From the NCBI GenBank assembly GCA_020726405.1, contig DYSB01000005.1:1-45121 (forward strand): a stretch of 45,121 bases of DNA. The letters run 5' to 3'. The translations under genes were made by a program, and so were the position numbers. The DNA is from Acetofilamentum sp. GTDB taxonomy: Bacteria; CAIWAD01. Shown one piece after another: positions 1-45,121 of the stretch. Positions within the stretch are counted from its first letter, which is position 1. The number at the start of each line of letters is the position of its first letter. The notes under the pieces were generated by a model. The model saw only the letters and a program-made list of their open reading frames with translations. It searched no databases and had not been told where the DNA came from.

Positions 1-1913
1 TGCTGCTGCGCGCGCCCCAGCAGGGCCAAGCCGAGGCCCATCACCATCACGCCCATGTTCTCCATGCTGCTGCAGGCCAGCAGGCGCTTGAGCTGCGGCT
101 CGCCCAGTCCCCGCGCCATCCCGGCCACGGCGCTGCCGGCGCCCAGGATCAGTAGCGCGGCTCCCCATTCCGTCGACAGGCCCGCCAGCAGGCCGCTGAT
201 CCGCACCAGCCCGTACAAGCCCACGTTGAGCATCACGCCCGAGAGCACGGCCGAGATGTGGCTGGGCGCGCCCGCGTGCAGGCCGGGCAGCCAGACATGG
301 AGGGGCATCAGGCCGGCCAGCAGCACAACGGCCAGCAGTGCCAGCAGGGGCTGCAGGACGCCCAGGGTGGCCAGGGCGCTGATCTCGGCCAAGGGCGGGC
401 TGAGCAGCGGAGCGGCCGGCAGCCAGGCGTCGATGGTCCGGTCCAGCAGCGGGGCCACCAGCGCGGGCGCCAGCCCGATGGTCAGACAGCCGCCGGCCAG
501 CACCAGCATGGGCAGCCGCATGCTCCAGGGAACCTCCGCGGCCTCGGCGGTGGCGGGCGTGCGCGCCTGTCCCAGGAACACGGCGCCGAAGACCTTGATG
601 AAACAGGCCAGGGCCAGCGCCCCGATCAGGGCCAGGACCGGCACGGCCAGCGCGGTGGCGGCGCTGCCGCCGCTGTTCGCGGCCCCCTGCAACAGCCCCA
701 GGAAGATCAGCAACTCGCTGACCAGGCCGTTCAGGGGCGGCAATCCACAGATGGCCACGGCGCCGATCAGGAAGAGGGCCGCCGTCCAGGGCATGTGCCG
801 GACCAGCCCGCCCAGCCGGTCGAGGTTGCGCGTCCCCGTCTGCCGAAGCACGGAGCCCGCGCCAAAAAACAGCAGCGCCTTGAAGAGACTGTGATTCCAG
901 ACGTGCAGCAGGCAGCCGCCCAGCCCCAGCGTCACCAGCAAGGGATGTCCGCCCGAGCGCCCCAGCAGGGCCAGGCCCAGTCCCAGCAGGATGATGCCGA
1001 TGTTCTCGACGCTGTGCCAGGCCAACAGGCTCTTGAGGTCGTGCTGGCCCAGAGCCTGGATCACCCCCAGCAGGCCGCTGATCGCGCCCAGCAGCAGGAC
1101 CAGTCCGCCCCAGGCGGGAGGCGGCGCGGGCAAGAGGGAGAGGAAGCGCAGCAGTCCGTAGATGCCCATTTTCAGCACGACGCCGGACAGGATGGCGGAG
1201 ACGTGGGTGGGCGCGGCGGCGTGGGCCGGCGGCAGCCAGACTTGCAGGGGTGCCATGCCGGCCTTGATGCCGAAGGCCAGTAGGGCGAGCAGGAAGACCG
1301 CCAGTCCAGCCCCAGGCCCGATGCCGCCTGGCTCGACAGGCCGCAGTTCCAGCGTACCCAGGCTGGCCTGCCAGATCGCGAACAGCGCCAGTAGGGCCAG
1401 GGTGGCCACATGGGTGGCGGCCAGGTAGAGCCAGCTGGCGTGCCGGGTCTCGGGTAGTTCGTGGTGCGTGGACACCAGGAGGAAGGCCGCCAGGGCCATC
1501 ACCTCCCAGCCCAGGATGAAGGCCACAGCGTGGCGCGCCAGCGGCAGCAGGGTCATGCCGGCCAGCAGCAGGCCCCAGAACAGCGGCGCGGCCTCCCGTC
1601 CACCCGTGCCCTTCGAATAGCCCAGTCCGTAGAGGGCACCCAGGCCGCCCACCAGGAAGACGGGCGCCAGAAAGAAGGCGCTCAGGGCATCCAGGCCCAG
1701 GCTGGGATTACCCAGCGTCGGCCAGTCCAGCCACAATCCCGTCGGCGCGGCGCCCGCCAGGCTTCCCCCCACGCCCACCAGCCCCAGCAGGCCCGCCAGC
1801 AGCACCAAGCCCGCGGAGAGCCGGCGGCTGCCCGGCCGGCCGTCCAACAGCGCGGGCAGGCCGCTCAGGGCGGCCAGCAGTCCGGCGAGCAGTACCAGGG
1901 TCAGCGGATTCAT
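1..1913 (-). CDS. Proton-antiporter (HyfB/NuoL-like) membrane subunit, fused, partial
   Basis: The reading frame stays open from the ATG at 1913 to the left edge (637 codons), so the C-terminus is missing. It is almost entirely hydrophobic. Residues 134-146 read ILGWEVMALAAFL, the conserved TM5 glutamate (E137) motif of HyfB/NuoL/MrpD antiporters. Residues 215-255 hold the TM7-TM8 block with K217 (AFGIKAGMAPLQVWLP) and the lysine of VVLKMGIYGLL near 244. This fits a proton- or sodium-translocating subunit of a membrane hydrogenase or complex-I-like enzyme. Unusually, after the normal end of one unit, a second TM7-TM8 block starts near residue 530 (GLMPLHVWLPGLHAGAPSH) with no first six helices before it, and both lysines are replaced (L and N). 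An AGGAAG box precedes the start. The gene follows the EIIA regulator by 53 bp, probably in one operon; other complex subunits may lie beyond the edge. Confidence 0.85.
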   Translation of the reverse strand, partial: MNPLTLVLLAGLLAALSGLPALLDGRPGSRRLSAGLVLLAGLLGLVGVGGSLAGAAPTGLWLDWPTLGNPSLGLDALSAFFLAPVFLVGGLGALYGLGYSKGTGGREAAPLFWGLLLAGMTLLPLARHAVAFILGWEVMALAAFLLVSTHHELPETRHASWLYLAATHVATLALLALFAIWQASLGTLELRPVEPGGIGPGAGLAVFLLALLAFGIKAGMAPLQVWLPPAHAAAPTHVSAILSGVVLKMGIYGLLRFLSLLPAPPPAWGGLVLLLGAISGLLGVIQALGQHDLKSLLAWHSVENIGIILLGLGLALLGRSGGHPLLVTLGLGGCLLHVWNHSLFKALLFFGAGSVLRQTGTRNLDRLGGLVRHMPWTAALFLIGAVAICGLPPLNGLVSELLIFLGLLQGAANSGGSAATALAVPVLALIGALALACFIKVFGAVFLGQARTPATAEAAEVPWSMRLPMLVLAGGCLTIGLAPALVAPLLDRTIDAWLPAAPLLSPPLAEISALATLGVLQPLLALLAVVLLAGLMPLHVWLPGLHAGAPSHISAVLSGVMLNVGLYGLVRISGLLAGLSTEWGAALLILGAGSAVAGMARGLGEPQLKRLLACSSMENMGVMVMGLGLALLGRAQQ

Positions 1914-1966
1914 CTGGCAGTGTGCTTCCTGATTAGGTCAAGGCGAATGCGACTCTCAGGAGTCTG

Positions 1967-2653
1967 TCAAGCGACGCGAGGCGGAATGCCGGCTTCCGCT
2001 GCGGCCACCAGCGCCAGGATCTCTTCCCGCGAGCCCTGGGCGCGCAGGGCCTGGCGCAGCCCCGGGTGCTGCAGCACGTGCGCCAGGTGGGACAGCAGGT
2101 GCAGATGGGCGCGCACCGTCGGGCTGATCAACGTGAACAGGATCGAGACGGGCTGGCCGTCCAACGCGCCGAAGTCCACCGGATGATCCAGGAAGCAGAG
2201 GGTGATCTGCGGACGGACGATCTGCAGCACGATGGGGTTGCGCACGTGGGGAATGGCGATGCCGTCGCCGATGGCCGTCGTGCCCAGCAGTTCGCGGGCC
2301 AGCAGGACCTGATAGAGGAAATTCCGGTCCACTTCGTCGGGCACATGCAGGACGTCCACCACGGCCCGCAGCACTTCCGCCCGGTCCCGGCCACCCACCC
2401 GGTAGGCCAGTCCGCCGGCCTTCAGGGCCAGCGAGACACTGGGCAGTTCGGCGGAGGCGTCGTGGTCTTCCTGGAAGATCTCCGGCGCGAGCGGAATCCG
2501 CCGGGCCGTGGCCCATTCCAGCAGTTCGGCGCGGCTGAAGCGGTACTGGTCGCCCACGCGGTAGGCGGGAATGGTCTGCAGTTTGATCCAGCGGTAGACC
2601 GTCTTCTCGGTGACGTTCAGCAGGCGCGCGGTGTCGCGGACGGAGAGTTGCAT
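1967..2653 (-). CDS. HTH (excisionase-type) - PTS EIIA fusion regulator
   Basis: The protein has 228 residues in two domains. Residues 1-52 are a MerR/excisionase-like winged helix (LNVTEKTVYRWIKLQTIPAYRVG), which usually binds DNA. Residues about 75-220 are a fructose/nitrogen-type PTS EIIA domain with the phospho-acceptor motif GIAIPHVRNP (His136). No EIIB or EIIC gene is nearby, so this is more likely a PTS-sensing regulator than a sugar transporter part. The ATG at 2653 is preceded by GGGATGGAA. The antiporter gene starts 53 bp downstream on the same strand, so the two are probably co-transcribed and the regulator may control the ion-pumping complex; that link is inference. Family assignment is firm; the signal sensed is unknown. 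Confidence 0.88.
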   Translation of the reverse strand: MQLSVRDTARLLNVTEKTVYRWIKLQTIPAYRVGDQYRFSRAELLEWATARRIPLAPEIFQEDHDASAELPSVSLALKAGGLAYRVGGRDRAEVLRAVVDVLHVPDEVDRNFLYQVLLARELLGTTAIGDGIAIPHVRNPIVLQIVRPQITLCFLDHPVDFGALDGQPVSILFTLISPTVRAHLHLLSHLAHVLQHPGLRQALRAQGSREEILALVAAAEAGIPPRVA

Positions 2654-2731
2654 GAGAGTTCCATCCCGGAATTGATCCCGACTGTGGACACCCTAGGACA
2701 TCACAACGGTTCTTTGCCACCTGACAAGAAG

Positions 2732-2831
2732 AACCACAGAGGCACAGAGCCACAGTAAGATGAAATGAGAAGAGGGACGCCCGCGCGCCCCTCTGTCAAA
2801 TCATGTCTCTGTGTCTCTGTGACTCTGTGTT
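2732..2831. repeat. CACAGAG-type inverted repeat with inner hairpin
   Basis: The left arm (2732-2755, accacagaggcacagag...) and right arm (2807-2831, ...ctctgtgactctgtgtt) are imperfect inverted repeats built from CACAGAG units. Between them lies a GC-rich hairpin, agaggg (2771-2776) with ccctct (2789-2794). The element sits just past the 3' end of the protease gene and upstream of the EIIA gene. It could fold as a transcript-end structure for the protease or be a dispersed intergenic repeat. CACAGAG-rich intergenic repeats of this look occur in many unrelated bacteria; that is from memory, not a search. Confidence 0.7.
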
Positions 2832-2850
2832 GAAAACTAGAGTGGGCGAG

Positions 2851-4398
2851 CTACTGCCGGATGCTGATCACCCGGAAGAAAGCCGGTGCCGTGTCGGCAT
2901 CCAACATCACTCCGGGCTCCGTCACCTCCAGCAGCGGAGTCCAAGGGCCAGCCGCGGCAGCCGCCCCCTCCACACGCCACGAGGTGGTGTTGGGCGTGGC
3001 CGTCCAATCCAACTGCAAGCGGTTCGTGCCCGGCAGGTAGCTCAGCGTGGCGCTGGCGGGCAGAGGCACGGCATCCGGATCGTAGGTGTCCAGCACCAGC
3101 AGGCCCGTGTTACCGGGATCCAGCCAGTCGCGCAGGCGCGTGGCCGCCGTGCTGCCGCGGTCCCAGCTCATGGAGAACTTGCCGTACCAGTCCGAGGTCT
3201 GGCTGGAACAGCTGGCATAGCCGCCATGCAACTGGCCCACCACGCGGTGGTTCTGGTCGAAGATGGGCGAGCCCGAACTGCCGCCTTCGGTGGTGCCGTC
3301 GTCCCAGTCGGCCACTTTCCAGTGCGATCCCGTCACGCCCGAGTTGCCCAGGTAGCGGTCCGAGATCAGCGCCTGGTTCTCGGAGCTGATTTTCTTGATG
3401 TCGCCGGCCGGGTGATGGATGCAGACGCCCTGGGTGGCCGCCTCGTCCACGGCGCTCCAACCCGCCCAGACCGGCTGGTAACTGGCGGGAATGGCGGTGT
3501 TCAGCTCCAGCAGCGCGAAGTCGGAGTCCGCCAGGGTGGCGCGCCGGACGCAGCCCTGCACCGAATGGTTGGTGGGGCCGTTCTGGTTGTTGCAGCCGGC
3601 GCTCTGGTAGTTGAACATGAAGATCCAGCTGGTCTCGCCGCCCAGGCAGTGGTTGGCCGTCAACAGGTAGCGGCGCATGTCCCGGGCCGTGTTGTTCACC
3701 AGCGCGCCCGTGCAAATCCGGAAGCCGCCTCCGGTGAGGATCATCACCACGCTGCGGATCTCCGCCCGCCAGGGGTCGCCCTCCGGGCAGGCCACGTTGT
3801 TGTTGCAGGCGCCGGAATCGCCGTAGTCGCGCGCGGCGGCCAGCCCGAACACGTTTCGATAGGCGTGCACCACGCGGCTGACGCCCACCCGGCCGGGGAA
3901 GGCGGCGTCCGCGGGCTCCGCGTATTCCATGGTGAGGGCGTCGCCCGCCAGGGGCTGGGTGGCGAATTGCCCGTCGGGGTTATGGTTGAAATCCGTGAAG
4001 GCGCCCAGTAGCTGGCTCTGATCGTCGCCGTAGAGGAAGAGCCGCGCGCCCGGCGGCAGATCGAACTCGTCGTAGAGCAGATTGAGGGAGTGGGCGCCCG
4101 GGCTGCTCAGGCGCAGGCGCCAGAGGCGTGTGCCGTCGGCCAGCGTGTCACAAACGCCCTGGCGGAGCAGGTCCAGGCGCAGGTCCAGGGGCGCGCCGAA
4201 GCGGAAGGGCTGGTCCTTTTCGGCCCCGGCGTCCTCGGCCAGCAGGGCCGCGTGATCCACGGCGGGCAGCACCACCGTGGGCGGCGTGCCGCGCAAATCG
4301 AGGGTGAAGGACGGCGGTGTGCCGCCGGCGCTGAGCTGGGCCTGGCAGGACCCGTGCAGGGCCAGCAAGAACAGAACCGTCAGAGCGTTTTTGAGCAT
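2851..4398 (-). CDS. Secreted Lys-C-like serine endopeptidase (S1 family)
   Basis: The product has 515 residues with a signal peptide (MLKNALTVLFLLALHGSCQA). The start at 4398 is supported by GGAG eight bases upstream; a longer open frame to 4614 overlaps the neighbour's 3' end and looks spurious. A prodomain of about 190 residues precedes a trypsin-fold domain with His250 (LLTANHC), Asp293 (DSDFALLEL) and Ser375 (GGSSGSPIF). The following GQLHGG is typical of lysyl endopeptidase (Achromobacter protease I type). Many cysteines suggest disulfides. Residues 445-515 form an FN3-like tail rather than the FlgD-like sorting module. It is the last gene of a same-strand run after the patatin and the peptide-binding lipoprotein, fitting extracellular protein digestion with peptide uptake. 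Lysine specificity is inferred from family resemblance. Confidence 0.88.
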   Translation of the reverse strand: MLKNALTVLFLLALHGSCQAQLSAGGTPPSFTLDLRGTPPTVVLPAVDHAALLAEDAGAEKDQPFRFGAPLDLRLDLLRQGVCDTLADGTRLWRLRLSSPGAHSLNLLYDEFDLPPGARLFLYGDDQSQLLGAFTDFNHNPDGQFATQPLAGDALTMEYAEPADAAFPGRVGVSRVVHAYRNVFGLAAARDYGDSGACNNNVACPEGDPWRAEIRSVVMILTGGGFRICTGALVNNTARDMRRYLLTANHCLGGETSWIFMFNYQSAGCNNQNGPTNHSVQGCVRRATLADSDFALLELNTAIPASYQPVWAGWSAVDEAATQGVCIHHPAGDIKKISSENQALISDRYLGNSGVTGSHWKVADWDDGTTEGGSSGSPIFDQNHRVVGQLHGGYASCSSQTSDWYGKFSMSWDRGSTAATRLRDWLDPGNTGLLVLDTYDPDAVPLPASATLSYLPGTNRLQLDWTATPNTTSWRVEGAAAAAGPWTPLLEVTEPGVMLDADTAPAFFRVISIRQ

Positions 4399-4493
4399 GG
4401 GAGTCTCCGGAAGATGCGGGGCGGGCCCATTCGTGAGACCGCTTCCCCAGCTTACCAAATCCCGCCTTGTGGAAGGAACGCAGCGTCCTGTCG

Positions 4494-6518
4494 TCAGGGC
4501 CGGGGTGGCGCCGCACCCGTCGTCCAACCCACCGCCTCTGGCCGCAGGGGCAGGGCCTGGTTGCCCCGGATGGCGTCCTTGAGCGTCTGGTGCCGGACCG
4601 GGTCGTACCACCACAGGCGGATCAGGTCGCGATAATCGTAGGTGCGGGAGAGCACGCGCCGGGGCATGCCGAACTTGTTCCAGTAGAGCAGGCGCTCGTA
4701 GGGCCCGTACCAGGCGTGTGCCACATAATAGCCGTCCATCAGCCGCTTGTCGATGGCCTGGATCTGTCTCACGCGCTCGGCCTGGTCATAGGTGATGTCG
4801 TAGACCGCGCAGAGGGAGTCGATCACCGGATCCGCCACGCCCGGGTGGTTGCCCGTGTCGGGGCCGTACGCGAACTCGCTGTGCCAGCTGGAACGCGGGT
4901 CCGGGAACAGGCTGCCCGTCCAGGCGCCGTAATAGAGCTGGAACTTGCGGTCGTTGAGCATCTTCACCCGGGTGGAGAAGGTCGTGGGCTTGAGGCTGAG
5001 CTTGATGCCGCCCCGGGCCAGCTGCTCCTGGATCACCGTCAGCAGACGTTCGCTGGCCGGGTTCTCCGGCGTCATCACTTCGAAATCCAGCCGCTCCTTC
5101 TCCCTGTTCATGCGCACGCCATCGGCGTCCAGCCGGTTGTAGCCCGCCGCCTCCAGCAGCCGGATGGCGGTCCGGGGCTCGTGGCGGATCTTCGGATTGT
5201 CGGGATTCTCGTAGATCCCGCCCGGGTAGTAACTGTCGTTGTGCAGGTATTGGTTGTAGAACAGCTTGTCGATCAGGGTCTGGCGGTCCATCAGCAGGGC
5301 GAAGGCGCGCCGCAGGCGCAGGTCATTGAACGGCGCCTCGCGCGTGTTGAAGACGAAGCCCTGCAGGCCGTTGGGCTGGTCGTTGTGCACCTTCTGCTTC
5401 ACCAGCCAGCCCTGCCGGAGTTGTGTCACACGCTCGGGCGTCAGCTCGCGCACCCAGTACTTGGCCTCCGTCACCAGCAGCAGGTCCAACTCGCCCTTCT
5501 TGGTGCGCTCGCGGGCCAGGTTGTCCTCGCCGATGGCCACGAACTTGATCTGGTGGAAGTTCCACTCGCCCCGGCGGCGCGGATTGTCGCGGTCCCAATA
5601 GTCGGCCACCCGGGTCAACGTCAGGGTGTTGCCCTGGCTGACGTCCCGCTCGCGGATCAGGTAGCGGCCTGAGCCCGGCAGCGGGTGGTTCTGCCAGCGG
5701 TCCATGTACTGCTTGCCCGTCAGCCCGCCGATGATGTGCGCGGGATAGATCCGCAGCTCGGTGGCGAACTCGGACATCATGCGCCAGCTGCGCTTGGCCG
5801 TGCGCGTGCGCAGCAGATAGGGACTGAGGACCTCAGGCTCGCTGAACTCGCGGTAAATGATGGCGTCGCTGAGCCGCAGCAGGCCCTCGTCCACTTTCAG
5901 CTTCCACGACGCCGCCACATCCCGCGCCGTGAGCCGCTGCCCGGTCTGCCAACGCGCCGCGGGATTGAGGCGGAACCATAGTTCCTGCCCGCCGTCCTCC
6001 GTGAAAACCACGCGCCAGTGCGTGGCCAGCGCCGGCTGGTAGTCCAGGTCCGTGCTGTTCACGCGCAACAGGGTTTCGTAGCACGCCTCGATCATCATCT
6101 GCTGGAAGGCCGTGTGGGCGTCCTTGCCCTCGCTGCGCAGGGTGGCGGGATACTCGGAGATGCTGATGCGGATGCGTCCGCCCGCCAGGGCCGTGGAGTC
6201 CGTGTCCAGCGGGTAGTCCGTGCGGGTCTGCCAGCCCAGGCTGTCCGCCAGGGCCTCGAAGCCCGCCCCGCCCAGCCAGGCCGGCACCTCGGGCAGGGCT
6301 CCCGCCGGTGTCTCCACAGTCTCGTAGCCCGCCTCGCCCCAGACTTGGCGGGCGTCCACGCCCGCCAGCAGCGGCAGGATCGCCCCGGTGTCGAAGCGTT
6401 CGCCCGGAGCACCACAGCCCGCCAGCAGCAGGCTCAGCCCCAACAGGCTCAGCCCCAGCTGAGGCAGGCGGAGGATCCGGCGCGCGGCCCTGTGATGGAT
6501 GGTCTGGGTGGTCGGCAT
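4494..6518 (-). CDS. Peptide-type ABC substrate-binding lipoprotein (SBP family 5)
   Basis: The protein has 674 residues, with the start at 6518 supported by AGGAGC. An N-terminal stretch ends in the lipobox LLAGC (Cys35), so it is a lipid-anchored periplasmic protein. The body matches the SBP_bac_5 fold of oligopeptide/nickel-binding proteins: a domain reading AARWQTGQRLTARDVAASWK, then DRQTLIDKLFYNQYL and YYPGGIYENPDNPKIRHE, the usual family 5 landmarks. It is longer than typical DppA/OppA (about 540 residues) because of an extra N-terminal segment of about 90 residues. No permease or ATPase gene is adjacent, so it is an orphan binding protein or works with a distant transporter. It lies 56 bp after the patatin gene and 95 bp before the protease gene on the same strand. 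Confidence 0.85.
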   Translation of the reverse strand: MPTTQTIHHRAARRILRLPQLGLSLLGLSLLLAGCGAPGERFDTGAILPLLAGVDARQVWGEAGYETVETPAGALPEVPAWLGGAGFEALADSLGWQTRTDYPLDTDSTALAGGRIRISISEYPATLRSEGKDAHTAFQQMMIEACYETLLRVNSTDLDYQPALATHWRVVFTEDGGQELWFRLNPAARWQTGQRLTARDVAASWKLKVDEGLLRLSDAIIYREFSEPEVLSPYLLRTRTAKRSWRMMSEFATELRIYPAHIIGGLTGKQYMDRWQNHPLPGSGRYLIRERDVSQGNTLTLTRVADYWDRDNPRRRGEWNFHQIKFVAIGEDNLARERTKKGELDLLLVTEAKYWVRELTPERVTQLRQGWLVKQKVHNDQPNGLQGFVFNTREAPFNDLRLRRAFALLMDRQTLIDKLFYNQYLHNDSYYPGGIYENPDNPKIRHEPRTAIRLLEAAGYNRLDADGVRMNREKERLDFEVMTPENPASERLLTVIQEQLARGGIKLSLKPTTFSTRVKMLNDRKFQLYYGAWTGSLFPDPRSSWHSEFAYGPDTGNHPGVADPVIDSLCAVYDITYDQAERVRQIQAIDKRLMDGYYVAHAWYGPYERLLYWNKFGMPRRVLSRTYDYRDLIRLWWYDPVRHQTLKDAIRGNQALPLRPEAVGWTTGAAPPRP

Positions 6519-6574
6519 GCCGTGCTCCTGGTTGTCTATGTCAGGTGGGCTCTCGTCCCGCTGGCCAGCCGGGA

Positions 6575-8845
6575 TCAATCCCAGCCGAAGCGCAGATAGA
6601 TGAAGGCGGGCTCGCCGGGCTGGCTGCCGACAGCCAGCTTGAGCGGTCCCAGATAGGTGCGGGTGGCCAGTTCGAGTCCCAGGCCCAGATCGCTGCGGTC
6701 CTCCGGCTCCAGCAGGCCGCCGCGCGTGTGGCTCACGGCCGCCACGGGCAGCAGGCTGAGGTTTCGTCCCAGCCAGAGGCGCAGGCCCAGCCAGCCTGCC
6801 GCCACTTCCGGCACCCAGAGTTCGCGGAACTCGAAGCCGGGCATTTCCGGCCAGCCGCCAAAGGGGAAAAAGTAGGGCGTCGACAGTTCCCCGCGGAAGC
6901 CGCGCCCGGCCAGTCCGCCCAGTTCCACGGTGAGCAAGCCTGGCCAACGCGGCAGGTTGCCGGCGTCCCGGGCCGCCGTGGAGCGCGCGCCGCCCGCCGC
7001 CCGGAACCAGCCGTCGAAGGAGTGCCAGATCCGGGTATGCAGCCAGCCGCGCGTGAAGGTCCGGCTCCGGCGCCCGATGGGATCCAGCAGGCGCGCCTCG
7101 GCGCCCAGCTCAAAACCGTGGGTTGGGAAATCCAGCGCGTTGCGCGTGTCCACGTCCAGACGCAGGGCCGCCGCATGGGCCCGCTCGCGGGTCACCGTCC
7201 ACGTGCTGTCCGCCAGCTGCGGCCGGGCCTTGGTCCACTCCGTGGCGGCCTGGGCCTCCAGCCGCGCGCCCCGGCGCAACACCAGGCCCGCACCCAGCCC
7301 CAGGTCGGCGCGATTCAATTCGTAGACCGCCAGGCTGCGGTGTCCGCTGCCGCCCACCTCCACGTCCTCGCTGCTGAAGTGGCTGAAGGGATGCAGATAA
7401 AAACCAGAGCTGTGGGAACTGCTGCGCCAGGCTTCCAGGGCCAGGTGCAGATCCGTGCCGAACCGGCCATCCCAGCGAATGCGCGAGCCGGGCCCCAACA
7501 CGCGATCCCAATCCAGCGTGACGCCGAGCCGCACCTGATCGTGCTCCGTGTAGCTGGGGGTCACGTCCAACCAGGCCTGGCCGGGTCCGTCCACTTCCAG
7601 CAGCAGGCCGGCGGCGGGGTGGCGGCCGGGCTTGCAGGGCTCGCCGGGGTTGACCAGGATGATCTGGTAGCCGGCCCGCTGGGCCAGCCCGGATGAGATG
7701 AAGGTGCGCACACGCCGTGAGACGTCGCGCGGGCTGAACAAGTCGCCGCGCTTCAGCCCCAGCAAACGTTCCGCACGCTCCAGACTGATGGTGGAGCGGC
7801 CCTCCACGGAGAGCGAGGCCAGCCAGAGCGTGTCGGGCAGGCTCAGCCGTTCGGGTGGCGAACGGAGGCCCAGCGGCACGCCGCGCTCGGCCAGCAGGGC
7901 CAGCAACCGGGGTTCGGCGGCCCGCATGGCCTCATACCCGCGCAGGATCAGCGAATCCACCGCCTCGAAGTCCATCAACCCGAAGCGTGAGACAGCGGGC
8001 CGCACCACCAGATCCGCCAGTCGACCGGCCTGGGTTTCCTGAGCCAGCGAGAGGATTTGCCGGGACTGCTCGGCCACGGCCACCAGACTGCCCAGCTCGT
8101 CCAGCGGCCGCAGATGAACGGGCAGATCCACGGCGATGATCAGTTCCGCACCCAGCCGCAGGGCCAGATCCGTGGGCAGGTTCTGCACCAGACCGCCGTC
8201 CACCAGCACGCGGCCGTCGATCTCCACCGGCTGGAAGATCGAGGGCATGCTCATGCTGGCCCGCAGGGCCCGGCCGAGGGAACCGTGGTCCAGGTAGACG
8301 GCCTGGCCGCGCTCCAGGTCGGTGGCGGCGCAAGCGAAGGCGCGTGGCAGGCCGAGGAAGTCCTGCTCGCCGTGGGCGCCCTGGGTGAGGTCGCTGAGCA
8401 GCAGCTCCACCTTGGTGCCGTGGAAGATCTGCCCGGGCGGCCGGATCTGGCCGCGCTCCACTTCCAGCCGCAAGCCGTCGGGCCGGTCCAGGAAGCGCGC
8501 GTTGCCGATCAGCCGGTGGTGGGCGGGCTGATCCACGAAACTGCCCAGCCAGTCGATGTGCCGGGCCAGGCTGTCCAGCTCGCGCCCGCTCCAACCCATG
8601 CTCCAGAGGCCACCCACCAGCGCGCCCATGCTGGTGCCGCAGACCAAGTCCACGGGCAGGCCCAGCTCCTCCAGCCGGCGGATCACGCCGATGTGGGCCA
8701 GGCCGCGCGCACCGCCGCCCGCCAACACCAGGGCCACGCGCGGCGCCGCCGCCGAATCCGGTGGCGCCGGGACCGCAGCCGGCGCGCTCCGCAACATGCA
8801 GACAACCAGCAGCAGCACAAGCGCTATGTTAGGCCCCCTGTTCAT
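6575..8845 (-). CDS. Patatin-like phospholipase with POTRA and outer-membrane barrel (type Vd-like)
   Basis: The product has 756 residues. A hydrophobic N-terminus is followed by a patatin domain (about 35-300) with the oxyanion loop LAGGGARG, nucleophile motif GTSMG (Ser72) and catalytic VDGG (Asp216). Residues about 338-400 look like one POTRA repeat (SLSVEGRSTISLERAERLLGL), and the remainder is a beta-rich barrel ending in aromatic-rich IYLRFGWD. This order is that of PlpD-type Vd autotransporters, where the barrel delivers the phospholipase to the surface. The ATG at 8845 gives the clean signal sequence; no good Shine-Dalgarno is visible and the divergent endonuclease gene starts only 17 bp away. 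The binding-lipoprotein gene follows 56 bp downstream. Lipase/phospholipase activity is expected from the intact Ser-Asp dyad. Confidence 0.9.
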   Translation of the reverse strand: MNRGPNIALVLLLVVCMLRSAPAAVPAPPDSAAAPRVALVLAGGGARGLAHIGVIRRLEELGLPVDLVCGTSMGALVGGLWSMGWSGRELDSLARHIDWLGSFVDQPAHHRLIGNARFLDRPDGLRLEVERGQIRPPGQIFHGTKVELLLSDLTQGAHGEQDFLGLPRAFACAATDLERGQAVYLDHGSLGRALRASMSMPSIFQPVEIDGRVLVDGGLVQNLPTDLALRLGAELIIAVDLPVHLRPLDELGSLVAVAEQSRQILSLAQETQAGRLADLVVRPAVSRFGLMDFEAVDSLILRGYEAMRAAEPRLLALLAERGVPLGLRSPPERLSLPDTLWLASLSVEGRSTISLERAERLLGLKRGDLFSPRDVSRRVRTFISSGLAQRAGYQIILVNPGEPCKPGRHPAAGLLLEVDGPGQAWLDVTPSYTEHDQVRLGVTLDWDRVLGPGSRIRWDGRFGTDLHLALEAWRSSSHSSGFYLHPFSHFSSEDVEVGGSGHRSLAVYELNRADLGLGAGLVLRRGARLEAQAATEWTKARPQLADSTWTVTRERAHAAALRLDVDTRNALDFPTHGFELGAEARLLDPIGRRSRTFTRGWLHTRIWHSFDGWFRAAGGARSTAARDAGNLPRWPGLLTVELGGLAGRGFRGELSTPYFFPFGGWPEMPGFEFRELWVPEVAAGWLGLRLWLGRNLSLLPVAAVSHTRGGLLEPEDRSDLGLGLELATRTYLGPLKLAVGSQPGEPAFIYLRFGWD

Positions 8846-8862
8846 GTGAAAAGGTACGAACC
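8846..8862. promoter_or_regulatory. 17-bp divergent gap between patatin and endonuclease starts
   Basis: Only 17 bases separate the two divergent start codons. The endonuclease side has AAAGG as ribosome-binding site; the patatin side has none visible. There is no room for promoters, so any promoter must lie inside the neighbouring coding sequence, or one start is mis-assigned. Confidence 0.6.
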
Positions 8863-10482
8863 ATGCGACTTCCCGCCCTGCTTGTTCTTGCCGCCGCGGC
8901 CCAGGCAACGGTGCTGCTGCCCGCCACGGCCCTGCGCTTCCAACCCGCCGGCCTGGAGCTGGGCGTGCGTTCCCTGGCCCCGCTGGACACGGCGGTCTGG
9001 GTGGTCAACCAGTCCGCGGAGCCTGTCCAGGTGGCCGAGTTGCTGACCCTCAGCGGGCGCCTGCAGCCGGGCAGCCTGGCGGAGCTGCCCGCGGGGGATT
9101 CCCTGCGCCTGCCCCTGCACATGGACCTGAGCGCCGATCTGGATCTGCGCGACGTCCTGCAGCTGCGCTCGCCCCAGCTCGCCGGTCTGCCCAGCCTGAG
9201 CGTCACGGCCCAGCCCCGCCACCCGGATCCCGACTGGGCCGGCGCCGCCAATCTCTGGGGTACGGCGCTCAAGACCTTCCTGAACAGCCGGGTGACGGGC
9301 CACACGGTCTACAGTTACACCAATGCCCGGCAGCACATGTTCGGCGAGTATGACAACGTGAACGGCCAGGTGCAGTGCGTCTACACGGCCAGCTGGGTGA
9401 CCACGGACGGCATCCCCGACGGCAACGTGATGAACTGCGAACACACCTGGCCCCAGAGCCTGGGCGCCGAGGGCGACGCGCGCAGCGACATGCACCACCT
9501 CTTCCCCACCCTGAGCACGCCCAACAGCATACGCGGCAACCTGCCCTTCGGCGACGTGGTGACACAGAATTGGGCCCAGGGCGGCAGCCTGCGTGGCACG
9601 GACGCCGGCGGCGTGACGGTCTTCGAGCCCCGGGATCCGCACAAGGGCGACTGCGCCCGCGCCTGCTTCTATTTCGCACTGCGCTACGGCAACCTTTCCA
9701 GTTTCCTGACCTACCAGGAGCCCGTCCTGCGCCAATGGGCCTTCGCGGACACGGTGAGCCAGAAAGAGCTGGACCGCAACGCGGCCATCGACGCGCTGCA
9801 GCACAACCGCAACCCTTTCATCGACCACAACGGCTGGCTGGAGCGCATCGCCTCGCTGGCCGGCAGCGCCGACCCCGCCCCCACCCGCCTGCTCTCCCTG
9901 GCCGTGGACAGCCTGGAGCTGGGCGAAGTGGCCGCGGGCGACAGCGTGCGCTTCCAGTTGCCGCTGCTCAACACGGGCAATGCCACGCTGCTGGTGGGCT
10001 ATGTGCAGTCCTCCCAGCCGGCGGACCTCCACGTGCTGTCCGCGCCCACTTCCCTGGCGGCCGGTCAGCTGGGCTGGGCCGAGTTCTCCTACCACCCCGG
10101 CACGGCCGTGGCCCCGGTGGAGATCACGGTGAGCACCAACGCGCAGAACGGCGCGCTGCGCCAGGTGGCCGTGACGGGCGGGCGCTTCGACACGGCGCTG
10201 GAGCCGTCCGCTCCGCGTCCCGCCGCCTGGCGTCTGCTGGGCGCGGCGCCGAATCCCTTCAACCCCGCCACCCGCCTCACGCTGGAGCTGGCGCAGCCCG
10301 CCCGGCTGAAACTCAGCCTGCACGACGTGCGCGGTGCGCGGGTCTGGGAACGGTTCGAGGAGTTGCCGGCCGGGCGCAGCCAGCTCACGCTGGATCTGGC
10401 GAACCGGCCCAGCGGCCGCTATTGGCTGCAGGTCGGAGATGGACAGCTCGTGGAAACCCTGCCCCTGACGCTGCTGCGCTAA
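8863..10482 (+). CDS. Secreted endonuclease I with C-terminal sorting module
   Basis: The protein has 539 residues, starting with a signal peptide (MRLPALLVLAAAAQA). Residues about 125-330 form the endonuclease I (EndA/NucM) domain with NCEHTWPQS (191-199), SDMHHLFP (208-215) and RGNLPFG, which carry the metal- and DNA-binding residues of this beta-beta-alpha-metal nuclease family. A HYDIN-like beta domain follows (about 345-435), then a FlgD-like module (AAPNPFNPATRLTLEL, 445-539) of the kind used as a type IX secretion sorting signal. It should act outside the cell, cutting nucleic acids for nutrition or biofilm turnover. It is transcribed alone, divergent from the patatin gene and convergent with msrA. 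Longer than plain EndA (about 250 residues) because of the added domains. Confidence 0.92.
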   Translation: MRLPALLVLAAAAQATVLLPATALRFQPAGLELGVRSLAPLDTAVWVVNQSAEPVQVAELLTLSGRLQPGSLAELPAGDSLRLPLHMDLSADLDLRDVLQLRSPQLAGLPSLSVTAQPRHPDPDWAGAANLWGTALKTFLNSRVTGHTVYSYTNARQHMFGEYDNVNGQVQCVYTASWVTTDGIPDGNVMNCEHTWPQSLGAEGDARSDMHHLFPTLSTPNSIRGNLPFGDVVTQNWAQGGSLRGTDAGGVTVFEPRDPHKGDCARACFYFALRYGNLSSFLTYQEPVLRQWAFADTVSQKELDRNAAIDALQHNRNPFIDHNGWLERIASLAGSADPAPTRLLSLAVDSLELGEVAAGDSVRFQLPLLNTGNATLLVGYVQSSQPADLHVLSAPTSLAAGQLGWAEFSYHPGTAVAPVEITVSTNAQNGALRQVAVTGGRFDTALEPSAPRPAAWRLLGAAPNPFNPATRLTLELAQPARLKLSLHDVRGARVWERFEELPAGRSQLTLDLANRPSGRYWLQVGDGQLVETLPLTLLR

Positions 10483-10522
10483 CCGGGAGTCCTGAGGTTG
10501 TCCCCGGCTTCCGCTCGGCAAT

Positions 10523-10698
10523 CGGACTTGCCCACTTGACGGGCTTCATCGCCCCACCTGACGCTAGCGTCGGGCCACCCGACCGGATTTTTCGGAGCTT
10601 TCTTGCACATACCCCCAGTATGCGCTGTGAAACCTCCGTAAACCGGCCACGACTGGGATGCGAATCCCATCCAAGGTCCAAGCCCGACAGACTCCTAG
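10523..10698 (-). repeat. Dispersed TIR-bearing element, copy 1
   Basis: Read on the minus strand this begins ctaggagtctgtcgggcttgg and continues with ccttggatgggattcgc, matching the element at 35555-35720 along most of its length. The far end (near 10523) retains caagtccga but the terminal inverted repeat is eroded. It also contains a perfect 12-bp palindrome, gacgctagcgtc (10560-10571), absent from copy 2. It overlaps the msrA stop codon and fills the space between the convergent endonuclease and msrA genes. It has no coding potential of its own that I would defend; it looks like a MITE- or REP-like non-autonomous repeat. Confidence 0.75.
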
Positions 10699-11312
10699 TT
10701 GCGCGGTTCCCAGATGCGGCGCAGGAAGCCCGCGCGGCCCGAGCCTTCCTTGTAGCCCTGATAGCGCTCGGGCTCTTTGCGGTAGTAGTCCTGGTGGTGG
10801 TCCTCGGCGGGATAGAAAAGCGCCGCGTCGCGGATCTCCGTGACGATGGGGCGCTCGAAGGTGCCCGCGGCCGCCAGCGCCTCCTTGCTGGCCTGGGCCT
10901 CCAGCCGCTGCTCGGGCGTGTGACAAAAGATCGCCGTGCGGTACTGGCTGCCCTGGTCGGCGAACTGCCCCCAGGCGTCGGTGGGGTCGATGTTCTGCCA
11001 GAAGACCTCCAGCAGCTGACCGTAGCTCACCTTGCTGGAATCGAAACGCACCTGCACGACTTCCAGATGGCCGGTCCCGCCCGCGCAAACCTCGTCGTAG
11101 CTCGGGTTCTCCACCCGCCCGCCGCTGTAGCCACTCTCCACTGCCAGCACGCCCTCCAGCCGCTCGAAAGGCGGTTCCATGCACCAAAAGCAGCCGCCGG
11201 CGAAAGTGGCCAGGGAGGGGTCGGTGATGTCGGACATGGTGGGGTCTCCCGGTTTGGCGCAGCCCAGCAGCAGCGCCGGAACGAGAATCCAGAGCCCGCG
11301 CCGCACGGTCAC
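10695..11312 (-). CDS. msrA: Peptide methionine sulfoxide reductase MsrA, lipoprotein form
   Basis: The product has 205 residues. An N-terminal signal with lipobox LLLGC (Cys18) implies membrane anchoring on the periplasmic side. The MsrA catalytic motif is FAGGCFWCMEPPF, with nucleophile Cys41, and later YSGGRVENPSYDEVCAGGTGH and the characteristic EDHHQDYY are intact, so reduction of methionine-S-sulfoxide in envelope proteins is expected. The GTG start at 11312 overlaps the stop of the upstream lipoprotein gene in a GTGA, indicating translational coupling. The stop codon lies inside the edge of a dispersed repeat. No msrB is fused or adjacent. Confidence 0.94.
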   Translation of the reverse strand: MTVRRGLWILVPALLLGCAKPGDPTMSDITDPSLATFAGGCFWCMEPPFERLEGVLAVESGYSGGRVENPSYDEVCAGGTGHLEVVQVRFDSSKVSYGQLLEVFWQNIDPTDAWGQFADQGSQYRTAIFCHTPEQRLEAQASKEALAAAGTFERPIVTEIRDAALFYPAEDHHQDYYRKEPERYQGYKEGSGRAGFLRRIWEPRN

Positions 11313-11683
11313 TTCGCCCGCCTGAACTCTTGCGTGCCGCCGTTGTCGGGCATGGTCCAGGCCAGCAGGCTGTCCTCAATGGCGATGAGGGTCTCCAGTT
11401 CTGCCATCTGGTTGGGCACGGCCGCCAGGTGGACCTGGACCCGGTACTTGTTGATCACTTTCCAGCGGCCGCTGAGTTCCAGACCCTCCAGCTGGACGCG
11501 CAGGCTGTTGTCCGCGCGAAACTCCATCCGACTGATTTTGCTGTAAGGATTGCGGTTCACCCAGGCACCCAGCACCTGGTCCCGGGAGCCCACGGCGCAG
11601 GAAAGAAACACCAGCAGTCCCGCCAGGGCCGACCACACCCGCCACCTCCCTCGTGTCCCACGTCCCGTCCGCTGCGCGCCCAT
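11309..11683 (-). CDS. Small predicted lipoprotein, unknown function
   Basis: The ATG at 11683 is preceded by a good AAGGA box, giving 124 residues. A basic N-terminus and hydrophobic stretch end in FLSC, a probable lipobox. The rest reads as a short beta-rich domain (LGAWVNRNPYSKISRMEF ... LSGRWKVINKYRVQVHL), similar in feel to small lipocalin-like 'does the value exceed the residual' proteins, but I do not recognise a named family. Its stop overlaps the GTG start of msrA by four bases, so the two are co-translated. Function unknown. Confidence 0.7.
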   Translation of the reverse strand: MGAQRTGRGTRGRWRVWSALAGLLVFLSCAVGSRDQVLGAWVNRNPYSKISRMEFRADNSLRVQLEGLELSGRWKVINKYRVQVHLAAVPNQMAELETLIAIEDSLLAWTMPDNGGTQEFRRAK

Positions 11684-11778
11684 GGTCTTCCTTCCAAATG
11701 GGTGAAGTGTCACGCTTCCACGATGGCAATTCCCCTGACGGGAGACAACGAATGGGTCGAGCTGTGCCCGGCAAGTGA

Positions 11779-11810
11779 AATCCCCCGGGCACAGGCGCGA
11801 CCGGGGGATT
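11779..11810 (-). terminator. Hairpin downstream of the HYDIN-repeat gene
   Basis: A perfect 10-bp stem, aatcccccgg (11779-11788) with ccgggggatt (11801-11810) and a 12-base loop, lies 49 bp past the stop of the minus-strand repeat protein. The T tract after it on that strand is weak, so it is a plausible but imperfect intrinsic terminator. Confidence 0.55.
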
Positions 11811-11858
11811 GTGGTTGTTCAGCGCAGGCGTCCGGCCGGCGGTCGCCGGCGGCGGAGC

Positions 11859-14687
11859 CTACTTGAGGAAGAGCACCTTGCGCACCTGCACGCCCTGCCG
11901 GCATTCCAGCGTGACGAAGTAGGTGCCGCTGGCCACCTGCCCAGGCTGCCAGGTCAGGTTGTGCCGACCCGCGGAGAGCTCGCCGTCCAGCAGCACGACC
12001 ACCTGCCGGCCCTGGAGATCCCGCACCAGCACGCGCGCGTGATCGGGCTCCGGCAGGTCCAGCACCAAGTGGGTCGCCGGGTTGAAGGGGTTGGGCGCCG
12101 CCTCGTGCAGCAGGAAGGCCAGGGGCCGCGCGTCCTCCTCCACGGCCAGGAAGTTCAGGTCCCACAGACACTCCACGCCCCCGGAATTCCAGGTGCCGGC
12201 GCCGTCGCTGACTTCCAGATACAAGGTGACGTCTTCCGTGAACCAGTCCGCCAGGTCCACGCCGGATTCCGCGGCCTCCCAGATTCCCGAGCCCACCGTG
12301 CCGCTCCAGACGGTAACCGAGGTGCCGTCGTCCACCAGCACCGAGACCGTCAGCGTCCCGCCGCCCATGCTGGAGAGTGCCAGGCCGATCTCGCCGTTCT
12401 CCCAGTCCTGCACGAAGCCGGTCTCCGAGCCGGGCAGGTGGCCCAGCACGTCCACCGTGCCGCAGGCGGACTGTTCGCCCGTGAAAAGCTGCAGGGAGGC
12501 CACCACCGCCGTCAGACCCAGATCCGGACAGCCGCTGTCCGTGTCCAGAACGCAGGGGAAGCTGCCCGGCACCTCGCTGTGGAAGGTGACCGTGACGGTC
12601 TGGCTCTCACCGGCGCCCAGCGCGTAGGTGCCATTGGCCACGCTGTAGGCCGGGCAAGTCTCAGCCATCGCGCCGGCCAGCACGCCGCCGCCGACATTGG
12701 TGATCGAGAAGCTGCGCTCCACCGTGGAACCCGCCAGCAGCGTGCCGAAGTCCAGGCCCGTCGTGCTCAATTGGCAGACGGGTGGGTTGTCCACCAGGGC
12801 CGTCAACGGCAGGGCCGCGCAGTCGCTGCCCGTTTCCAGCTGGCAGGGGAAGCTGCCTTCGTCAGCGCTCTGGAAGGTCACGGTGACCACGTGCGACTGG
12901 CCCGTGGTCAGGGAATAGCTGCCGTTGGCCACGCTGTAAGTCGCGCAGTCCTCCGTCACCACGCCCTCCATCAGGCCGCCGCCCGTGTTGGTGATGCTGA
13001 AAGTGCGCGTCACCGGCGTGCCGGGCGCCGCCGTGCCGAAGTCCAGGCTGCCCACGCTCAGCTGGCAGGCGGGAGACAGCTCCACCACTCCCTGCATCTC
13101 GATGTCCGAGCAGCTGCCGCCCGTGTCCAGCGTGCAAGTGTAGTCACCGGCGCCGGAGCTCTGGAAGTTGACCGTCACCGTCTGGCTCTGGCCCGCCGCC
13201 AGGCTGTAGGCTCCGTTGGAGACCGCGAAGGCCGCGCAGGATTCCAGCACGGCGCCCGCCAGGGTGCCGCCACCCAGGTTGGTGATGGTGAAGGTGCGCG
13301 TCGCAACGATGTTGGGCAGCACGGTGCCAAAGTCCAGGGCGGCCACGCTCACGTCGCAGGCGGGCAGCGGATCCACCACGGCCGTCAGCGTCACGTCCTC
13401 ACAGTCGCCACCCGTGTCCAGCAGGCAGGTGTACTCGTCCGTCGCGGTTGCCTGGAAGCGCAGCACGAAATTCTGGCTCTGGCCGGCGTCCAGGTTGTAT
13501 GAGCTGCCGCCCACCACCTGGAAGTCCGGGCAGGATTCGGAGAGCGCGCCGCTCAACGTGTGGCCGCCGCTGTTGGTGATGGTCAGGGTTTGCTCCGCCG
13601 GGCTGTCGGGCTGCACGGTGCCGAAGTCCAGTGCGGAGGCGCTCACCTGGCACTGGGGCGCGGGCTGCACTTCGGCCAGCACCTGCACGTGGCCGCAGGA
13701 GGAGGAGGCGTCGATGGCGCACGTGTATTGGCCCGGTGTCGCGGAGAGGAAGTCGAAGCTGATGGTCTGGCTCTGGCCGGCGCCCAGCGAATAGGCCACC
13801 AGATCAGTGAAGGCGAAGCCCGGGCAATCCATGCTCGCCGTGCCGCTCAGCGTGCCGCCGCCAAGGTTGGTGATGGTGAAGGCACCGTTGGCAATCTCGT
13901 CGGGCAGCAACAGGCCCAAGTCGATGGCGGCCGTGCTCAGCTGGCAGATCGGGGCCAGCTCCACCTCGGCCGCGAGGGTGACGCCGTCGCAGTCGCCGCC
14001 CGTGGCCAACGTGCAGGGGAAACTGCCCGTCGAGGCGCTCTGGAAGGTCACGCTCACGGTCTGGCTCTGGCCGGCGGACAGGCTGTAGACGCCGTTCGTC
14101 ACCGAGTAGGCGTCACACGCCTCGGTCACTTCGCCCTCGAGTGTGCCACCGCCGATATTGCTGATGCTGAAGGTGAGCTCCAAGGGCGTGCCCGGCGCCG
14201 CCGTGCCGAAGTCCAGGCTGCTCTCGCTGACCTCGCAAAGCGGCGGCAAGGGGCATTCCAGGGTGGCGAAGACCGGCATGGAGCTGGGCAGGTTGGTGGG
14301 GAAGGGCGTGCCGATGTTGTAGGCGTACTGGTTGTTGGCACCCCGGCTGTAGGTCAACTGGGGGGAACCCTCGGGGCAGGTCAAATAGACCTTGAGGTCG
14401 CGTAGGGAGACGAAGGCGCCTTCCGCGATTATGTCCTCGTAGAGCTGGTCATAGGCCCAGACCAGCGAGACCGCGAGCGGACTGCCGCCCTCGAAGAGGA
14501 CATTGGCGGCCAGACGGCCGGGCTGATCCACGCCGTCGATCATCACCACGGCATCGGAACTGATGTTGCCCACCACGTTGTTGGGGCCGCTTCCCAGTTT
14601 GGTGGACGGGAAGTTCAGCTGCAGGTTGGCGAAGGCCCGGGCCGCGACCAACGTGAGCACAAACAAGCCGATTCGCATGATTCTCAT
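11859..14687 (-). CDS. Surface protein with six four-cysteine HYDIN-like repeats and sorting module
   Basis: The start at 14687 is chosen because AAGGGG sits seven bases upstream and the following residues form a signal peptide (MRIMRIGLFVLTLVAARAFA); the product has 942 residues. After an N-terminal beta region (about 20-150) come six tandem units of about 96 residues, each starting C-x-[VL]-S-x3-[LI]-D-[FL]-G and containing TITNxGGGTL and YSLxAGQSQTV. This is the ASPM/SPD-2/HYDIN (choice-of-anchor D) Ig fold. Each unit keeps four cysteines at equivalent places. A beta domain and the FlgD-like module (AAPNPFNPATHLVLDL) close the protein, predicting type IX-type export and surface attachment. 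It is transcribed after mlaD (138 bp gap). No enzymatic motif is visible; a structural or adhesive role is inferred. Confidence 0.85.
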   Translation of the reverse strand: MRIMRIGLFVLTLVAARAFANLQLNFPSTKLGSGPNNVVGNISSDAVVMIDGVDQPGRLAANVLFEGGSPLAVSLVWAYDQLYEDIIAEGAFVSLRDLKVYLTCPEGSPQLTYSRGANNQYAYNIGTPFPTNLPSSMPVFATLECPLPPLCEVSESSLDFGTAAPGTPLELTFSISNIGGGTLEGEVTEACDAYSVTNGVYSLSAGQSQTVSVTFQSASTGSFPCTLATGGDCDGVTLAAEVELAPICQLSTAAIDLGLLLPDEIANGAFTITNLGGGTLSGTASMDCPGFAFTDLVAYSLGAGQSQTISFDFLSATPGQYTCAIDASSSCGHVQVLAEVQPAPQCQVSASALDFGTVQPDSPAEQTLTITNSGGHTLSGALSESCPDFQVVGGSSYNLDAGQSQNFVLRFQATATDEYTCLLDTGGDCEDVTLTAVVDPLPACDVSVAALDFGTVLPNIVATRTFTITNLGGGTLAGAVLESCAAFAVSNGAYSLAAGQSQTVTVNFQSSGAGDYTCTLDTGGSCSDIEMQGVVELSPACQLSVGSLDFGTAAPGTPVTRTFSITNTGGGLMEGVVTEDCATYSVANGSYSLTTGQSHVVTVTFQSADEGSFPCQLETGSDCAALPLTALVDNPPVCQLSTTGLDFGTLLAGSTVERSFSITNVGGGVLAGAMAETCPAYSVANGTYALGAGESQTVTVTFHSEVPGSFPCVLDTDSGCPDLGLTAVVASLQLFTGEQSACGTVDVLGHLPGSETGFVQDWENGEIGLALSSMGGGTLTVSVLVDDGTSVTVWSGTVGSGIWEAAESGVDLADWFTEDVTLYLEVSDGAGTWNSGGVECLWDLNFLAVEEDARPLAFLLHEAAPNPFNPATHLVLDLPEPDHARVLVRDLQGRQVVVLLDGELSAGRHNLTWQPGQVASGTYFVTLECRQGVQVRKVLFLK
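12497..14237 (-). repeat. Six in-frame tandem repeats of about 290 bp
   Basis: Six consecutive units of about 96 codons inside the surface-protein gene share the pattern C-xxS-x3-LDFG ... TNxGGG ... C ... AGQSQ ... [PT]C ... [DS]C. Units differ clearly in sequence, so the duplication is not recent. The boundaries are approximate. Confidence 0.85.
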
Positions 14688-14825
14688 GGATTTCCCCTTC
14701 ATATTTAGCTGCGGAAGCTGTTGGACAAGTGCCGGCCAGGGTAACTCCCGCATGCTGGGAATCCCACGCAACCCTGCGCCCGGCAGGGATTTGAGCAGCA
14801 CCGCAGCGCTTGCTGGGCAGGTCGG

Positions 14826-15200
14826 TCAGCGGCTGGAATCCGGCTCCTCCGCGTCCTCGGATTTCTTGCCGAAGCCCCACAGGAGCCAGCTCTGCTTGGC
14901 CTTCTCCATCGGCAATTGGAAGTCGCTGGAGCCGGCCTTAAAGTTGGCGATGGCGGAGTCCAGGTTCTGGACCACGTCCTGGCTCACATTGTCGATCAGC
15001 ACGCCGAACTTGTCCGAGCCGTGCTTCAGGTTGACCATCGAGGTGTCGAAGTTGCGAGCCATGGATTGGTCCATCAGCAGGCGCCCCACCGTGCCCTTTC
15101 CCGCCTGGAGATGTTGGGAGATCCGGGCCAGGTCCAGGGTGATCAGGGCCGCGTTGTCCGCCGTGCGCTTGAGCGAGTTCAGGATGTCCTCCAGCTCCAA
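14826..15200 (-). CDS. mlaD: MlaD, C-terminal part (split by apparent frameshift)
   Basis: This frame encodes the C-terminal part of the MCE-domain protein whose N-terminal part is at 15179-15604. It begins LELEDILNSLKRTADNAA, which joins naturally after ...DNSKIMTA of the other frame if one base is added near 15203. The segment has 124 residues, mainly the helical needle region that follows the MCE domain in MlaD proteins. Read as an independent gene it would need a TTG start inside its neighbour. It is either the downstream half of a broken mlaD or the result of a one-base sequence error. The HYDIN-repeat gene follows 138 bp later. Confidence 0.75.
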   Translation of the reverse strand: MELEDILNSLKRTADNAALITLDLARISQHLQAGKGTVGRLLMDQSMARNFDTSMVNLKHGSDKFGVLIDNVSQDVVQNLDSAIANFKAGSSDFQLPMEKAKQSWLLWGFGKKSEDAEEPDSSR

Positions 15201-15604
15201 GGGCTGGCGGTCATGATCTTGCTGTTGTCGGCGATCGCCCGCTCCTGGCCGGTGCCCGGCTCGATGACCACGACCTTGTTGCCCATCAGGCCTTCCGCCC
15301 CGATGCTGGCGATGGCGTCCTGTTTGACGAAGCGGCGCACCTCCTCGTCGATGATCATCTCCACTTGCACCAGGCTGTCGCTGACGATGCTGATGTTGTC
15401 GATGGTGCCGATGTTCACCCCGGACAGCCGGACGTTGTTGCCGGCCTGCAACCCGCCGACGTCGCTGAAGATTCCCACCAGTTTGAACGTGCTGCGAAAG
15501 AGCTGCTGGCGCTCGCCGATGAGGTAGATCCCAACCACGAACAGGGCGATGCCCAGGGTGAGAAAGACCCCCAGGCGGATTTGACTGTTGGTGCTTTTCT
15601 TCAT
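15179..15604 (-). CDS. mlaD: MlaD, N-terminal MCE domain (split by apparent frameshift)
   Basis: An N-terminal transmembrane helix (IRLGVFLTLGIALFVVG) anchors an MCE domain (STFKLVGIFSDVGGLQAGNN, VRLSGVNIGTIDNI), the substrate-binding part of the MlaFEDB phospholipid transporter. The frame then runs into ...IMTASPWSWRTS and stops, which is unlike the family; the expected continuation PLELEDIL is in the next frame. I place the start at the ATG at 15604; a GTG at 15622 is also open. It is the third gene of mlaE-mlaF-mlaD, 30 bp after mlaF. The intact protein would be about 259 residues. Confidence 0.82.
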   Translation of the reverse strand: MKKSTNSQIRLGVFLTLGIALFVVGIYLIGERQQLFRSTFKLVGIFSDVGGLQAGNNVRLSGVNIGTIDNISIVSDSLVQVEMIIDEEVRRFVKQDAIASIGAEGLMGNKVVVIEPGTGQERAIADNSKIMTASPWSWRTS

Positions 15605-15634
15605 CTGACCCACCCCGCCCACTTGTCTGATTCG

Positions 15635-16420
15635 CTACTCAAAGAACGACCGGGTCCACGGATCCGCCGCACTCGCCAACTCCTCGAAGCTCCCCTGCGC
15701 CGTGCAGCGCCCATCCTGGAGCACGATGATCCGATTGGCCGTCCGCCGGGCGCAGTCGATGTCGTGGGTGATGATGATGGACGAGGTGTGGTAGATCCAC
15801 TGCACGTCCAGGATCAGCTTGCTGATCTCCTTGGACGTGATGGCGTCCAGCCCGGTGGTCGGCTCGTCGTAGAGCATGATTTCCGGTTTCAGGATCAGGG
15901 TCCGAGCCAGACCCAGCCGCTTGCGCATGCCGCCGGAGAGCTCGGACGGCAGCCGTTCCATGGCCTCCTCCAGCCCCACGTTCTGCAGGGCTTCCCGAAC
16001 CAGGGCCTCCAGTTCCGCTGCCGTCCGCTTGCCCGGCTGCCGGCGCAGGGGGAATTCCAGGTTTTCCCGCACGGTCATGGAGTCGTAGAGCGCGCTGCTC
16101 TGGAACAGGAAGCCGATCCGCCGGCGCAGGAGCAGCAGCTCGGCGTTGGGCAGGCTGGCGACGTCCTGCCCAAGGATGTTGACCTGTCCCTCGTCCAGCT
16201 CCTCCAGGCCCACCAGACACTTGATCAACACCGATTTTCCGCTGCCCGAACGGCCCAGCACCACCAGGTTCTCGCCCTTGTGCAGCTCCAGGCTCAGATC
16301 CTGGAGCACGTGGTTCGTCTCGAAGGATTTCTTGACGTGCGCCATCACGACCACCAGCTCGCCGGGCACGGCGGCCGCTGTGTCCGGGGGATCCACCTTC
16401 TCGGGCAGCGTGCTTGTCAT
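15635..16420 (-). CDS. mlaF: MlaF, ATP-binding subunit of phospholipid/retrograde transporter
   Basis: A complete 261-residue ABC ATPase with Walker A GRSGSGKS (56-63), signature LSGGM, Walker B IMLYDEPTTGLD and switch histidine ITHD. The sequence RRRIGFLFQSSALYDSMTV is typical of MlaF/Ttg2A rather than importer ATPases. It should couple ATP hydrolysis to lipid movement by MlaE and MlaD between the inner membrane and the periplasm. It begins two bases after the frame-corrected end of mlaE (stop at 16423-16425) and ends 30 bp before mlaD, consistent with one operon. Confidence 0.95.
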   Translation of the reverse strand: MTSTLPEKVDPPDTAAAVPGELVVVMAHVKKSFETNHVLQDLSLELHKGENLVVLGRSGSGKSVLIKCLVGLEELDEGQVNILGQDVASLPNAELLLLRRRIGFLFQSSALYDSMTVRENLEFPLRRQPGKRTAAELEALVREALQNVGLEEAMERLPSELSGGMRKRLGLARTLILKPEIMLYDEPTTGLDAITSKEISKLILDVQWIYHTSSIIITHDIDCARRTANRIIVLQDGRCTAQGSFEELASAADPWTRSFFE

Positions 16421-16442
16421 GTCTAGCTCTGCAACAGGCTGG

Positions 16443-17249
16443 TCAGCTGCACGGCCACCAGATCAATGATAACACCATGAAAATCGAGAAGACCACTGCG
16501 GAGTTGGTGGCCTTCCCCACCCCTTCCGTCCCGCTGTTGGAATGGAAGCCCTTGTAACACGAGATCACGCCCACCGCCCAGCCGAAGACGAAGGTCTTCG
16601 CCAGTGCGGGCAGCAGGTCTTTGAACTCGAGACTCTCGAAGACCTGTGTGACAAACAGTCGCGCGCTCACGTCGCCCTGCAGATTCACCCCGACGAAGGT
16701 CCCGAACAGCCCGAGGGCGTCCGCGAACACCACCAGCACGGGCAGCATGACGGTGGCGGCCAGCACGCGGCTGACCACGAGGAAGTTGAAGGGATTGGTG
16801 CCGGAGACCTGCATCGCGTCGATCTGCTCGCTGACGTTCATGGACGCCAGTTCGGCCCCGATGCCCGAGCCCGCCTTGCCTGCGAAAATGATCGCCGTGA
16901 CCACCGGACCGATCTCGCGCACCAGGGAGACGGCCACCATGGCCGGCAGCCACGAGATGGCGCCGAAGCGCACCAGGGTCGGGCGGGATTGGATGGTCAG
17001 CACCAGCCCGATGATGAAGCCCGTGATGGCGACCAGGGGCAGGGACTTGTAGCCGATGAGAAAGGCCTGTTTCAGCAGCTCTTCGAATTCATAGGGCGGA
17101 AGCAGGGCCTCCTTGAAGAAGCGCCCTGTGAAGCGGGCCAGGGAGGCCGTCTCCAGGAAGAATGATTTGAACCAGGAATCCGGGCGAAGCGCGGCCGGAA
17201 CCGGGGTCGGGCCGGTCGAGTCCGTCGCTGGGGCGGGTGAGGCTTCCAT
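16443..17249 (-). CDS. mlaE: MlaE, permease subunit, apparent C-terminal frameshift
   Basis: The product has 268 residues as read. It matches the MlaE permease: an amphipathic N-terminus, then LVAITGFIIGLVLTIQSRP, LVREIGPVVTAIIFAGKAGSG, the conserved E-rich loop ASMNVSEQIDAMQVSGTNPF and GVGKATNSAVVFSIF. The frame then ends in MVLSLIWWPCS, unlike the family. The neighbouring frame continues as VIIDLVAVQLTSLLQS and stops at 16423, two bases before mlaF, so one base seems missing near 16470. The last helix would therefore be lost. I choose ATG 17249 over the TTG at 17255. It is the first gene of the operon; I found no convincing promoter in the 331 bp upstream. Confidence 0.9.
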   Translation of the reverse strand: MEASPAPATDSTGPTPVPAALRPDSWFKSFFLETASLARFTGRFFKEALLPPYEFEELLKQAFLIGYKSLPLVAITGFIIGLVLTIQSRPTLVRFGAISWLPAMVAVSLVREIGPVVTAIIFAGKAGSGIGAELASMNVSEQIDAMQVSGTNPFNFLVVSRVLAATVMLPVLVVFADALGLFGTFVGVNLQGDVSARLFVTQVFESLEFKDLLPALAKTFVFGWAVGVISCYKGFHSNSGTEGVGKATNSAVVFSIFMVLSLIWWPCS

Positions 17250-17580
17250 GATCAACGTGCCATTTCATTGCCACCGCGTCCCCCGACCCCGCCGGCCGGC
17301 CCTGCCACTGCAGTACGCCGCTGTGGCCAATTCGCAGCCCACGCTTCAGGATGCGGAATTAGCTTTGCTGCTGGGATGTTGATTTCATTCACGCAACTTC
17401 TTGACAAATTTCATACAGCAATAAGCAAGCCAGCTGCCATCCTGGTTGAGCAGCTTCAATCATGGGACGTAAAGGCTGATCGCCCGGGGTCGGTTGTCAG
17501 GATTGTTCAAGTCCCGGCAGTGGGGTCAGGATTGAACTGAATGAAGCGGCCACGCCGACCGCCGACTTGAAACGGGTGGA
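17250..17580. other. Gene-free stretch upstream of mlaE
   Basis: These 331 bases hold no credible gene. The middle (17370-17480) is distinctly AT-richer than the surroundings, as expected for a promoter of mlaE on the minus strand, but I could not find a convincing -35/-10 pair there. A TTGACA at 17401-17406 on the plus strand faces the wrong way. Confidence 0.5.
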
Positions 17581-18348
17581 TCAGAGGGTTGCAGGACCGG
17601 CGGGCTCCGCCACTCGGGCGTACTCCCAGGCCCGGCCGCGCTTGCCCAGGCGTTCGAGCAGGCCGGCGTGGTGCAGCGTGTAGCAGGCCTGCTGGGCCAG
17701 GCGGCGCGGGAGTCGCAGGGCCTGGGCCAGTTCGGCGCTGTCGAAGGGCTCGCCCGCGGCGAAAGGCAGCAGCGCGCCCCAGTCGGCGGCGCCCTGAAAG
17801 CGGCGGGTCGCCTGCACGGCCAGCAGGCGGCGCTCCACCACCACCCAGCCCTGGCGGCGCCAGGCCTTGCCGGGCTGATGGACGCGCAGCTCCTCCTCGC
17901 AGGTGAGCCACAATTCCACGGTGAGATTGGGGTGCAGCAGCCAGGGCGCGATGCTGACCAATTCCTCGAACGCGTCCAGCAGTTGTCCGCGCTTGGGTGA
18001 GCGGCGCCGCGACAGTTCCCGCCGGCCGGTCGGGCCCTCTTCCACTTTCACCAGGAATTTCTCGCCGGGAATGGGCAGCACCACGCGCAGCGCGTGGCCG
18101 GGCAGCAGGCGCTCCAGTTTAGGTTTCAAGCGCGAGAAGCCGCTGGTCTGCACCTCCACCAATCCGCCGGGATTGACCACGTCCACGATCAGCCCCTCCA
18201 CGGGCGCCTCGTAGACGGCGCCGGGCTCGCAGCAGAGGGATTTCAGCGTGGCGTGGAGATGGCCCTCGCCCAGCGTGCCGATGCGCGAACTGTGGGGGCG
18301 GTCCGGCGGAATTCCCGCGGATTCCTTGTCGGCTGGGCGCGCTGTCAC
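17581..18348 (-). CDS. Conserved nuclease-like protein (resembles DUF8091)
   Basis: I place the start at the GTG at 18348 because GGAGGAGG lies just upstream; the first in-frame ATG (18411) has no such support. The 255 residues begin with RIGTLGEGHLHATLKSL (Glu28, His32), then VDVVNPGGLVEVQTSGFSRL with Asp56, Glu65 and Gln67, LPIPGEKFLVKVE and RRRSPKRGQLLDAFEEL. The spacing of E, D and E-x-Q resembles a PD-(D/E)xK-type nuclease core, as I recall for the family called DUF8091; the C-terminal half looks like a winged helix ending in GKRGRAWEYARV. Function is not established. It follows the copper receptor gene by 88 bp, with a hairpin between. Confidence 0.7.
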   Translation of the reverse strand: MTARPADKESAGIPPDRPHSSRIGTLGEGHLHATLKSLCCEPGAVYEAPVEGLIVDVVNPGGLVEVQTSGFSRLKPKLERLLPGHALRVVLPIPGEKFLVKVEEGPTGRRELSRRRSPKRGQLLDAFEELVSIAPWLLHPNLTVELWLTCEEELRVHQPGKAWRRQGWVVVERRLLAVQATRRFQGAADWGALLPFAAGEPFDSAELAQALRLPRRLAQQACYTLHHAGLLERLGKRGRAWEYARVAEPAGPATL

Positions 18349-18371
18349 ACCGGTCCTCCTCCAGAGTAGAG

Positions 18372-18401
18372 CCAACCGGGACCCGCGTGGGCCCCGGTTG
18401 G
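18372..18401 (-). terminator. Hairpin after the copper-receptor gene
   Basis: A perfect 9-bp stem, ccaaccggg (18372-18380) with cccggttgg (18393-18401), lies 36 bp past the stop of the minus-strand receptor gene. No T tract follows, so it may be a Rho-linked or attenuating structure rather than a classical terminator. Confidence 0.5.
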
Positions 18402-18436
18402 ATAGGATCACAATCGGTGGCGCTCCGCGCCAGCGC

Positions 18437-20353
18437 TCAGCGTCGATAGTGGACGCGCAGCTGCAGCGCGCGGCCGGACTCCAGCACGGTGGCGCCGGCG
18501 CTGAACGGGTTGCGCGCGTAGGCCAGATGCTGGACGTAGGCGTGGTCCAGCAGGTTGTCCAGCTCCAGCGAGAACTCCAGGCTTCTCCAGGCGGCGCCCA
18601 GACCCAGGTCCAGCCGGTTCCAGGCGCCGGTGGGCCGTTCGTTCAACGTGGCGCTCACGCGGCGCTGGGCGGCGGACCAGCTGTGACGCAGCCAGACCTC
18701 CCCCGCCAGTGCGGGCAGCGGCCGGCGCAGGGTGCTCTCCACCAGCAGGGGCGACATCTCCGGCAGGGCTTCGCCGGCCTCCACATCGCGACCCCAGGCG
18801 AAACTGGCCCGGCTGTCCAGCCAGGCCCCGGCGTAACGCAACTGCGCCTCCAGCATGTCGGCCTCCGCGCCGCGCCAGGTCTGCACGGTCTGGCTGGTGC
18901 TGTCCGAAGTGGCGAAAGCCGCGCGCACCGGACTCGCGTAGCCGTTCGCGCGGGACACGGCGGCTTCGCACTCGAACGGTCCCCGGGCGATCCGGCCGCG
19001 CAGTGTGTGACGCAGCGCCGCGTCCAGCTCCGGGTTGCCCAACCACCAGGGCTTGCCGGCGGGTTTGCGCAGGTTCATCCAGAGGGCTTCCAAGCCCGGG
19101 TCGTCGCTGGCGGACTCCAGCAGCAGAGCGCCGTGCCAGGCTCCCGCGTGCAGGCCGTACTGGAGCGCCACGCCGTGGGTGAAGAACAGGCGACTCAGGT
19201 CGGGATCGGGATGCAGCCGCCCCAACACGCTGCGCACGGCGGTCTCGTCGCCGACCTGATCCAAATTGAGGCCCGCCCGCAGGGAGAGGGACCAGGGGCC
19301 GGGCAACCGCAGATTGTGATGGGCCTCGGCGCCGTACTGGCGCAGGTCGGGCAGCATGTGGTTCTTCAGCCGGCCCGCGGGCGTGTTGAAGTGGTTGTCC
19401 AGGTTCCAGCGGAACGCGGACACGTGCAGCCAGCGGCCCGTCAGTCCCACGACGGAGTTGGTGGCCTCCGAGACCATCATGGGCACGGCCAGCGGCACTC
19501 CGTTCACGCTGCGCAGTCCGTCGTCCATGGTATGCCCGGTGTGGTTGCCGTAGAGCTTCCAGCCCCTCCAGGCCACATGCGCAGCCAGATGACGTGTGAC
19601 ACGCTCGTCCATCTGCAGATAGGGAAAGGGCAGATCCTGGTTGAGGCTGGCGGACAGTCCGCCGGCCCAGGGGCCTTGCTCCGTCAGGAAGGCGGCCTCG
19701 CTGCTGCGGTAGTCCGCCGCGCCGCCGTAGGGATAGAGGTCCTGGAAGTCATGACCGTCACCGTCGCTGTAGCCGGCCCCCAGCAGATGCCGCACGCTCA
19801 GCCGCATGCCGGCCCCCTCAAGCCCCAGGGCCAGGGAATGCTCCGTGGCCGCCAGTGCCGAGCTCTGCAGGTCCGCGTCCCAGGCCAGTGCCCGGCCGGG
19901 TCGCTTGCGGTGGTAATCCAGCACGCCGCCCAGCCCGCACGAGGCCGCGCAGCAGCTGCGCATCCCTTCCAGTTCGGCCATTTCCGTGGGATTCAGCCGC
20001 GTGCCCGGGTTGTCCATCCGGTTGGGACAGGCGTTGGGGTGGCGCTCCCCGTCGATGAGGATCTCGATGTCGCCCCGGTTGAAAGTCCCGGCGCTGACGT
20101 CCCCCGTGAGCGCGGCTCCGCGTCTCACGGGCTGCAGGCCCAGGCTCCGCAGCGCCTGCTCCAAGGGGGCTCCGCTGAGCGGCGCGCGCTGCTGGCCAGG
20201 GGCCAAGCCCGGGGTCCGCACTGTGACTGGTTCGAGAAAAAAGAGCCGCAAGCTGTCCGGATCCGCCGGCGTGACCGCATGGGCCGGGCCGCCGGCGACG
20301 GTCAGCAACAGCAATGGGCAGAGAACGGCGCTGCCCCGCAAACCATGTTTCAT
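18437..20353 (-). CDS. TonB-dependent copper receptor (OprC/NosA-like)
   Basis: The ATG at 20353 has AGGAG upstream and starts a signal peptide (ending AGGPAHA); the protein has 638 residues. Residues about 40-150 form the plug with GDIEILIDGERHPNACPNRMD, and the rest is a beta-barrel ending in aromatic RALQLRVHYRR. The plug has Cys109-x3-Met113 and the barrel has His274-x-Met276 (GHTMDDGLR). This C-x3-M / H-x-M pair is the copper-binding signature described for Pseudomonas OprC, so copper uptake at the outer membrane is the best guess. Extra cysteines at 134, 135 and 139 are unusual. A 254-bp gap separates it from the symporter gene upstream; I see no known riboswitch in it. Confidence 0.85.
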   Translation of the reverse strand: MKHGLRGSAVLCPLLLLTVAGGPAHAVTPADPDSLRLFFLEPVTVRTPGLAPGQQRAPLSGAPLEQALRSLGLQPVRRGAALTGDVSAGTFNRGDIEILIDGERHPNACPNRMDNPGTRLNPTEMAELEGMRSCCAASCGLGGVLDYHRKRPGRALAWDADLQSSALAATEHSLALGLEGAGMRLSVRHLLGAGYSDGDGHDFQDLYPYGGAADYRSSEAAFLTEQGPWAGGLSASLNQDLPFPYLQMDERVTRHLAAHVAWRGWKLYGNHTGHTMDDGLRSVNGVPLAVPMMVSEATNSVVGLTGRWLHVSAFRWNLDNHFNTPAGRLKNHMLPDLRQYGAEAHHNLRLPGPWSLSLRAGLNLDQVGDETAVRSVLGRLHPDPDLSRLFFTHGVALQYGLHAGAWHGALLLESASDDPGLEALWMNLRKPAGKPWWLGNPELDAALRHTLRGRIARGPFECEAAVSRANGYASPVRAAFATSDSTSQTVQTWRGAEADMLEAQLRYAGAWLDSRASFAWGRDVEAGEALPEMSPLLVESTLRRPLPALAGEVWLRHSWSAAQRRVSATLNERPTGAWNRLDLGLGAAWRSLEFSLELDNLLDHAYVQHLAYARNPFSAGATVLESGRALQLRVHYRR

Positions 20354-20607
20354 GGGTCTTCTCCTGATGTGGGATGAGCTCAGTGTGCGCCCCGGGTGGG
20401 CAACCGACTGAACGGGTCCAGCGCCGGGACGTGCGGAAGCCCGCGCGTGCGCGCCGGCTGTCCGACAGAATCTCATCCGGGCATCAGTGGGGCGGGGATC
20501 CTCGCAGCGGGTGGCCCTGGCGCTCGGCGACCAGGACGGGCTCGCCCAGGGTCTCCCGGCGCGCGGGAGGCGCGGGGACGGGGCCCGGCGCGGGTCTTCC
20601 TCCCGGT

Positions 20608-22029
20608 TCAGTTGGTTGGCGTGTGACAAGCCCGGGACTGCGCCCTGCGGGAGATCCCGCGCCAACCCGTCAGGGCCAGCACGCCGGCCAGCAACCCGGG
20701 GTAGAGCGGCTCCAGACCCAGCGGATAGACGGGCCAGCCGTCCTGGTGGCGCAGCAGGCCGGCCAGCATCCAGCCGCCGCTGACCAGAGCCGCGGCGCCC
20801 ATCGAGGCCAGGCCGGGCGTCAGCCCCCGGCGCGAGCGCGGAGCGGATGGTCGCCAGAGAGCATCCAGCAGGACCGGCAGCAGCACGGGCACGCCCAGGG
20901 AGGCAAAGACGATCCACATCTGCACCACGGATTTCATCTTCCAGGCCAGCAGCGCACCCGCCGTGGAGGTAAGCAGCACGCCCCAGCGCACGCGGGTCTG
21001 CAGGCCCTGTTCCTCCCGCCGGCCCAGCAGGTCGCGGCTGAAAGTGGTGCCGGAGAGGAAGCACAGGCTGTCCAGGGTGGAGAGCACGGTGGCCAGCATC
21101 CCGCCCACAAACAGGCCCTGCACCACGGGCGGAAGCAGATTCGACAACTTCGGAAAAGCCAGCAGCGGTTGTTCCAGGTCGGGCAGCAAGGCGCGGGCAT
21201 AGAGGCCGCAGGCGGTGGTCAGCGCGTCGAAGACGAACCAGCAGCCGATACTGAGCCAGATCCCGCGGCGCGCCGTGCGGGCGTCGCGGGCCACGGCCAC
21301 GCGCTGGTGGAAGCCGGGGTCCACCAGGGTCCAGAGCGCCACGAAACCCCAGAGCACGATGGTGCTCCAGGAGAGCCCGCCGGGAATCCGCAGGTGTTGG
21401 GCGGGCACCTGAGCGGCCAGCCAGCCCAGGCCGCCCCGGTTCAGTATCAGCCAGCCCAGGGCCAGCCCGAAGCCGGCGAACATCAGCAGGAACTGGAGCT
21501 GGTCCGTCACCACCACGCTGCGCAGCCCGCCCTTCCACACGTAGCCCACGGTGAGCGCCACGGTGAGCGGCAGGCTCCAGGCCAGGGGCAGGCCGACCAG
21601 ACCACCCAGGATCAGTGCGGTCATCAGGATGTGCGGTGCCGGGGAGACCATCAGCAGTGTGTAGACCGCGGCCAGCCGCCCGGCGGCGGGACCATGCGCC
21701 CGCGCGATCTCCTCGGGAATGCTGAGTGCGCTGGAGCGGCGCAGGCGGTCCGAGAGGAAAAGCGCGTAGACGCCGGCGAAGATGTAGTAGAAGACACCCA
21801 GGGCCAGCCAGTTCACCAGACCCCATTGCCAGGTATACTCGCCCACCGCCAGGATGCCGCCGTACCACGTGCAGACCAGCGTGGCCACAAAGGCCGGCAG
21901 CGTGAGGCCGCGGCCCATGGTCAGGAACTGGGCAGCGTCGGCCCGGCGCCCCGCCCAGTAGCCCAGCAGGGGAACGCCCAGCGTGCAGAGGGCGATGATG
22001 AACAGGGAAAGGGGGCTGGCGTGGATCAC
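20608..22029 (-). CDS. Sodium:solute symporter (SSS family)
   Basis: The protein has 473 residues and about a dozen hydrophobic helices, the usual size for the SSS family. Recognisable blocks are FVATLVCTWYGGILAVGEY near TM2, YTLLMVSPAPHILMTALILG, GGLRSVVVTDQLQFLLMFAG (the SSS signature region) and GGMLATVLSTLDSLCFLSGTTFSRDL, where T/S-rich residues contribute to the second sodium site. The GTG start at 22029 overlaps the thiN stop (GTGA), so the two are translationally coupled. Because thiN salvages thiamine, and an SSS-type protein (ThiV) has been proposed as a thiamine-precursor transporter, thiamine or a related vitamin is a plausible substrate; this is inference from context. Confidence 0.86.
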   Translation of the reverse strand: MIHASPLSLFIIALCTLGVPLLGYWAGRRADAAQFLTMGRGLTLPAFVATLVCTWYGGILAVGEYTWQWGLVNWLALGVFYYIFAGVYALFLSDRLRRSSALSIPEEIARAHGPAAGRLAAVYTLLMVSPAPHILMTALILGGLVGLPLAWSLPLTVALTVGYVWKGGLRSVVVTDQLQFLLMFAGFGLALGWLILNRGGLGWLAAQVPAQHLRIPGGLSWSTIVLWGFVALWTLVDPGFHQRVAVARDARTARRGIWLSIGCWFVFDALTTACGLYARALLPDLEQPLLAFPKLSNLLPPVVQGLFVGGMLATVLSTLDSLCFLSGTTFSRDLLGRREEQGLQTRVRWGVLLTSTAGALLAWKMKSVVQMWIVFASLGVPVLLPVLLDALWRPSAPRSRRGLTPGLASMGAAALVSGGWMLAGLLRHQDGWPVYPLGLEPLYPGLLAGVLALTGWRGISRRAQSRACHTPTN

Positions 22030-22745
22030 GCGTCGGACCCCCAGGGCGCCTGGCGCACCAGGTGCGCGCGACCCTGGAGCACGGTGAGACGCAGCAGGCC
22101 GCCCAACGCGCGGTTGGAGACGCCGTGGCAGCCGGGTCTCAGTTCCAGGCCCGCGCCGCCCCAGCGGGCGCCCGCCAGATCCAGACGGCAGCCCATGGGC
22201 GCCAGCAGGCTGAAGGCCTCCTCGGGCGCAATCGGGAACACATGTTCGCCCGGAGCCAGCGGCAACAGGATCTGCCGCTCCCCCAGCAGGCGCAGCGCCG
22301 GAGCGCCCGGGGCGTCCAGCAGCGCGGTCAAGCCCAGCAGCATGTCCAACCGGTCTCCTTCAAACCCACCCACCCAACAGCGCGTGAACCCGGCGGCCGC
22401 CAGCCGCTTCAGGGCCTTCTCCAGGTCGTTGTCGTCCTGTTCCGGGCACTCCAGCAATCGGGCGCCGTGTCTCACGTGCCAGAGCCGGGCCGCTTCGGTC
22501 AGGCTGTCCAAGTCCCCCACGACGCAGGCCGCGGGCAGCGCGGCGGCGTGGAGCGTGTTGGCCCCGCCGTCGGCGGCCCAGAGCGGACCCCACTGTGACC
22601 AAGCGCTGCCTTCCGGCCCATGCTCCACGGGCAGCGGACCCGGCAGGTCGACCCAGCCGGGCTGTGCGCCGGGCCGCAACCGGGCCAGCAGCGCCAGAGG
22701 CGCGCGACCGTTGAGGATCAGCAGGGGAGTGGGCGTTTCGGGCAT
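22026..22745 (-). CDS. thiN: Thiamine pyrophosphokinase
   Basis: The product has 239 residues from an ATG preceded by AGGA. It shows the thiamine diphosphokinase landmarks in order: ADGGAN (58-63), VVGDLDSL (76-83), PEQDDNDLEKAL (101-112, the DxTD-like metal and ATP site) and GGFEGDRLDMLLG (126-138). The enzyme transfers pyrophosphate from ATP to thiamine, giving the cofactor ThDP in the cytoplasm. The T of the usual DxTD is N here. It heads a gene pair with the SSS symporter, overlapping by four bases, which suggests uptake plus trapping of thiamine. A strong terminator of the preceding gene lies 79 bp upstream, so thiN must have its own promoter, which I could not define. Confidence 0.88.
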   Translation of the reverse strand: MPETPTPLLILNGRAPLALLARLRPGAQPGWVDLPGPLPVEHGPEGSAWSQWGPLWAADGGANTLHAAALPAACVVGDLDSLTEAARLWHVRHGARLLECPEQDDNDLEKALKRLAAAGFTRCWVGGFEGDRLDMLLGLTALLDAPGAPALRLLGERQILLPLAPGEHVFPIAPEEAFSLLAPMGCRLDLAGARWGGAGLELRPGCHGVSNRALGGLLRLTVLQGRAHLVRQAPWGSDA

Positions 22746-22823
22746 TCCGGCATCCTGGGCTTGACGGCCACAAACAACAGCATGCCAGCCAGAATGCCAA
22801 CTGGGGTGCTGGGCCGGAGTATG

Positions 22824-22858
22824 AAAAGGGCGCCGGACCCCAGCGGATTCCGGCGCCC
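22824..22858 (-). terminator. Strong intrinsic terminator after the C25 gene pair
   Basis: On the minus strand a perfect 10-bp GC stem (gggcgccgga 22828-22837 with tccggcgccc 22849-22858) is followed at once by TTTT (22824-22827). It lies 23 bp past the stop of the gingipain-like gene and separates that unit from thiN. Confidence 0.88.
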
Positions 22859-22881
22859 TGTCAGGGCGGGCTGGCGGTTGC

Positions 22882-25800
22882 TCAGTAGACCACGAGTACC
22901 GTGTAGAATTTGCGTGCGCCGGATTGCGGCAACTGCAGCGCGGGCGTGCTGGTTTCACCCACCTGGACCGGGACACCGTCGTAGGCGCCCGTGCTCTCGT
23001 AGATCCGGTAGGCCAGGGCGCCGGGCACGGCGCTCCAGCTCAGATAGATCTGGTTGTTGGCCGTCGCGATGGACAGGTCGTCGACGGTGGGAAGAGCGCC
23101 CTGGGGCAGCACGGCTGTGAGGCGAAAGTCGTCCACATACCAGCCTTCGCGGGCGGTGCCCGTGTCGCTGCCGAAGAGCAGGCGCACTTGCACGCTGGTC
23201 GTGCCGTCGGGAACGTTCAGGGTGATGGGTGCCCAACCGGCACTGTCCCCGCTGAACAGCATCCGCGGGAAGCCCAGCCAGGCGCGCAGGGCCGCCGTGG
23301 CCGCTGTCCAGCGCAGGTTGTGGGTCAGCGGGGGATTGATCGCGGCATCGATCCACTCACCACCATTCAAGCGCCATTGGATCAGGGCGCCGTCGTAGCA
23401 TGAGTCCGGGTAGAAGCTGGAGGTCTCCCCCTGGATCCAGCTCTGCAAGGAGGCGCGAATCTGGGCACTGCCGGGAGGAAGCGTGATCACGGGTGAGGTG
23501 AGAATCCCGCCGGCGCTGTTGGAGTAGTCCAGCGTGTCGGCGCCGCCGAACTTCCAGCTCTGGCTGCCCTCATTGGCCCGCGCGCTCTCCAAGTGCCACT
23601 GATCCGTGAGGCCGCCGCCCCCTTCATGTGTGAATGTGCTGACGCCATTGAAGCCCTCGACGAAGACCAGCGTGTGCACGGAGTACGTGAACAGCACGCT
23701 GGTGCCGCTGTTGGCATACTCCGAGGCGTCCACTGCACTGACGTTGTATTCAACCTGGGCGCCAATCGACTGGCCCGGGATCTGCGCCGTCCAATAATTG
23801 ACCAGCTGGGTCATGGGCACTGCATTCCAACTGCCGTTCGCCAGCCGCCAATTCAGCGTGGCCGAAGCGACGCCGCTGTAGTCCGTGATGGCGGCCTGCA
23901 CGGTGACGGTCTCGCCGGCGAAGACGATCCCAACGGGCGTGACGAGCAGGCTGGGCGGATGGGTGTCCTCCACGGGTCCGGTCGGGGTTGTGAAGTAGAT
24001 CGCGCGCCCGGCGGCCACCGGGCTCGTGCTGGTTGGCTGTTGGGTCCAATGCCGGATGGTCATGCCCCGCGTGCTGGATTCATCCTTGAAGCCCACGGTG
24101 CAGTAGGGGAAGTCCGTGTCGAGACTCTGCATGTCGTTGAAGACCGCGTATTGGAATTTGAAGGAGCCGTCGCCGGTCAGGGTCGGATAGAGGGCCGGAT
24201 CATAGAGCACCAGTTGAAAGGTGTTCGGCCCGCCGCTGGGGTTGGCCGCCAGATTGTACCAGCTGATCACGAAGGTGTGGGCCGCCGAGTCGTACCAGGT
24301 CCAGACGCCGCGCGAGGTGCCCGTGGTCAGGTGGTCGTCCCACATGGGGGCGATCATGGCGTCCGGCCCCAGGGAGGAGGGCAGCACGTGGTTGCGGAAG
24401 TCCCACTCCCTGAACCCGCCTTCGTCGAAGCTGAGGAAGCCGTTCGAACAGATCGCCGCCCGCGTGTAGGTCTGGCCGTAGTAGGTGAAGGCGAAGGGCA
24501 GGTCGACCCAGCGGCCGGCGTCCTGCTCGTTGCCGTCGTCGGTGAGCAGAACCTCGGTGCCCGGACCACCCTCAGGCGCGCTGATGGCGTACCAGGCGTA
24601 CTCCGCAGCCAGGGGCGAATTGTCGCCGTTCTCGTAGGCCCAGTAGCCGTAGGCGTCGGGACCGGTGGGATCCGAAGCGCTCAGCGTGCCGCCCACCGTC
24701 ACCACGATGAAGAAGCTGCCTTCCAGGCTGCCGTGGTGGCTGGTCCAGTCCACGCGCACGGGCACGGGCTGGCCCCGGTTCACCGAAGACAATGCGCCCA
24801 TGGTCACATCCACGTTGGTGGAGGCGCCCAGGGCCAGGTTGCCCACGCTGAGCGGCGAACCCGGCGTGGTCAGCATGTCCTCCACCTGGGGCGTGAAGAT
24901 GAGCTCCAGCTCCGTGCCGGCCAAGGCGCCCAGATTGGCCAGGTTGAATCGTACCGTGGCACTGGAGCCGGGCTCCAGCGCGCCGACGGGATAACTGGGC
25001 AACCCCGGCACCAAGTTCGGCGCGATGACCGGCAACCGGGCCAGCAGCGGGTAGCTCCCCTGGCTGCTGCCCACTTGCAGCAGAACGGGCAGCTGGGTGC
25101 CGCTGGGCAGGCCCTGGGCGGGGGCCACCTGCAGACCCGTGAAGGTGTGGCTGGCGCCCGCGGCCAGGCTGGCCAGGGTCAGGCCCGGATTGATCAGCAC
25201 GCCATACTGGCCGTCCAGCGTGGTGCCGATGTTCAGGTTGGTCAGGGCCGCGCTGCCCTGGTTGGAAATGGTCAACGCGGCGGCCTGGAGCGTGGCGTTG
25301 GGCAACAGACCCGCGCCGACATTCACGCCGGTCAGCGCCGGATTGGCCGTGCCCGTGCTCACCGTGACGGTGTTCAACAGCGGCACATGGCGCCGATGCG
25401 TGGCCGTGACGTGCAGCGTCCCCGGCTGCAGGCCCGTGAACGCCACGGTGACCTGGCCGTTCTCGTCCGTCAGACCACGGGCCTGGATGTCCGTGGCCAG
25501 GTTCTGCCAGGCGCAGACGACCACGCCCGCCACCGGCTGGCCGCCTGAGGTCAGGGTCAGCGTCAAGTGGTTGGCCCCCGCGGGCAGCGTGGCCGGCACG
25601 GCGGCGCTTAACGGAGCCAGCGCGCCCGCCCACTGCACAGTGCCCGGGTCGCCCATCAGATTGCCCCAGTAGGCGAAGTTGGTCGCGTTGCCCTGCTCGC
25701 TGGGCGGCAGGGTGCGGTAGAGTTCATACTTGCCCTGCAGCAGGCAGGCACCGACCTCCGGCACGTCGTACTCCAGCAGGCCGCCATAGTACCCGCCCAC

Positions 25801-27303
25801 CACCACGTTGTTGTAGCGCGTGTGAGTGCTGGAAGTGGCAAAGCCCAGGCAGGCCACGGCGCCACCCGGTGTGGCGGCGTCGCCGGCTCGCAGGAAGGAC
25901 TCGGTGAAGTCGTCCCCATAGTCGAAGTCGCCTGTGGAACAGGTGAAGATGGTCGCCACCGGCGTGCGGGGCCCCTGCGCCAGGGAGGTGATGATGCTGT
26001 TGGAGAGCCCGTCCATGCCGATCCAGCCGCGGTAGTTGTAGAAGGAGATGCCGCTGTTGAACCACGAAGGCAGCTGGGCGGCGTCCACGCAGAAATTTGT
26101 GTCGATGTCGCTGTAGCCCCGCCGTTCCACCAGCTCGGAGGCGATACCCCGGCTCAGTTGTTTCATGGAGAGGTAGCATGCGCTGCTGCCCACCTGGAAG
26201 CTGGCGTGAGTGAGCCAGCTGGAGTTGCCCGAATAGGGGGCCGACTCGTACTGGAGAATCTTGTTGCACACCGTGGCCAGCTGGGCGGCGTTGTCCACGG
26301 ACAGGCGGCCCACCGCCACGTCTCCCAGGATGTCGTCGCCTTCGATCATGGCGTAGAAATGGTCGTAGCCGGTGCCGTCGGTGGGCAGATTGTAATCGCC
26401 ATCCACGTCACCCACCAGCAGCACAAAGGCCACGGGATCGGCGCTCTGGTATTCCGTGGCGATGCGGGCGCGGATCTCGGTGGTCGTGAAGGAGACCTGC
26501 GAATCCGTGACCACCACCACCGGATGGCCCTTCTTGCGTTTCCAGTCCAGCAGGGCCGTCAGATAGGGATTGGTCGCGCCGGCGCTCCTGACGAAGACCA
26601 GGTACTTGCCCGGTAGGGGCCCGCGATCGAAGAGCAGGTCGCGCAGGGCGCCGTCCTCCGTCGCGGTGCGCACCACCTGGCGCTCCAGCAGGCGGTCCAG
26701 CGATGTGTCACGCGCAGGCAGTTCGTAGGTGCGCGCGTTGCGCAGATCCTCGCCGGCGAAGGACAATTCAAAGACCATGCGCGACCAGACCCGGGCTTCG
26801 CCCGTGACGGGATTCACCTGCACAGGGAATAGGCTGGCTTTGGCCACGCGTTGGTTGCGCATCAGGGCCGGTTCGCCCAACTCCCAGGCCTGGGCGGGCC
26901 AGAATTCAGCGGTGGAGTAGACGACCTCGTCCCGCACCCAGGGCAGCGGAAGCTCGGCATCCGTGGACAGGCGCTCCTGGCAGGGCATCACGTCCAGGCC
27001 CGGCAGGATCTCCCAATCCCCCTCCACCAGCCGCAGCTGGACACCGGAGCGGTCCGGCAGTTCGAACAACTCCTGCACCGAGGGCAGGTCCGGCGCTCCG
27101 GGCCGACCGATCCAACCGGCGCCGTCCAGGGTGACTTCGAAGCCCGTGCCCGTCTCCGCCGGATTGAACTCCGGCGGGTCGAAGAGCACCTCCACCAGCC
27201 GGCCCGTGGCCCCCGACGTGGCGCGCACGTCCACCACAGGCGCAGCCTGGGCGGACACTCCCAGCGCCAGGACTAGCAGTCCGGCGCGCGTCCAGCGATT
27301 CAT
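22882..27303 (-). CDS. Gingipain-like (C25) multidomain secreted protein, paralogue 1
   Basis: The product has 1473 residues, with the start at 27303 after AAGGAG...GGGGAA. A signal peptide (1-20) and a gingipain-type propeptide (GAGWIGRPGAPDLPSVQ near 61-77) lead into a C25 caspase-like domain (about 230-560) with KYLVFVRSAG, FVLLVGDVDGDYNLPTD and GDVAVGRLSV. The nucleophile cysteine is present (TIFTCSTGDF, Cys455), but the place of the usual histidine, in NYRGW (423-427), is tryptophan. A carboxypeptidase-regulatory-like region, CARDB-like domains, a YGYWAYENGD beta domain (about 883), an Ig-like domain, a MAM/immune-inhibitor-like domain (about 1213-1400) and an FN3 tail follow. There is no FlgD-like module. 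It follows its paralogue by 32 bp. Peptidase activity is uncertain. Confidence 0.88.
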   Translation of the reverse strand: MNRWTRAGLLVLALGVSAQAAPVVDVRATSGATGRLVEVLFDPPEFNPAETGTGFEVTLDGAGWIGRPGAPDLPSVQELFELPDRSGVQLRLVEGDWEILPGLDVMPCQERLSTDAELPLPWVRDEVVYSTAEFWPAQAWELGEPALMRNQRVAKASLFPVQVNPVTGEARVWSRMVFELSFAGEDLRNARTYELPARDTSLDRLLERQVVRTATEDGALRDLLFDRGPLPGKYLVFVRSAGATNPYLTALLDWKRKKGHPVVVVTDSQVSFTTTEIRARIATEYQSADPVAFVLLVGDVDGDYNLPTDGTGYDHFYAMIEGDDILGDVAVGRLSVDNAAQLATVCNKILQYESAPYSGNSSWLTHASFQVGSSACYLSMKQLSRGIASELVERRGYSDIDTNFCVDAAQLPSWFNSGISFYNYRGWIGMDGLSNSIITSLAQGPRTPVATIFTCSTGDFDYGDDFTESFLRAGDAATPGGAVACLGFATSSTHTRYNNVVVGGYYGGLLEYDVPEVGACLLQGKYELYRTLPPSEQGNATNFAYWGNLMGDPGTVQWAGALAPLSAAVPATLPAGANHLTLTLTSGGQPVAGVVVCAWQNLATDIQARGLTDENGQVTVAFTGLQPGTLHVTATHRRHVPLLNTVTVSTGTANPALTGVNVGAGLLPNATLQAAALTISNQGSAALTNLNIGTTLDGQYGVLINPGLTLASLAAGASHTFTGLQVAPAQGLPSGTQLPVLLQVGSSQGSYPLLARLPVIAPNLVPGLPSYPVGALEPGSSATVRFNLANLGALAGTELELIFTPQVEDMLTTPGSPLSVGNLALGASTNVDVTMGALSSVNRGQPVPVRVDWTSHHGSLEGSFFIVVTVGGTLSASDPTGPDAYGYWAYENGDNSPLAAEYAWYAISAPEGGPGTEVLLTDDGNEQDAGRWVDLPFAFTYYGQTYTRAAICSNGFLSFDEGGFREWDFRNHVLPSSLGPDAMIAPMWDDHLTTGTSRGVWTWYDSAAHTFVISWYNLAANPSGGPNTFQLVLYDPALYPTLTGDGSFKFQYAVFNDMQSLDTDFPYCTVGFKDESSTRGMTIRHWTQQPTSTSPVAAGRAIYFTTPTGPVEDTHPPSLLVTPVGIVFAGETVTVQAAITDYSGVASATLNWRLANGSWNAVPMTQLVNYWTAQIPGQSIGAQVEYNVSAVDASEYANSGTSVLFTYSVHTLVFVEGFNGVSTFTHEGGGGLTDQWHLESARANEGSQSWKFGGADTLDYSNSAGGILTSPVITLPPGSAQIRASLQSWIQGETSSFYPDSCYDGALIQWRLNGGEWIDAAINPPLTHNLRWTAATAALRAWLGFPRMLFSGDSAGWAPITLNVPDGTTSVQVRLLFGSDTGTAREGWYVDDFRLTAVLPQGALPTVDDLSIATANNQIYLSWSAVPGALAYRIYESTGAYDGVPVQVGETSTPALQLPQSGARKFYTVLVVY

Positions 27304-27335
27304 CTTATTCCCCGTTCTCCTTGGTTCGGTCCGCA

Positions 27336-30300
27336 TCATTTCACCTGCGGGGCATGCCGCTCGAGGACCGTCACGGGCTGCCAGCCCGCGCGGGCGGCGG
27401 CCAAGGCGGCGCTCTGGTCGTCGCGCACGCCACGCACGTCGAAGCAGCGCATGCCCTGACCGGCGGACAGGGTGACACTGGTGCCTGTCACGATGGCGTC
27501 CACCGAGTTGCGGATCTCGTAGGCCGCGCCACCGTACACGCGGTAGGCGGCGGATCCATTGCCCGTCCAACTGAGCTGCACGCCGTTGCCCGCCGGGTTG
27601 ATCTGCAAGTTCTCCACCGGCGCCAAGTGCACGTGCCCGGTGGTCAACAGCAAGGCCTGCCCGCTGACCACGGCCGCCGCGTTGACACCCAGCACGTCGT
27701 TGTTCAGGTAGGTGATGCCCACGGTGCGCGTGCTGTTCTGGTGGCCCACCGTGCAGCTGGAGGCGTCCGTCACCTGCAGGTACTGCGCGAGGACCGGTGT
27801 GTCACCGGTGACGGTGGGGTACACGTTGGTGTTGAGGAAGACCAGTTGGAAGGTCTGCAGGTTGTTGGTGCCGTAGCGCGGCACGCCGATCCACGAGACC
27901 ACGAAGCGGTCGCCCGCGACGCTGGCCGCCGCCCGCACCTCGCCCGCAGTGCCGGGGTTGAGGTCGTCCCAAAAGGCGCAGATCATGTTGGCTTCGCCCT
28001 GGCTGGCCGCCAGGGTCGAGTTACTGTAGGCGGCTCCCCCGGTGCTGCCCAGCGCGACCCAGCCGTTGGAGCAGACGGTCAACGTGGTGAAGCTCGTGCC
28101 GAAGTAGGTGACGGGGAAGGGCAGGTCCATGGTCTGTGAGACGTCGTCGGAGTCCACCAGCGGGGTGCCCTGGCCGGCGATGTCCATCCACACGAAGTCC
28201 GGGCCTTCCACCGCGTCCATGCTGTCATACCAGCGGTAGCCGCCGCCGTCCGGACCGGTGGGGGGATTGCCGTCGACGATCGTGTAGCTCAAATGTCCGC
28301 TGTCCGCCGAGTTGGGCACCGCCGCGCTGTCCATGGCCCGGACGTAGTACTCCACGCTGCTGCCCAGGCTGTAGGCGGGCAGGGCGCCGACCCAGCTGTC
28401 TCCATTCGTGTGAAGCATGGCGCTGCTCTGCCAGGCCCCGGCCCCCACGCGGTGGAGGAGCAGGGCGGAACTGATCGCCGTCACGTCGCTGATCGTGCAG
28501 TTGACAGTCGGGGTCTCGCCGGGCTGCACGAAGGTCAGCGGCACGACCGCGATCACCGGCGGGGCCGCGTCCACCTGCACGGTGTAGGACGTGGTCGCCG
28601 TCGTGGTGACGTTGTGGTTTTCGGACGCATCCGTGGCGTCGATCTGGAACTCCACCTGCGTGCCCGCGCTCTGGCCCGGGATGGTCCCCGTGTACCACGT
28701 GCCGTCGTAGGCCATGGCCAGCGGGGTCCAGGCGCCGGCGTTGATGCGGTAACGCAGCGTGACGCTGGCCAGCCCGCTCATGTCCGAGGCCTGGGCCTGG
28801 ACCGTGACGGGGGACGGGGCGTAGATCGTGCCCACGGGCGTGACCATCACCGTCGGGGGGATGACGTCCACGAAATCACCGGACAAGGTGCTGACGTAGA
28901 TGGCCCGCCCCGCCGCGACCGTTGTGGTGGTGGTCGGCTGCTGGGTCCAATGGCGCAGGGTCAGGCCCATCGTGCTCGTGTGGTCCTTGAACCCGATGGA
29001 GCAGTAGGGGAAGTCCGTCTCGGCGGTCTGGGTGTCGTTGAAGGTCTGGTACTGGAACTTGAAGGGACCGTCCCCCGTGCTGGTCGGATAGTAGGCCGGA
29101 TCGTAGAGCACGAGCTGGAAGGAGTTGGGTCCGCCGCTGGAGTTGGCGCTCAGGTTGTACCAGCTGATCACGAAGGCGTGGGCCGTGCCGTCGAACCAGG
29201 TCCACGCACCGCGCGTGTTGCCGGTGGTGAGGTGGTCGTCCCACATGGGGGCGATCATGGCGTCCGGTCCCATGCTGGTGGGGAAGGTGTGGTTGCGGAA
29301 GTCGAACTCCCCGAACCCCGCTTCGTCGAAGCTGATGAAGCCGTTGGAGCACACCATGGCCTGCGAGTAGGAGCGCCCGTAGTAGTTGAAGGTGAAGGGC
29401 AGGTTGACCCAGGCGCCGTCGTCCTGCTGGTTGCCGTCGTCCGTCAGGGACACTTCGGTCCCGGCCCCGCCCTCCGGCGCGCTGATGGCGTACCAGCTGT
29501 AGGTCGGGGCGTACCCGGAGGCGTCGCCGTTCTCATAGGCCCAGTAGCCGTAGGCGTCGGGGCCGGTGGGATCGGTGGCTGACAGGGCCGCGCCCACGGT
29601 GAAGAGGAAGGTGTAGGAGCCGCTGATGCTGCCGCCCTGGCTGGTCCAGGCCACGGTCAGGGGGACGGGTTGGCCCCGATTGGCGCCGTCGGCCACCGTG
29701 AGGTTGAGCACCGCCGAGCCGGTGCCCCCCGCCGCGATGGTTCCCGCGGAGATGGCCCCGCTGTTGACCGTCAGCACGTCCGGCAGGGTGGATGTCACCG
29801 TGAGGGAGATGCCTGTTCCGGACACGGCGCCCGTGTTGCGCAAGGCCAGCGTGACGTTGCCGGTCTGTCCGGGGCTGAGCGTGCCGGTGACCGAGTTGGG
29901 CGTCAGCTCCGGACCCGCCAGCGGCACCAGGGCCTGCAGGGGATAGGTGCCCTGGGTGCTGGCCACGGACAGGCCCAAGGGCAGGACCGCGTCGTCCCCC
30001 AGTGTGCCCAGCGGGCTGATGGTCAGGCCATTGAAAGTGTACGAGGCGCCGGCCGCCAGGCTGGCCACGCTCAGCGTGGGCGTGTTGATGCTGCCATAGG
30101 CCGGCGGCAGGCTGGGGGTCAGCACCAGGTTCGTCATCGTGGCGCTGCCGCAATTCTGCAGCGTGAGACTCACCGCCTGGGCTCCGCCACCCGGCAGCAG
30201 GCCGATGCCCGCCCCCACCGAGGCCACCGTGGGCGCAGCCGTCGCGGCACCCACGGTCACCGTCTGCACCAGGGGCTGATGGCGGTGCTCCGTCGTCGTC

Positions 30301-32207
30301 ACGTACACGGTCCCGGCCTGCAGGCCGCTGAAGTTCAGCGTCACCTGCCCGGCGGCGTTGGTCAGGCCCTTCACCTGGATGTCCGTGGCCAGGTCCTGCC
30401 ACAGGCAGACTGCCGCGTCCGCCACCGGCTGGCCGCCGCTCGTCACCGTCAAGGTCAGGTAGTTGGCCCCCAGGCCCAGGGTGGAGGGAGTGTTCACGGC
30501 CAGGGCGGCCGGAGTGCCGGCCCACTGCTCCGTGCCCGGGTCGCCCATCAGGTTGCCCCAGTTGGCGAAGTTCGCCGCCTGGTACTGCTCGCTGGGCGGC
30601 AGCGTGGCGTAGAGTTCGTACTTGCCCTGCAGCAGGCAGGCGCCCACGCTGGGCAGGTCATGCTCCAACAGTCCCGAGTAGTAGCCGCCCACGACCACGT
30701 TGTTGTAACGCGTGTGGGTGCTGGAGGTGGCGAATCCCATGCAGGCCACGGCGCCACCCGGGTTGGAGGGGTCGCCCGCCATCAGGAAGGACTCGGTGAA
30801 GTCGTCCCCGCTGTTGAAATCGCCCGTGGAGCAGGTGAAGATGGTGGCCACCGGGGTGCGCGGGCCCTGGGCCAGCGACATGATGGTGGTGTTGGACAGC
30901 CCGTCCATGCCGATGTAGCCGCGGTAGTTGTAGAAGGAGATGCCGCTGCTGAACCAGCTGGGCAACTGGGAGGCGTCCGCGCAGAAGTTGGTGTCGATGT
31001 CGCTGTAGCCCCGCCGTTCCACCATCTCGGCCGCGATGCTGCGGCTGAGGTGCTTCATGGACAGGTAGCACGCGCTGCTGCCCACGTGGAGGCTGGCGTG
31101 GTTGAACCAGCCGGTGCTGGCGACGTAGGGCGCGGACTCGTACTGCAGGATCTTGTTGCAGACCGTGGCCAGCTGGGTGGCGTTGTCCACCGACAAGCGG
31201 CCCACGGCCACGTCGCCCAGGATGTCCGTGCCGTCCACCGTGGCGTAGAAGTGGTCGTAGGCGGTGTCGTCCGTGGGGATGGCGAAGGTTCCGTTCACGT
31301 CGCCCACCAGCAACACGAAATCCACCGGGTTGGCGCCGGTGTATTCGGCGATGATCCGGTTGCGGATGTTGCTCGTGGTGAAGCTGATGTCGTTCTGGCT
31401 GACCAGGACCACCCGGTGGCCCTTCTTGCGCTTCCAGTTCATCAGGTCCACGAAGGCCGGGTTGGCCTGGGCCGTGGTGTTGGCGAAGACCAGGTAGTTC
31501 CCGGGCAGCCGGCCCGTGTCGAACCAGCCCGTCTCCAGGGGGGCCGCATCCGGGGAATCCACGGTGGTGATCTGCTGGCGAACGGCGCGATCCAACGGCG
31601 AGTCCTGGCTGGCGAGCTGGAAGGTCCGCGCGTTGAGCGGGTTTCTTCCCTCGAAGCGCACGTCGAACACCATCCGCTGCCAGACCTTGGCCGTCCCGGT
31701 GACGGGGTTGACCTGGACAGGTTGGAAGGAGGCGGTCACCACGCGATGGTTGCGTAGCAGCGCCGGCGTGCCCAGTTCGTAGGGCTGACCCGGCCAGAAG
31801 GCATTGGTGGCATAGCGGGCTTCGTCCTCCACCCAGGCCAGCGGCAGCTCCGCATCCGTGTGCAGGCGCTCCTGGCAGGGCAGGACGTGGATGTCCGGCA
31901 CGAGTTCGAAATCGCCGTCCACCAGGGTCAACTGCACGCCCGAGAAATCGGGAATCTCCAGCAGGCGCTGGACGCTGGGAAGATCCGGCGCACCGGAACG
32001 GCCGATCCAACCCGCGCCGTCAAGCAGGACCTCGTGCCCGCTGAAGCCGCCCTGGTCACTCTCCACGAACTGGGGAGCGTCGAAGGTGATCTCCAACTGC
32101 CAGGTCTGCCCGTTCCCTACGGGCTGCAGCGAGAGGGACGGGGCTGCGTACAGGCCTCCGGCCATGAGCAAAGCCAGAACCAGGGCGTGGGGGGTTCGCC
32201 ACAACAT
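27336..32207 (-). CDS. Gingipain-like (C25) multidomain secreted protein, paralogue 2
   Basis: The product has 1623 residues and is first in the pair. The ATG at 32207 has GAGG upstream and starts a signal peptide. Domain order matches paralogue 1 up to the YGYWAYENGD domain (about 879): propeptide with GAGWIGRSGAPDLPSVQ, C25 domain with VLLVGDVNGTF and GDVAVGRLSV, nucleophile motif TIFTCSTGDF (Cys459). The histidine position, NYRGY (427-431), is tyrosine. The C-terminal half differs: two Ig-like units with PPTVMVTPVG and PPVIAVVPL, a second beta domain of the same type (about 1319) and an FN3-like tail, but no MAM domain. A good promoter lies about 90 bp upstream. The pair arose by tandem duplication followed by exchange of C-terminal domains. 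Confidence 0.88.
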   Translation of the reverse strand: MLWRTPHALVLALLMAGGLYAAPSLSLQPVGNGQTWQLEITFDAPQFVESDQGGFSGHEVLLDGAGWIGRSGAPDLPSVQRLLEIPDFSGVQLTLVDGDFELVPDIHVLPCQERLHTDAELPLAWVEDEARYATNAFWPGQPYELGTPALLRNHRVVTASFQPVQVNPVTGTAKVWQRMVFDVRFEGRNPLNARTFQLASQDSPLDRAVRQQITTVDSPDAAPLETGWFDTGRLPGNYLVFANTTAQANPAFVDLMNWKRKKGHRVVLVSQNDISFTTSNIRNRIIAEYTGANPVDFVLLVGDVNGTFAIPTDDTAYDHFYATVDGTDILGDVAVGRLSVDNATQLATVCNKILQYESAPYVASTGWFNHASLHVGSSACYLSMKHLSRSIAAEMVERRGYSDIDTNFCADASQLPSWFSSGISFYNYRGYIGMDGLSNTTIMSLAQGPRTPVATIFTCSTGDFNSGDDFTESFLMAGDPSNPGGAVACMGFATSSTHTRYNNVVVGGYYSGLLEHDLPSVGACLLQGKYELYATLPPSEQYQAANFANWGNLMGDPGTEQWAGTPAALAVNTPSTLGLGANYLTLTVTSGGQPVADAAVCLWQDLATDIQVKGLTNAAGQVTLNFSGLQAGTVYVTTTEHRHQPLVQTVTVGAATAAPTVASVGAGIGLLPGGGAQAVSLTLQNCGSATMTNLVLTPSLPPAYGSINTPTLSVASLAAGASYTFNGLTISPLGTLGDDAVLPLGLSVASTQGTYPLQALVPLAGPELTPNSVTGTLSPGQTGNVTLALRNTGAVSGTGISLTVTSTLPDVLTVNSGAISAGTIAAGGTGSAVLNLTVADGANRGQPVPLTVAWTSQGGSISGSYTFLFTVGAALSATDPTGPDAYGYWAYENGDASGYAPTYSWYAISAPEGGAGTEVSLTDDGNQQDDGAWVNLPFTFNYYGRSYSQAMVCSNGFISFDEAGFGEFDFRNHTFPTSMGPDAMIAPMWDDHLTTGNTRGAWTWFDGTAHAFVISWYNLSANSSGGPNSFQLVLYDPAYYPTSTGDGPFKFQYQTFNDTQTAETDFPYCSIGFKDHTSTMGLTLRHWTQQPTTTTTVAAGRAIYVSTLSGDFVDVIPPTVMVTPVGTIYAPSPVTVQAQASDMSGLASVTLRYRINAGAWTPLAMAYDGTWYTGTIPGQSAGTQVEFQIDATDASENHNVTTTATTSYTVQVDAAPPVIAVVPLTFVQPGETPTVNCTISDVTAISSALLLHRVGAGAWQSSAMLHTNGDSWVGALPAYSLGSSVEYYVRAMDSAAVPNSADSGHLSYTIVDGNPPTGPDGGGYRWYDSMDAVEGPDFVWMDIAGQGTPLVDSDDVSQTMDLPFPVTYFGTSFTTLTVCSNGWVALGSTGGAAYSNSTLAASQGEANMICAFWDDLNPGTAGEVRAAASVAGDRFVVSWIGVPRYGTNNLQTFQLVFLNTNVYPTVTGDTPVLAQYLQVTDASSCTVGHQNSTRTVGITYLNNDVLGVNAAAVVSGQALLLTTGHVHLAPVENLQINPAGNGVQLSWTGNGSAAYRVYGGAAYEIRNSVDAIVTGTSVTLSAGQGMRCFDVRGVRDDQSAALAAARAGWQPVTVLERHAPQVK

Positions 32208-32303
32208 GTGCTACCTCATGTGCATGGACGCGGACCGGCTCCGTTCCGGTGGAACCTGTCGCGTAGTGTGAGAAAACGTGTGAAGTCGGTTGGGCTTCGG
32301 AAG

Positions 32304-32332
32304 AGTATAGCGCGGCCGCTCCCGAGGTTCAA
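32304..32332 (-). promoter_or_regulatory. Sigma70-type promoter of the C25 gene pair
   Basis: On the minus strand, TTGAAC (32332-32327), exactly 17 bases, then TATACT (32309-32304). Both hexamers are close to consensus and stand out in this GC-rich DNA. Transcription would start near 32297, leaving a leader of about 90 bases before the ATG at 32207. Confidence 0.82.
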
Positions 32333-32416
32333 GACAATTCCAGCTTTAAAAAAGAAAGCGGAACGGTCCAGCCGCGGGGAAATCAAGCACTTGATGGGGT
32401 GGCGGAACGCCCGCTT

Positions 32417-32743
32417 CTACCCGCCCAGCGGCTGGGCTCGGACCTTCTCCAGGGTGGCCAGGCCACCCGTCAGCCGGGGACCCACGCGGGCCAGGAAGGA
32501 CTCCAGCCGCGGGGACTCGTCCACCAGCTCCACCACCAGCGGCAGCTTCTCCGCCAGGCGCAGCAGCTTGGCCGCGTGCAGCTGATGCCGGGTCCCGAAG
32601 CCGGCCACGCCGTGCAGGACCGTGCCCCCGGCCAGCCCGGCCTCCAAGGCCAGGGCCAGCAGGGCCTCCCAGGCCGGTCGGCCGTCCAGGCGGTCGGTCT
32701 CGCTGATGTAGAGGCGCAACAGGCAGGCGTCCTGCAGTTCCAT
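32417..32743 (-). CDS. DUF190 family protein
   Basis: A 108-residue protein whose ATG at 32743 is preceded by GGGAGG. It reads LLRLYISETDRLDGRPAWE, then GLAGGTVLHGVAGFG and LVVELVDESPRLESFL, the pattern of DUF190, a small PII-like ferredoxin-fold family often encoded beside the fluoride channel gene crcB. It follows crcB by 14 bp here, so the two are co-transcribed. The exact role is not known; a regulatory or accessory function in fluoride resistance is inferred from the recurring pairing. Confidence 0.9.
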   Translation of the reverse strand: MELQDACLLRLYISETDRLDGRPAWEALLALALEAGLAGGTVLHGVAGFGTRHQLHAAKLLRLAEKLPLVVELVDESPRLESFLARVGPRLTGGLATLEKVRAQPLGG

Positions 32744-32757
32744 TCCGACCTCCCGGG

Positions 32758-33135
32758 TTAGACCAATCGCGCCAGCCCCAGGCCCAGCACAAGGCTGAGC
32801 AGGCCCACCAGCGGGGGCAGCAGCAGGTTGGCCCCCGCCGCCAGCCACTGGCCGCCCTGCAGGAACTGGCCGCTTTCGAAGACCCAGGTGGAGAAGGTCG
32901 TGAAGGCGCCCAGGAAGCCCACCAGCAGGGGCGCGCGCCAGCCGGGCGGCAGCAGCAGGCGCTGATCCATCAGGCCCCAGAGGAAGCCGAAGAGCAGGCA
33001 GCCCAGCAGGTTGACAGTGAGCGTGCCCCAGGGAAAGCGCGTGCCGGCCTGCTGCTGGACCAGCCCGGCCAGGCCGTAGCGGGCCAGGGTGCCCAGGGCG
33101 CCGGCCCCGGCGAGCAGCAGGAGTTTCGTCAGCAT
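32758..33135 (-). CDS. crcB: Fluoride ion channel CrcB/Fluc
   Basis: The 125-residue protein has four hydrophobic helices. It carries the Fluc landmarks GALGTLARYGLAG, FPWGTLTVNLLGCLLFGFL (with the conserved asparagine) and GFLGAFTTFSTW (the phenylalanine-box helix with its break). Such proteins form dual-topology dimers that export fluoride across the inner membrane. It ends 14 bp before the DUF190 gene. The 74-bp gap to the upstream CotH gene is too short and lacks the conserved blocks of a fluoride riboswitch. No strong ribosome-binding site is visible. Confidence 0.93.
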   Translation of the reverse strand: MLTKLLLLAGAGALGTLARYGLAGLVQQQAGTRFPWGTLTVNLLGCLLFGFLWGLMDQRLLLPPGWRAPLLVGFLGAFTTFSTWVFESGQFLQGGQWLAAGANLLLPPLVGLLSLVLGLGLARLV

Positions 33136-33209
33136 GGCGCGTCCGGGCGGCAGGGGATGGGCATGGCGTCAAGGTCTCCACTTCTGGCGGCGGCGGGCCT
33201 GCCGGCAAG

Positions 33210-35513
33210 CTATTTAAGATGGGCCACCCGCAGGCTGGCCGAGCCGCGGGGACCGCTGACCCGCAGCAGCAGCAGGCCGGAGGGCAGCGCCTCCCAATTC
33301 CCGCCGGCCAGCGTGACCATCCGACCGTCCGCCCCGCCCGCCGGCAGATCCTCCTGGTGGAGGCGCTGGCCGGCCAGATTGAAGATCTCCAGCCGGGCGG
33401 GTCCGGCGAAGCCCGTCAGGGTCAGGCGCAGGCCGCCGTTGAAGGGGTTGGGCGCCGCGGCCAGCGTCAGTTCGGCCGTGCGGGGCCGCAGGGCGGGCAG
33501 ACCCGTGCCGTCGTTGGGCAGGCCAGGGCTGGGGGTCAGGGCCTGCCACGGGCCCGTGACGTCGGGCAGGCGGCCCCAGGCCACGTCGTCCTGCTGGGGG
33601 CCAAAGTCCACCCGGTCCAGCACCGTCAGGCCGTCCACGTCGCTCAGCACCAGGGATTCGCCGTCGCCGCTCAGGCGGAAGCCCGCGTGCAGGCCGGTCT
33701 CCTGCTCCTCGTTGTCGCACCAGATCAGCAGATAGGCGCCGCCGGCCAGTTCGCCCGTGCCGGCGGGAAAGGCCCAGTTGCCCGGATCGTCGGGATCGTC
33801 GCTCAGGTGCAGGCCGTCCAGCAGCACGGGCTCCGTCCCCGGATTGACCAGCTCGGCCCAGTCCTCGTGGTCGCCCGCCGGATCAGTGATGCCGTTCTCG
33901 TTCAGCGCCAGGAACTCGTTCAGCACCAGCCGGGGCGCGGCGGGCCAGCCCAGCTCCAGCGGCCGCGGCGGGTAGAGGTGTGTGCGGGCCAGCTCGTCCA
34001 GGGCCAGCACCTGCAGCTCCAGGCGCGTGCCAGGGGCCATGGGCGGCAGGGCGCCCTGGTAGCGGTCGGCCAGCCGCAGCACCGGAGCCTGTGCCTCGCC
34101 CGTGAAGGGCATGGCGGCCTGCTGCCACTCGGTCGCGCCGACCTCACGCCAGCGCAGCCAGCACTCCAGGGAGGCGTCGTGGACGAAGGCAGCGGCGCTC
34201 ACGCGCAGGCTGTCGCCGGGCAGCGGCGGCTGCGCGTCCAGGTGATACACCACCGGACCAGCCGACTGCCAGGCCAGCTGCCCGGGCAGGCTGGCCGCGC
34301 GTCGGTCCAGGAACTCGCGCAGGCCGCGCTTGACGTGGGCGTTCTCGTAGTCGCCGCCAAAGCCCTGGCTGAAGTCATTCAGGGTGAAACCGTAGTCCAG
34401 GGTGCGGAAGGAATCCGTCGCCGCCGCGGGAGTCAGCTGCACCAGCAACTCGTCCAGCCGGGGCTGCCAGGCGGCGGGTTGCAGGGAATGGGCCAGGTGG
34501 TGTTCCAGTATGTGGGTGTAGAGGTTGCGCCAGCGCGGCCGGGAGAGCAGGCGGTCCGCCAGGGGCCGGTTGCTGTTGCCGAAGGAGTAGGGATTGCGCT
34601 GGGACCAGTCCACGCCGAACCAGTCCACGCCGAAGGTGTTGTCGTAGTCGTAGGGGATCAGTGTCATCCGGTCGTCCACCGGATCGTGATACAAGTAGTA
34701 GTTGTTGTTCAAGTACCAATAGTCGTCCCAACCGCCGGTCAACACGTTGACGGCGAAGTACTCCAGCACGCCGGCCACGTCCAGGTACTGGTGCAGGGAA
34801 TCCTCCAGCGCATTGCCCGAGGTGTCGTGCAGGATGCGGATCAGCCGGAAGAGCGCCGAGTAGTCGTCCTCCTCCTCGTTGCTGGTCAGCTCGTAGACGC
34901 GCCGGCCGTCCTGCTCATGCTTGTAGTCCTCCGGGCTGTCGCCGCGCCAGGCCAGATCCGCCGGGTAGAGGCACTTCCAGAGGTTGCCGTCGGGGTGGCG
35001 GACGTTCTTCTCGAGGAACTCGTCGTCCACGTGCTCGACGGAGACGTAGAGCCCGAAGTAGTCGCCGTTGATCCACAGCTCGCCATGGGAGGCACGCGAG
35101 GCCACGTGGCCGATGCGACCGAACAGGTCGAAGCAGAGCTTGCTGCGCGTGATGCACGGGTCGTTGTGCTCGCCGTTCAGGTTGAGCTTGTCCACGCCGT
35201 GCACCTCGCGGCCGGGGACGAAATCGTTGAACGAGATCTTGAAGGACTTCTTCTGGACGTTGCGACTGGTGTTGCCGCGCAGGCGCAGGCCCACGTCCGC
35301 CACCTGTTCGTCCAGGTAGAGGTTCCGCAGGTGGAGCTGGGCCAGGTGCAGGGAGTCGCTATCCTCGTTGTCGTAGATCCACTGCAGGGCGACGGGATCG
35401 ACACTGACCTCGTAGCGCGCCACCTGGCTGTCGTCGTAGAGCATCCAGGAGTCGTCCTGGGCGCGGGCGCCGCCGGGCAGCAGGCCCAGCAGGATCAGCA
35501 GAACAAAGGGCAT
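33210..35513 (-). CDS. CotH-type surface protein with lamin-tail and sorting modules
   Basis: The product has 767 residues with a signal peptide (MPFVLLILLGLLPGGARA). Residues about 30-420 are a CotH kinase-like domain: VGLRLRGNTSRNVQKKSFKI, NGDYFGLYVSVEHVDDEFLE (150-168) and LIPYDYDNTFGVDW, which carry the likely ATP- and metal-binding acidic residues. Residues about 525-660 resemble a lamin-tail domain (VLNEFLALNENGI), and the C-terminus is the FlgD-like sorting module (AAAPNPFNGGLRLTL). It is therefore expected on or outside the outer membrane. Whether it phosphorylates other surface proteins, as CotH does for spore-coat proteins in Bacillus, is unknown. It starts 272 bp from the divergent MFS gene, with a dispersed repeat between, and precedes crcB. 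Confidence 0.9.
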   Translation of the reverse strand: MPFVLLILLGLLPGGARAQDDSWMLYDDSQVARYEVSVDPVALQWIYDNEDSDSLHLAQLHLRNLYLDEQVADVGLRLRGNTSRNVQKKSFKISFNDFVPGREVHGVDKLNLNGEHNDPCITRSKLCFDLFGRIGHVASRASHGELWINGDYFGLYVSVEHVDDEFLEKNVRHPDGNLWKCLYPADLAWRGDSPEDYKHEQDGRRVYELTSNEEEDDYSALFRLIRILHDTSGNALEDSLHQYLDVAGVLEYFAVNVLTGGWDDYWYLNNNYYLYHDPVDDRMTLIPYDYDNTFGVDWFGVDWSQRNPYSFGNSNRPLADRLLSRPRWRNLYTHILEHHLAHSLQPAAWQPRLDELLVQLTPAAATDSFRTLDYGFTLNDFSQGFGGDYENAHVKRGLREFLDRRAASLPGQLAWQSAGPVVYHLDAQPPLPGDSLRVSAAAFVHDASLECWLRWREVGATEWQQAAMPFTGEAQAPVLRLADRYQGALPPMAPGTRLELQVLALDELARTHLYPPRPLELGWPAAPRLVLNEFLALNENGITDPAGDHEDWAELVNPGTEPVLLDGLHLSDDPDDPGNWAFPAGTGELAGGAYLLIWCDNEEQETGLHAGFRLSGDGESLVLSDVDGLTVLDRVDFGPQQDDVAWGRLPDVTGPWQALTPSPGLPNDGTGLPALRPRTAELTLAAAPNPFNGGLRLTLTGFAGPARLEIFNLAGQRLHQEDLPAGGADGRMVTLAGGNWEALPSGLLLLRVSGPRGSASLRVAHLK

Positions 35514-35554
35514 GGGGAGGTCCTTGCTTGGAGGGCGTCACAAGCCGGCGCCTT

Positions 35555-35720
35555 GCAGTCTGTCGGGCTTGGGCCTTGGATGGGATTCGCGCCCATATCG
35601 AGACCGGTTTTTCGGACGTTTCGCTGAGCATACTGGTGGTCTGTTCAAGAAACTTGCGGAAAATCCGGGCCGATAGGGGCGATGAAGACCGCCAAGCGAC
35701 CAAGTCCGACAGGCTGCTAG
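35555..35720 (+). repeat. Dispersed TIR-bearing element, copy 2
   Basis: About 166 bp bounded by imperfect 16-bp terminal inverted repeats: agtctgtcgggcttgg at the left (from 35557) and ccaagtccgacaggct at the right (to 35715), 14 of 16 matching when folded. Internal blocks ccttggatgggattcgc, catactgg, caagaaa and ggggcgatgaag match copy 1 at 10523-10698 in the opposite orientation. It sits between the divergent CotH and MFS genes and has no convincing coding capacity. Confidence 0.8.
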
Positions 35721-35784
35721 CCACAAGATAAGGACCGGGCGGGCGGATCGGGCCGCCGACCGGGTCCACTCCCTACCTTGCGGC

Positions 35785-37029
35785 ATGCGATTCACCACCC
35801 TGTTGCGCCGCCACCCGGATCTGACCCGCCTCTGGCTGGGGGAGGTGATCTCCCAGGCCGGCGACGCGCTGTTCCAGATCGCCCTGCTCTGGCTGGTGCT
35901 GGATCTGACCGATTCGGCGGGCCTGACGGGCCTGGTGGCCATGAGCGGATACCTGCCCGTGCTGCTCTTCGGGCTGCTGGCCGGCGCGCTAGCGGACCGG
36001 CTGGACCGGCGGCGCGTGCTGCTGGGCTGCGACCTGGCCCGGGCCGTGCTGGTGCTGGCCATTCCGCTGCTGGCCGCCGCCCGCCTGCTGAGCGCCCCGC
36101 TGCTCGGATTGATCACCTTCCTGATGGCCGTGTTCACGGCCCACTTCAATCCCACCCGCAACGCGCTGATCCCCGAACTGGTGCCCGCTTCGGAGCTGCG
36201 CCAGGCCAACACGCTGATCCAGAGCGGCTGGCAGCTGGCCATGCTGGCCGGACCCCTGCTGGCCGGGCTGCTCATCCCGCTCACCGGCGAGCTGCAGCTG
36301 TTCAGCGCCGACGGCCTCAGCTACCTGGCCTCCTTCGCGCTGATCTGGCGCATGCGCCCCGTTCCCCGGCGTGACGCGCCGGAAGCCCCGCCGCGCCCGC
36401 CGGCCGGCACCCTGCGCCACGAGGCGGCCCGCGCGCTGGCCGAGGTCCGCGCGGGGTTGGCCCTGGCCCACCGGGACCGCCGGATCCGCGCGCTGCTCTG
36501 GGTCACGGCGGTGGACAACCTGTTCATCATGGGCCCGGCCATCGTGGGGACGCCGCTTTTCGTGCGCCAGGTGCTGGGCGGCGACTCGGGCACCTATGCC
36601 TATCTGATGACGGCCTTCGCCGCGGGCATGCTGGCCGGCAGCCTGCTGCTCCATTGGCTGGGCCGCCACCTGCGGGACAGCCGGCTGCTGCTCTGGGGCA
36701 TCGTGCTGGACGGAATCACCTTCCTGCCGCTGCTCTGGGTAACCAGCTTCTGGGGCGCCTGGTGGACCATCGCCATCCACTCGCTGGTGATCCCGCTGAT
36801 CATCATTCCGCGGCCCACGCTGGTGCAGCGGCTGGTGCCCCGGGACTTCCACGGCCGCGTCTTCAGCATGATCAGCGTGGCCGTGACGGGCTTCAGCGCG
36901 CTCTCCGTGGCCCTGACCGGGTTGGCGGCGGAGTGGGTGCCCGTCCCCGTGATCTTCGGCGCCATCGCGCTGCTGGCCTCGGCCTGCGGACTGGCGGGCT
37001 GGTCCATCCGCGAGTTCCGCGAGGCCTGA
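35785..37029 (+). CDS. MFS transporter (MFS_3/EntS-like exporter)
   Basis: A 414-residue protein with about twelve hydrophobic segments. It opens with FTTLLRRHPDLTRLWLGEVISQAGDALFQIALLWLVL, the usual start of MFS_3 exporters, has the loop motif GALADRLDRRRVLLGCDLAR after TM2 and PTRNALIPELVP before TM5. Members of this group export siderophores, drugs or are of unknown specificity; no substrate can be named here. It starts 64 bp after a dispersed repeat and is followed by a hairpin and a separate promoter, so it is probably monocistronic. No clear ribosome-binding site is visible. Confidence 0.9.
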   Translation: MRFTTLLRRHPDLTRLWLGEVISQAGDALFQIALLWLVLDLTDSAGLTGLVAMSGYLPVLLFGLLAGALADRLDRRRVLLGCDLARAVLVLAIPLLAAARLLSAPLLGLITFLMAVFTAHFNPTRNALIPELVPASELRQANTLIQSGWQLAMLAGPLLAGLLIPLTGELQLFSADGLSYLASFALIWRMRPVPRRDAPEAPPRPPAGTLRHEAARALAEVRAGLALAHRDRRIRALLWVTAVDNLFIMGPAIVGTPLFVRQVLGGDSGTYAYLMTAFAAGMLAGSLLLHWLGRHLRDSRLLLWGIVLDGITFLPLLWVTSFWGAWWTIAIHSLVIPLIIIPRPTLVQRLVPRDFHGRVFSMISVAVTGFSALSVALTGLAAEWVPVPVIFGAIALLASACGLAGWSIREFREA

Positions 37030-37056
37030 TCCTGATTGCCGGACCCCGGCCGCCCC

Positions 37057-37077
37057 GGGAATTCCGCACGGAATCCC
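37057..37077 (+). terminator. Hairpin after the MFS gene
   Basis: gggaattcc (37057-37065) pairs with ggaatccc (37070-37077) around a GCAC loop, with one bulged A, and is followed by GTTGTATGTT. It could end the MFS transcript just before the next promoter. Confidence 0.45.
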
Positions 37078-37078
37078 G

Positions 37079-37107
37079 TTGTATGTTGCAGGGGCCGTTG
37101 ATAGAAT
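37079..37107 (+). promoter_or_regulatory. Promoter of the PorV-like gene
   Basis: TTGTAT (37079-37084), 17 bases, TAGAAT (37102-37107): a plausible sigma70-type pair. Transcription would start near 37114, about 46 bases before the chosen ATG at 37160. Confidence 0.65.
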
Positions 37108-37159
37108 GGCCCGGCCGACTGCGCGGCTTCACTCACCAAACCGCCGAGAGGGATGCCTC

Positions 37160-38107
37160 ATGCTTCCGTCCACCCGCCGATCCTGGATTCCGTGGCTGCT
37201 GGCCGGCGCCCTGGGCGCGGCCCTGGATGCCCACGCCGCCACCGGTTTCCCGCTGCTGCTCTTCGAGCCGGACTCGCGGGCCGCCGCCCGGGGCGAGAGC
37301 GCGCTGGCCGACTGCCGCGGGCTGGAGGGCTTCCACCAGAATCCCGCCGCCCTGGCCGGACTGGAGGGCGAGGCCCTGGGCCTGCTCTACGTGGACCATC
37401 TGCAGGATCTCCAGGTGCTCAGCACCAGCTGGGGCACGGACCGCGTGCCGGACTGGCGCCTGGGCCTGTCCCTGCTGCACCTGGATTACGGCGACCTGGA
37501 AGGCCTGGACGAGCAGGGCCAGTCCACGGGCTCGTTCGACGCCGGGGCCACCCTGCTGCTGGCCGGTGTGGCCCGCCAGTTGCCCGACGTGTGGGGCGGC
37601 CAATTGGAGGCGGGGCTGCAGGCAGGCTACGCCGGCACCTCCGTGGACGATGCCTCCGCCAGCGCGCTGCTGGGCAACGCCGGACTCAACTGGCGGCGCG
37701 GCCAGCTGTCCCTGGGGGCCAGCGCGCGCAACGTGGGCGTGGTGCTTTCTTCCCTGGGCGAGAGCCAGGACCGTCTGCCCCGCTCCCTGGAAGCGGGCAC
37801 CGCCTGGACTCTGGCGCACCTGCCCTTCACCTGGAGCCTGGCCTGGCAGAGCATCCGCGAGCGCGATCCTTTCTTCAAACTCGGCGGCGAGTTCCGGGTG
37901 GCCCGGCGCTGGCGGTTGGGGCTGGGCTATCAAGTGGAACGCGGGGACGACCGGCTGGGTGGCGTCTCCGGCGAGGGTTCGCGCGGTTTCTCCGCGGGTG
38001 TGGGCGGCAGCCTGCCCCACGGCTTCGAGCTGGGCTGGTCCTGGAGTTCCTACGGCGAGCTGGGCTCCCTCAACCGGCTGGCCCTGGTCTGGCACTACAA
38101 GCCATGA
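37160..38107 (+). CDS. PorV/PorQ-like outer-membrane protein
   Basis: The ATG at 37160 follows GAGAGG and begins a signal peptide (MLPSTRRSWIPWLLAGALGAALDAHA); the protein has 315 residues. It reads as an outer-membrane beta-barrel of the PorV/PorQ (UPF0164) type: RAAARGESALADCRGLEGFHQNPAAL near the N-terminus is the family's typical opening, and the C-terminus ends in LNRLALVWHYKP with alternating hydrophobic strands. In Bacteroidetes, PorV escorts cargo of the type IX secretion system to the sortase-like PorU, while PorQ has a related role. Which of the two this matches cannot be told. It overlaps the next gene in ATGA. Confidence 0.78.
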   Translation: MLPSTRRSWIPWLLAGALGAALDAHAATGFPLLLFEPDSRAAARGESALADCRGLEGFHQNPAALAGLEGEALGLLYVDHLQDLQVLSTSWGTDRVPDWRLGLSLLHLDYGDLEGLDEQGQSTGSFDAGATLLLAGVARQLPDVWGGQLEAGLQAGYAGTSVDDASASALLGNAGLNWRRGQLSLGASARNVGVVLSSLGESQDRLPRSLEAGTAWTLAHLPFTWSLAWQSIRERDPFFKLGGEFRVARRWRLGLGYQVERGDDRLGGVSGEGSRGFSAGVGGSLPHGFELGWSWSSYGELGSLNRLALVWHYKP

Positions 38108-38640
38108 GCGACGAGGCGCCCCAGGAGGAGGCCCGGCGGCGGGCCGCGACTCTTTGGTACGAGCGTTTCGAGCGGCGCCGGCAGCAGCCGACCCCCTCCC
38201 CCGGCCGCCTGCGCGCGCTGCAGTTGCTCTTTCTGGGTCTGGCCGTGACCATCGCCGTGATCGGGCTGAGCCAGCGCGGCGAGAGGCTGCATCAGGTGAT
38301 GGGCGCTTCGGAGAGTCGGACGGATTGGCCGGCCGTGTTCAGCCGCGATCTGGAGCTGGACGAGACCGCGGGCCAGCGCTTCTTTCCGCTTTGGGAGGAA
38401 TGGCGGCGCCAGGAGGCCCGGTTGAGCGCCGAGCGGGCCGTTCTGCTGAAAGAGCTGGAGCCCCTCACGCGCGAGCACAGCGACCTCAACCTGGAGCAGG
38501 AGCGCCTGCTGGAGGCCGTCCAGCTACTGGAGCAGCAGCGCCTGCAAGCCCGCACCGAACTGCTGCGCAAGGTCAGGGAACAGCTGGGCCTTTGGCGCAG
38601 TGCCCGGCTGGCCGTCCTGCTGGAGGCCCCGCCCGACTGA
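38104..38640 (+). CDS. Membrane-anchored coiled-coil protein, Spy-like
   Basis: The start ATG overlaps the stop of the PorV-like gene (ATGA), so the two are translationally coupled. The 178 residues begin with a short charged cytoplasmic part, one transmembrane helix (LQLLFLGLAVTIAVIGL, near 41-57) and a periplasmic helical region rich in E, R, Q and L: LELDETAGQRFFPLWEEWRRQ, then a long coiled coil to the end. The 'DE..GQRFFPLWEEW..QEARL' pattern resembles Spy/CpxP-like or heavy-metal-sensor proteins of Bacteroidetes, which act as periplasmic chaperones or antisigma partners. No sigma factor gene is adjacent. Role unknown. Confidence 0.7.
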   Translation: MSDEAPQEEARRRAATLWYERFERRRQQPTPSPGRLRALQLLFLGLAVTIAVIGLSQRGERLHQVMGASESRTDWPAVFSRDLELDETAGQRFFPLWEEWRRQEARLSAERAVLLKELEPLTREHSDLNLEQERLLEAVQLLEQQRLQARTELLRKVREQLGLWRSARLAVLLEAPPD

Positions 38641-38666
38641 GCCCGCCGTCCTGCCCCGACCCCCAC

Positions 38667-38690
38667 GAAAAAGCCGGCTGACGCCGGCGC
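38667..38690 (-). terminator. Intrinsic terminator of the FN3-like gene
   Basis: On the minus strand GCCGGC-GTCA-GCCGGC (38688-38673) is followed by TTTTT (38672-38668). It lies 25 bp past the stop of the small secreted-protein gene and between two convergent genes. Confidence 0.82.
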
Positions 38691-38713
38691 TGCTCTGTCT
38701 GCTTGGACCACTT

Positions 38714-39145
38714 CTACCGGAACATGGCCTTGATGCTGCCCCAGGTGGCTTCCACCGTGGAGAACTGGAAACTCACGGCCAGGGGCGAGGACTGGGCGGC
38801 CAGGCGTCCGCCGGAGGGCAGGACGTAGTAAAGCCGGTAGTAGTAGACCTGCTCAATGTCCGTGAAGCGGTCCCGCGACCCGCCCGCCGAATTCAACCCC
38901 GGATGGTCCAGCAGCGAATACTCCAGCGCGCCGTTCACCAGCACGCGCTCCCCCAGCAACTGGTAGTGCTCGTCGTCGGTGGAGCGCTCCACCTCGAAGG
39001 AGGCAACGCCCTGCACGCTGTCCACGCGCCAGCGCAGTTCCACCGTCTGCTCGTCCAGCACGTCCCCGGTGAATTGCAGCAGGGACGCCGCCAGCGCGAG
39101 CAGGGGCATGAGCAGAATCAGGCTGAGGGAAAACAAGCGCTTCAT
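38714..39145 (-). CDS. Small secreted FN3-like protein
   Basis: A 143-residue protein with a clear signal peptide (MKRLFSLSLILLMPLLALAA). The remainder is one beta-sandwich reading LDEQTVELRWRVDSVQGVASFEVERSTD, then VYYYRLYYVLPSGGRLAAQS, the pattern of a fibronectin type III domain such as those that precede sorting modules in this lineage. It has no sorting module itself. It has its own promoter (39173-39201) and terminator (38667-38690), so it is a single-gene unit. No function can be named; a small periplasmic or surface structural protein is likely. Confidence 0.78.
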   Translation of the reverse strand: MKRLFSLSLILLMPLLALAASLLQFTGDVLDEQTVELRWRVDSVQGVASFEVERSTDDEHYQLLGERVLVNGALEYSLLDHPGLNSAGGSRDRFTDIEQVYYYRLYYVLPSGGRLAAQSSPLAVSFQFSTVEATWGSIKAMFR

Positions 39146-39172
39146 GCACCACTTATCGACTTGGTTGACCCG

Positions 39173-39201
39173 AGTCTACTGCTCCGCGGCGGGTCTGGCA
39201 A
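39173..39201 (-). promoter_or_regulatory. Promoter of the FN3-like gene
   Basis: On the minus strand TTGCCA (39201-39196), 17 bases, then TAGACT (39178-39173). The -35 matches consensus in five of six positions and the -10 in four. The start codon is about 20 bases past the predicted transcription start. Confidence 0.7.
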
Positions 39202-39250
39202 CTCGTGTTTCGCTCCCCGCCCGCAATTCGGGATTCCGTCCTCTTACCGC

Positions 39251-39282
39251 GACAGCGGCCCCCCGAGGCCGCCTCCGCTGTC
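39251..39282 (-). other. Hairpin downstream of porD
   Basis: gacagcgg (39251-39258) and ccgctgtc (39275-39282) form a perfect 8-bp stem with a 16-base loop, 111 bp past the porD stop. No T tract follows on either strand, so a terminator role is uncertain. Confidence 0.35.
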
Positions 39283-39392
39283 ACAAACCCGCTCATCCAC
39301 CGGACAGCGTCCGCAATTCCCCGCCGAATCCAGCCACCGGCCGCATCCCGCTCCCGACCGCGGGCGTTGATCGGCCCACGCCCGACGGACGG

Positions 39393-40232
39393 CTACTTGG
39401 AGAGTTCGAGCAGGGCATCCCGGTAGGCCTCGCCGCGCTGGGGATCCAGGCTGTCCAGCCGGCTCAGACGCTGGAGGCCGTCCACGTCCCGACCCTGGAC
39501 CAGGATCTCCACCAGGGAGCGGGAATTGGCCTTGAACCAGGGGGCCAGCTGAGTGGGGTTGTCGATGCGCTCCGCCAATTCCAGCGCCACGCGCACGGCC
39601 TTCCAGGCGTCGTAGGGGCTGTTCTGCTTGGAGCGGAACCACCAGGCCGTGTGGGTAACCCAGCGCAAGGTGCGGTAATCCTTGTTGCGCATGTCCAGCA
39701 GGCGTTCGAGGCGTTCGTTGCGATCGTCCCAGCCATCCTGCTGCTCGCTGAACATGGCCAGGCCGCCCAAGCGCCGGGCGCGCTCGAACAGGGGCGTACC
39801 ACCGAACTCGGCCAGCTTGTCGTACTCGTACCCGATCACCTGAAGGATATGGAAGTCAAGCATGCTGAGGAAGGAGTCGAAGTTGTCCTCATCGTGCTCA
39901 AAGCGGCCTTCGGGAATCCGGAAGCGCCAGAGGCCCTCGTCGATGCTGAAGTCGCCCTTGTTGCCGCCGGCGAACAACCCCATGTACTCCGTGGCCGAAC
40001 CGCCCTCCATGGCGTTGCGGACCTGGATAGCCAGGGGAATGCGCAGGGTCAGGGTCGTCTCCTCCGGGTCCCAGTCCACGCTGTTCAGGTAGTCGGTCAG
40101 GCGGGTTTCCAGATCGAACAACTCCGCCCGCTGCTCGGGTGTGAGTTGGATGAGGTTGAGATTGAGCTCCGGCACCACCGTCAACGCCAGGGCGGAGGGC
40201 AGCCAGAGCAGCAGGGCAAGCCAGTAACGCAC
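39393..40232 (-). CDS. porD: PorD (DUF4835) family, type IX secretion-associated protein
   Basis: The start is the GTG at 40232, five bases after GGAGG; the longer open frame upstream has no signal peptide. The 279 residues begin with a signal sequence (RYWLALLLWLPSALA) and match PorD/DUF4835: ELNLNLIQLTPEQRAELFDL, LTDYLNSVDW, then the hallmark FHILQVIGYEYDKLAEFGGTP (127-147) and DGWDDRNERLERLLD. In Porphyromonas gingivalis PorD is needed for gingipain secretion. Together with the PorV-like gene and sorting modules on several enzymes, it supports a type IX-like secretion system in this organism. Its start codon is only 10 bp from that of the divergent gene. Confidence 0.82.
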   Translation of the reverse strand: MRYWLALLLWLPSALALTVVPELNLNLIQLTPEQRAELFDLETRLTDYLNSVDWDPEETTLTLRIPLAIQVRNAMEGGSATEYMGLFAGGNKGDFSIDEGLWRFRIPEGRFEHDEDNFDSFLSMLDFHILQVIGYEYDKLAEFGGTPLFERARRLGGLAMFSEQQDGWDDRNERLERLLDMRNKDYRTLRWVTHTAWWFRSKQNSPYDAWKAVRVALELAERIDNPTQLAPWFKANSRSLVEILVQGRDVDGLQRLSRLDSLDPQRGEAYRDALLELSK

Positions 40233-40245
40233 GAGGACCTCCGTG
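40230..40245. promoter_or_regulatory. Interleaved ribosome-binding sites of divergent porD and neighbour
   Basis: The 16 bases CACGAGGACCTCCGTG hold two GTG start codons facing apart, with the Shine-Dalgarno boxes of each gene crossing the middle: GAGG (40233-40236) for the plus gene and GGAGG (read from 40242-40238) for the minus gene. The next in-frame codons upstream of the plus GTG include a stop, so no earlier start is possible. Confidence 0.7.
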
Positions 40246-41064
40246 AACCGCGCACAGTGTATCAAATGCCGGCCGTGGCCGCTGATCCTGCTGGTCGGCC
40301 TGAGCGGCCTCGCGCCCGCCGCCGGCGCCGCGGCCCTGCGCTCCAGTCGGGCCCGGGATCCCTGGCTGCACGCGGCCTGGAGCCTGGACAGCCTGCCCGG
40401 GCCGGCCGTCCTGTTCGAGGGCGGCCTGGCTGCGCGCCGGCCCTCCTTCTGGGTGGGATCACGGCGGCTCTTCGGCCTGCGCGAACTGTCCAGCGTCGCC
40501 CTGGCCGGCGTGTTGCCGACAGAGTGGGGCAACTGGCAGGCCGGCGGGCACGTGCTGACGGCGGGCACGTGGCAGGAGGGCCAGTTCCTGCTGGACTGGC
40601 AGCCCCCTGGCACGCGACCGTTGCAGGCCGGACTGGGGCTGGAGCTGCGCCGGGTCAAGGCGGGCGACTGGGCAGCCCGGGCCGGTTGGCTGCGCGGTCT
40701 GGCGGACTGGCGCCAGGGTCCCCTGCGGCTGGGCGGTTGCCTGGCCCTGCCGCTTCCCGGTTCGAATCCGACCCCGGAGTGCCGGGTGAGCGCCCGCAGC
40801 CTGGCGGCGGGTTGGCGGCTCACGCGGTCCTGGGCCTTGGTCTGGGCTTGGGAGCAGGAGGGAATGGAGCGCGGTGAGCAGTTGGGGCTGGTCTGGGAGA
40901 CCCGCGGCCAGGGACTGGCCGCCACGTGGCGCGCTGGCCGGGGCTGGGAACTGGCCGGCCGGCTGCGCTGGCGAACCTTTTGCCTCAGCGCCTCGTGGTG
41001 GAGCCATCCCGTGCTGCCGCCCACGCCCGCCTGGGGCCTGACCTGGCGACGGGAGGAACCATGA
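40243..41064 (+). CDS. Predicted outer-membrane/envelope protein, unknown
   Basis: A GTG start at 40243 with GAGG six bases upstream gives 273 residues; an in-frame stop at 40225-40227 excludes any longer start. A signal peptide (ending AGAAALRSS) precedes alternating beta-like segments rich in W, R, G and L (WNWQAGGHVL-like strands, FWVGSRRLFGLRELSSVALAG), as in outer-membrane barrels. I do not recognise a family. It overlaps the next gene in ATGA, so the pair is translationally coupled and divergent from porD, suggesting an envelope or secretion role by context only. Confidence 0.65.
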   Translation: MNRAQCIKCRPWPLILLVGLSGLAPAAGAAALRSSRARDPWLHAAWSLDSLPGPAVLFEGGLAARRPSFWVGSRRLFGLRELSSVALAGVLPTEWGNWQAGGHVLTAGTWQEGQFLLDWQPPGTRPLQAGLGLELRRVKAGDWAARAGWLRGLADWRQGPLRLGGCLALPLPGSNPTPECRVSARSLAAGWRLTRSWALVWAWEQEGMERGEQLGLVWETRGQGLAATWRAGRGWELAGRLRWRTFCLSASWWSHPVLPPTPAWGLTWRREEP

Positions 41065-42545
41065 GCGCCTCGCAAATCGGCCTGCCCGCGTTGCTACTGC
41101 TCCTGGCGGCGCTCGCCGGGCACGCCCAGGATTCCGCCCCGGCGGACAACAGCTGGCAGGCCCGCACTGAATTGGGCACCCGGTCCCTCAGCCCTGGTCA
41201 TGGCGAGTGGCGCGGCCGGCTGCAGCTGGCGGGCGGCCCCTGGAGCCTGCAAGGCGCGGCGCGGCGGCGGGACGGCGAGCCGGGCCTGCTGCCGCACGTG
41301 GCGGGCGGACTGGTCTGGGCAGAGCCGCGCGGATGGCGCGTGATCCTGGGCGACCAGCAGCCGGCGGGCGACCTGCACGCCGCCCTGGGTTGCGGGCGGG
41401 GCGGCCTGCCTGAACGCTTGAGTGGCGGCCTGCGGCTGGGGCCGGCTGCCCTCTCCACCCAGAACGCGGGCGAGCGCGGCCTGAGCCTTGAGAAGCTCCG
41501 GGGACCGCTGCGCGGTGGCCTGCTGCTGGCCTCCAACCGCCGCGACCAGCGGGCGGACGGCGCGGGCTTTCTGCTGGATCTGGAGCATGCGGAGGACAAC
41601 CGGCGGCGCTGGGGCGCCTGGCGCGACCGGCTGGTCCTGGGCTGGGGCAGCTGGGAAGGCCCGGCGGGTTGGGATCTCCACGGCCTGGCGGGTCGCCGCA
41701 CGGCCGTCACCGGCGGCGGGCCACTGGCCGGACTGCAGGCCATTCGACGCCGCCCGGAGCGGCAGCTGGCCCTGGCCTGGGAAGCCGGCGAGAATCGGCT
41801 GCTGCAGCTCCAGACGATTTGGCTGAAGGGTCGGAGCACACTCCAGGTGGACGGCTGGCGCGGCTGGCGCGGCTGGCGCGGCTCCAGTGTCTTCGCGCGT
41901 CCCGCGCTGCCCGCGGGCTGGCGGGAATGGGGCAGCGGCCTGGCCCTGCAGGCGCGGCGCGGCGGCCGCCAGTTGGAGGGCACGCTGGCCCTGCGCTGGC
42001 TGGATGCACACGCTCGCGGGCCGGAGCGTTCCGCGTGCTGGGGCAGCCTCGAGCTGGACAAGCTACCCGGGCCGGCGGGCAGCGGATTGGCGTGGAGCGT
42101 GCGTCACAGTCTGGCGGAGAACCGTCCGACTGGCGCCGGGCGAGAGGAATGGCGTTTGCGCCTGCGGCCGCTCAAGCCGCGGCCCGTGGCCTGGGAACTC
42201 AGCTGGCAGCAGAGCCGGAGCGCCGCCGGCGTGGTGCGCTGGTGGCAGCTGGGCCTGGAGCGCGGCTGGCGCCGCCCGCGCTTCTCCCACGGTGTCCGTC
42301 TGCAGGTCCTGGCCGCCGGCGGTTCGGGTCCCGCCCGGCTGGTGGCCCTCGCGTCAGGGCCGGGCCTGCTGCGCTACGGCGCGATCTCGGGAGGGCGCCA
42401 GCTCTGTGCGGCGGGCTGGTGGGGACGCTTCGGTGCCCACCAGTTCAGCGCCGGCTGGTTGCTGAAGGAGGTGGAGGACGACACCGGATCCGTAGTCCCC
42501 GCGCCGCTCCTGCAGGTTCGCTGGATTTGCGCGCCGGATTCCTGA
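41061..42545 (+). CDS. Predicted outer-membrane beta-barrel protein, unknown
   Basis: The ATG at 41061 has GGGAGG upstream and overlaps the previous stop. The 494 residues begin with a signal peptide (ALLLLLAALAGHAQ) and continue as many short amphipathic strands typical of barrels (RGRLQLAGGPWSLQGAARRR, LALAWEAGENRLLQLQTIWL), ending ...PLLQVRWICAPDS. Near residue 267 is a short run of Gly-Trp-Arg triplets, from a 9-bp DNA repeat. I do not recognise a family. Context (porD, PorV-like gene, coupled envelope gene) suggests a secretion or surface role, but that is inference. Confidence 0.65.
   Translation: MSASQIGLPALLLLLAALAGHAQDSAPADNSWQARTELGTRSLSPGHGEWRGRLQLAGGPWSLQGAARRRDGEPGLLPHVAGGLVWAEPRGWRVILGDQQPAGDLHAALGCGRGGLPERLSGGLRLGPAALSTQNAGERGLSLEKLRGPLRGGLLLASNRRDQRADGAGFLLDLEHAEDNRRRWGAWRDRLVLGWGSWEGPAGWDLHGLAGRRTAVTGGGPLAGLQAIRRRPERQLALAWEAGENRLLQLQTIWLKGRSTLQVDGWRGWRGWRGSSVFARPALPAGWREWGSGLALQARRGGRQLEGTLALRWLDAHARGPERSACWGSLELDKLPGPAGSGLAWSVRHSLAENRPTGAGREEWRLRLRPLKPRPVAWELSWQQSRSAAGVVRWWQLGLERGWRRPRFSHGVRLQVLAAGGSGPARLVALASGPGLLRYGAISGGRQLCAAGWWGRFGAHQFSAGWLLKEVEDDTGSVVPAPLLQVRWICAPDS
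41853..41883 (+). repeat. 9-bp microrepeat inside a coding region
   Basis: ggctggcgc occurs three times in a row and then partially, in frame, encoding Gly-Trp-Arg triplets. Slippage-prone; copy number could vary between strains. Confidence 0.85.
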
Positions 42546-42568
42546 GCCGCTTGGCGACGGACTGACCG

Positions 42569-42586
42569 GGCCGGCCCGCGCCGGCC
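42569..42586 (+). terminator. GC hairpin after the barrel gene
   Basis: ggccggc (42569-42575) and gccggcc (42580-42586) form a 7-bp stem with a CCGC loop, 24 bp past the stop. It is followed by GCCCTGTCTGCTTTG, a poor T tract, so termination is possible but weakly supported. Confidence 0.4.
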
Positions 42587-42632
42587 GCCCTGTCTGCTTT
42601 GTTATCATGCTGACAGGTCAACCGGAGGAAGC

Positions 42633-44957
42633 ATGGATCGTCAGGCAATCGCCCGCCATGTCACGTCCGCACTGGAGCGCGGCCAGCACGTGCTGCTGGA
42701 ATCGGAAGTCTATGAGCTGCTGGCGCTGGCCGGCCTGGAGACGCCGGCCTGGCGTGTCTGGCCGGTGGAGGGCGAACTGGACGAGACCTGGCTGGGGGAG
42801 TTGCCGGGCAGCCGGGTGGTGCTCAAAGTCCTCTCGCGCCGGATCCTCCACAAGAGCGACGTGGGCGGCGTGCGCATCGTGGAGAAGGACGCCGCGGCTG
42901 TGCGTCTGGCCGCCCAGGAGATGCTGGGCGGGGTGCCGGGGGCTTGGAGTCGTTACGAGGGCGAGCACGGCCGCGACGGCACGCAGGATCCTGAGGTGGA
43001 AGGCCTGCTGCTGGTGGAGTGCGTGGCCTTCCCCGGCGAACTGGGCCGCGAACTCCTGCTGGGGGCACGCCACTCGCGAGAGTTCGGCAGCGTGCTCACT
43101 GTGGGCATCGGCGGCACGGACGCCGAGTTTCTCTCTGCCCGGCTGGAGCCCGGTCGCGGACACGCCATCCGCAGCTCGCTGCTGCTGGACCGCGCGGGCA
43201 TCCGCCACATGCTGGAACAAACCCTGGTGGTGGAGCGCCTGACCGGCAAGGCCCGCGGACGGGCCCGAGTGGTGGAGCCGGAGCAGCTGGAAGAGTTGGT
43301 GGCGAGCTTCGCCCGGCTGGTCAACCTTTTCTCCCCGCTGGACGAGACGGCGCCCGCCCACCTGGAGGAGTTGGAAATCAATCCGCTGGTGGTGGCCACG
43401 GATGGTCGCTTGCTGCCCCTGGACGGCCTGATGCGCATCGGGCCGCGTCGGGCGCTGCCACGCTCCCGGCCCGTGGGCAAGGTCAGCCGCCTGCTGCACC
43501 CGGGTTCCGTGGCGCTGGTGGGCGTCTCCCAGAAGATGAACGTGGGGCGGATCATCCTGCAGAATCTGCTGGACGCGGACTTCCCCTCAGACCGCATCCA
43601 CATTCTCAAGCCCGACACGGAGGAGATCGCCGGCGTGCGCTGCTACGCGCGGCCAGCCGACCTGCCTGAGAAGGTGGACATGCTGGTGCTGGCCGTGAGC
43701 GCCGAACAGGTTCCGGCGGAACTGGAGGCCATCTGCGCCGCGGACTGCGCGGAGTCGATCATCGTCATCCCGGGCGGTATCGCCGAAAAGGCGGGCGGCG
43801 AAGCCATCCAGGCGAGGATTGACGCGGTGCTGGAGCGCGCCCGCGCCCTGCCCGGCGGCGGCCCGGTGATCAACGGCAGCAACTGCCTGGGCGTCTACGA
43901 TCGCGACGCCGGCGTCAACACGCTGTTCATTCCCGACTACAAACTTCCCCGGCCCGCCCGGGAGGGCCAGGACGCCCCCGGGCGCGTGGCCCTGCTCAGC
44001 CAGTCGGGCGCCTTCATGATCTGCCGCATGTCGCGGCTGGCGGACCTGGATCCGGTCTACGCCGTCTCCTACGGCAACCAGATGGACCTGAGCCTGGGCG
44101 ACTACATGGAAGCCTTGTTGGGTGACACCTCGGTGGACACGGTGGCGTGTTACGTCGAGGGCTTCGCCGACCTGGACGGGCTGAAGACCGCCCGGCTGGC
44201 CCGGGCGCTGACGGGCGCCGGCCGGCGGGGGATCCTCTACAAGGCGGGCCGCTCGGCGGAGGGCCAGAGCGCCAGCGCCGGCCACACGGCCTCCATCGCC
44301 GGCGACTACGAGACCTGCCGCCAGGTGCTGCCGGAAGCCGGTGTGGAGCTGACGGAGACCTTCGAGGATTTCGAGAACCGCGTGCGGCTGGCCCGGGCCC
44401 TGGGTCCGGAGCGCGGACCCGCCGGGCACGCTCCCCAGGTGGCGGTGGTCTCCAATGCGGGGTTCGAGTGCGTGGGCATCGCGGACAACCTGGCCCGGGC
44501 CTCCGAGGGCCGGCTGGAGCTGGCGAAACTGGGCGAGTACACGCGGGAGAAATTGCAGCAGGCCTTTGTGGAAGGGCGGCTGGACAGTTTGGTGGATGTG
44601 AAGAATCCGCTGGATCTGACACCCATGGCCACGGACGCCGTCTGGGCCACGTGCGTGGAGGCGCTGCTGGAGGATTCCGGCGTGGACGCGGCCATCGTCT
44701 CCATCGTGCCGCTCACCGCAGCCATGCAGACCCTGCCCGCAGGTCCCGGACACCGGGAGGATCTGTGCGCCGCCACGGCCATCTGCGCGCGCCTGGCCGC
44801 CCTGCGGGCCGCCAGTTCGACGCCCTTCGTCTGCGCCGTGGATTCCGGCGTGCTCTACGATCCGCTGGTCCGGCAGCTGGAGAGCGCAGGCATCCCGGTC
44901 TTCCGCTACGCCGACGAGGCCACGCGCTACCTGCGCCGCCATCTCTGTTCGCGCTGA
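42633..44957 (+). CDS. ADP-forming acyl-CoA synthetase (ACD-type), ATP-grasp first
   Basis: The ATG at 42633 follows GGAGGAA; the protein has 774 residues. Residues 1-275 form an ATP-grasp domain (LESEVYELLALAG, VVLKVLSRRILHKSDVGGV, HLEELEINPLVV). Residues about 288-410 are a CoA-binding Rossmann domain (LLHPGSVALVGVSQKMNVGR), and 425-770 the succinyl-CoA-ligase-like part with LLSQSGAFMICRM and the phospho-histidine loop SASAGHTASIAGDY (His551). Such enzymes convert acyl-CoA, ADP and phosphate to acid, CoA and ATP, conserving energy in fermentation, or run in reverse. The more familiar order puts the CoA-binding part first; here the ATP-grasp domain leads. A TATCAT box at 42603-42608 could be a -10. 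The substrate is unknown. Confidence 0.9.
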   Translation: MDRQAIARHVTSALERGQHVLLESEVYELLALAGLETPAWRVWPVEGELDETWLGELPGSRVVLKVLSRRILHKSDVGGVRIVEKDAAAVRLAAQEMLGGVPGAWSRYEGEHGRDGTQDPEVEGLLLVECVAFPGELGRELLLGARHSREFGSVLTVGIGGTDAEFLSARLEPGRGHAIRSSLLLDRAGIRHMLEQTLVVERLTGKARGRARVVEPEQLEELVASFARLVNLFSPLDETAPAHLEELEINPLVVATDGRLLPLDGLMRIGPRRALPRSRPVGKVSRLLHPGSVALVGVSQKMNVGRIILQNLLDADFPSDRIHILKPDTEEIAGVRCYARPADLPEKVDMLVLAVSAEQVPAELEAICAADCAESIIVIPGGIAEKAGGEAIQARIDAVLERARALPGGGPVINGSNCLGVYDRDAGVNTLFIPDYKLPRPAREGQDAPGRVALLSQSGAFMICRMSRLADLDPVYAVSYGNQMDLSLGDYMEALLGDTSVDTVACYVEGFADLDGLKTARLARALTGAGRRGILYKAGRSAEGQSASAGHTASIAGDYETCRQVLPEAGVELTETFEDFENRVRLARALGPERGPAGHAPQVAVVSNAGFECVGIADNLARASEGRLELAKLGEYTREKLQQAFVEGRLDSLVDVKNPLDLTPMATDAVWATCVEALLEDSGVDAAIVSIVPLTAAMQTLPAGPGHREDLCAATAICARLAALRAASSTPFVCAVDSGVLYDPLVRQLESAGIPVFRYADEATRYLRRHLCSR

Positions 44958-44971
44958 GTGTCAACCAGCCC

Positions 44972-45014
44972 AAAAAAGTCGTGAGGCCAAGCGGAGTGTC
45001 TGCTTGGCCTCACG
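44972..45014 (-). terminator. Strong hairpin with T-run, reading leftward
   Basis: A perfect 13-bp stem (cgtgaggccaagc 44980-44992, gcttggcctcacg 45002-45014) with a 9-base loop lies just past the synthetase gene. The A6 run at 44972-44977 becomes T6 after the hairpin on the minus strand, so it is best as a terminator for transcription arriving from the right. It may also protect the synthetase transcript end. Confidence 0.8.
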
Positions 45015-45044
45015 GCGTTCATGAGCACATGGATGATTGTTGAC

Positions 45045-45121
45045 CTCTGGCACTGCTCTGGCACTGCTCTGGCACTGCTCTGGCACTGCTCTGGCACTGC
45101 TCTGGCACTGCTCTGGCACTG
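45045..45121 (+). repeat. Perfect 11-bp tandem repeat, seven copies, reaching window end
   Basis: The unit ctctggcactg is repeated exactly seven times (77 bp) without a mismatch and continues to the last base, so the true copy number is unknown. Eleven is not a multiple of three, so every third unit restores the frame. All three plus frames shown here lack stops, but no start or gene is visible. There is no spacer, so it is not a CRISPR array. Confidence 0.97.

What the first reader, a model, noticed from the sequence alone, without database searches (positions are those of the whole stretch)
10523..10698. Dispersed element with terminal inverted repeats, two copies in 45 kb
This copy (minus orientation) and 35555-35720 share an ordered series of blocks over about 160 bp with terminal inverted repeats agtctgtcgggcttgg / ccaagtccgacaggct. 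Both sit in strand-switch gaps. Two copies in one window suggest many in the genome. Candidates are a MITE, a REP/BIME-like element or a structured RNA; the GGGATTCGCATCCC segment here can fold. Copy 1 also bears a perfect 12-bp palindrome that copy 2 lacks.
Basis: seen in the sequence. Interest (0 to 1): 0.55.

Follow-up and report, generated by a model that had tools for sequence, protein, structure and literature searches.

The report
Jumping DNA carrying a folded RNA
The two look-alike stretches are copies of a small jumping DNA element, found in distantly related bacteria, whose middle part keeps one folded shape on one strand, which suggests that it works as an RNA; what that RNA does is not known.

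Summary
Observation confirmed: two copies of a ~160-bp dispersed element (10518-10694 minus; 35556-35716 plus). The unnamed host genome holds 13 complete copies (copy 2 included), the decayed copy 1 and 21 partial copies at contig ends; one congener has about 40. It is a MITE: its ~15-bp terminal repeats (AGYCTGTCGGRCTT) and CTAG flanks are those of complete IS1182-family insertion sequences. At the orthologous place of copy 2 a congener has no element. REP/RAYT and IS630/Correia readings failed their tests.

The unexpected part is the interior. The same ~158-bp architecture occurs in several proteobacterial classes and in the window's own class; sequences differ but helices are kept by paired changes (219 double-change cells against 75.6 in shuffles). 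The structure predicts held-out sequences (86.7% paired; slid controls 37-50%). Mismatches are strand-asymmetric in the interior (G-T 59, A-C 13) but not in the termini (11:11); one strand folds better as RNA in 40 of 40 elements. The interior also occurs with two other terminal repeats. Best reading: an element moved in trans whose interior is selected as a single-stranded fold, most likely RNA. Transcription, mobilisation and function are untested. No Rfam family matches.

The parts
10518..10694 (-). Copy 1 of the element, decayed at its left end
   Evidence: core found by covariance model R1 at 10587-10645 minus, 16 bits, E 0.027
10679..10693 (-). Intact terminal inverted repeat of copy 1 (AGTCTGTCGGGCTTG on the minus strand)
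10518..10530 (+). Decayed opposite terminal repeat of copy 1, about 3 bases deleted
   Evidence: read
10695..10698 (.). CTAG flank of copy 1; its CTA is the stop codon TAG of the minus-strand methionine sulfoxide reductase gene that ends at 10695
10557..10574 (.). Accessory hairpin carried by a subfamily; contains the 12-bp palindrome 10560-10571
35556..35716 (+). Copy 2 of the element, complete
   Evidence: model R1, built without any sequence of this genus, 35557-35715 plus, 59.8 bits, E 4.8e-13
35557..35572 (+). Left terminal inverted repeat of copy 2
35700..35715 (-). Right terminal inverted repeat of copy 2
35573..35699 (+). Structured interior of copy 2: long irregular hairpin with purine-rich internal loops
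35552..35555 (.). Left flank CTTG (CTAG-like) of copy 2
35717..35720 (.). Right flank CTAG of copy 2

Best explanation
The element is a non-autonomous transposon (MITE) that IS1182-family DDE transposases move in trans: they recognise the ~15-bp terminal repeats and insert at CTAG. Between the repeats lies a ~125-nt cassette under selection to fold as one strand, most likely as an RNA made by read-through transcription: a long irregular hairpin (terminal stem, helices separated by three purine-rich internal loops, then a 5-bp stem with a 5-6 nt loop). Because the cassette stays the same while the terminal repeats are exchanged between at least three types, I infer that the fold helps the element spread or be tolerated, for example by binding a host or transposition factor or by keeping read-through transcripts harmless. 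Shown by computation: copies, shared ends, CTAG flanks, conserved strand-specific structure. Inferred: trans-mobilisation, RNA rather than single-stranded DNA, and any benefit to spread.
For: Copies and ends. IS1182 partner: complete insertion sequences L206, L273, L276/L284 and the degraded L186 carry the same terminal repeat, CTAG on both sides and an IS1182 transposase; in G004, of the same class as the window's genome, the repeat lies 62 bp before the start of an IS1182 transposase cut by the contig end, and that genome also has the 158-bp element. Flanks: CTAG on both sides in 58 of 103 distinct paired elements (biased, because asked for CTAG on one side). Absence at the orthologous place of copy 2 in G001. 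Structure: (85.0% of cells paired against 68.8 shuffled; covariation score 0.452 against at most 0.200 when slid; 219 double-change cells against 75.6; 0 of 500 shuffles). Held-out test: 86.7% paired in 6 other-taxon sequences and 78.3% in 10 of the window's genus, slid 33-57%. Strand asymmetry: interior G-T 59, A-C 13, termini 11:11, shuffle expectation for the interior 95:54; RNA folding favours the same strand in 40 of 40 full elements and 39 of 40 interiors, mean -53.1 against -39.5 kcal/mol; 13 other MITEs with these ends differ by 1.1-9.9 kcal/mol in the interior. Exchanged ends with conserved interior: L335, L246, L337.
Against: No transcript data. No orientation bias relative to neighbouring genes (upstream 21 same, 19 opposite; downstream 18 same, 22 opposite, of 46; crude gene calls), which a UTR function would predict. 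DNA folding parameters also favour the same strand (-27.0 against -21.0), so single-stranded DNA is not excluded. No IS1182 transposase with matching ends is assembled in the window's own genome (best NF033551 hit 20.3 bits, a fragment with a stop); the IS1182 gene of congener G002 lacks these ends in its locus. Among the 45 of 103 elements not flanked by CTAG twice, only 2 have identical 4-base flanks against 5.1 expected in shuffles, so a target-site duplication is not demonstrated. The interior was not found inside any autonomous IS1182 element. Model R1 does not find the single diverged copy of G001 (L149).
Confidence: 0.68

Rival explanations
1. The conserved strand acts as single-stranded DNA: the hairpin extrudes on the lagging-strand template or during transposition and is recognised there; RNA plays no part.
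For: The same strand is favoured with DNA parameters (32 of 33 interiors); the terminal repeats are part of the same hairpin; no orientation bias to genes.
Against: The shared ends belong to DDE (IS1182) elements, which work on double-stranded DNA (established knowledge); the strand difference is larger with RNA parameters; no HUH/Y1 transposase is associated.
Confidence: 0.2
2. An ordinary MITE whose palindromic interior has no function; similarity between distant hosts only reflects recent horizontal transfer.
For: Palindromic MITEs are common; patchy distribution (7 of 386 genomes) fits horizontal transfer.
Against: 33 representatives are under 85% identical yet keep helices by double changes; most unrelated MITEs with the same ends score 23-36 bits with model R1, the complete family members mostly 48-166; strand-asymmetric mismatches in the interior only.
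Confidence: 0.1
3. REPIN/BIME moved by a REP-associated tyrosine (Y1) transposase.
For: Each terminal repeat contains a small hairpin (AGYC...GRCT) and lies next to a tetranucleotide tag (read).
Against: Three Y1 genes in the genome, none with the repeat beside it; ends and flanks match IS1182 elements.
Confidence: 0.02
4. Correia/RUP-like element moved by an IS630/Tc1 transposase with TA duplication.
For: The centre of the CTAG flank is TA.
Against: One DDE_3 gene in the genome, without these ends around it; the complete partners found are IS1182.
Confidence: 0.02

Closest known systems
Bacterial MITEs with RNA-level effects: Correia/NEMIS, ERIC, YPAL, bcr1
   Same: 100-200 bp, mostly intergenic, many copies, fold into long hairpins at the RNA level (passages of PMC2229807 and PMC3733652 read)
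   Different: In the passages read those families are listed for one genus or group of hosts; here one structure with paired changes spans several proteobacterial classes and another class, with IS1182-type ends and CTAG flanks
QMITE1/QMITE2 of Coxiella burnetii
   Same: MITEs that give rise to small RNAs (passages of PMC5896051 read)
   Different: QMITE1 is 300-400 bp and its authors found no orthologue in other genomes; no structure conserved across hosts was mentioned in the passages read
IS1182-family insertion sequences
   Same: Terminal repeat and CTAG flanks
   Different: 1.5-1.6 kb with transposase; lack the structured interior
REP/REPIN with RAYT
   Same: Dispersed palindromes with inverted ends
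   Different: No associated Y1 gene; longer; ends of DDE type
IS110 bridge RNA, HEARO/omega RNA (start of abstracts in the listing; otherwise recalled)
   Same: Structured RNA inside a mobile element
   Different: Those elements also encode the enzyme; no gene here

Membership tests
MITE | Short, no transposase gene, terminal inverted repeats | tested here: met
MITE | Shares ends with an autonomous element | tested here: met
   IS1182 elements L206, L273, L276/L284, L186 (degraded), G004 C161 (truncated); not found assembled in the window's own genome
MITE | Target-site duplication | tested here: inconclusive
   CTAG on both sides in 58 of 103, but CTAG is palindromic and other flanks rarely agree
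MITE | Insertion polymorphism between relatives | tested here: met
   G001 has the CotH/MFS gene pair with no element between; one place tested
REPIN/BIME (RAYT) | Associated Y1 transposase gene flanked by the repeat | tested here: not met
   3 Y1 genes, none flanked
Correia/RUP (IS630) | Ends shared with an IS630 transposase | tested here: not met
   1 DDE_3 gene, no such ends
Structured RNA | Covariation beyond controls | tested here: met
   not corrected for phylogeny
Structured RNA | Strand specificity | tested here: met
Structured RNA | Transcription | not testable with these tools
   no expression data held
Known Rfam family | Match above gathering score | tested here: not met
   none in the window nor over the element in 18 loci; relaxed hits are hairpin miRNA models far below their cut-offs

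The most novel reading that the evidence does not exclude
A selfish RNA gene of bacteria: one structured RNA (~125 nt) that spreads between distant bacteria by dressing itself in the terminal repeats of whatever IS1182-type transposase is around, comparable in life style to SINEs, with the RNA itself needed for spread (for instance recruiting the transposase, its mRNA or a host factor).
Probability: 0.25. Interest if true: 0.88.

Novelty: new variant of a known kind. Interest (0 to 1): 0.66.

Why it matters
MITEs are normally read as deletion leftovers of their parent element, with a meaningless interior. Here the interior is the most informative part: it keeps one fold, on one strand, across distant bacteria and across exchanged terminal repeats. 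That makes the old question of whether small mobile repeats carry working RNAs directly testable, with many natural compensatory variants at hand. The termini, with balanced mismatches, are a built-in control for double-stranded recognition.

Tried and rejected
REP/RAYT origin: three Y1 transposase genes found, none flanked by the repeat. IS630/TA origin: one DDE_3 gene, no such ends. IS5 partner: the congener's contig C104 joins the terminal repeat to an IS5-like end and contig C9 holds the matching IS5 gene; I read this as an IS5 inserted in an end, not as the parent, but did not prove it. IS4 genes in contig C85 of the host genome show no matching ends in their loci; the IS1380 gene in G002 C28 lies between two ends of the element family itself and was read as an insertion into a copy, not as the parent. 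An unidentified longer element sharing the repeat sits at four contig ends of the host genome (C95, C103, C179, C246); its inner part was not found in G001-G004 beyond chance. Gene-orientation bias: none. Type-2 ends in viral contigs: 0 stretches. Phage and E. coli collections: no match with one query each. Interior queries in plasmids: L213 none, L210 the same two Pseudomonas plasmids. Literature: sequence-word searches listed only papers that look unrelated by title (one search listed 20 of 33); IS1182 with MITE (12 papers), IS1182 with CTAG (1 paper) and topic searches listed no description of this family by title or start of abstract; papers outside that open library were not seen, and ISfinder could not be searched.

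Full report
What is there. Copy 2 (35557-35715) is complete; copy 1 (10693 down to about 10518) has one intact and one decayed end. A search of the host genome (3,060,239 bases, 281 contigs, unnamed) with copy 2 found 13 complete places (L001-L013, copy 2 included), copy 1 in two pieces and, by my count, 21 partial places at contig ends, so the repeat breaks the assembly. The terminal pattern CAAGTCCGACAGNCT with up to 2 mismatches occurs 108 times against 63 for the reversed control; 22 of the listed places have no mismatch.

Relatives. Of 60 genomes searched by DNA, 4 had a match: G000 itself, congeners G001 and G002, and G004 of another family in the same class. G002 has 81 terminal-repeat matches (control 2), about 40 elements. 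G004 has a 158-bp element with the same ends and a very different interior. Gene order around copy 2 is kept in G001: 377 bases between the flanking matches in the window against 208 in G001, and the alignment shows no element there. The intergenic DNA is too diverged to read the empty site to the base. In G002 the same interval is about 1.6 kb long, so it does not inform on this point.

Ends and target. A scan of viral contigs gave 19. Complete IS1182-family insertion sequences share these ends: L206 (Pontiella), L273 and L276/L284 (viral contigs; the latter two look like one insertion seen twice), plus the degraded L186 and the truncated one of G004. The four distinct copies compared (L206, L273, L186, L276/L284) have CTAG on both sides. 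Copy 1 sits at a CTAG that contains the stop codon of the methionine sulfoxide reductase gene. In one search, 10 of 46 elements lie one base from a gene that ends against them on their downstream side.

The interior. Pairing of ends in the fetched loci gave 135 elements, 99 distinct. I dropped 25 by name (unrelated interiors, or insertions), leaving 74, of which 33 are under 85% identical to one another. From 23 of the 33 I made alignment A2 and wrote a structure by hand from L201; the ten left out are five of the window's genus from G000 and G002, one each of G001 and G004, and three divergent ones (L151, L219, L231). The 23 come from gamma-, beta-, zeta- and deltaproteobacterial/Desulfobacterota records (names). 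Counted on A2: 1336 cells, 85.0% paired (shuffled 68.8), 35 of 59 pairs with a change on both sides (29.3), 219 double-change cells (75.6), covariation score 0.452 (0.165); 0 of 500 shuffles reach any of these; slid structures reach at most 52.7% paired and 0.200, although one slide (+1) has 37 pairs with a change on both sides. The shuffles do not keep relatedness. Some pairs of the hand structure, around the middle internal loop, are poorly supported (5 to 12 of 23 paired).

Held-out tests. Model R1 contains no sequence of the window's class. It finds copy 2 with 59.8 bits (E 4.8e-13) on the plus strand and 31.1 on the minus strand, and the core of copy 1 with 16 bits. The complete 158-160-bp copies of G000 and G002 given to score 33 to 80 bits on their better strand (L124 lowest, the rest 48 or more), copies with the accessory hairpin or other insertions 17 to 36 bits, G004 copies 104-115; the diverged copy of G001 (L149) was not found. 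MITEs that share only the ends score about 23-36 bits (very short palindromes L193 and L160 reach 44-49). So the ends explain roughly 30 bits and the rest is interior. Projecting the A2 structure on sequences not used to make it gives 86.7% paired for 6 other-taxon or other-family elements (slid 37.5-50.0) and 78.3% for 10 of the window's genus (slid 33.0-56.8).

Which strand. At pairs that are Watson-Crick in at least half of A2, departures are G-T 59 and A-C 13 in the interior, 11 and 11 in the terminal repeats (Fisher p 0.005). Shuffling the letters within columns gives 95:54 for the interior, so the bias is real but smaller than the raw ratio suggests. The CM-aligned set gives 116:26 and 17:10, the window's genus 29:7, other taxa 19:4. 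RNA folding of 40 elements, oriented by sequence motifs and not by energy (one, L151, turned by hand), is more stable on the same strand in 40 of 40 (interior alone 39 of 40; means -53.1 and -39.5 kcal/mol). Thirteen other MITEs or paired ends with these repeats differ between strands by 1.1-9.9 kcal/mol in the interior. Without G-U pairs the advantage shrinks to -40.5 against -36.0, and with DNA parameters it is -27.0 against -21.0 (33 elements). I read this as selection on one strand, more likely RNA than DNA. Elements are not independent, so the p-values are only indicative.

Exchanged ends. A BLAST of the L201 element in plasmids hit only the interior of a Pseudomonas sp. MPC6 plasmid locus (85.4% over query 18-140). 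There the ends are AGGCTGTCCGAGAATA, again complementary and flanked by CTAG, and R1 scores the whole at 130.8 bits. In Nitrosomonas locus L246 such a copy (6480-6636) lies 220 bp from a type-1 copy (6857-7015), with interiors 60% identical. A viral contig (L337) has a third type, AAGCTGTCTGGTTAAA, at 107.4 bits. I did not find an autonomous element for types 2 and 3.

Distribution. With R1, 7 of 386 genomes match at E 1e-5 or better (5 of 332 of good quality): G000, G002, G004 and four outside the class, of which G207 and G233 have at least seven strong copies each (strict filters, which missed G001). Patchy presence fits a mobile element.

Mechanism. Shown by computation: a dispersed element with IS1182-type ends and CTAG flanks; a conserved strand-specific fold. 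Inferred: IS1182 transposases move it in trans; it is read through into transcripts; the fold matters for spread or tolerance, because conservation between copies in distant hosts must act on the lineage of active elements and not on single insertions. No bias of orientation towards neighbouring genes was seen, which speaks against a standard UTR device.

Known or new. Small bacterial MITEs that fold and act at the RNA level are known (NEMIS, ERIC, YPAL, bcr1; passages of PMC2229807, and PMC3733652; QMITE, passages of PMC5896051; review PMC10969869, passages; Thiomargarita MITEs, passages of PMC4853749). None of the passages read describes a MITE interior conserved by paired changes across bacterial classes or paired with exchanged ends. 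No Rfam family matches. Hence: a new variant of a known kind, with an open chance of more.

Noticed in passing
G000 contigs C95, C103, C179, C246 (L044, L048, L046, L047): Four copies of the end of another, longer element with the same terminal repeat but a different inside, all cut by contig ends; possibly the autonomous partner in the window's genome.
   Followed up: partly
10557-10574; also L013, L122, L131, L133: Accessory hairpin GACGCNNGCGTC at one position of the element in a subfamily present in both congeners; its loop bases vary.
   Followed up: partly
L158, L194, L196 (two), L227: Betaproteobacterial MITEs of 189-209 bp with the same ends but a second inverted copy of the repeat just inside and an unrelated interior.
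   Followed up: no
L191, L202 (two), L236; L160: Lineage-specific 115-bp (Opitutaceae) and 101-bp (Pontiellaceae) MITEs with the same ends.
   Followed up: no
L124 (G002 C51), L128, L137, L335 right flank: Elements lying close together (L124) or directly abutting another terminal repeat and sharing one CTAG, as if one copy inserted beside another.
   Followed up: no
L138 (G002 C104) and L290 (G002 C9); L292 (G002 C28): Terminal repeat joined to the end of an IS5-family element, and an IS1380 gene lying between two ends of the element family; both look like insertions into copies.
   Followed up: partly

Follow-up and report, generated by a model that had tools for sequence, protein, structure and literature searches.

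Tandem gingipain-like C25 proteins without the usual catalytic histidine belong to a deep clade with a candidate rebuilt cysteine active site

Two adjacent genes, p1 and p2, encode gingipain-like proteins that keep the nucleophilic cysteine of the C25 fold, lack its classical histidine and carry a histidine further along the chain, at a place that aligns with loop L5 of RgpB. Rather than forming a subfamily of their own, they sit inside a deep clade that extends over many phyla. The safest statement about them is that a Cys-dependent active site seems to have been rebuilt, not abandoned. Our preferred reading, which we hold tentatively and at a little under an even chance, is that p1 and p2 are secreted zymogen-type Cys-dependent enzymes of the C25 fold, in which the L5 histidine would replace the old histidine in its role.

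Genes, domains and fold

The window, which is the whole stretch of DNA analysed (45,121 nucleotides), is one complete contig; the draft genome it comes from is high in GC and 3.06 Mb in size. Both genes lie on the reverse strand and encode predicted secreted C25-fold proteins. The upstream gene, p2 (27336-32207, -; paralogue 2 of the sequence-only reading), is an open reading frame of 1623 aa and of the NYRGY type, and p1 (22882-27303, -; paralogue 1) encodes 1473 aa of the NYRGW type, its reading frame having been combined with a check of the start. Translation of p1 likely begins at the ATG at 27303, which gives the 1473 aa, or at an ATGA-overlap start at 27339; from the 27303 start the signal peptide, judged by eye, would be MNRWTRAGLLVLALG. 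The TTG at 27570, the start of the listed reading frame, was rejected as spurious, and would overlap p2. The gap between the genes is ~32 bp, and the ATGA overlap would couple both if p1 starts at 27339.

By profile and by fold p1 and p2 are homologues of family C25. Their scores against PF01364 (Peptidase_C25) are 141.2 bits for p1 (catalytic domain at 25642-26568, -) and 141.4 bits for p2 (30531-31478, -), where the curated cut-off is 23. No NCBIfam model is specific for this type, and Pfam places both proteins within PF01364. A putative inhibitory propeptide, as in C25 peptidases, is present as PF08126 (Propeptide_C25), at 48 bits in p1 (residues 56-185; 26749-27138, -) and 53.9 bits in p2 (residues 46-190; 31638-32072, -), together with structural matches to the pro-domains of RgpB and Kgp (Foldseek, p2 against the RgpB pro-domain 4ief_A, TMt 0.78). 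The AF2 model of p2 (residues 20-660, 78 sequences in the alignment) has a pLDDT of 90 and a pTM of 0.90. In the PDB it is matched best by RgpB (TMt 0.84), followed by Kgp and the pro-domain of RgpB; as modelled, p2 has an RgpB-like zymogen fold. Both proteins nevertheless lack the histidine that defines C25, and classing them with the canonical peptidases of the family would be wrong.

Active-site residues

The sequence-only reading had placed the nucleophile motif TIFTCSTGDF in both proteins and NYRGW (p1) or NYRGY (p2) where gingipains have NYxGHG, and all of these were found where it had put them. NYRGY covers residues 427-431 of p2 (30915-30929, -), so that Y431 stands at RgpB His211, and NYRGW covers residues 423-427 of p1 (26023-26037, -). 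The equivalent of RgpB Cys244 is Cys459 in p2 (codon 30831-30833, -) and Cys455 in p1 (codon 25939-25941, -). The later histidine lies in STHTRYNN, residues 496-503 of p2 (30699-30722, -; His498 codon 30714-30716) and 492-499 of p1 (25807-25830, -; His494 codon 25822-25824), and the residue numbers first assigned to these cysteines and histidines are exact. As had been claimed, this histidine is shared by the two proteins, but it is not strictly invariant across the clade. A canonical histidine at another in-register position of p1 or p2 was sought and rejected, since the alignments show Y or W in the H211 column (p2 residue 431). Chance or sequencing error was also set aside, the pattern being present in two paralogues and about 160 homologues. 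Both proteins carry the full set of clade features: no His211, with R429, C459, T497-H498-T499 and N502-N503 (p2 numbering).

In the p2 model Cys459 lies three residues beyond the end of one strand, and H498 caps the helix after the following strand. H498 aligns with RgpB Trp284, and position 496 with Gln282. This register was read from a MAFFT alignment continued without gaps rather than from superposed structures, and the loop lengths differ by ~4 residues after it; hhalign of the two profiles ends just before the L5 loop, and so bears out the fold while leaving the precise register of L5 to the alignment. In RgpB, Gln282 and Trp284 lie on loop L5 and belong to S1 (PMC4357240). By this alignment, positions 496 and 498 are i and i+2 on the same loop, and in caspase-1 the equivalent loop supplies Ser339, which is reported to be hydrogen-bonded to the catalytic Cys (PMC10088814). 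On this register the L5 histidine would sit beside the substrate pocket, on the S1 wall. At the position of RgpB Asp163 the His-less clade has T, C, P or M, whereas all 38 Trp284-type members have D, E or N; since the acidic S1 residue is absent, neither p1 nor p2 is expected to be specific for Arg or Lys.

Census of homologues

The source genome encodes 12 C25 proteins, of which 5 have NYxGHG or NYTAHG and 7 have YRG[W/Y/F]. After the next strand, six of the latter carry TH[TS]x[YW]NN and one carries HTRTQYNN, and the five canonical proteins have no histidine at this site. The wider census drew on the source genome and the four nearest of the relatives available, 14 further genomes reached via loci, a small domain-wide sample and 67 loci from a scan of GTDB genomes with strong Pfam scores among the matches listed, a selection that disfavours the His-less clade rather than favouring it. 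A histidine equivalent to His211 was found in 118 of 261 non-redundant C25 domains, none of which (0/118) has a histidine at p2 positions 496 or 498. Among the 143 without it, 131 have an L5 histidine (111 at position 498 and 20 at 496). The same division appeared in a later held-out sample (n=51, gathered by profile and Pfam scores), where the L5 histidine occurs in 0/33 domains with His211 and in 14/18 without. Loci of the GTDB scan defined by NYRG[WY][IV]GM and not by STHTRYNN, so that the histidine played no part in finding them, have it in 56/58 cases. A motif search that created the pattern was rejected as an explanation, because domains entered both the census and the held-out sample on their profile or Pfam scores.

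Conservation around the cysteine is high. The Cys459 column is kept in 142/143 of the census members without His211 and in 18/18 of the held-out ones, and R429, C459, T497, T499, N502, N503 and G478 are each 94-99% conserved in the clade, R429, T497, T499, N502 and N503 being conserved specifically there. H498 is the best conserved histidine among the clade-specific columns, and at 76% it falls below T497, T499, N502 and N503. Neither L5 histidine is present in 16/161 members without His211, most of which still keep the cysteine. A second histidine enriched in the clade is p2 residue 319 (p1 residue 315), in a DHFY motif where it adjoins the universal Asp318; it is found in 62% of the clade against 4% of canonical members. 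H319 is a possible base but a lesser rival, given that only 62% of the clade has it.

Two variants were also seen. The only clade member in which the cysteine has become serine (L279:1-1122, -) has also lost the L5 histidine and one Asn, and is, from these residues, likely a true pseudo-enzyme. Another C25 variant (L192, L216, L227, L236, L253 and L254) has [HY]RDHG, with the histidine kept and Arg and Asp added, and SYSFVND as its L5 motif; the Arg of NYRG is common to this variant and the His-less clade.

Phylogeny and duplication

On a tree built with the trait columns removed, the presence of His211 changes once. The His-less proteins group in one clade (SH-aLRT 89, and 99 when the tree is more densely sampled), with records titled Cloacimonadota, Delongbacteria, Calditrichaeota, Neomarinimicrobiota, LCP-89, Eisenbacteria and Fermentibacteria, so the phylogeny of NYRG[WY] homologues proposed as a check returned a single group spanning many candidate phyla. 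Because the loss of His211 is one event on the tree, the mutual exclusion of His211 and the L5 histidine does not amount to many independent trials. Within the clade H498 and H496 substitute for each other on a few occasions (L077, L215 and a group of 15), H498 being lost where H496 is present. After correction for phylogeny this association is not significant, in a test that is underpowered because no more than two or three of the independent pairs are informative.

On the tree p1 pairs with p2 as its closest relative (support 98/98), and their duplication is therefore either young relative to the genus or homogenised by gene conversion. A new subfamily had been proposed for the pair: a large clade with the shared pattern does exist, but p1 and p2 themselves are a young tandem duplication inside it. 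Tandem C25 pairs also occur in relatives (L044, L047, L048 and L098).

Downstream domains, selection and secretion

The C25 domains of p1 and p2 are 76% identical with a dN/dS of 0.33, and the adjacent Ig regions 50% identical with a dN/dS of 0.73, so that purifying selection acts more strongly on the C25 domain than on the neighbouring Ig region. The dS between the genes is 0.50 in the C25 domain and 1.03 in the propeptide, about half; the lower value may reflect gene conversion of the catalytic domain.

Beyond the Ig region p1 has one nidogen-like beta domain (residues 879-1125; 23929-24669, -; a weak PF06119 match and an AF2 beta model). p2 has a first copy that is 70% identical to it (residues 891-1120; 28848-29537, -) and a second (residues 1316-1540; 27588-28262, -) with 32% identity to p1 879-1125 (E 5e-25). 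The suggestion that the tails were shuffled after duplication stands as regards this second beta domain, but not as regards a MAM tail in p1, where no MAM domain was matched in Pfam even at E 5; the only hints of one in p1 are a weak match to the accessory region of M36 models and a low-ranked Foldseek match to meprin. Since this beta domain and the tail have matches in 73 open reading frames of relatives, the order propeptide, C25, Ig and beta domain is a stable architecture. No Por secretion tail (TIGR04183) was found at the C-terminus of p1 or p2, though the genome has 72, including those on five other C25 proteins (L002, L004, L007, L008 and L009).

Neighbouring genes are consistent with this secretion route in the lineage. 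A DUF4835 protein, of a family that we take to be the PorD-type one in type IX secretion, is encoded at 39396-41075 (-), and at 11862-14801 (-) lies the gene for a large protein of Ig repeats that bears a Por secretion tail; together these indicate that the lineage has type IX secretion. The gene directly upstream of p2, in the same orientation, encodes a CotH kinase-like protein with a lamin-tail domain (33210-35513, -), and a 1143-aa open reading frame at 18437-21868 (-) has no Pfam match.

What the rebuilt site may do

We propose that the active site was rearranged once, in the ancestry of the deep clade. The L3 histidine (RgpB His211) would have been lost as NYxGHG became NYRG[W/Y/F], and the new site would, in p2 numbering, consist of R429, C459 and the motif T-H-T-x-x-N-N on L5. 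The histidine of this loop (498, or 496 in some lineages) would most likely do the job of the old one, by hydrogen bonding to the scissile amide or the thiol, and would approach the cysteine from the S1 side. That H498 lies near Cys459 and has this role is predicted, as is the proteolytic activity of p1 and p2, which may serve to digest or process extracellular protein, with the beta domains used for binding. A stronger version, in which a clan CD clade moved its catalytic histidine from L3 to L5, giving a mirrored Cys-His(-Asn) site with hops between 498 and 496 while the gingipain fold stayed unchanged, is conceivable and somewhat doubtful. QM/MM calculations on caspase-1 have the cysteine proton go to the substrate, while the histidine assists by hydrogen bonding (PMC10088814); the same substrate deprotonation is assigned, by its authors' account, to legumain and RgpB (PMC10088814; PMC10882967), and H237A caspase-1 keeps partial activity (PMC10088814). 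If, as this work holds, the clan CD histidine assists by hydrogen bonding and its loss leaves caspase-1 partly active, help from the opposite wall is chemically plausible.

These calculations, and the residual activity of H237A, also speak for the main rival (PMC10088814, PMC10882967), an active Cys peptidase with no functional substitute for the old histidine. The substrate amide would activate the cysteine with help from R429 and the L5 Thr and Asn, and H498 or H496 would be only an S1 specificity residue, in parallel with RgpB Trp284 and Gln282. It is the main rival because H498 is less conserved than the Thr and Asn residues around it and is dispensed with in the 16 members noted above; the position of H498 at the S1 lid agrees with it, as does the missing acidic residue 163 of Arg/Lys-type members, by which S1 is changed. 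A specificity residue should, however, vary more across many phyla than the 111 and 20 histidines among 143 domains do, and is unlikely to be missing from every protein with His211, and we regard this account as rather unlikely.

The sequence-only reading had left open whether p1 and p2 are peptidases with a relocated base or pseudo-enzymes used as adhesins. If they are pseudo-enzymes, their secreted C25 domain would serve as a binding module, like an adhesin or an inhibitor, and the multiple beta domains would provide adhesion; the loss of the defining catalytic residue, the several Ig-like and nidogen-like domains and the many paralogues per genome all accord with this. The near-universal cysteine, surrounded by clade-specific and almost invariant residues, the retained propeptide and the tighter constraint on the C25 domain than on the Ig linker make it improbable. 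From the nearly invariant cysteine, the coincidence of the loss of the old histidine with the L5 histidine, the propeptide and the selection on the C25 domain, we infer that a relocated base fits better. A different cysteine chemistry on this fold, such as that of a transpeptidase or ligase of surface proteins in which R429 and H498 bind an acidic group, seems very unlikely. The fold does include the type IX secretion sortase PorU (PDB 6za2 is among the matches listed), the genome has its many type IX tails, and an Arg and a His near the cysteine would form a basic site; but p1 and p2 resemble PorU far less than they do RgpB, the presence of several divergent copies in each genome better fits a digestive or processing repertoire, and no linkage of p1 or p2 to a substrate was found.

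Nothing on a His-less C25 clade was found in the literature searched, which excluded most subscription journals, preprints, MEROPS and CDD, and migration of an active-site histidine from L3 to L5 within one fold is unreported in that literature. Rules that define active sites by an H...C dyad would probably score the whole clade as dead enzymes, although it makes up over half (7/12) of the C25 proteins of the source genome. In anoxic waters and sediments, protein may be broken down by its hosts, which include Cloacimonadota, Calditrichota, Neomarinimicrobiota and Fermentibacteria. If these proteins are active, either a catalytic histidine can migrate in one fold or clan CD enzymes can work without one, with direct consequences for the proposal, made from calculations, that histidine is not the general base in clan CD.

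Comparison with known systems

Gingipain-like C25 peptidases have been described in Ca. Stygibacter (Cloacimonadota), a phylum where the His-less clade is common, with a dockerin present; that account does not discuss active-site residues, so placement in or out of the clade is impossible (PMC8542988). PorU, a sortase on the C25 fold, is a weak relative with another architecture, and the two proteins reach only 16 and 14 bits against its NCBIfam model, where the cut-off is 420. Caspase-1 (C14) shares the clan CD fold, and its L5 lines S1 and touches the catalytic Cys via Ser339 (PMC10088814); in contrast to the present proposal its catalytic His237 is on L3, in the usual place, and it has no family-level homology to p1 and p2. 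The canonical C25 proteins of the genome (L001-L005) are of the same fold family, with the L3 histidine kept and no L5 histidine, and L005 keeps all of the RgpB-like NYVGHG, CVNG and STINQSW. RgpB itself (MEROPS C25, clan CD; PDB 1cvr, 4ief) is the closest known system. It has the same propeptide, caspase-like catalytic domain and Ig-like domain, has its nucleophile motif at the same place, and is the best structural match. Its CVNGDF is CSTGDF in p1 and p2, its NYTGHG loop is a shortened loop with NYRGY or NYRGW, and its L5 sequence S-T-I-N-Q-S-W is T-H-T-x-x-N-N; unlike RgpB, p1 and p2 have no His211, have an Arg in NYRG and lack the acidic residue 163 for a P1 Arg.
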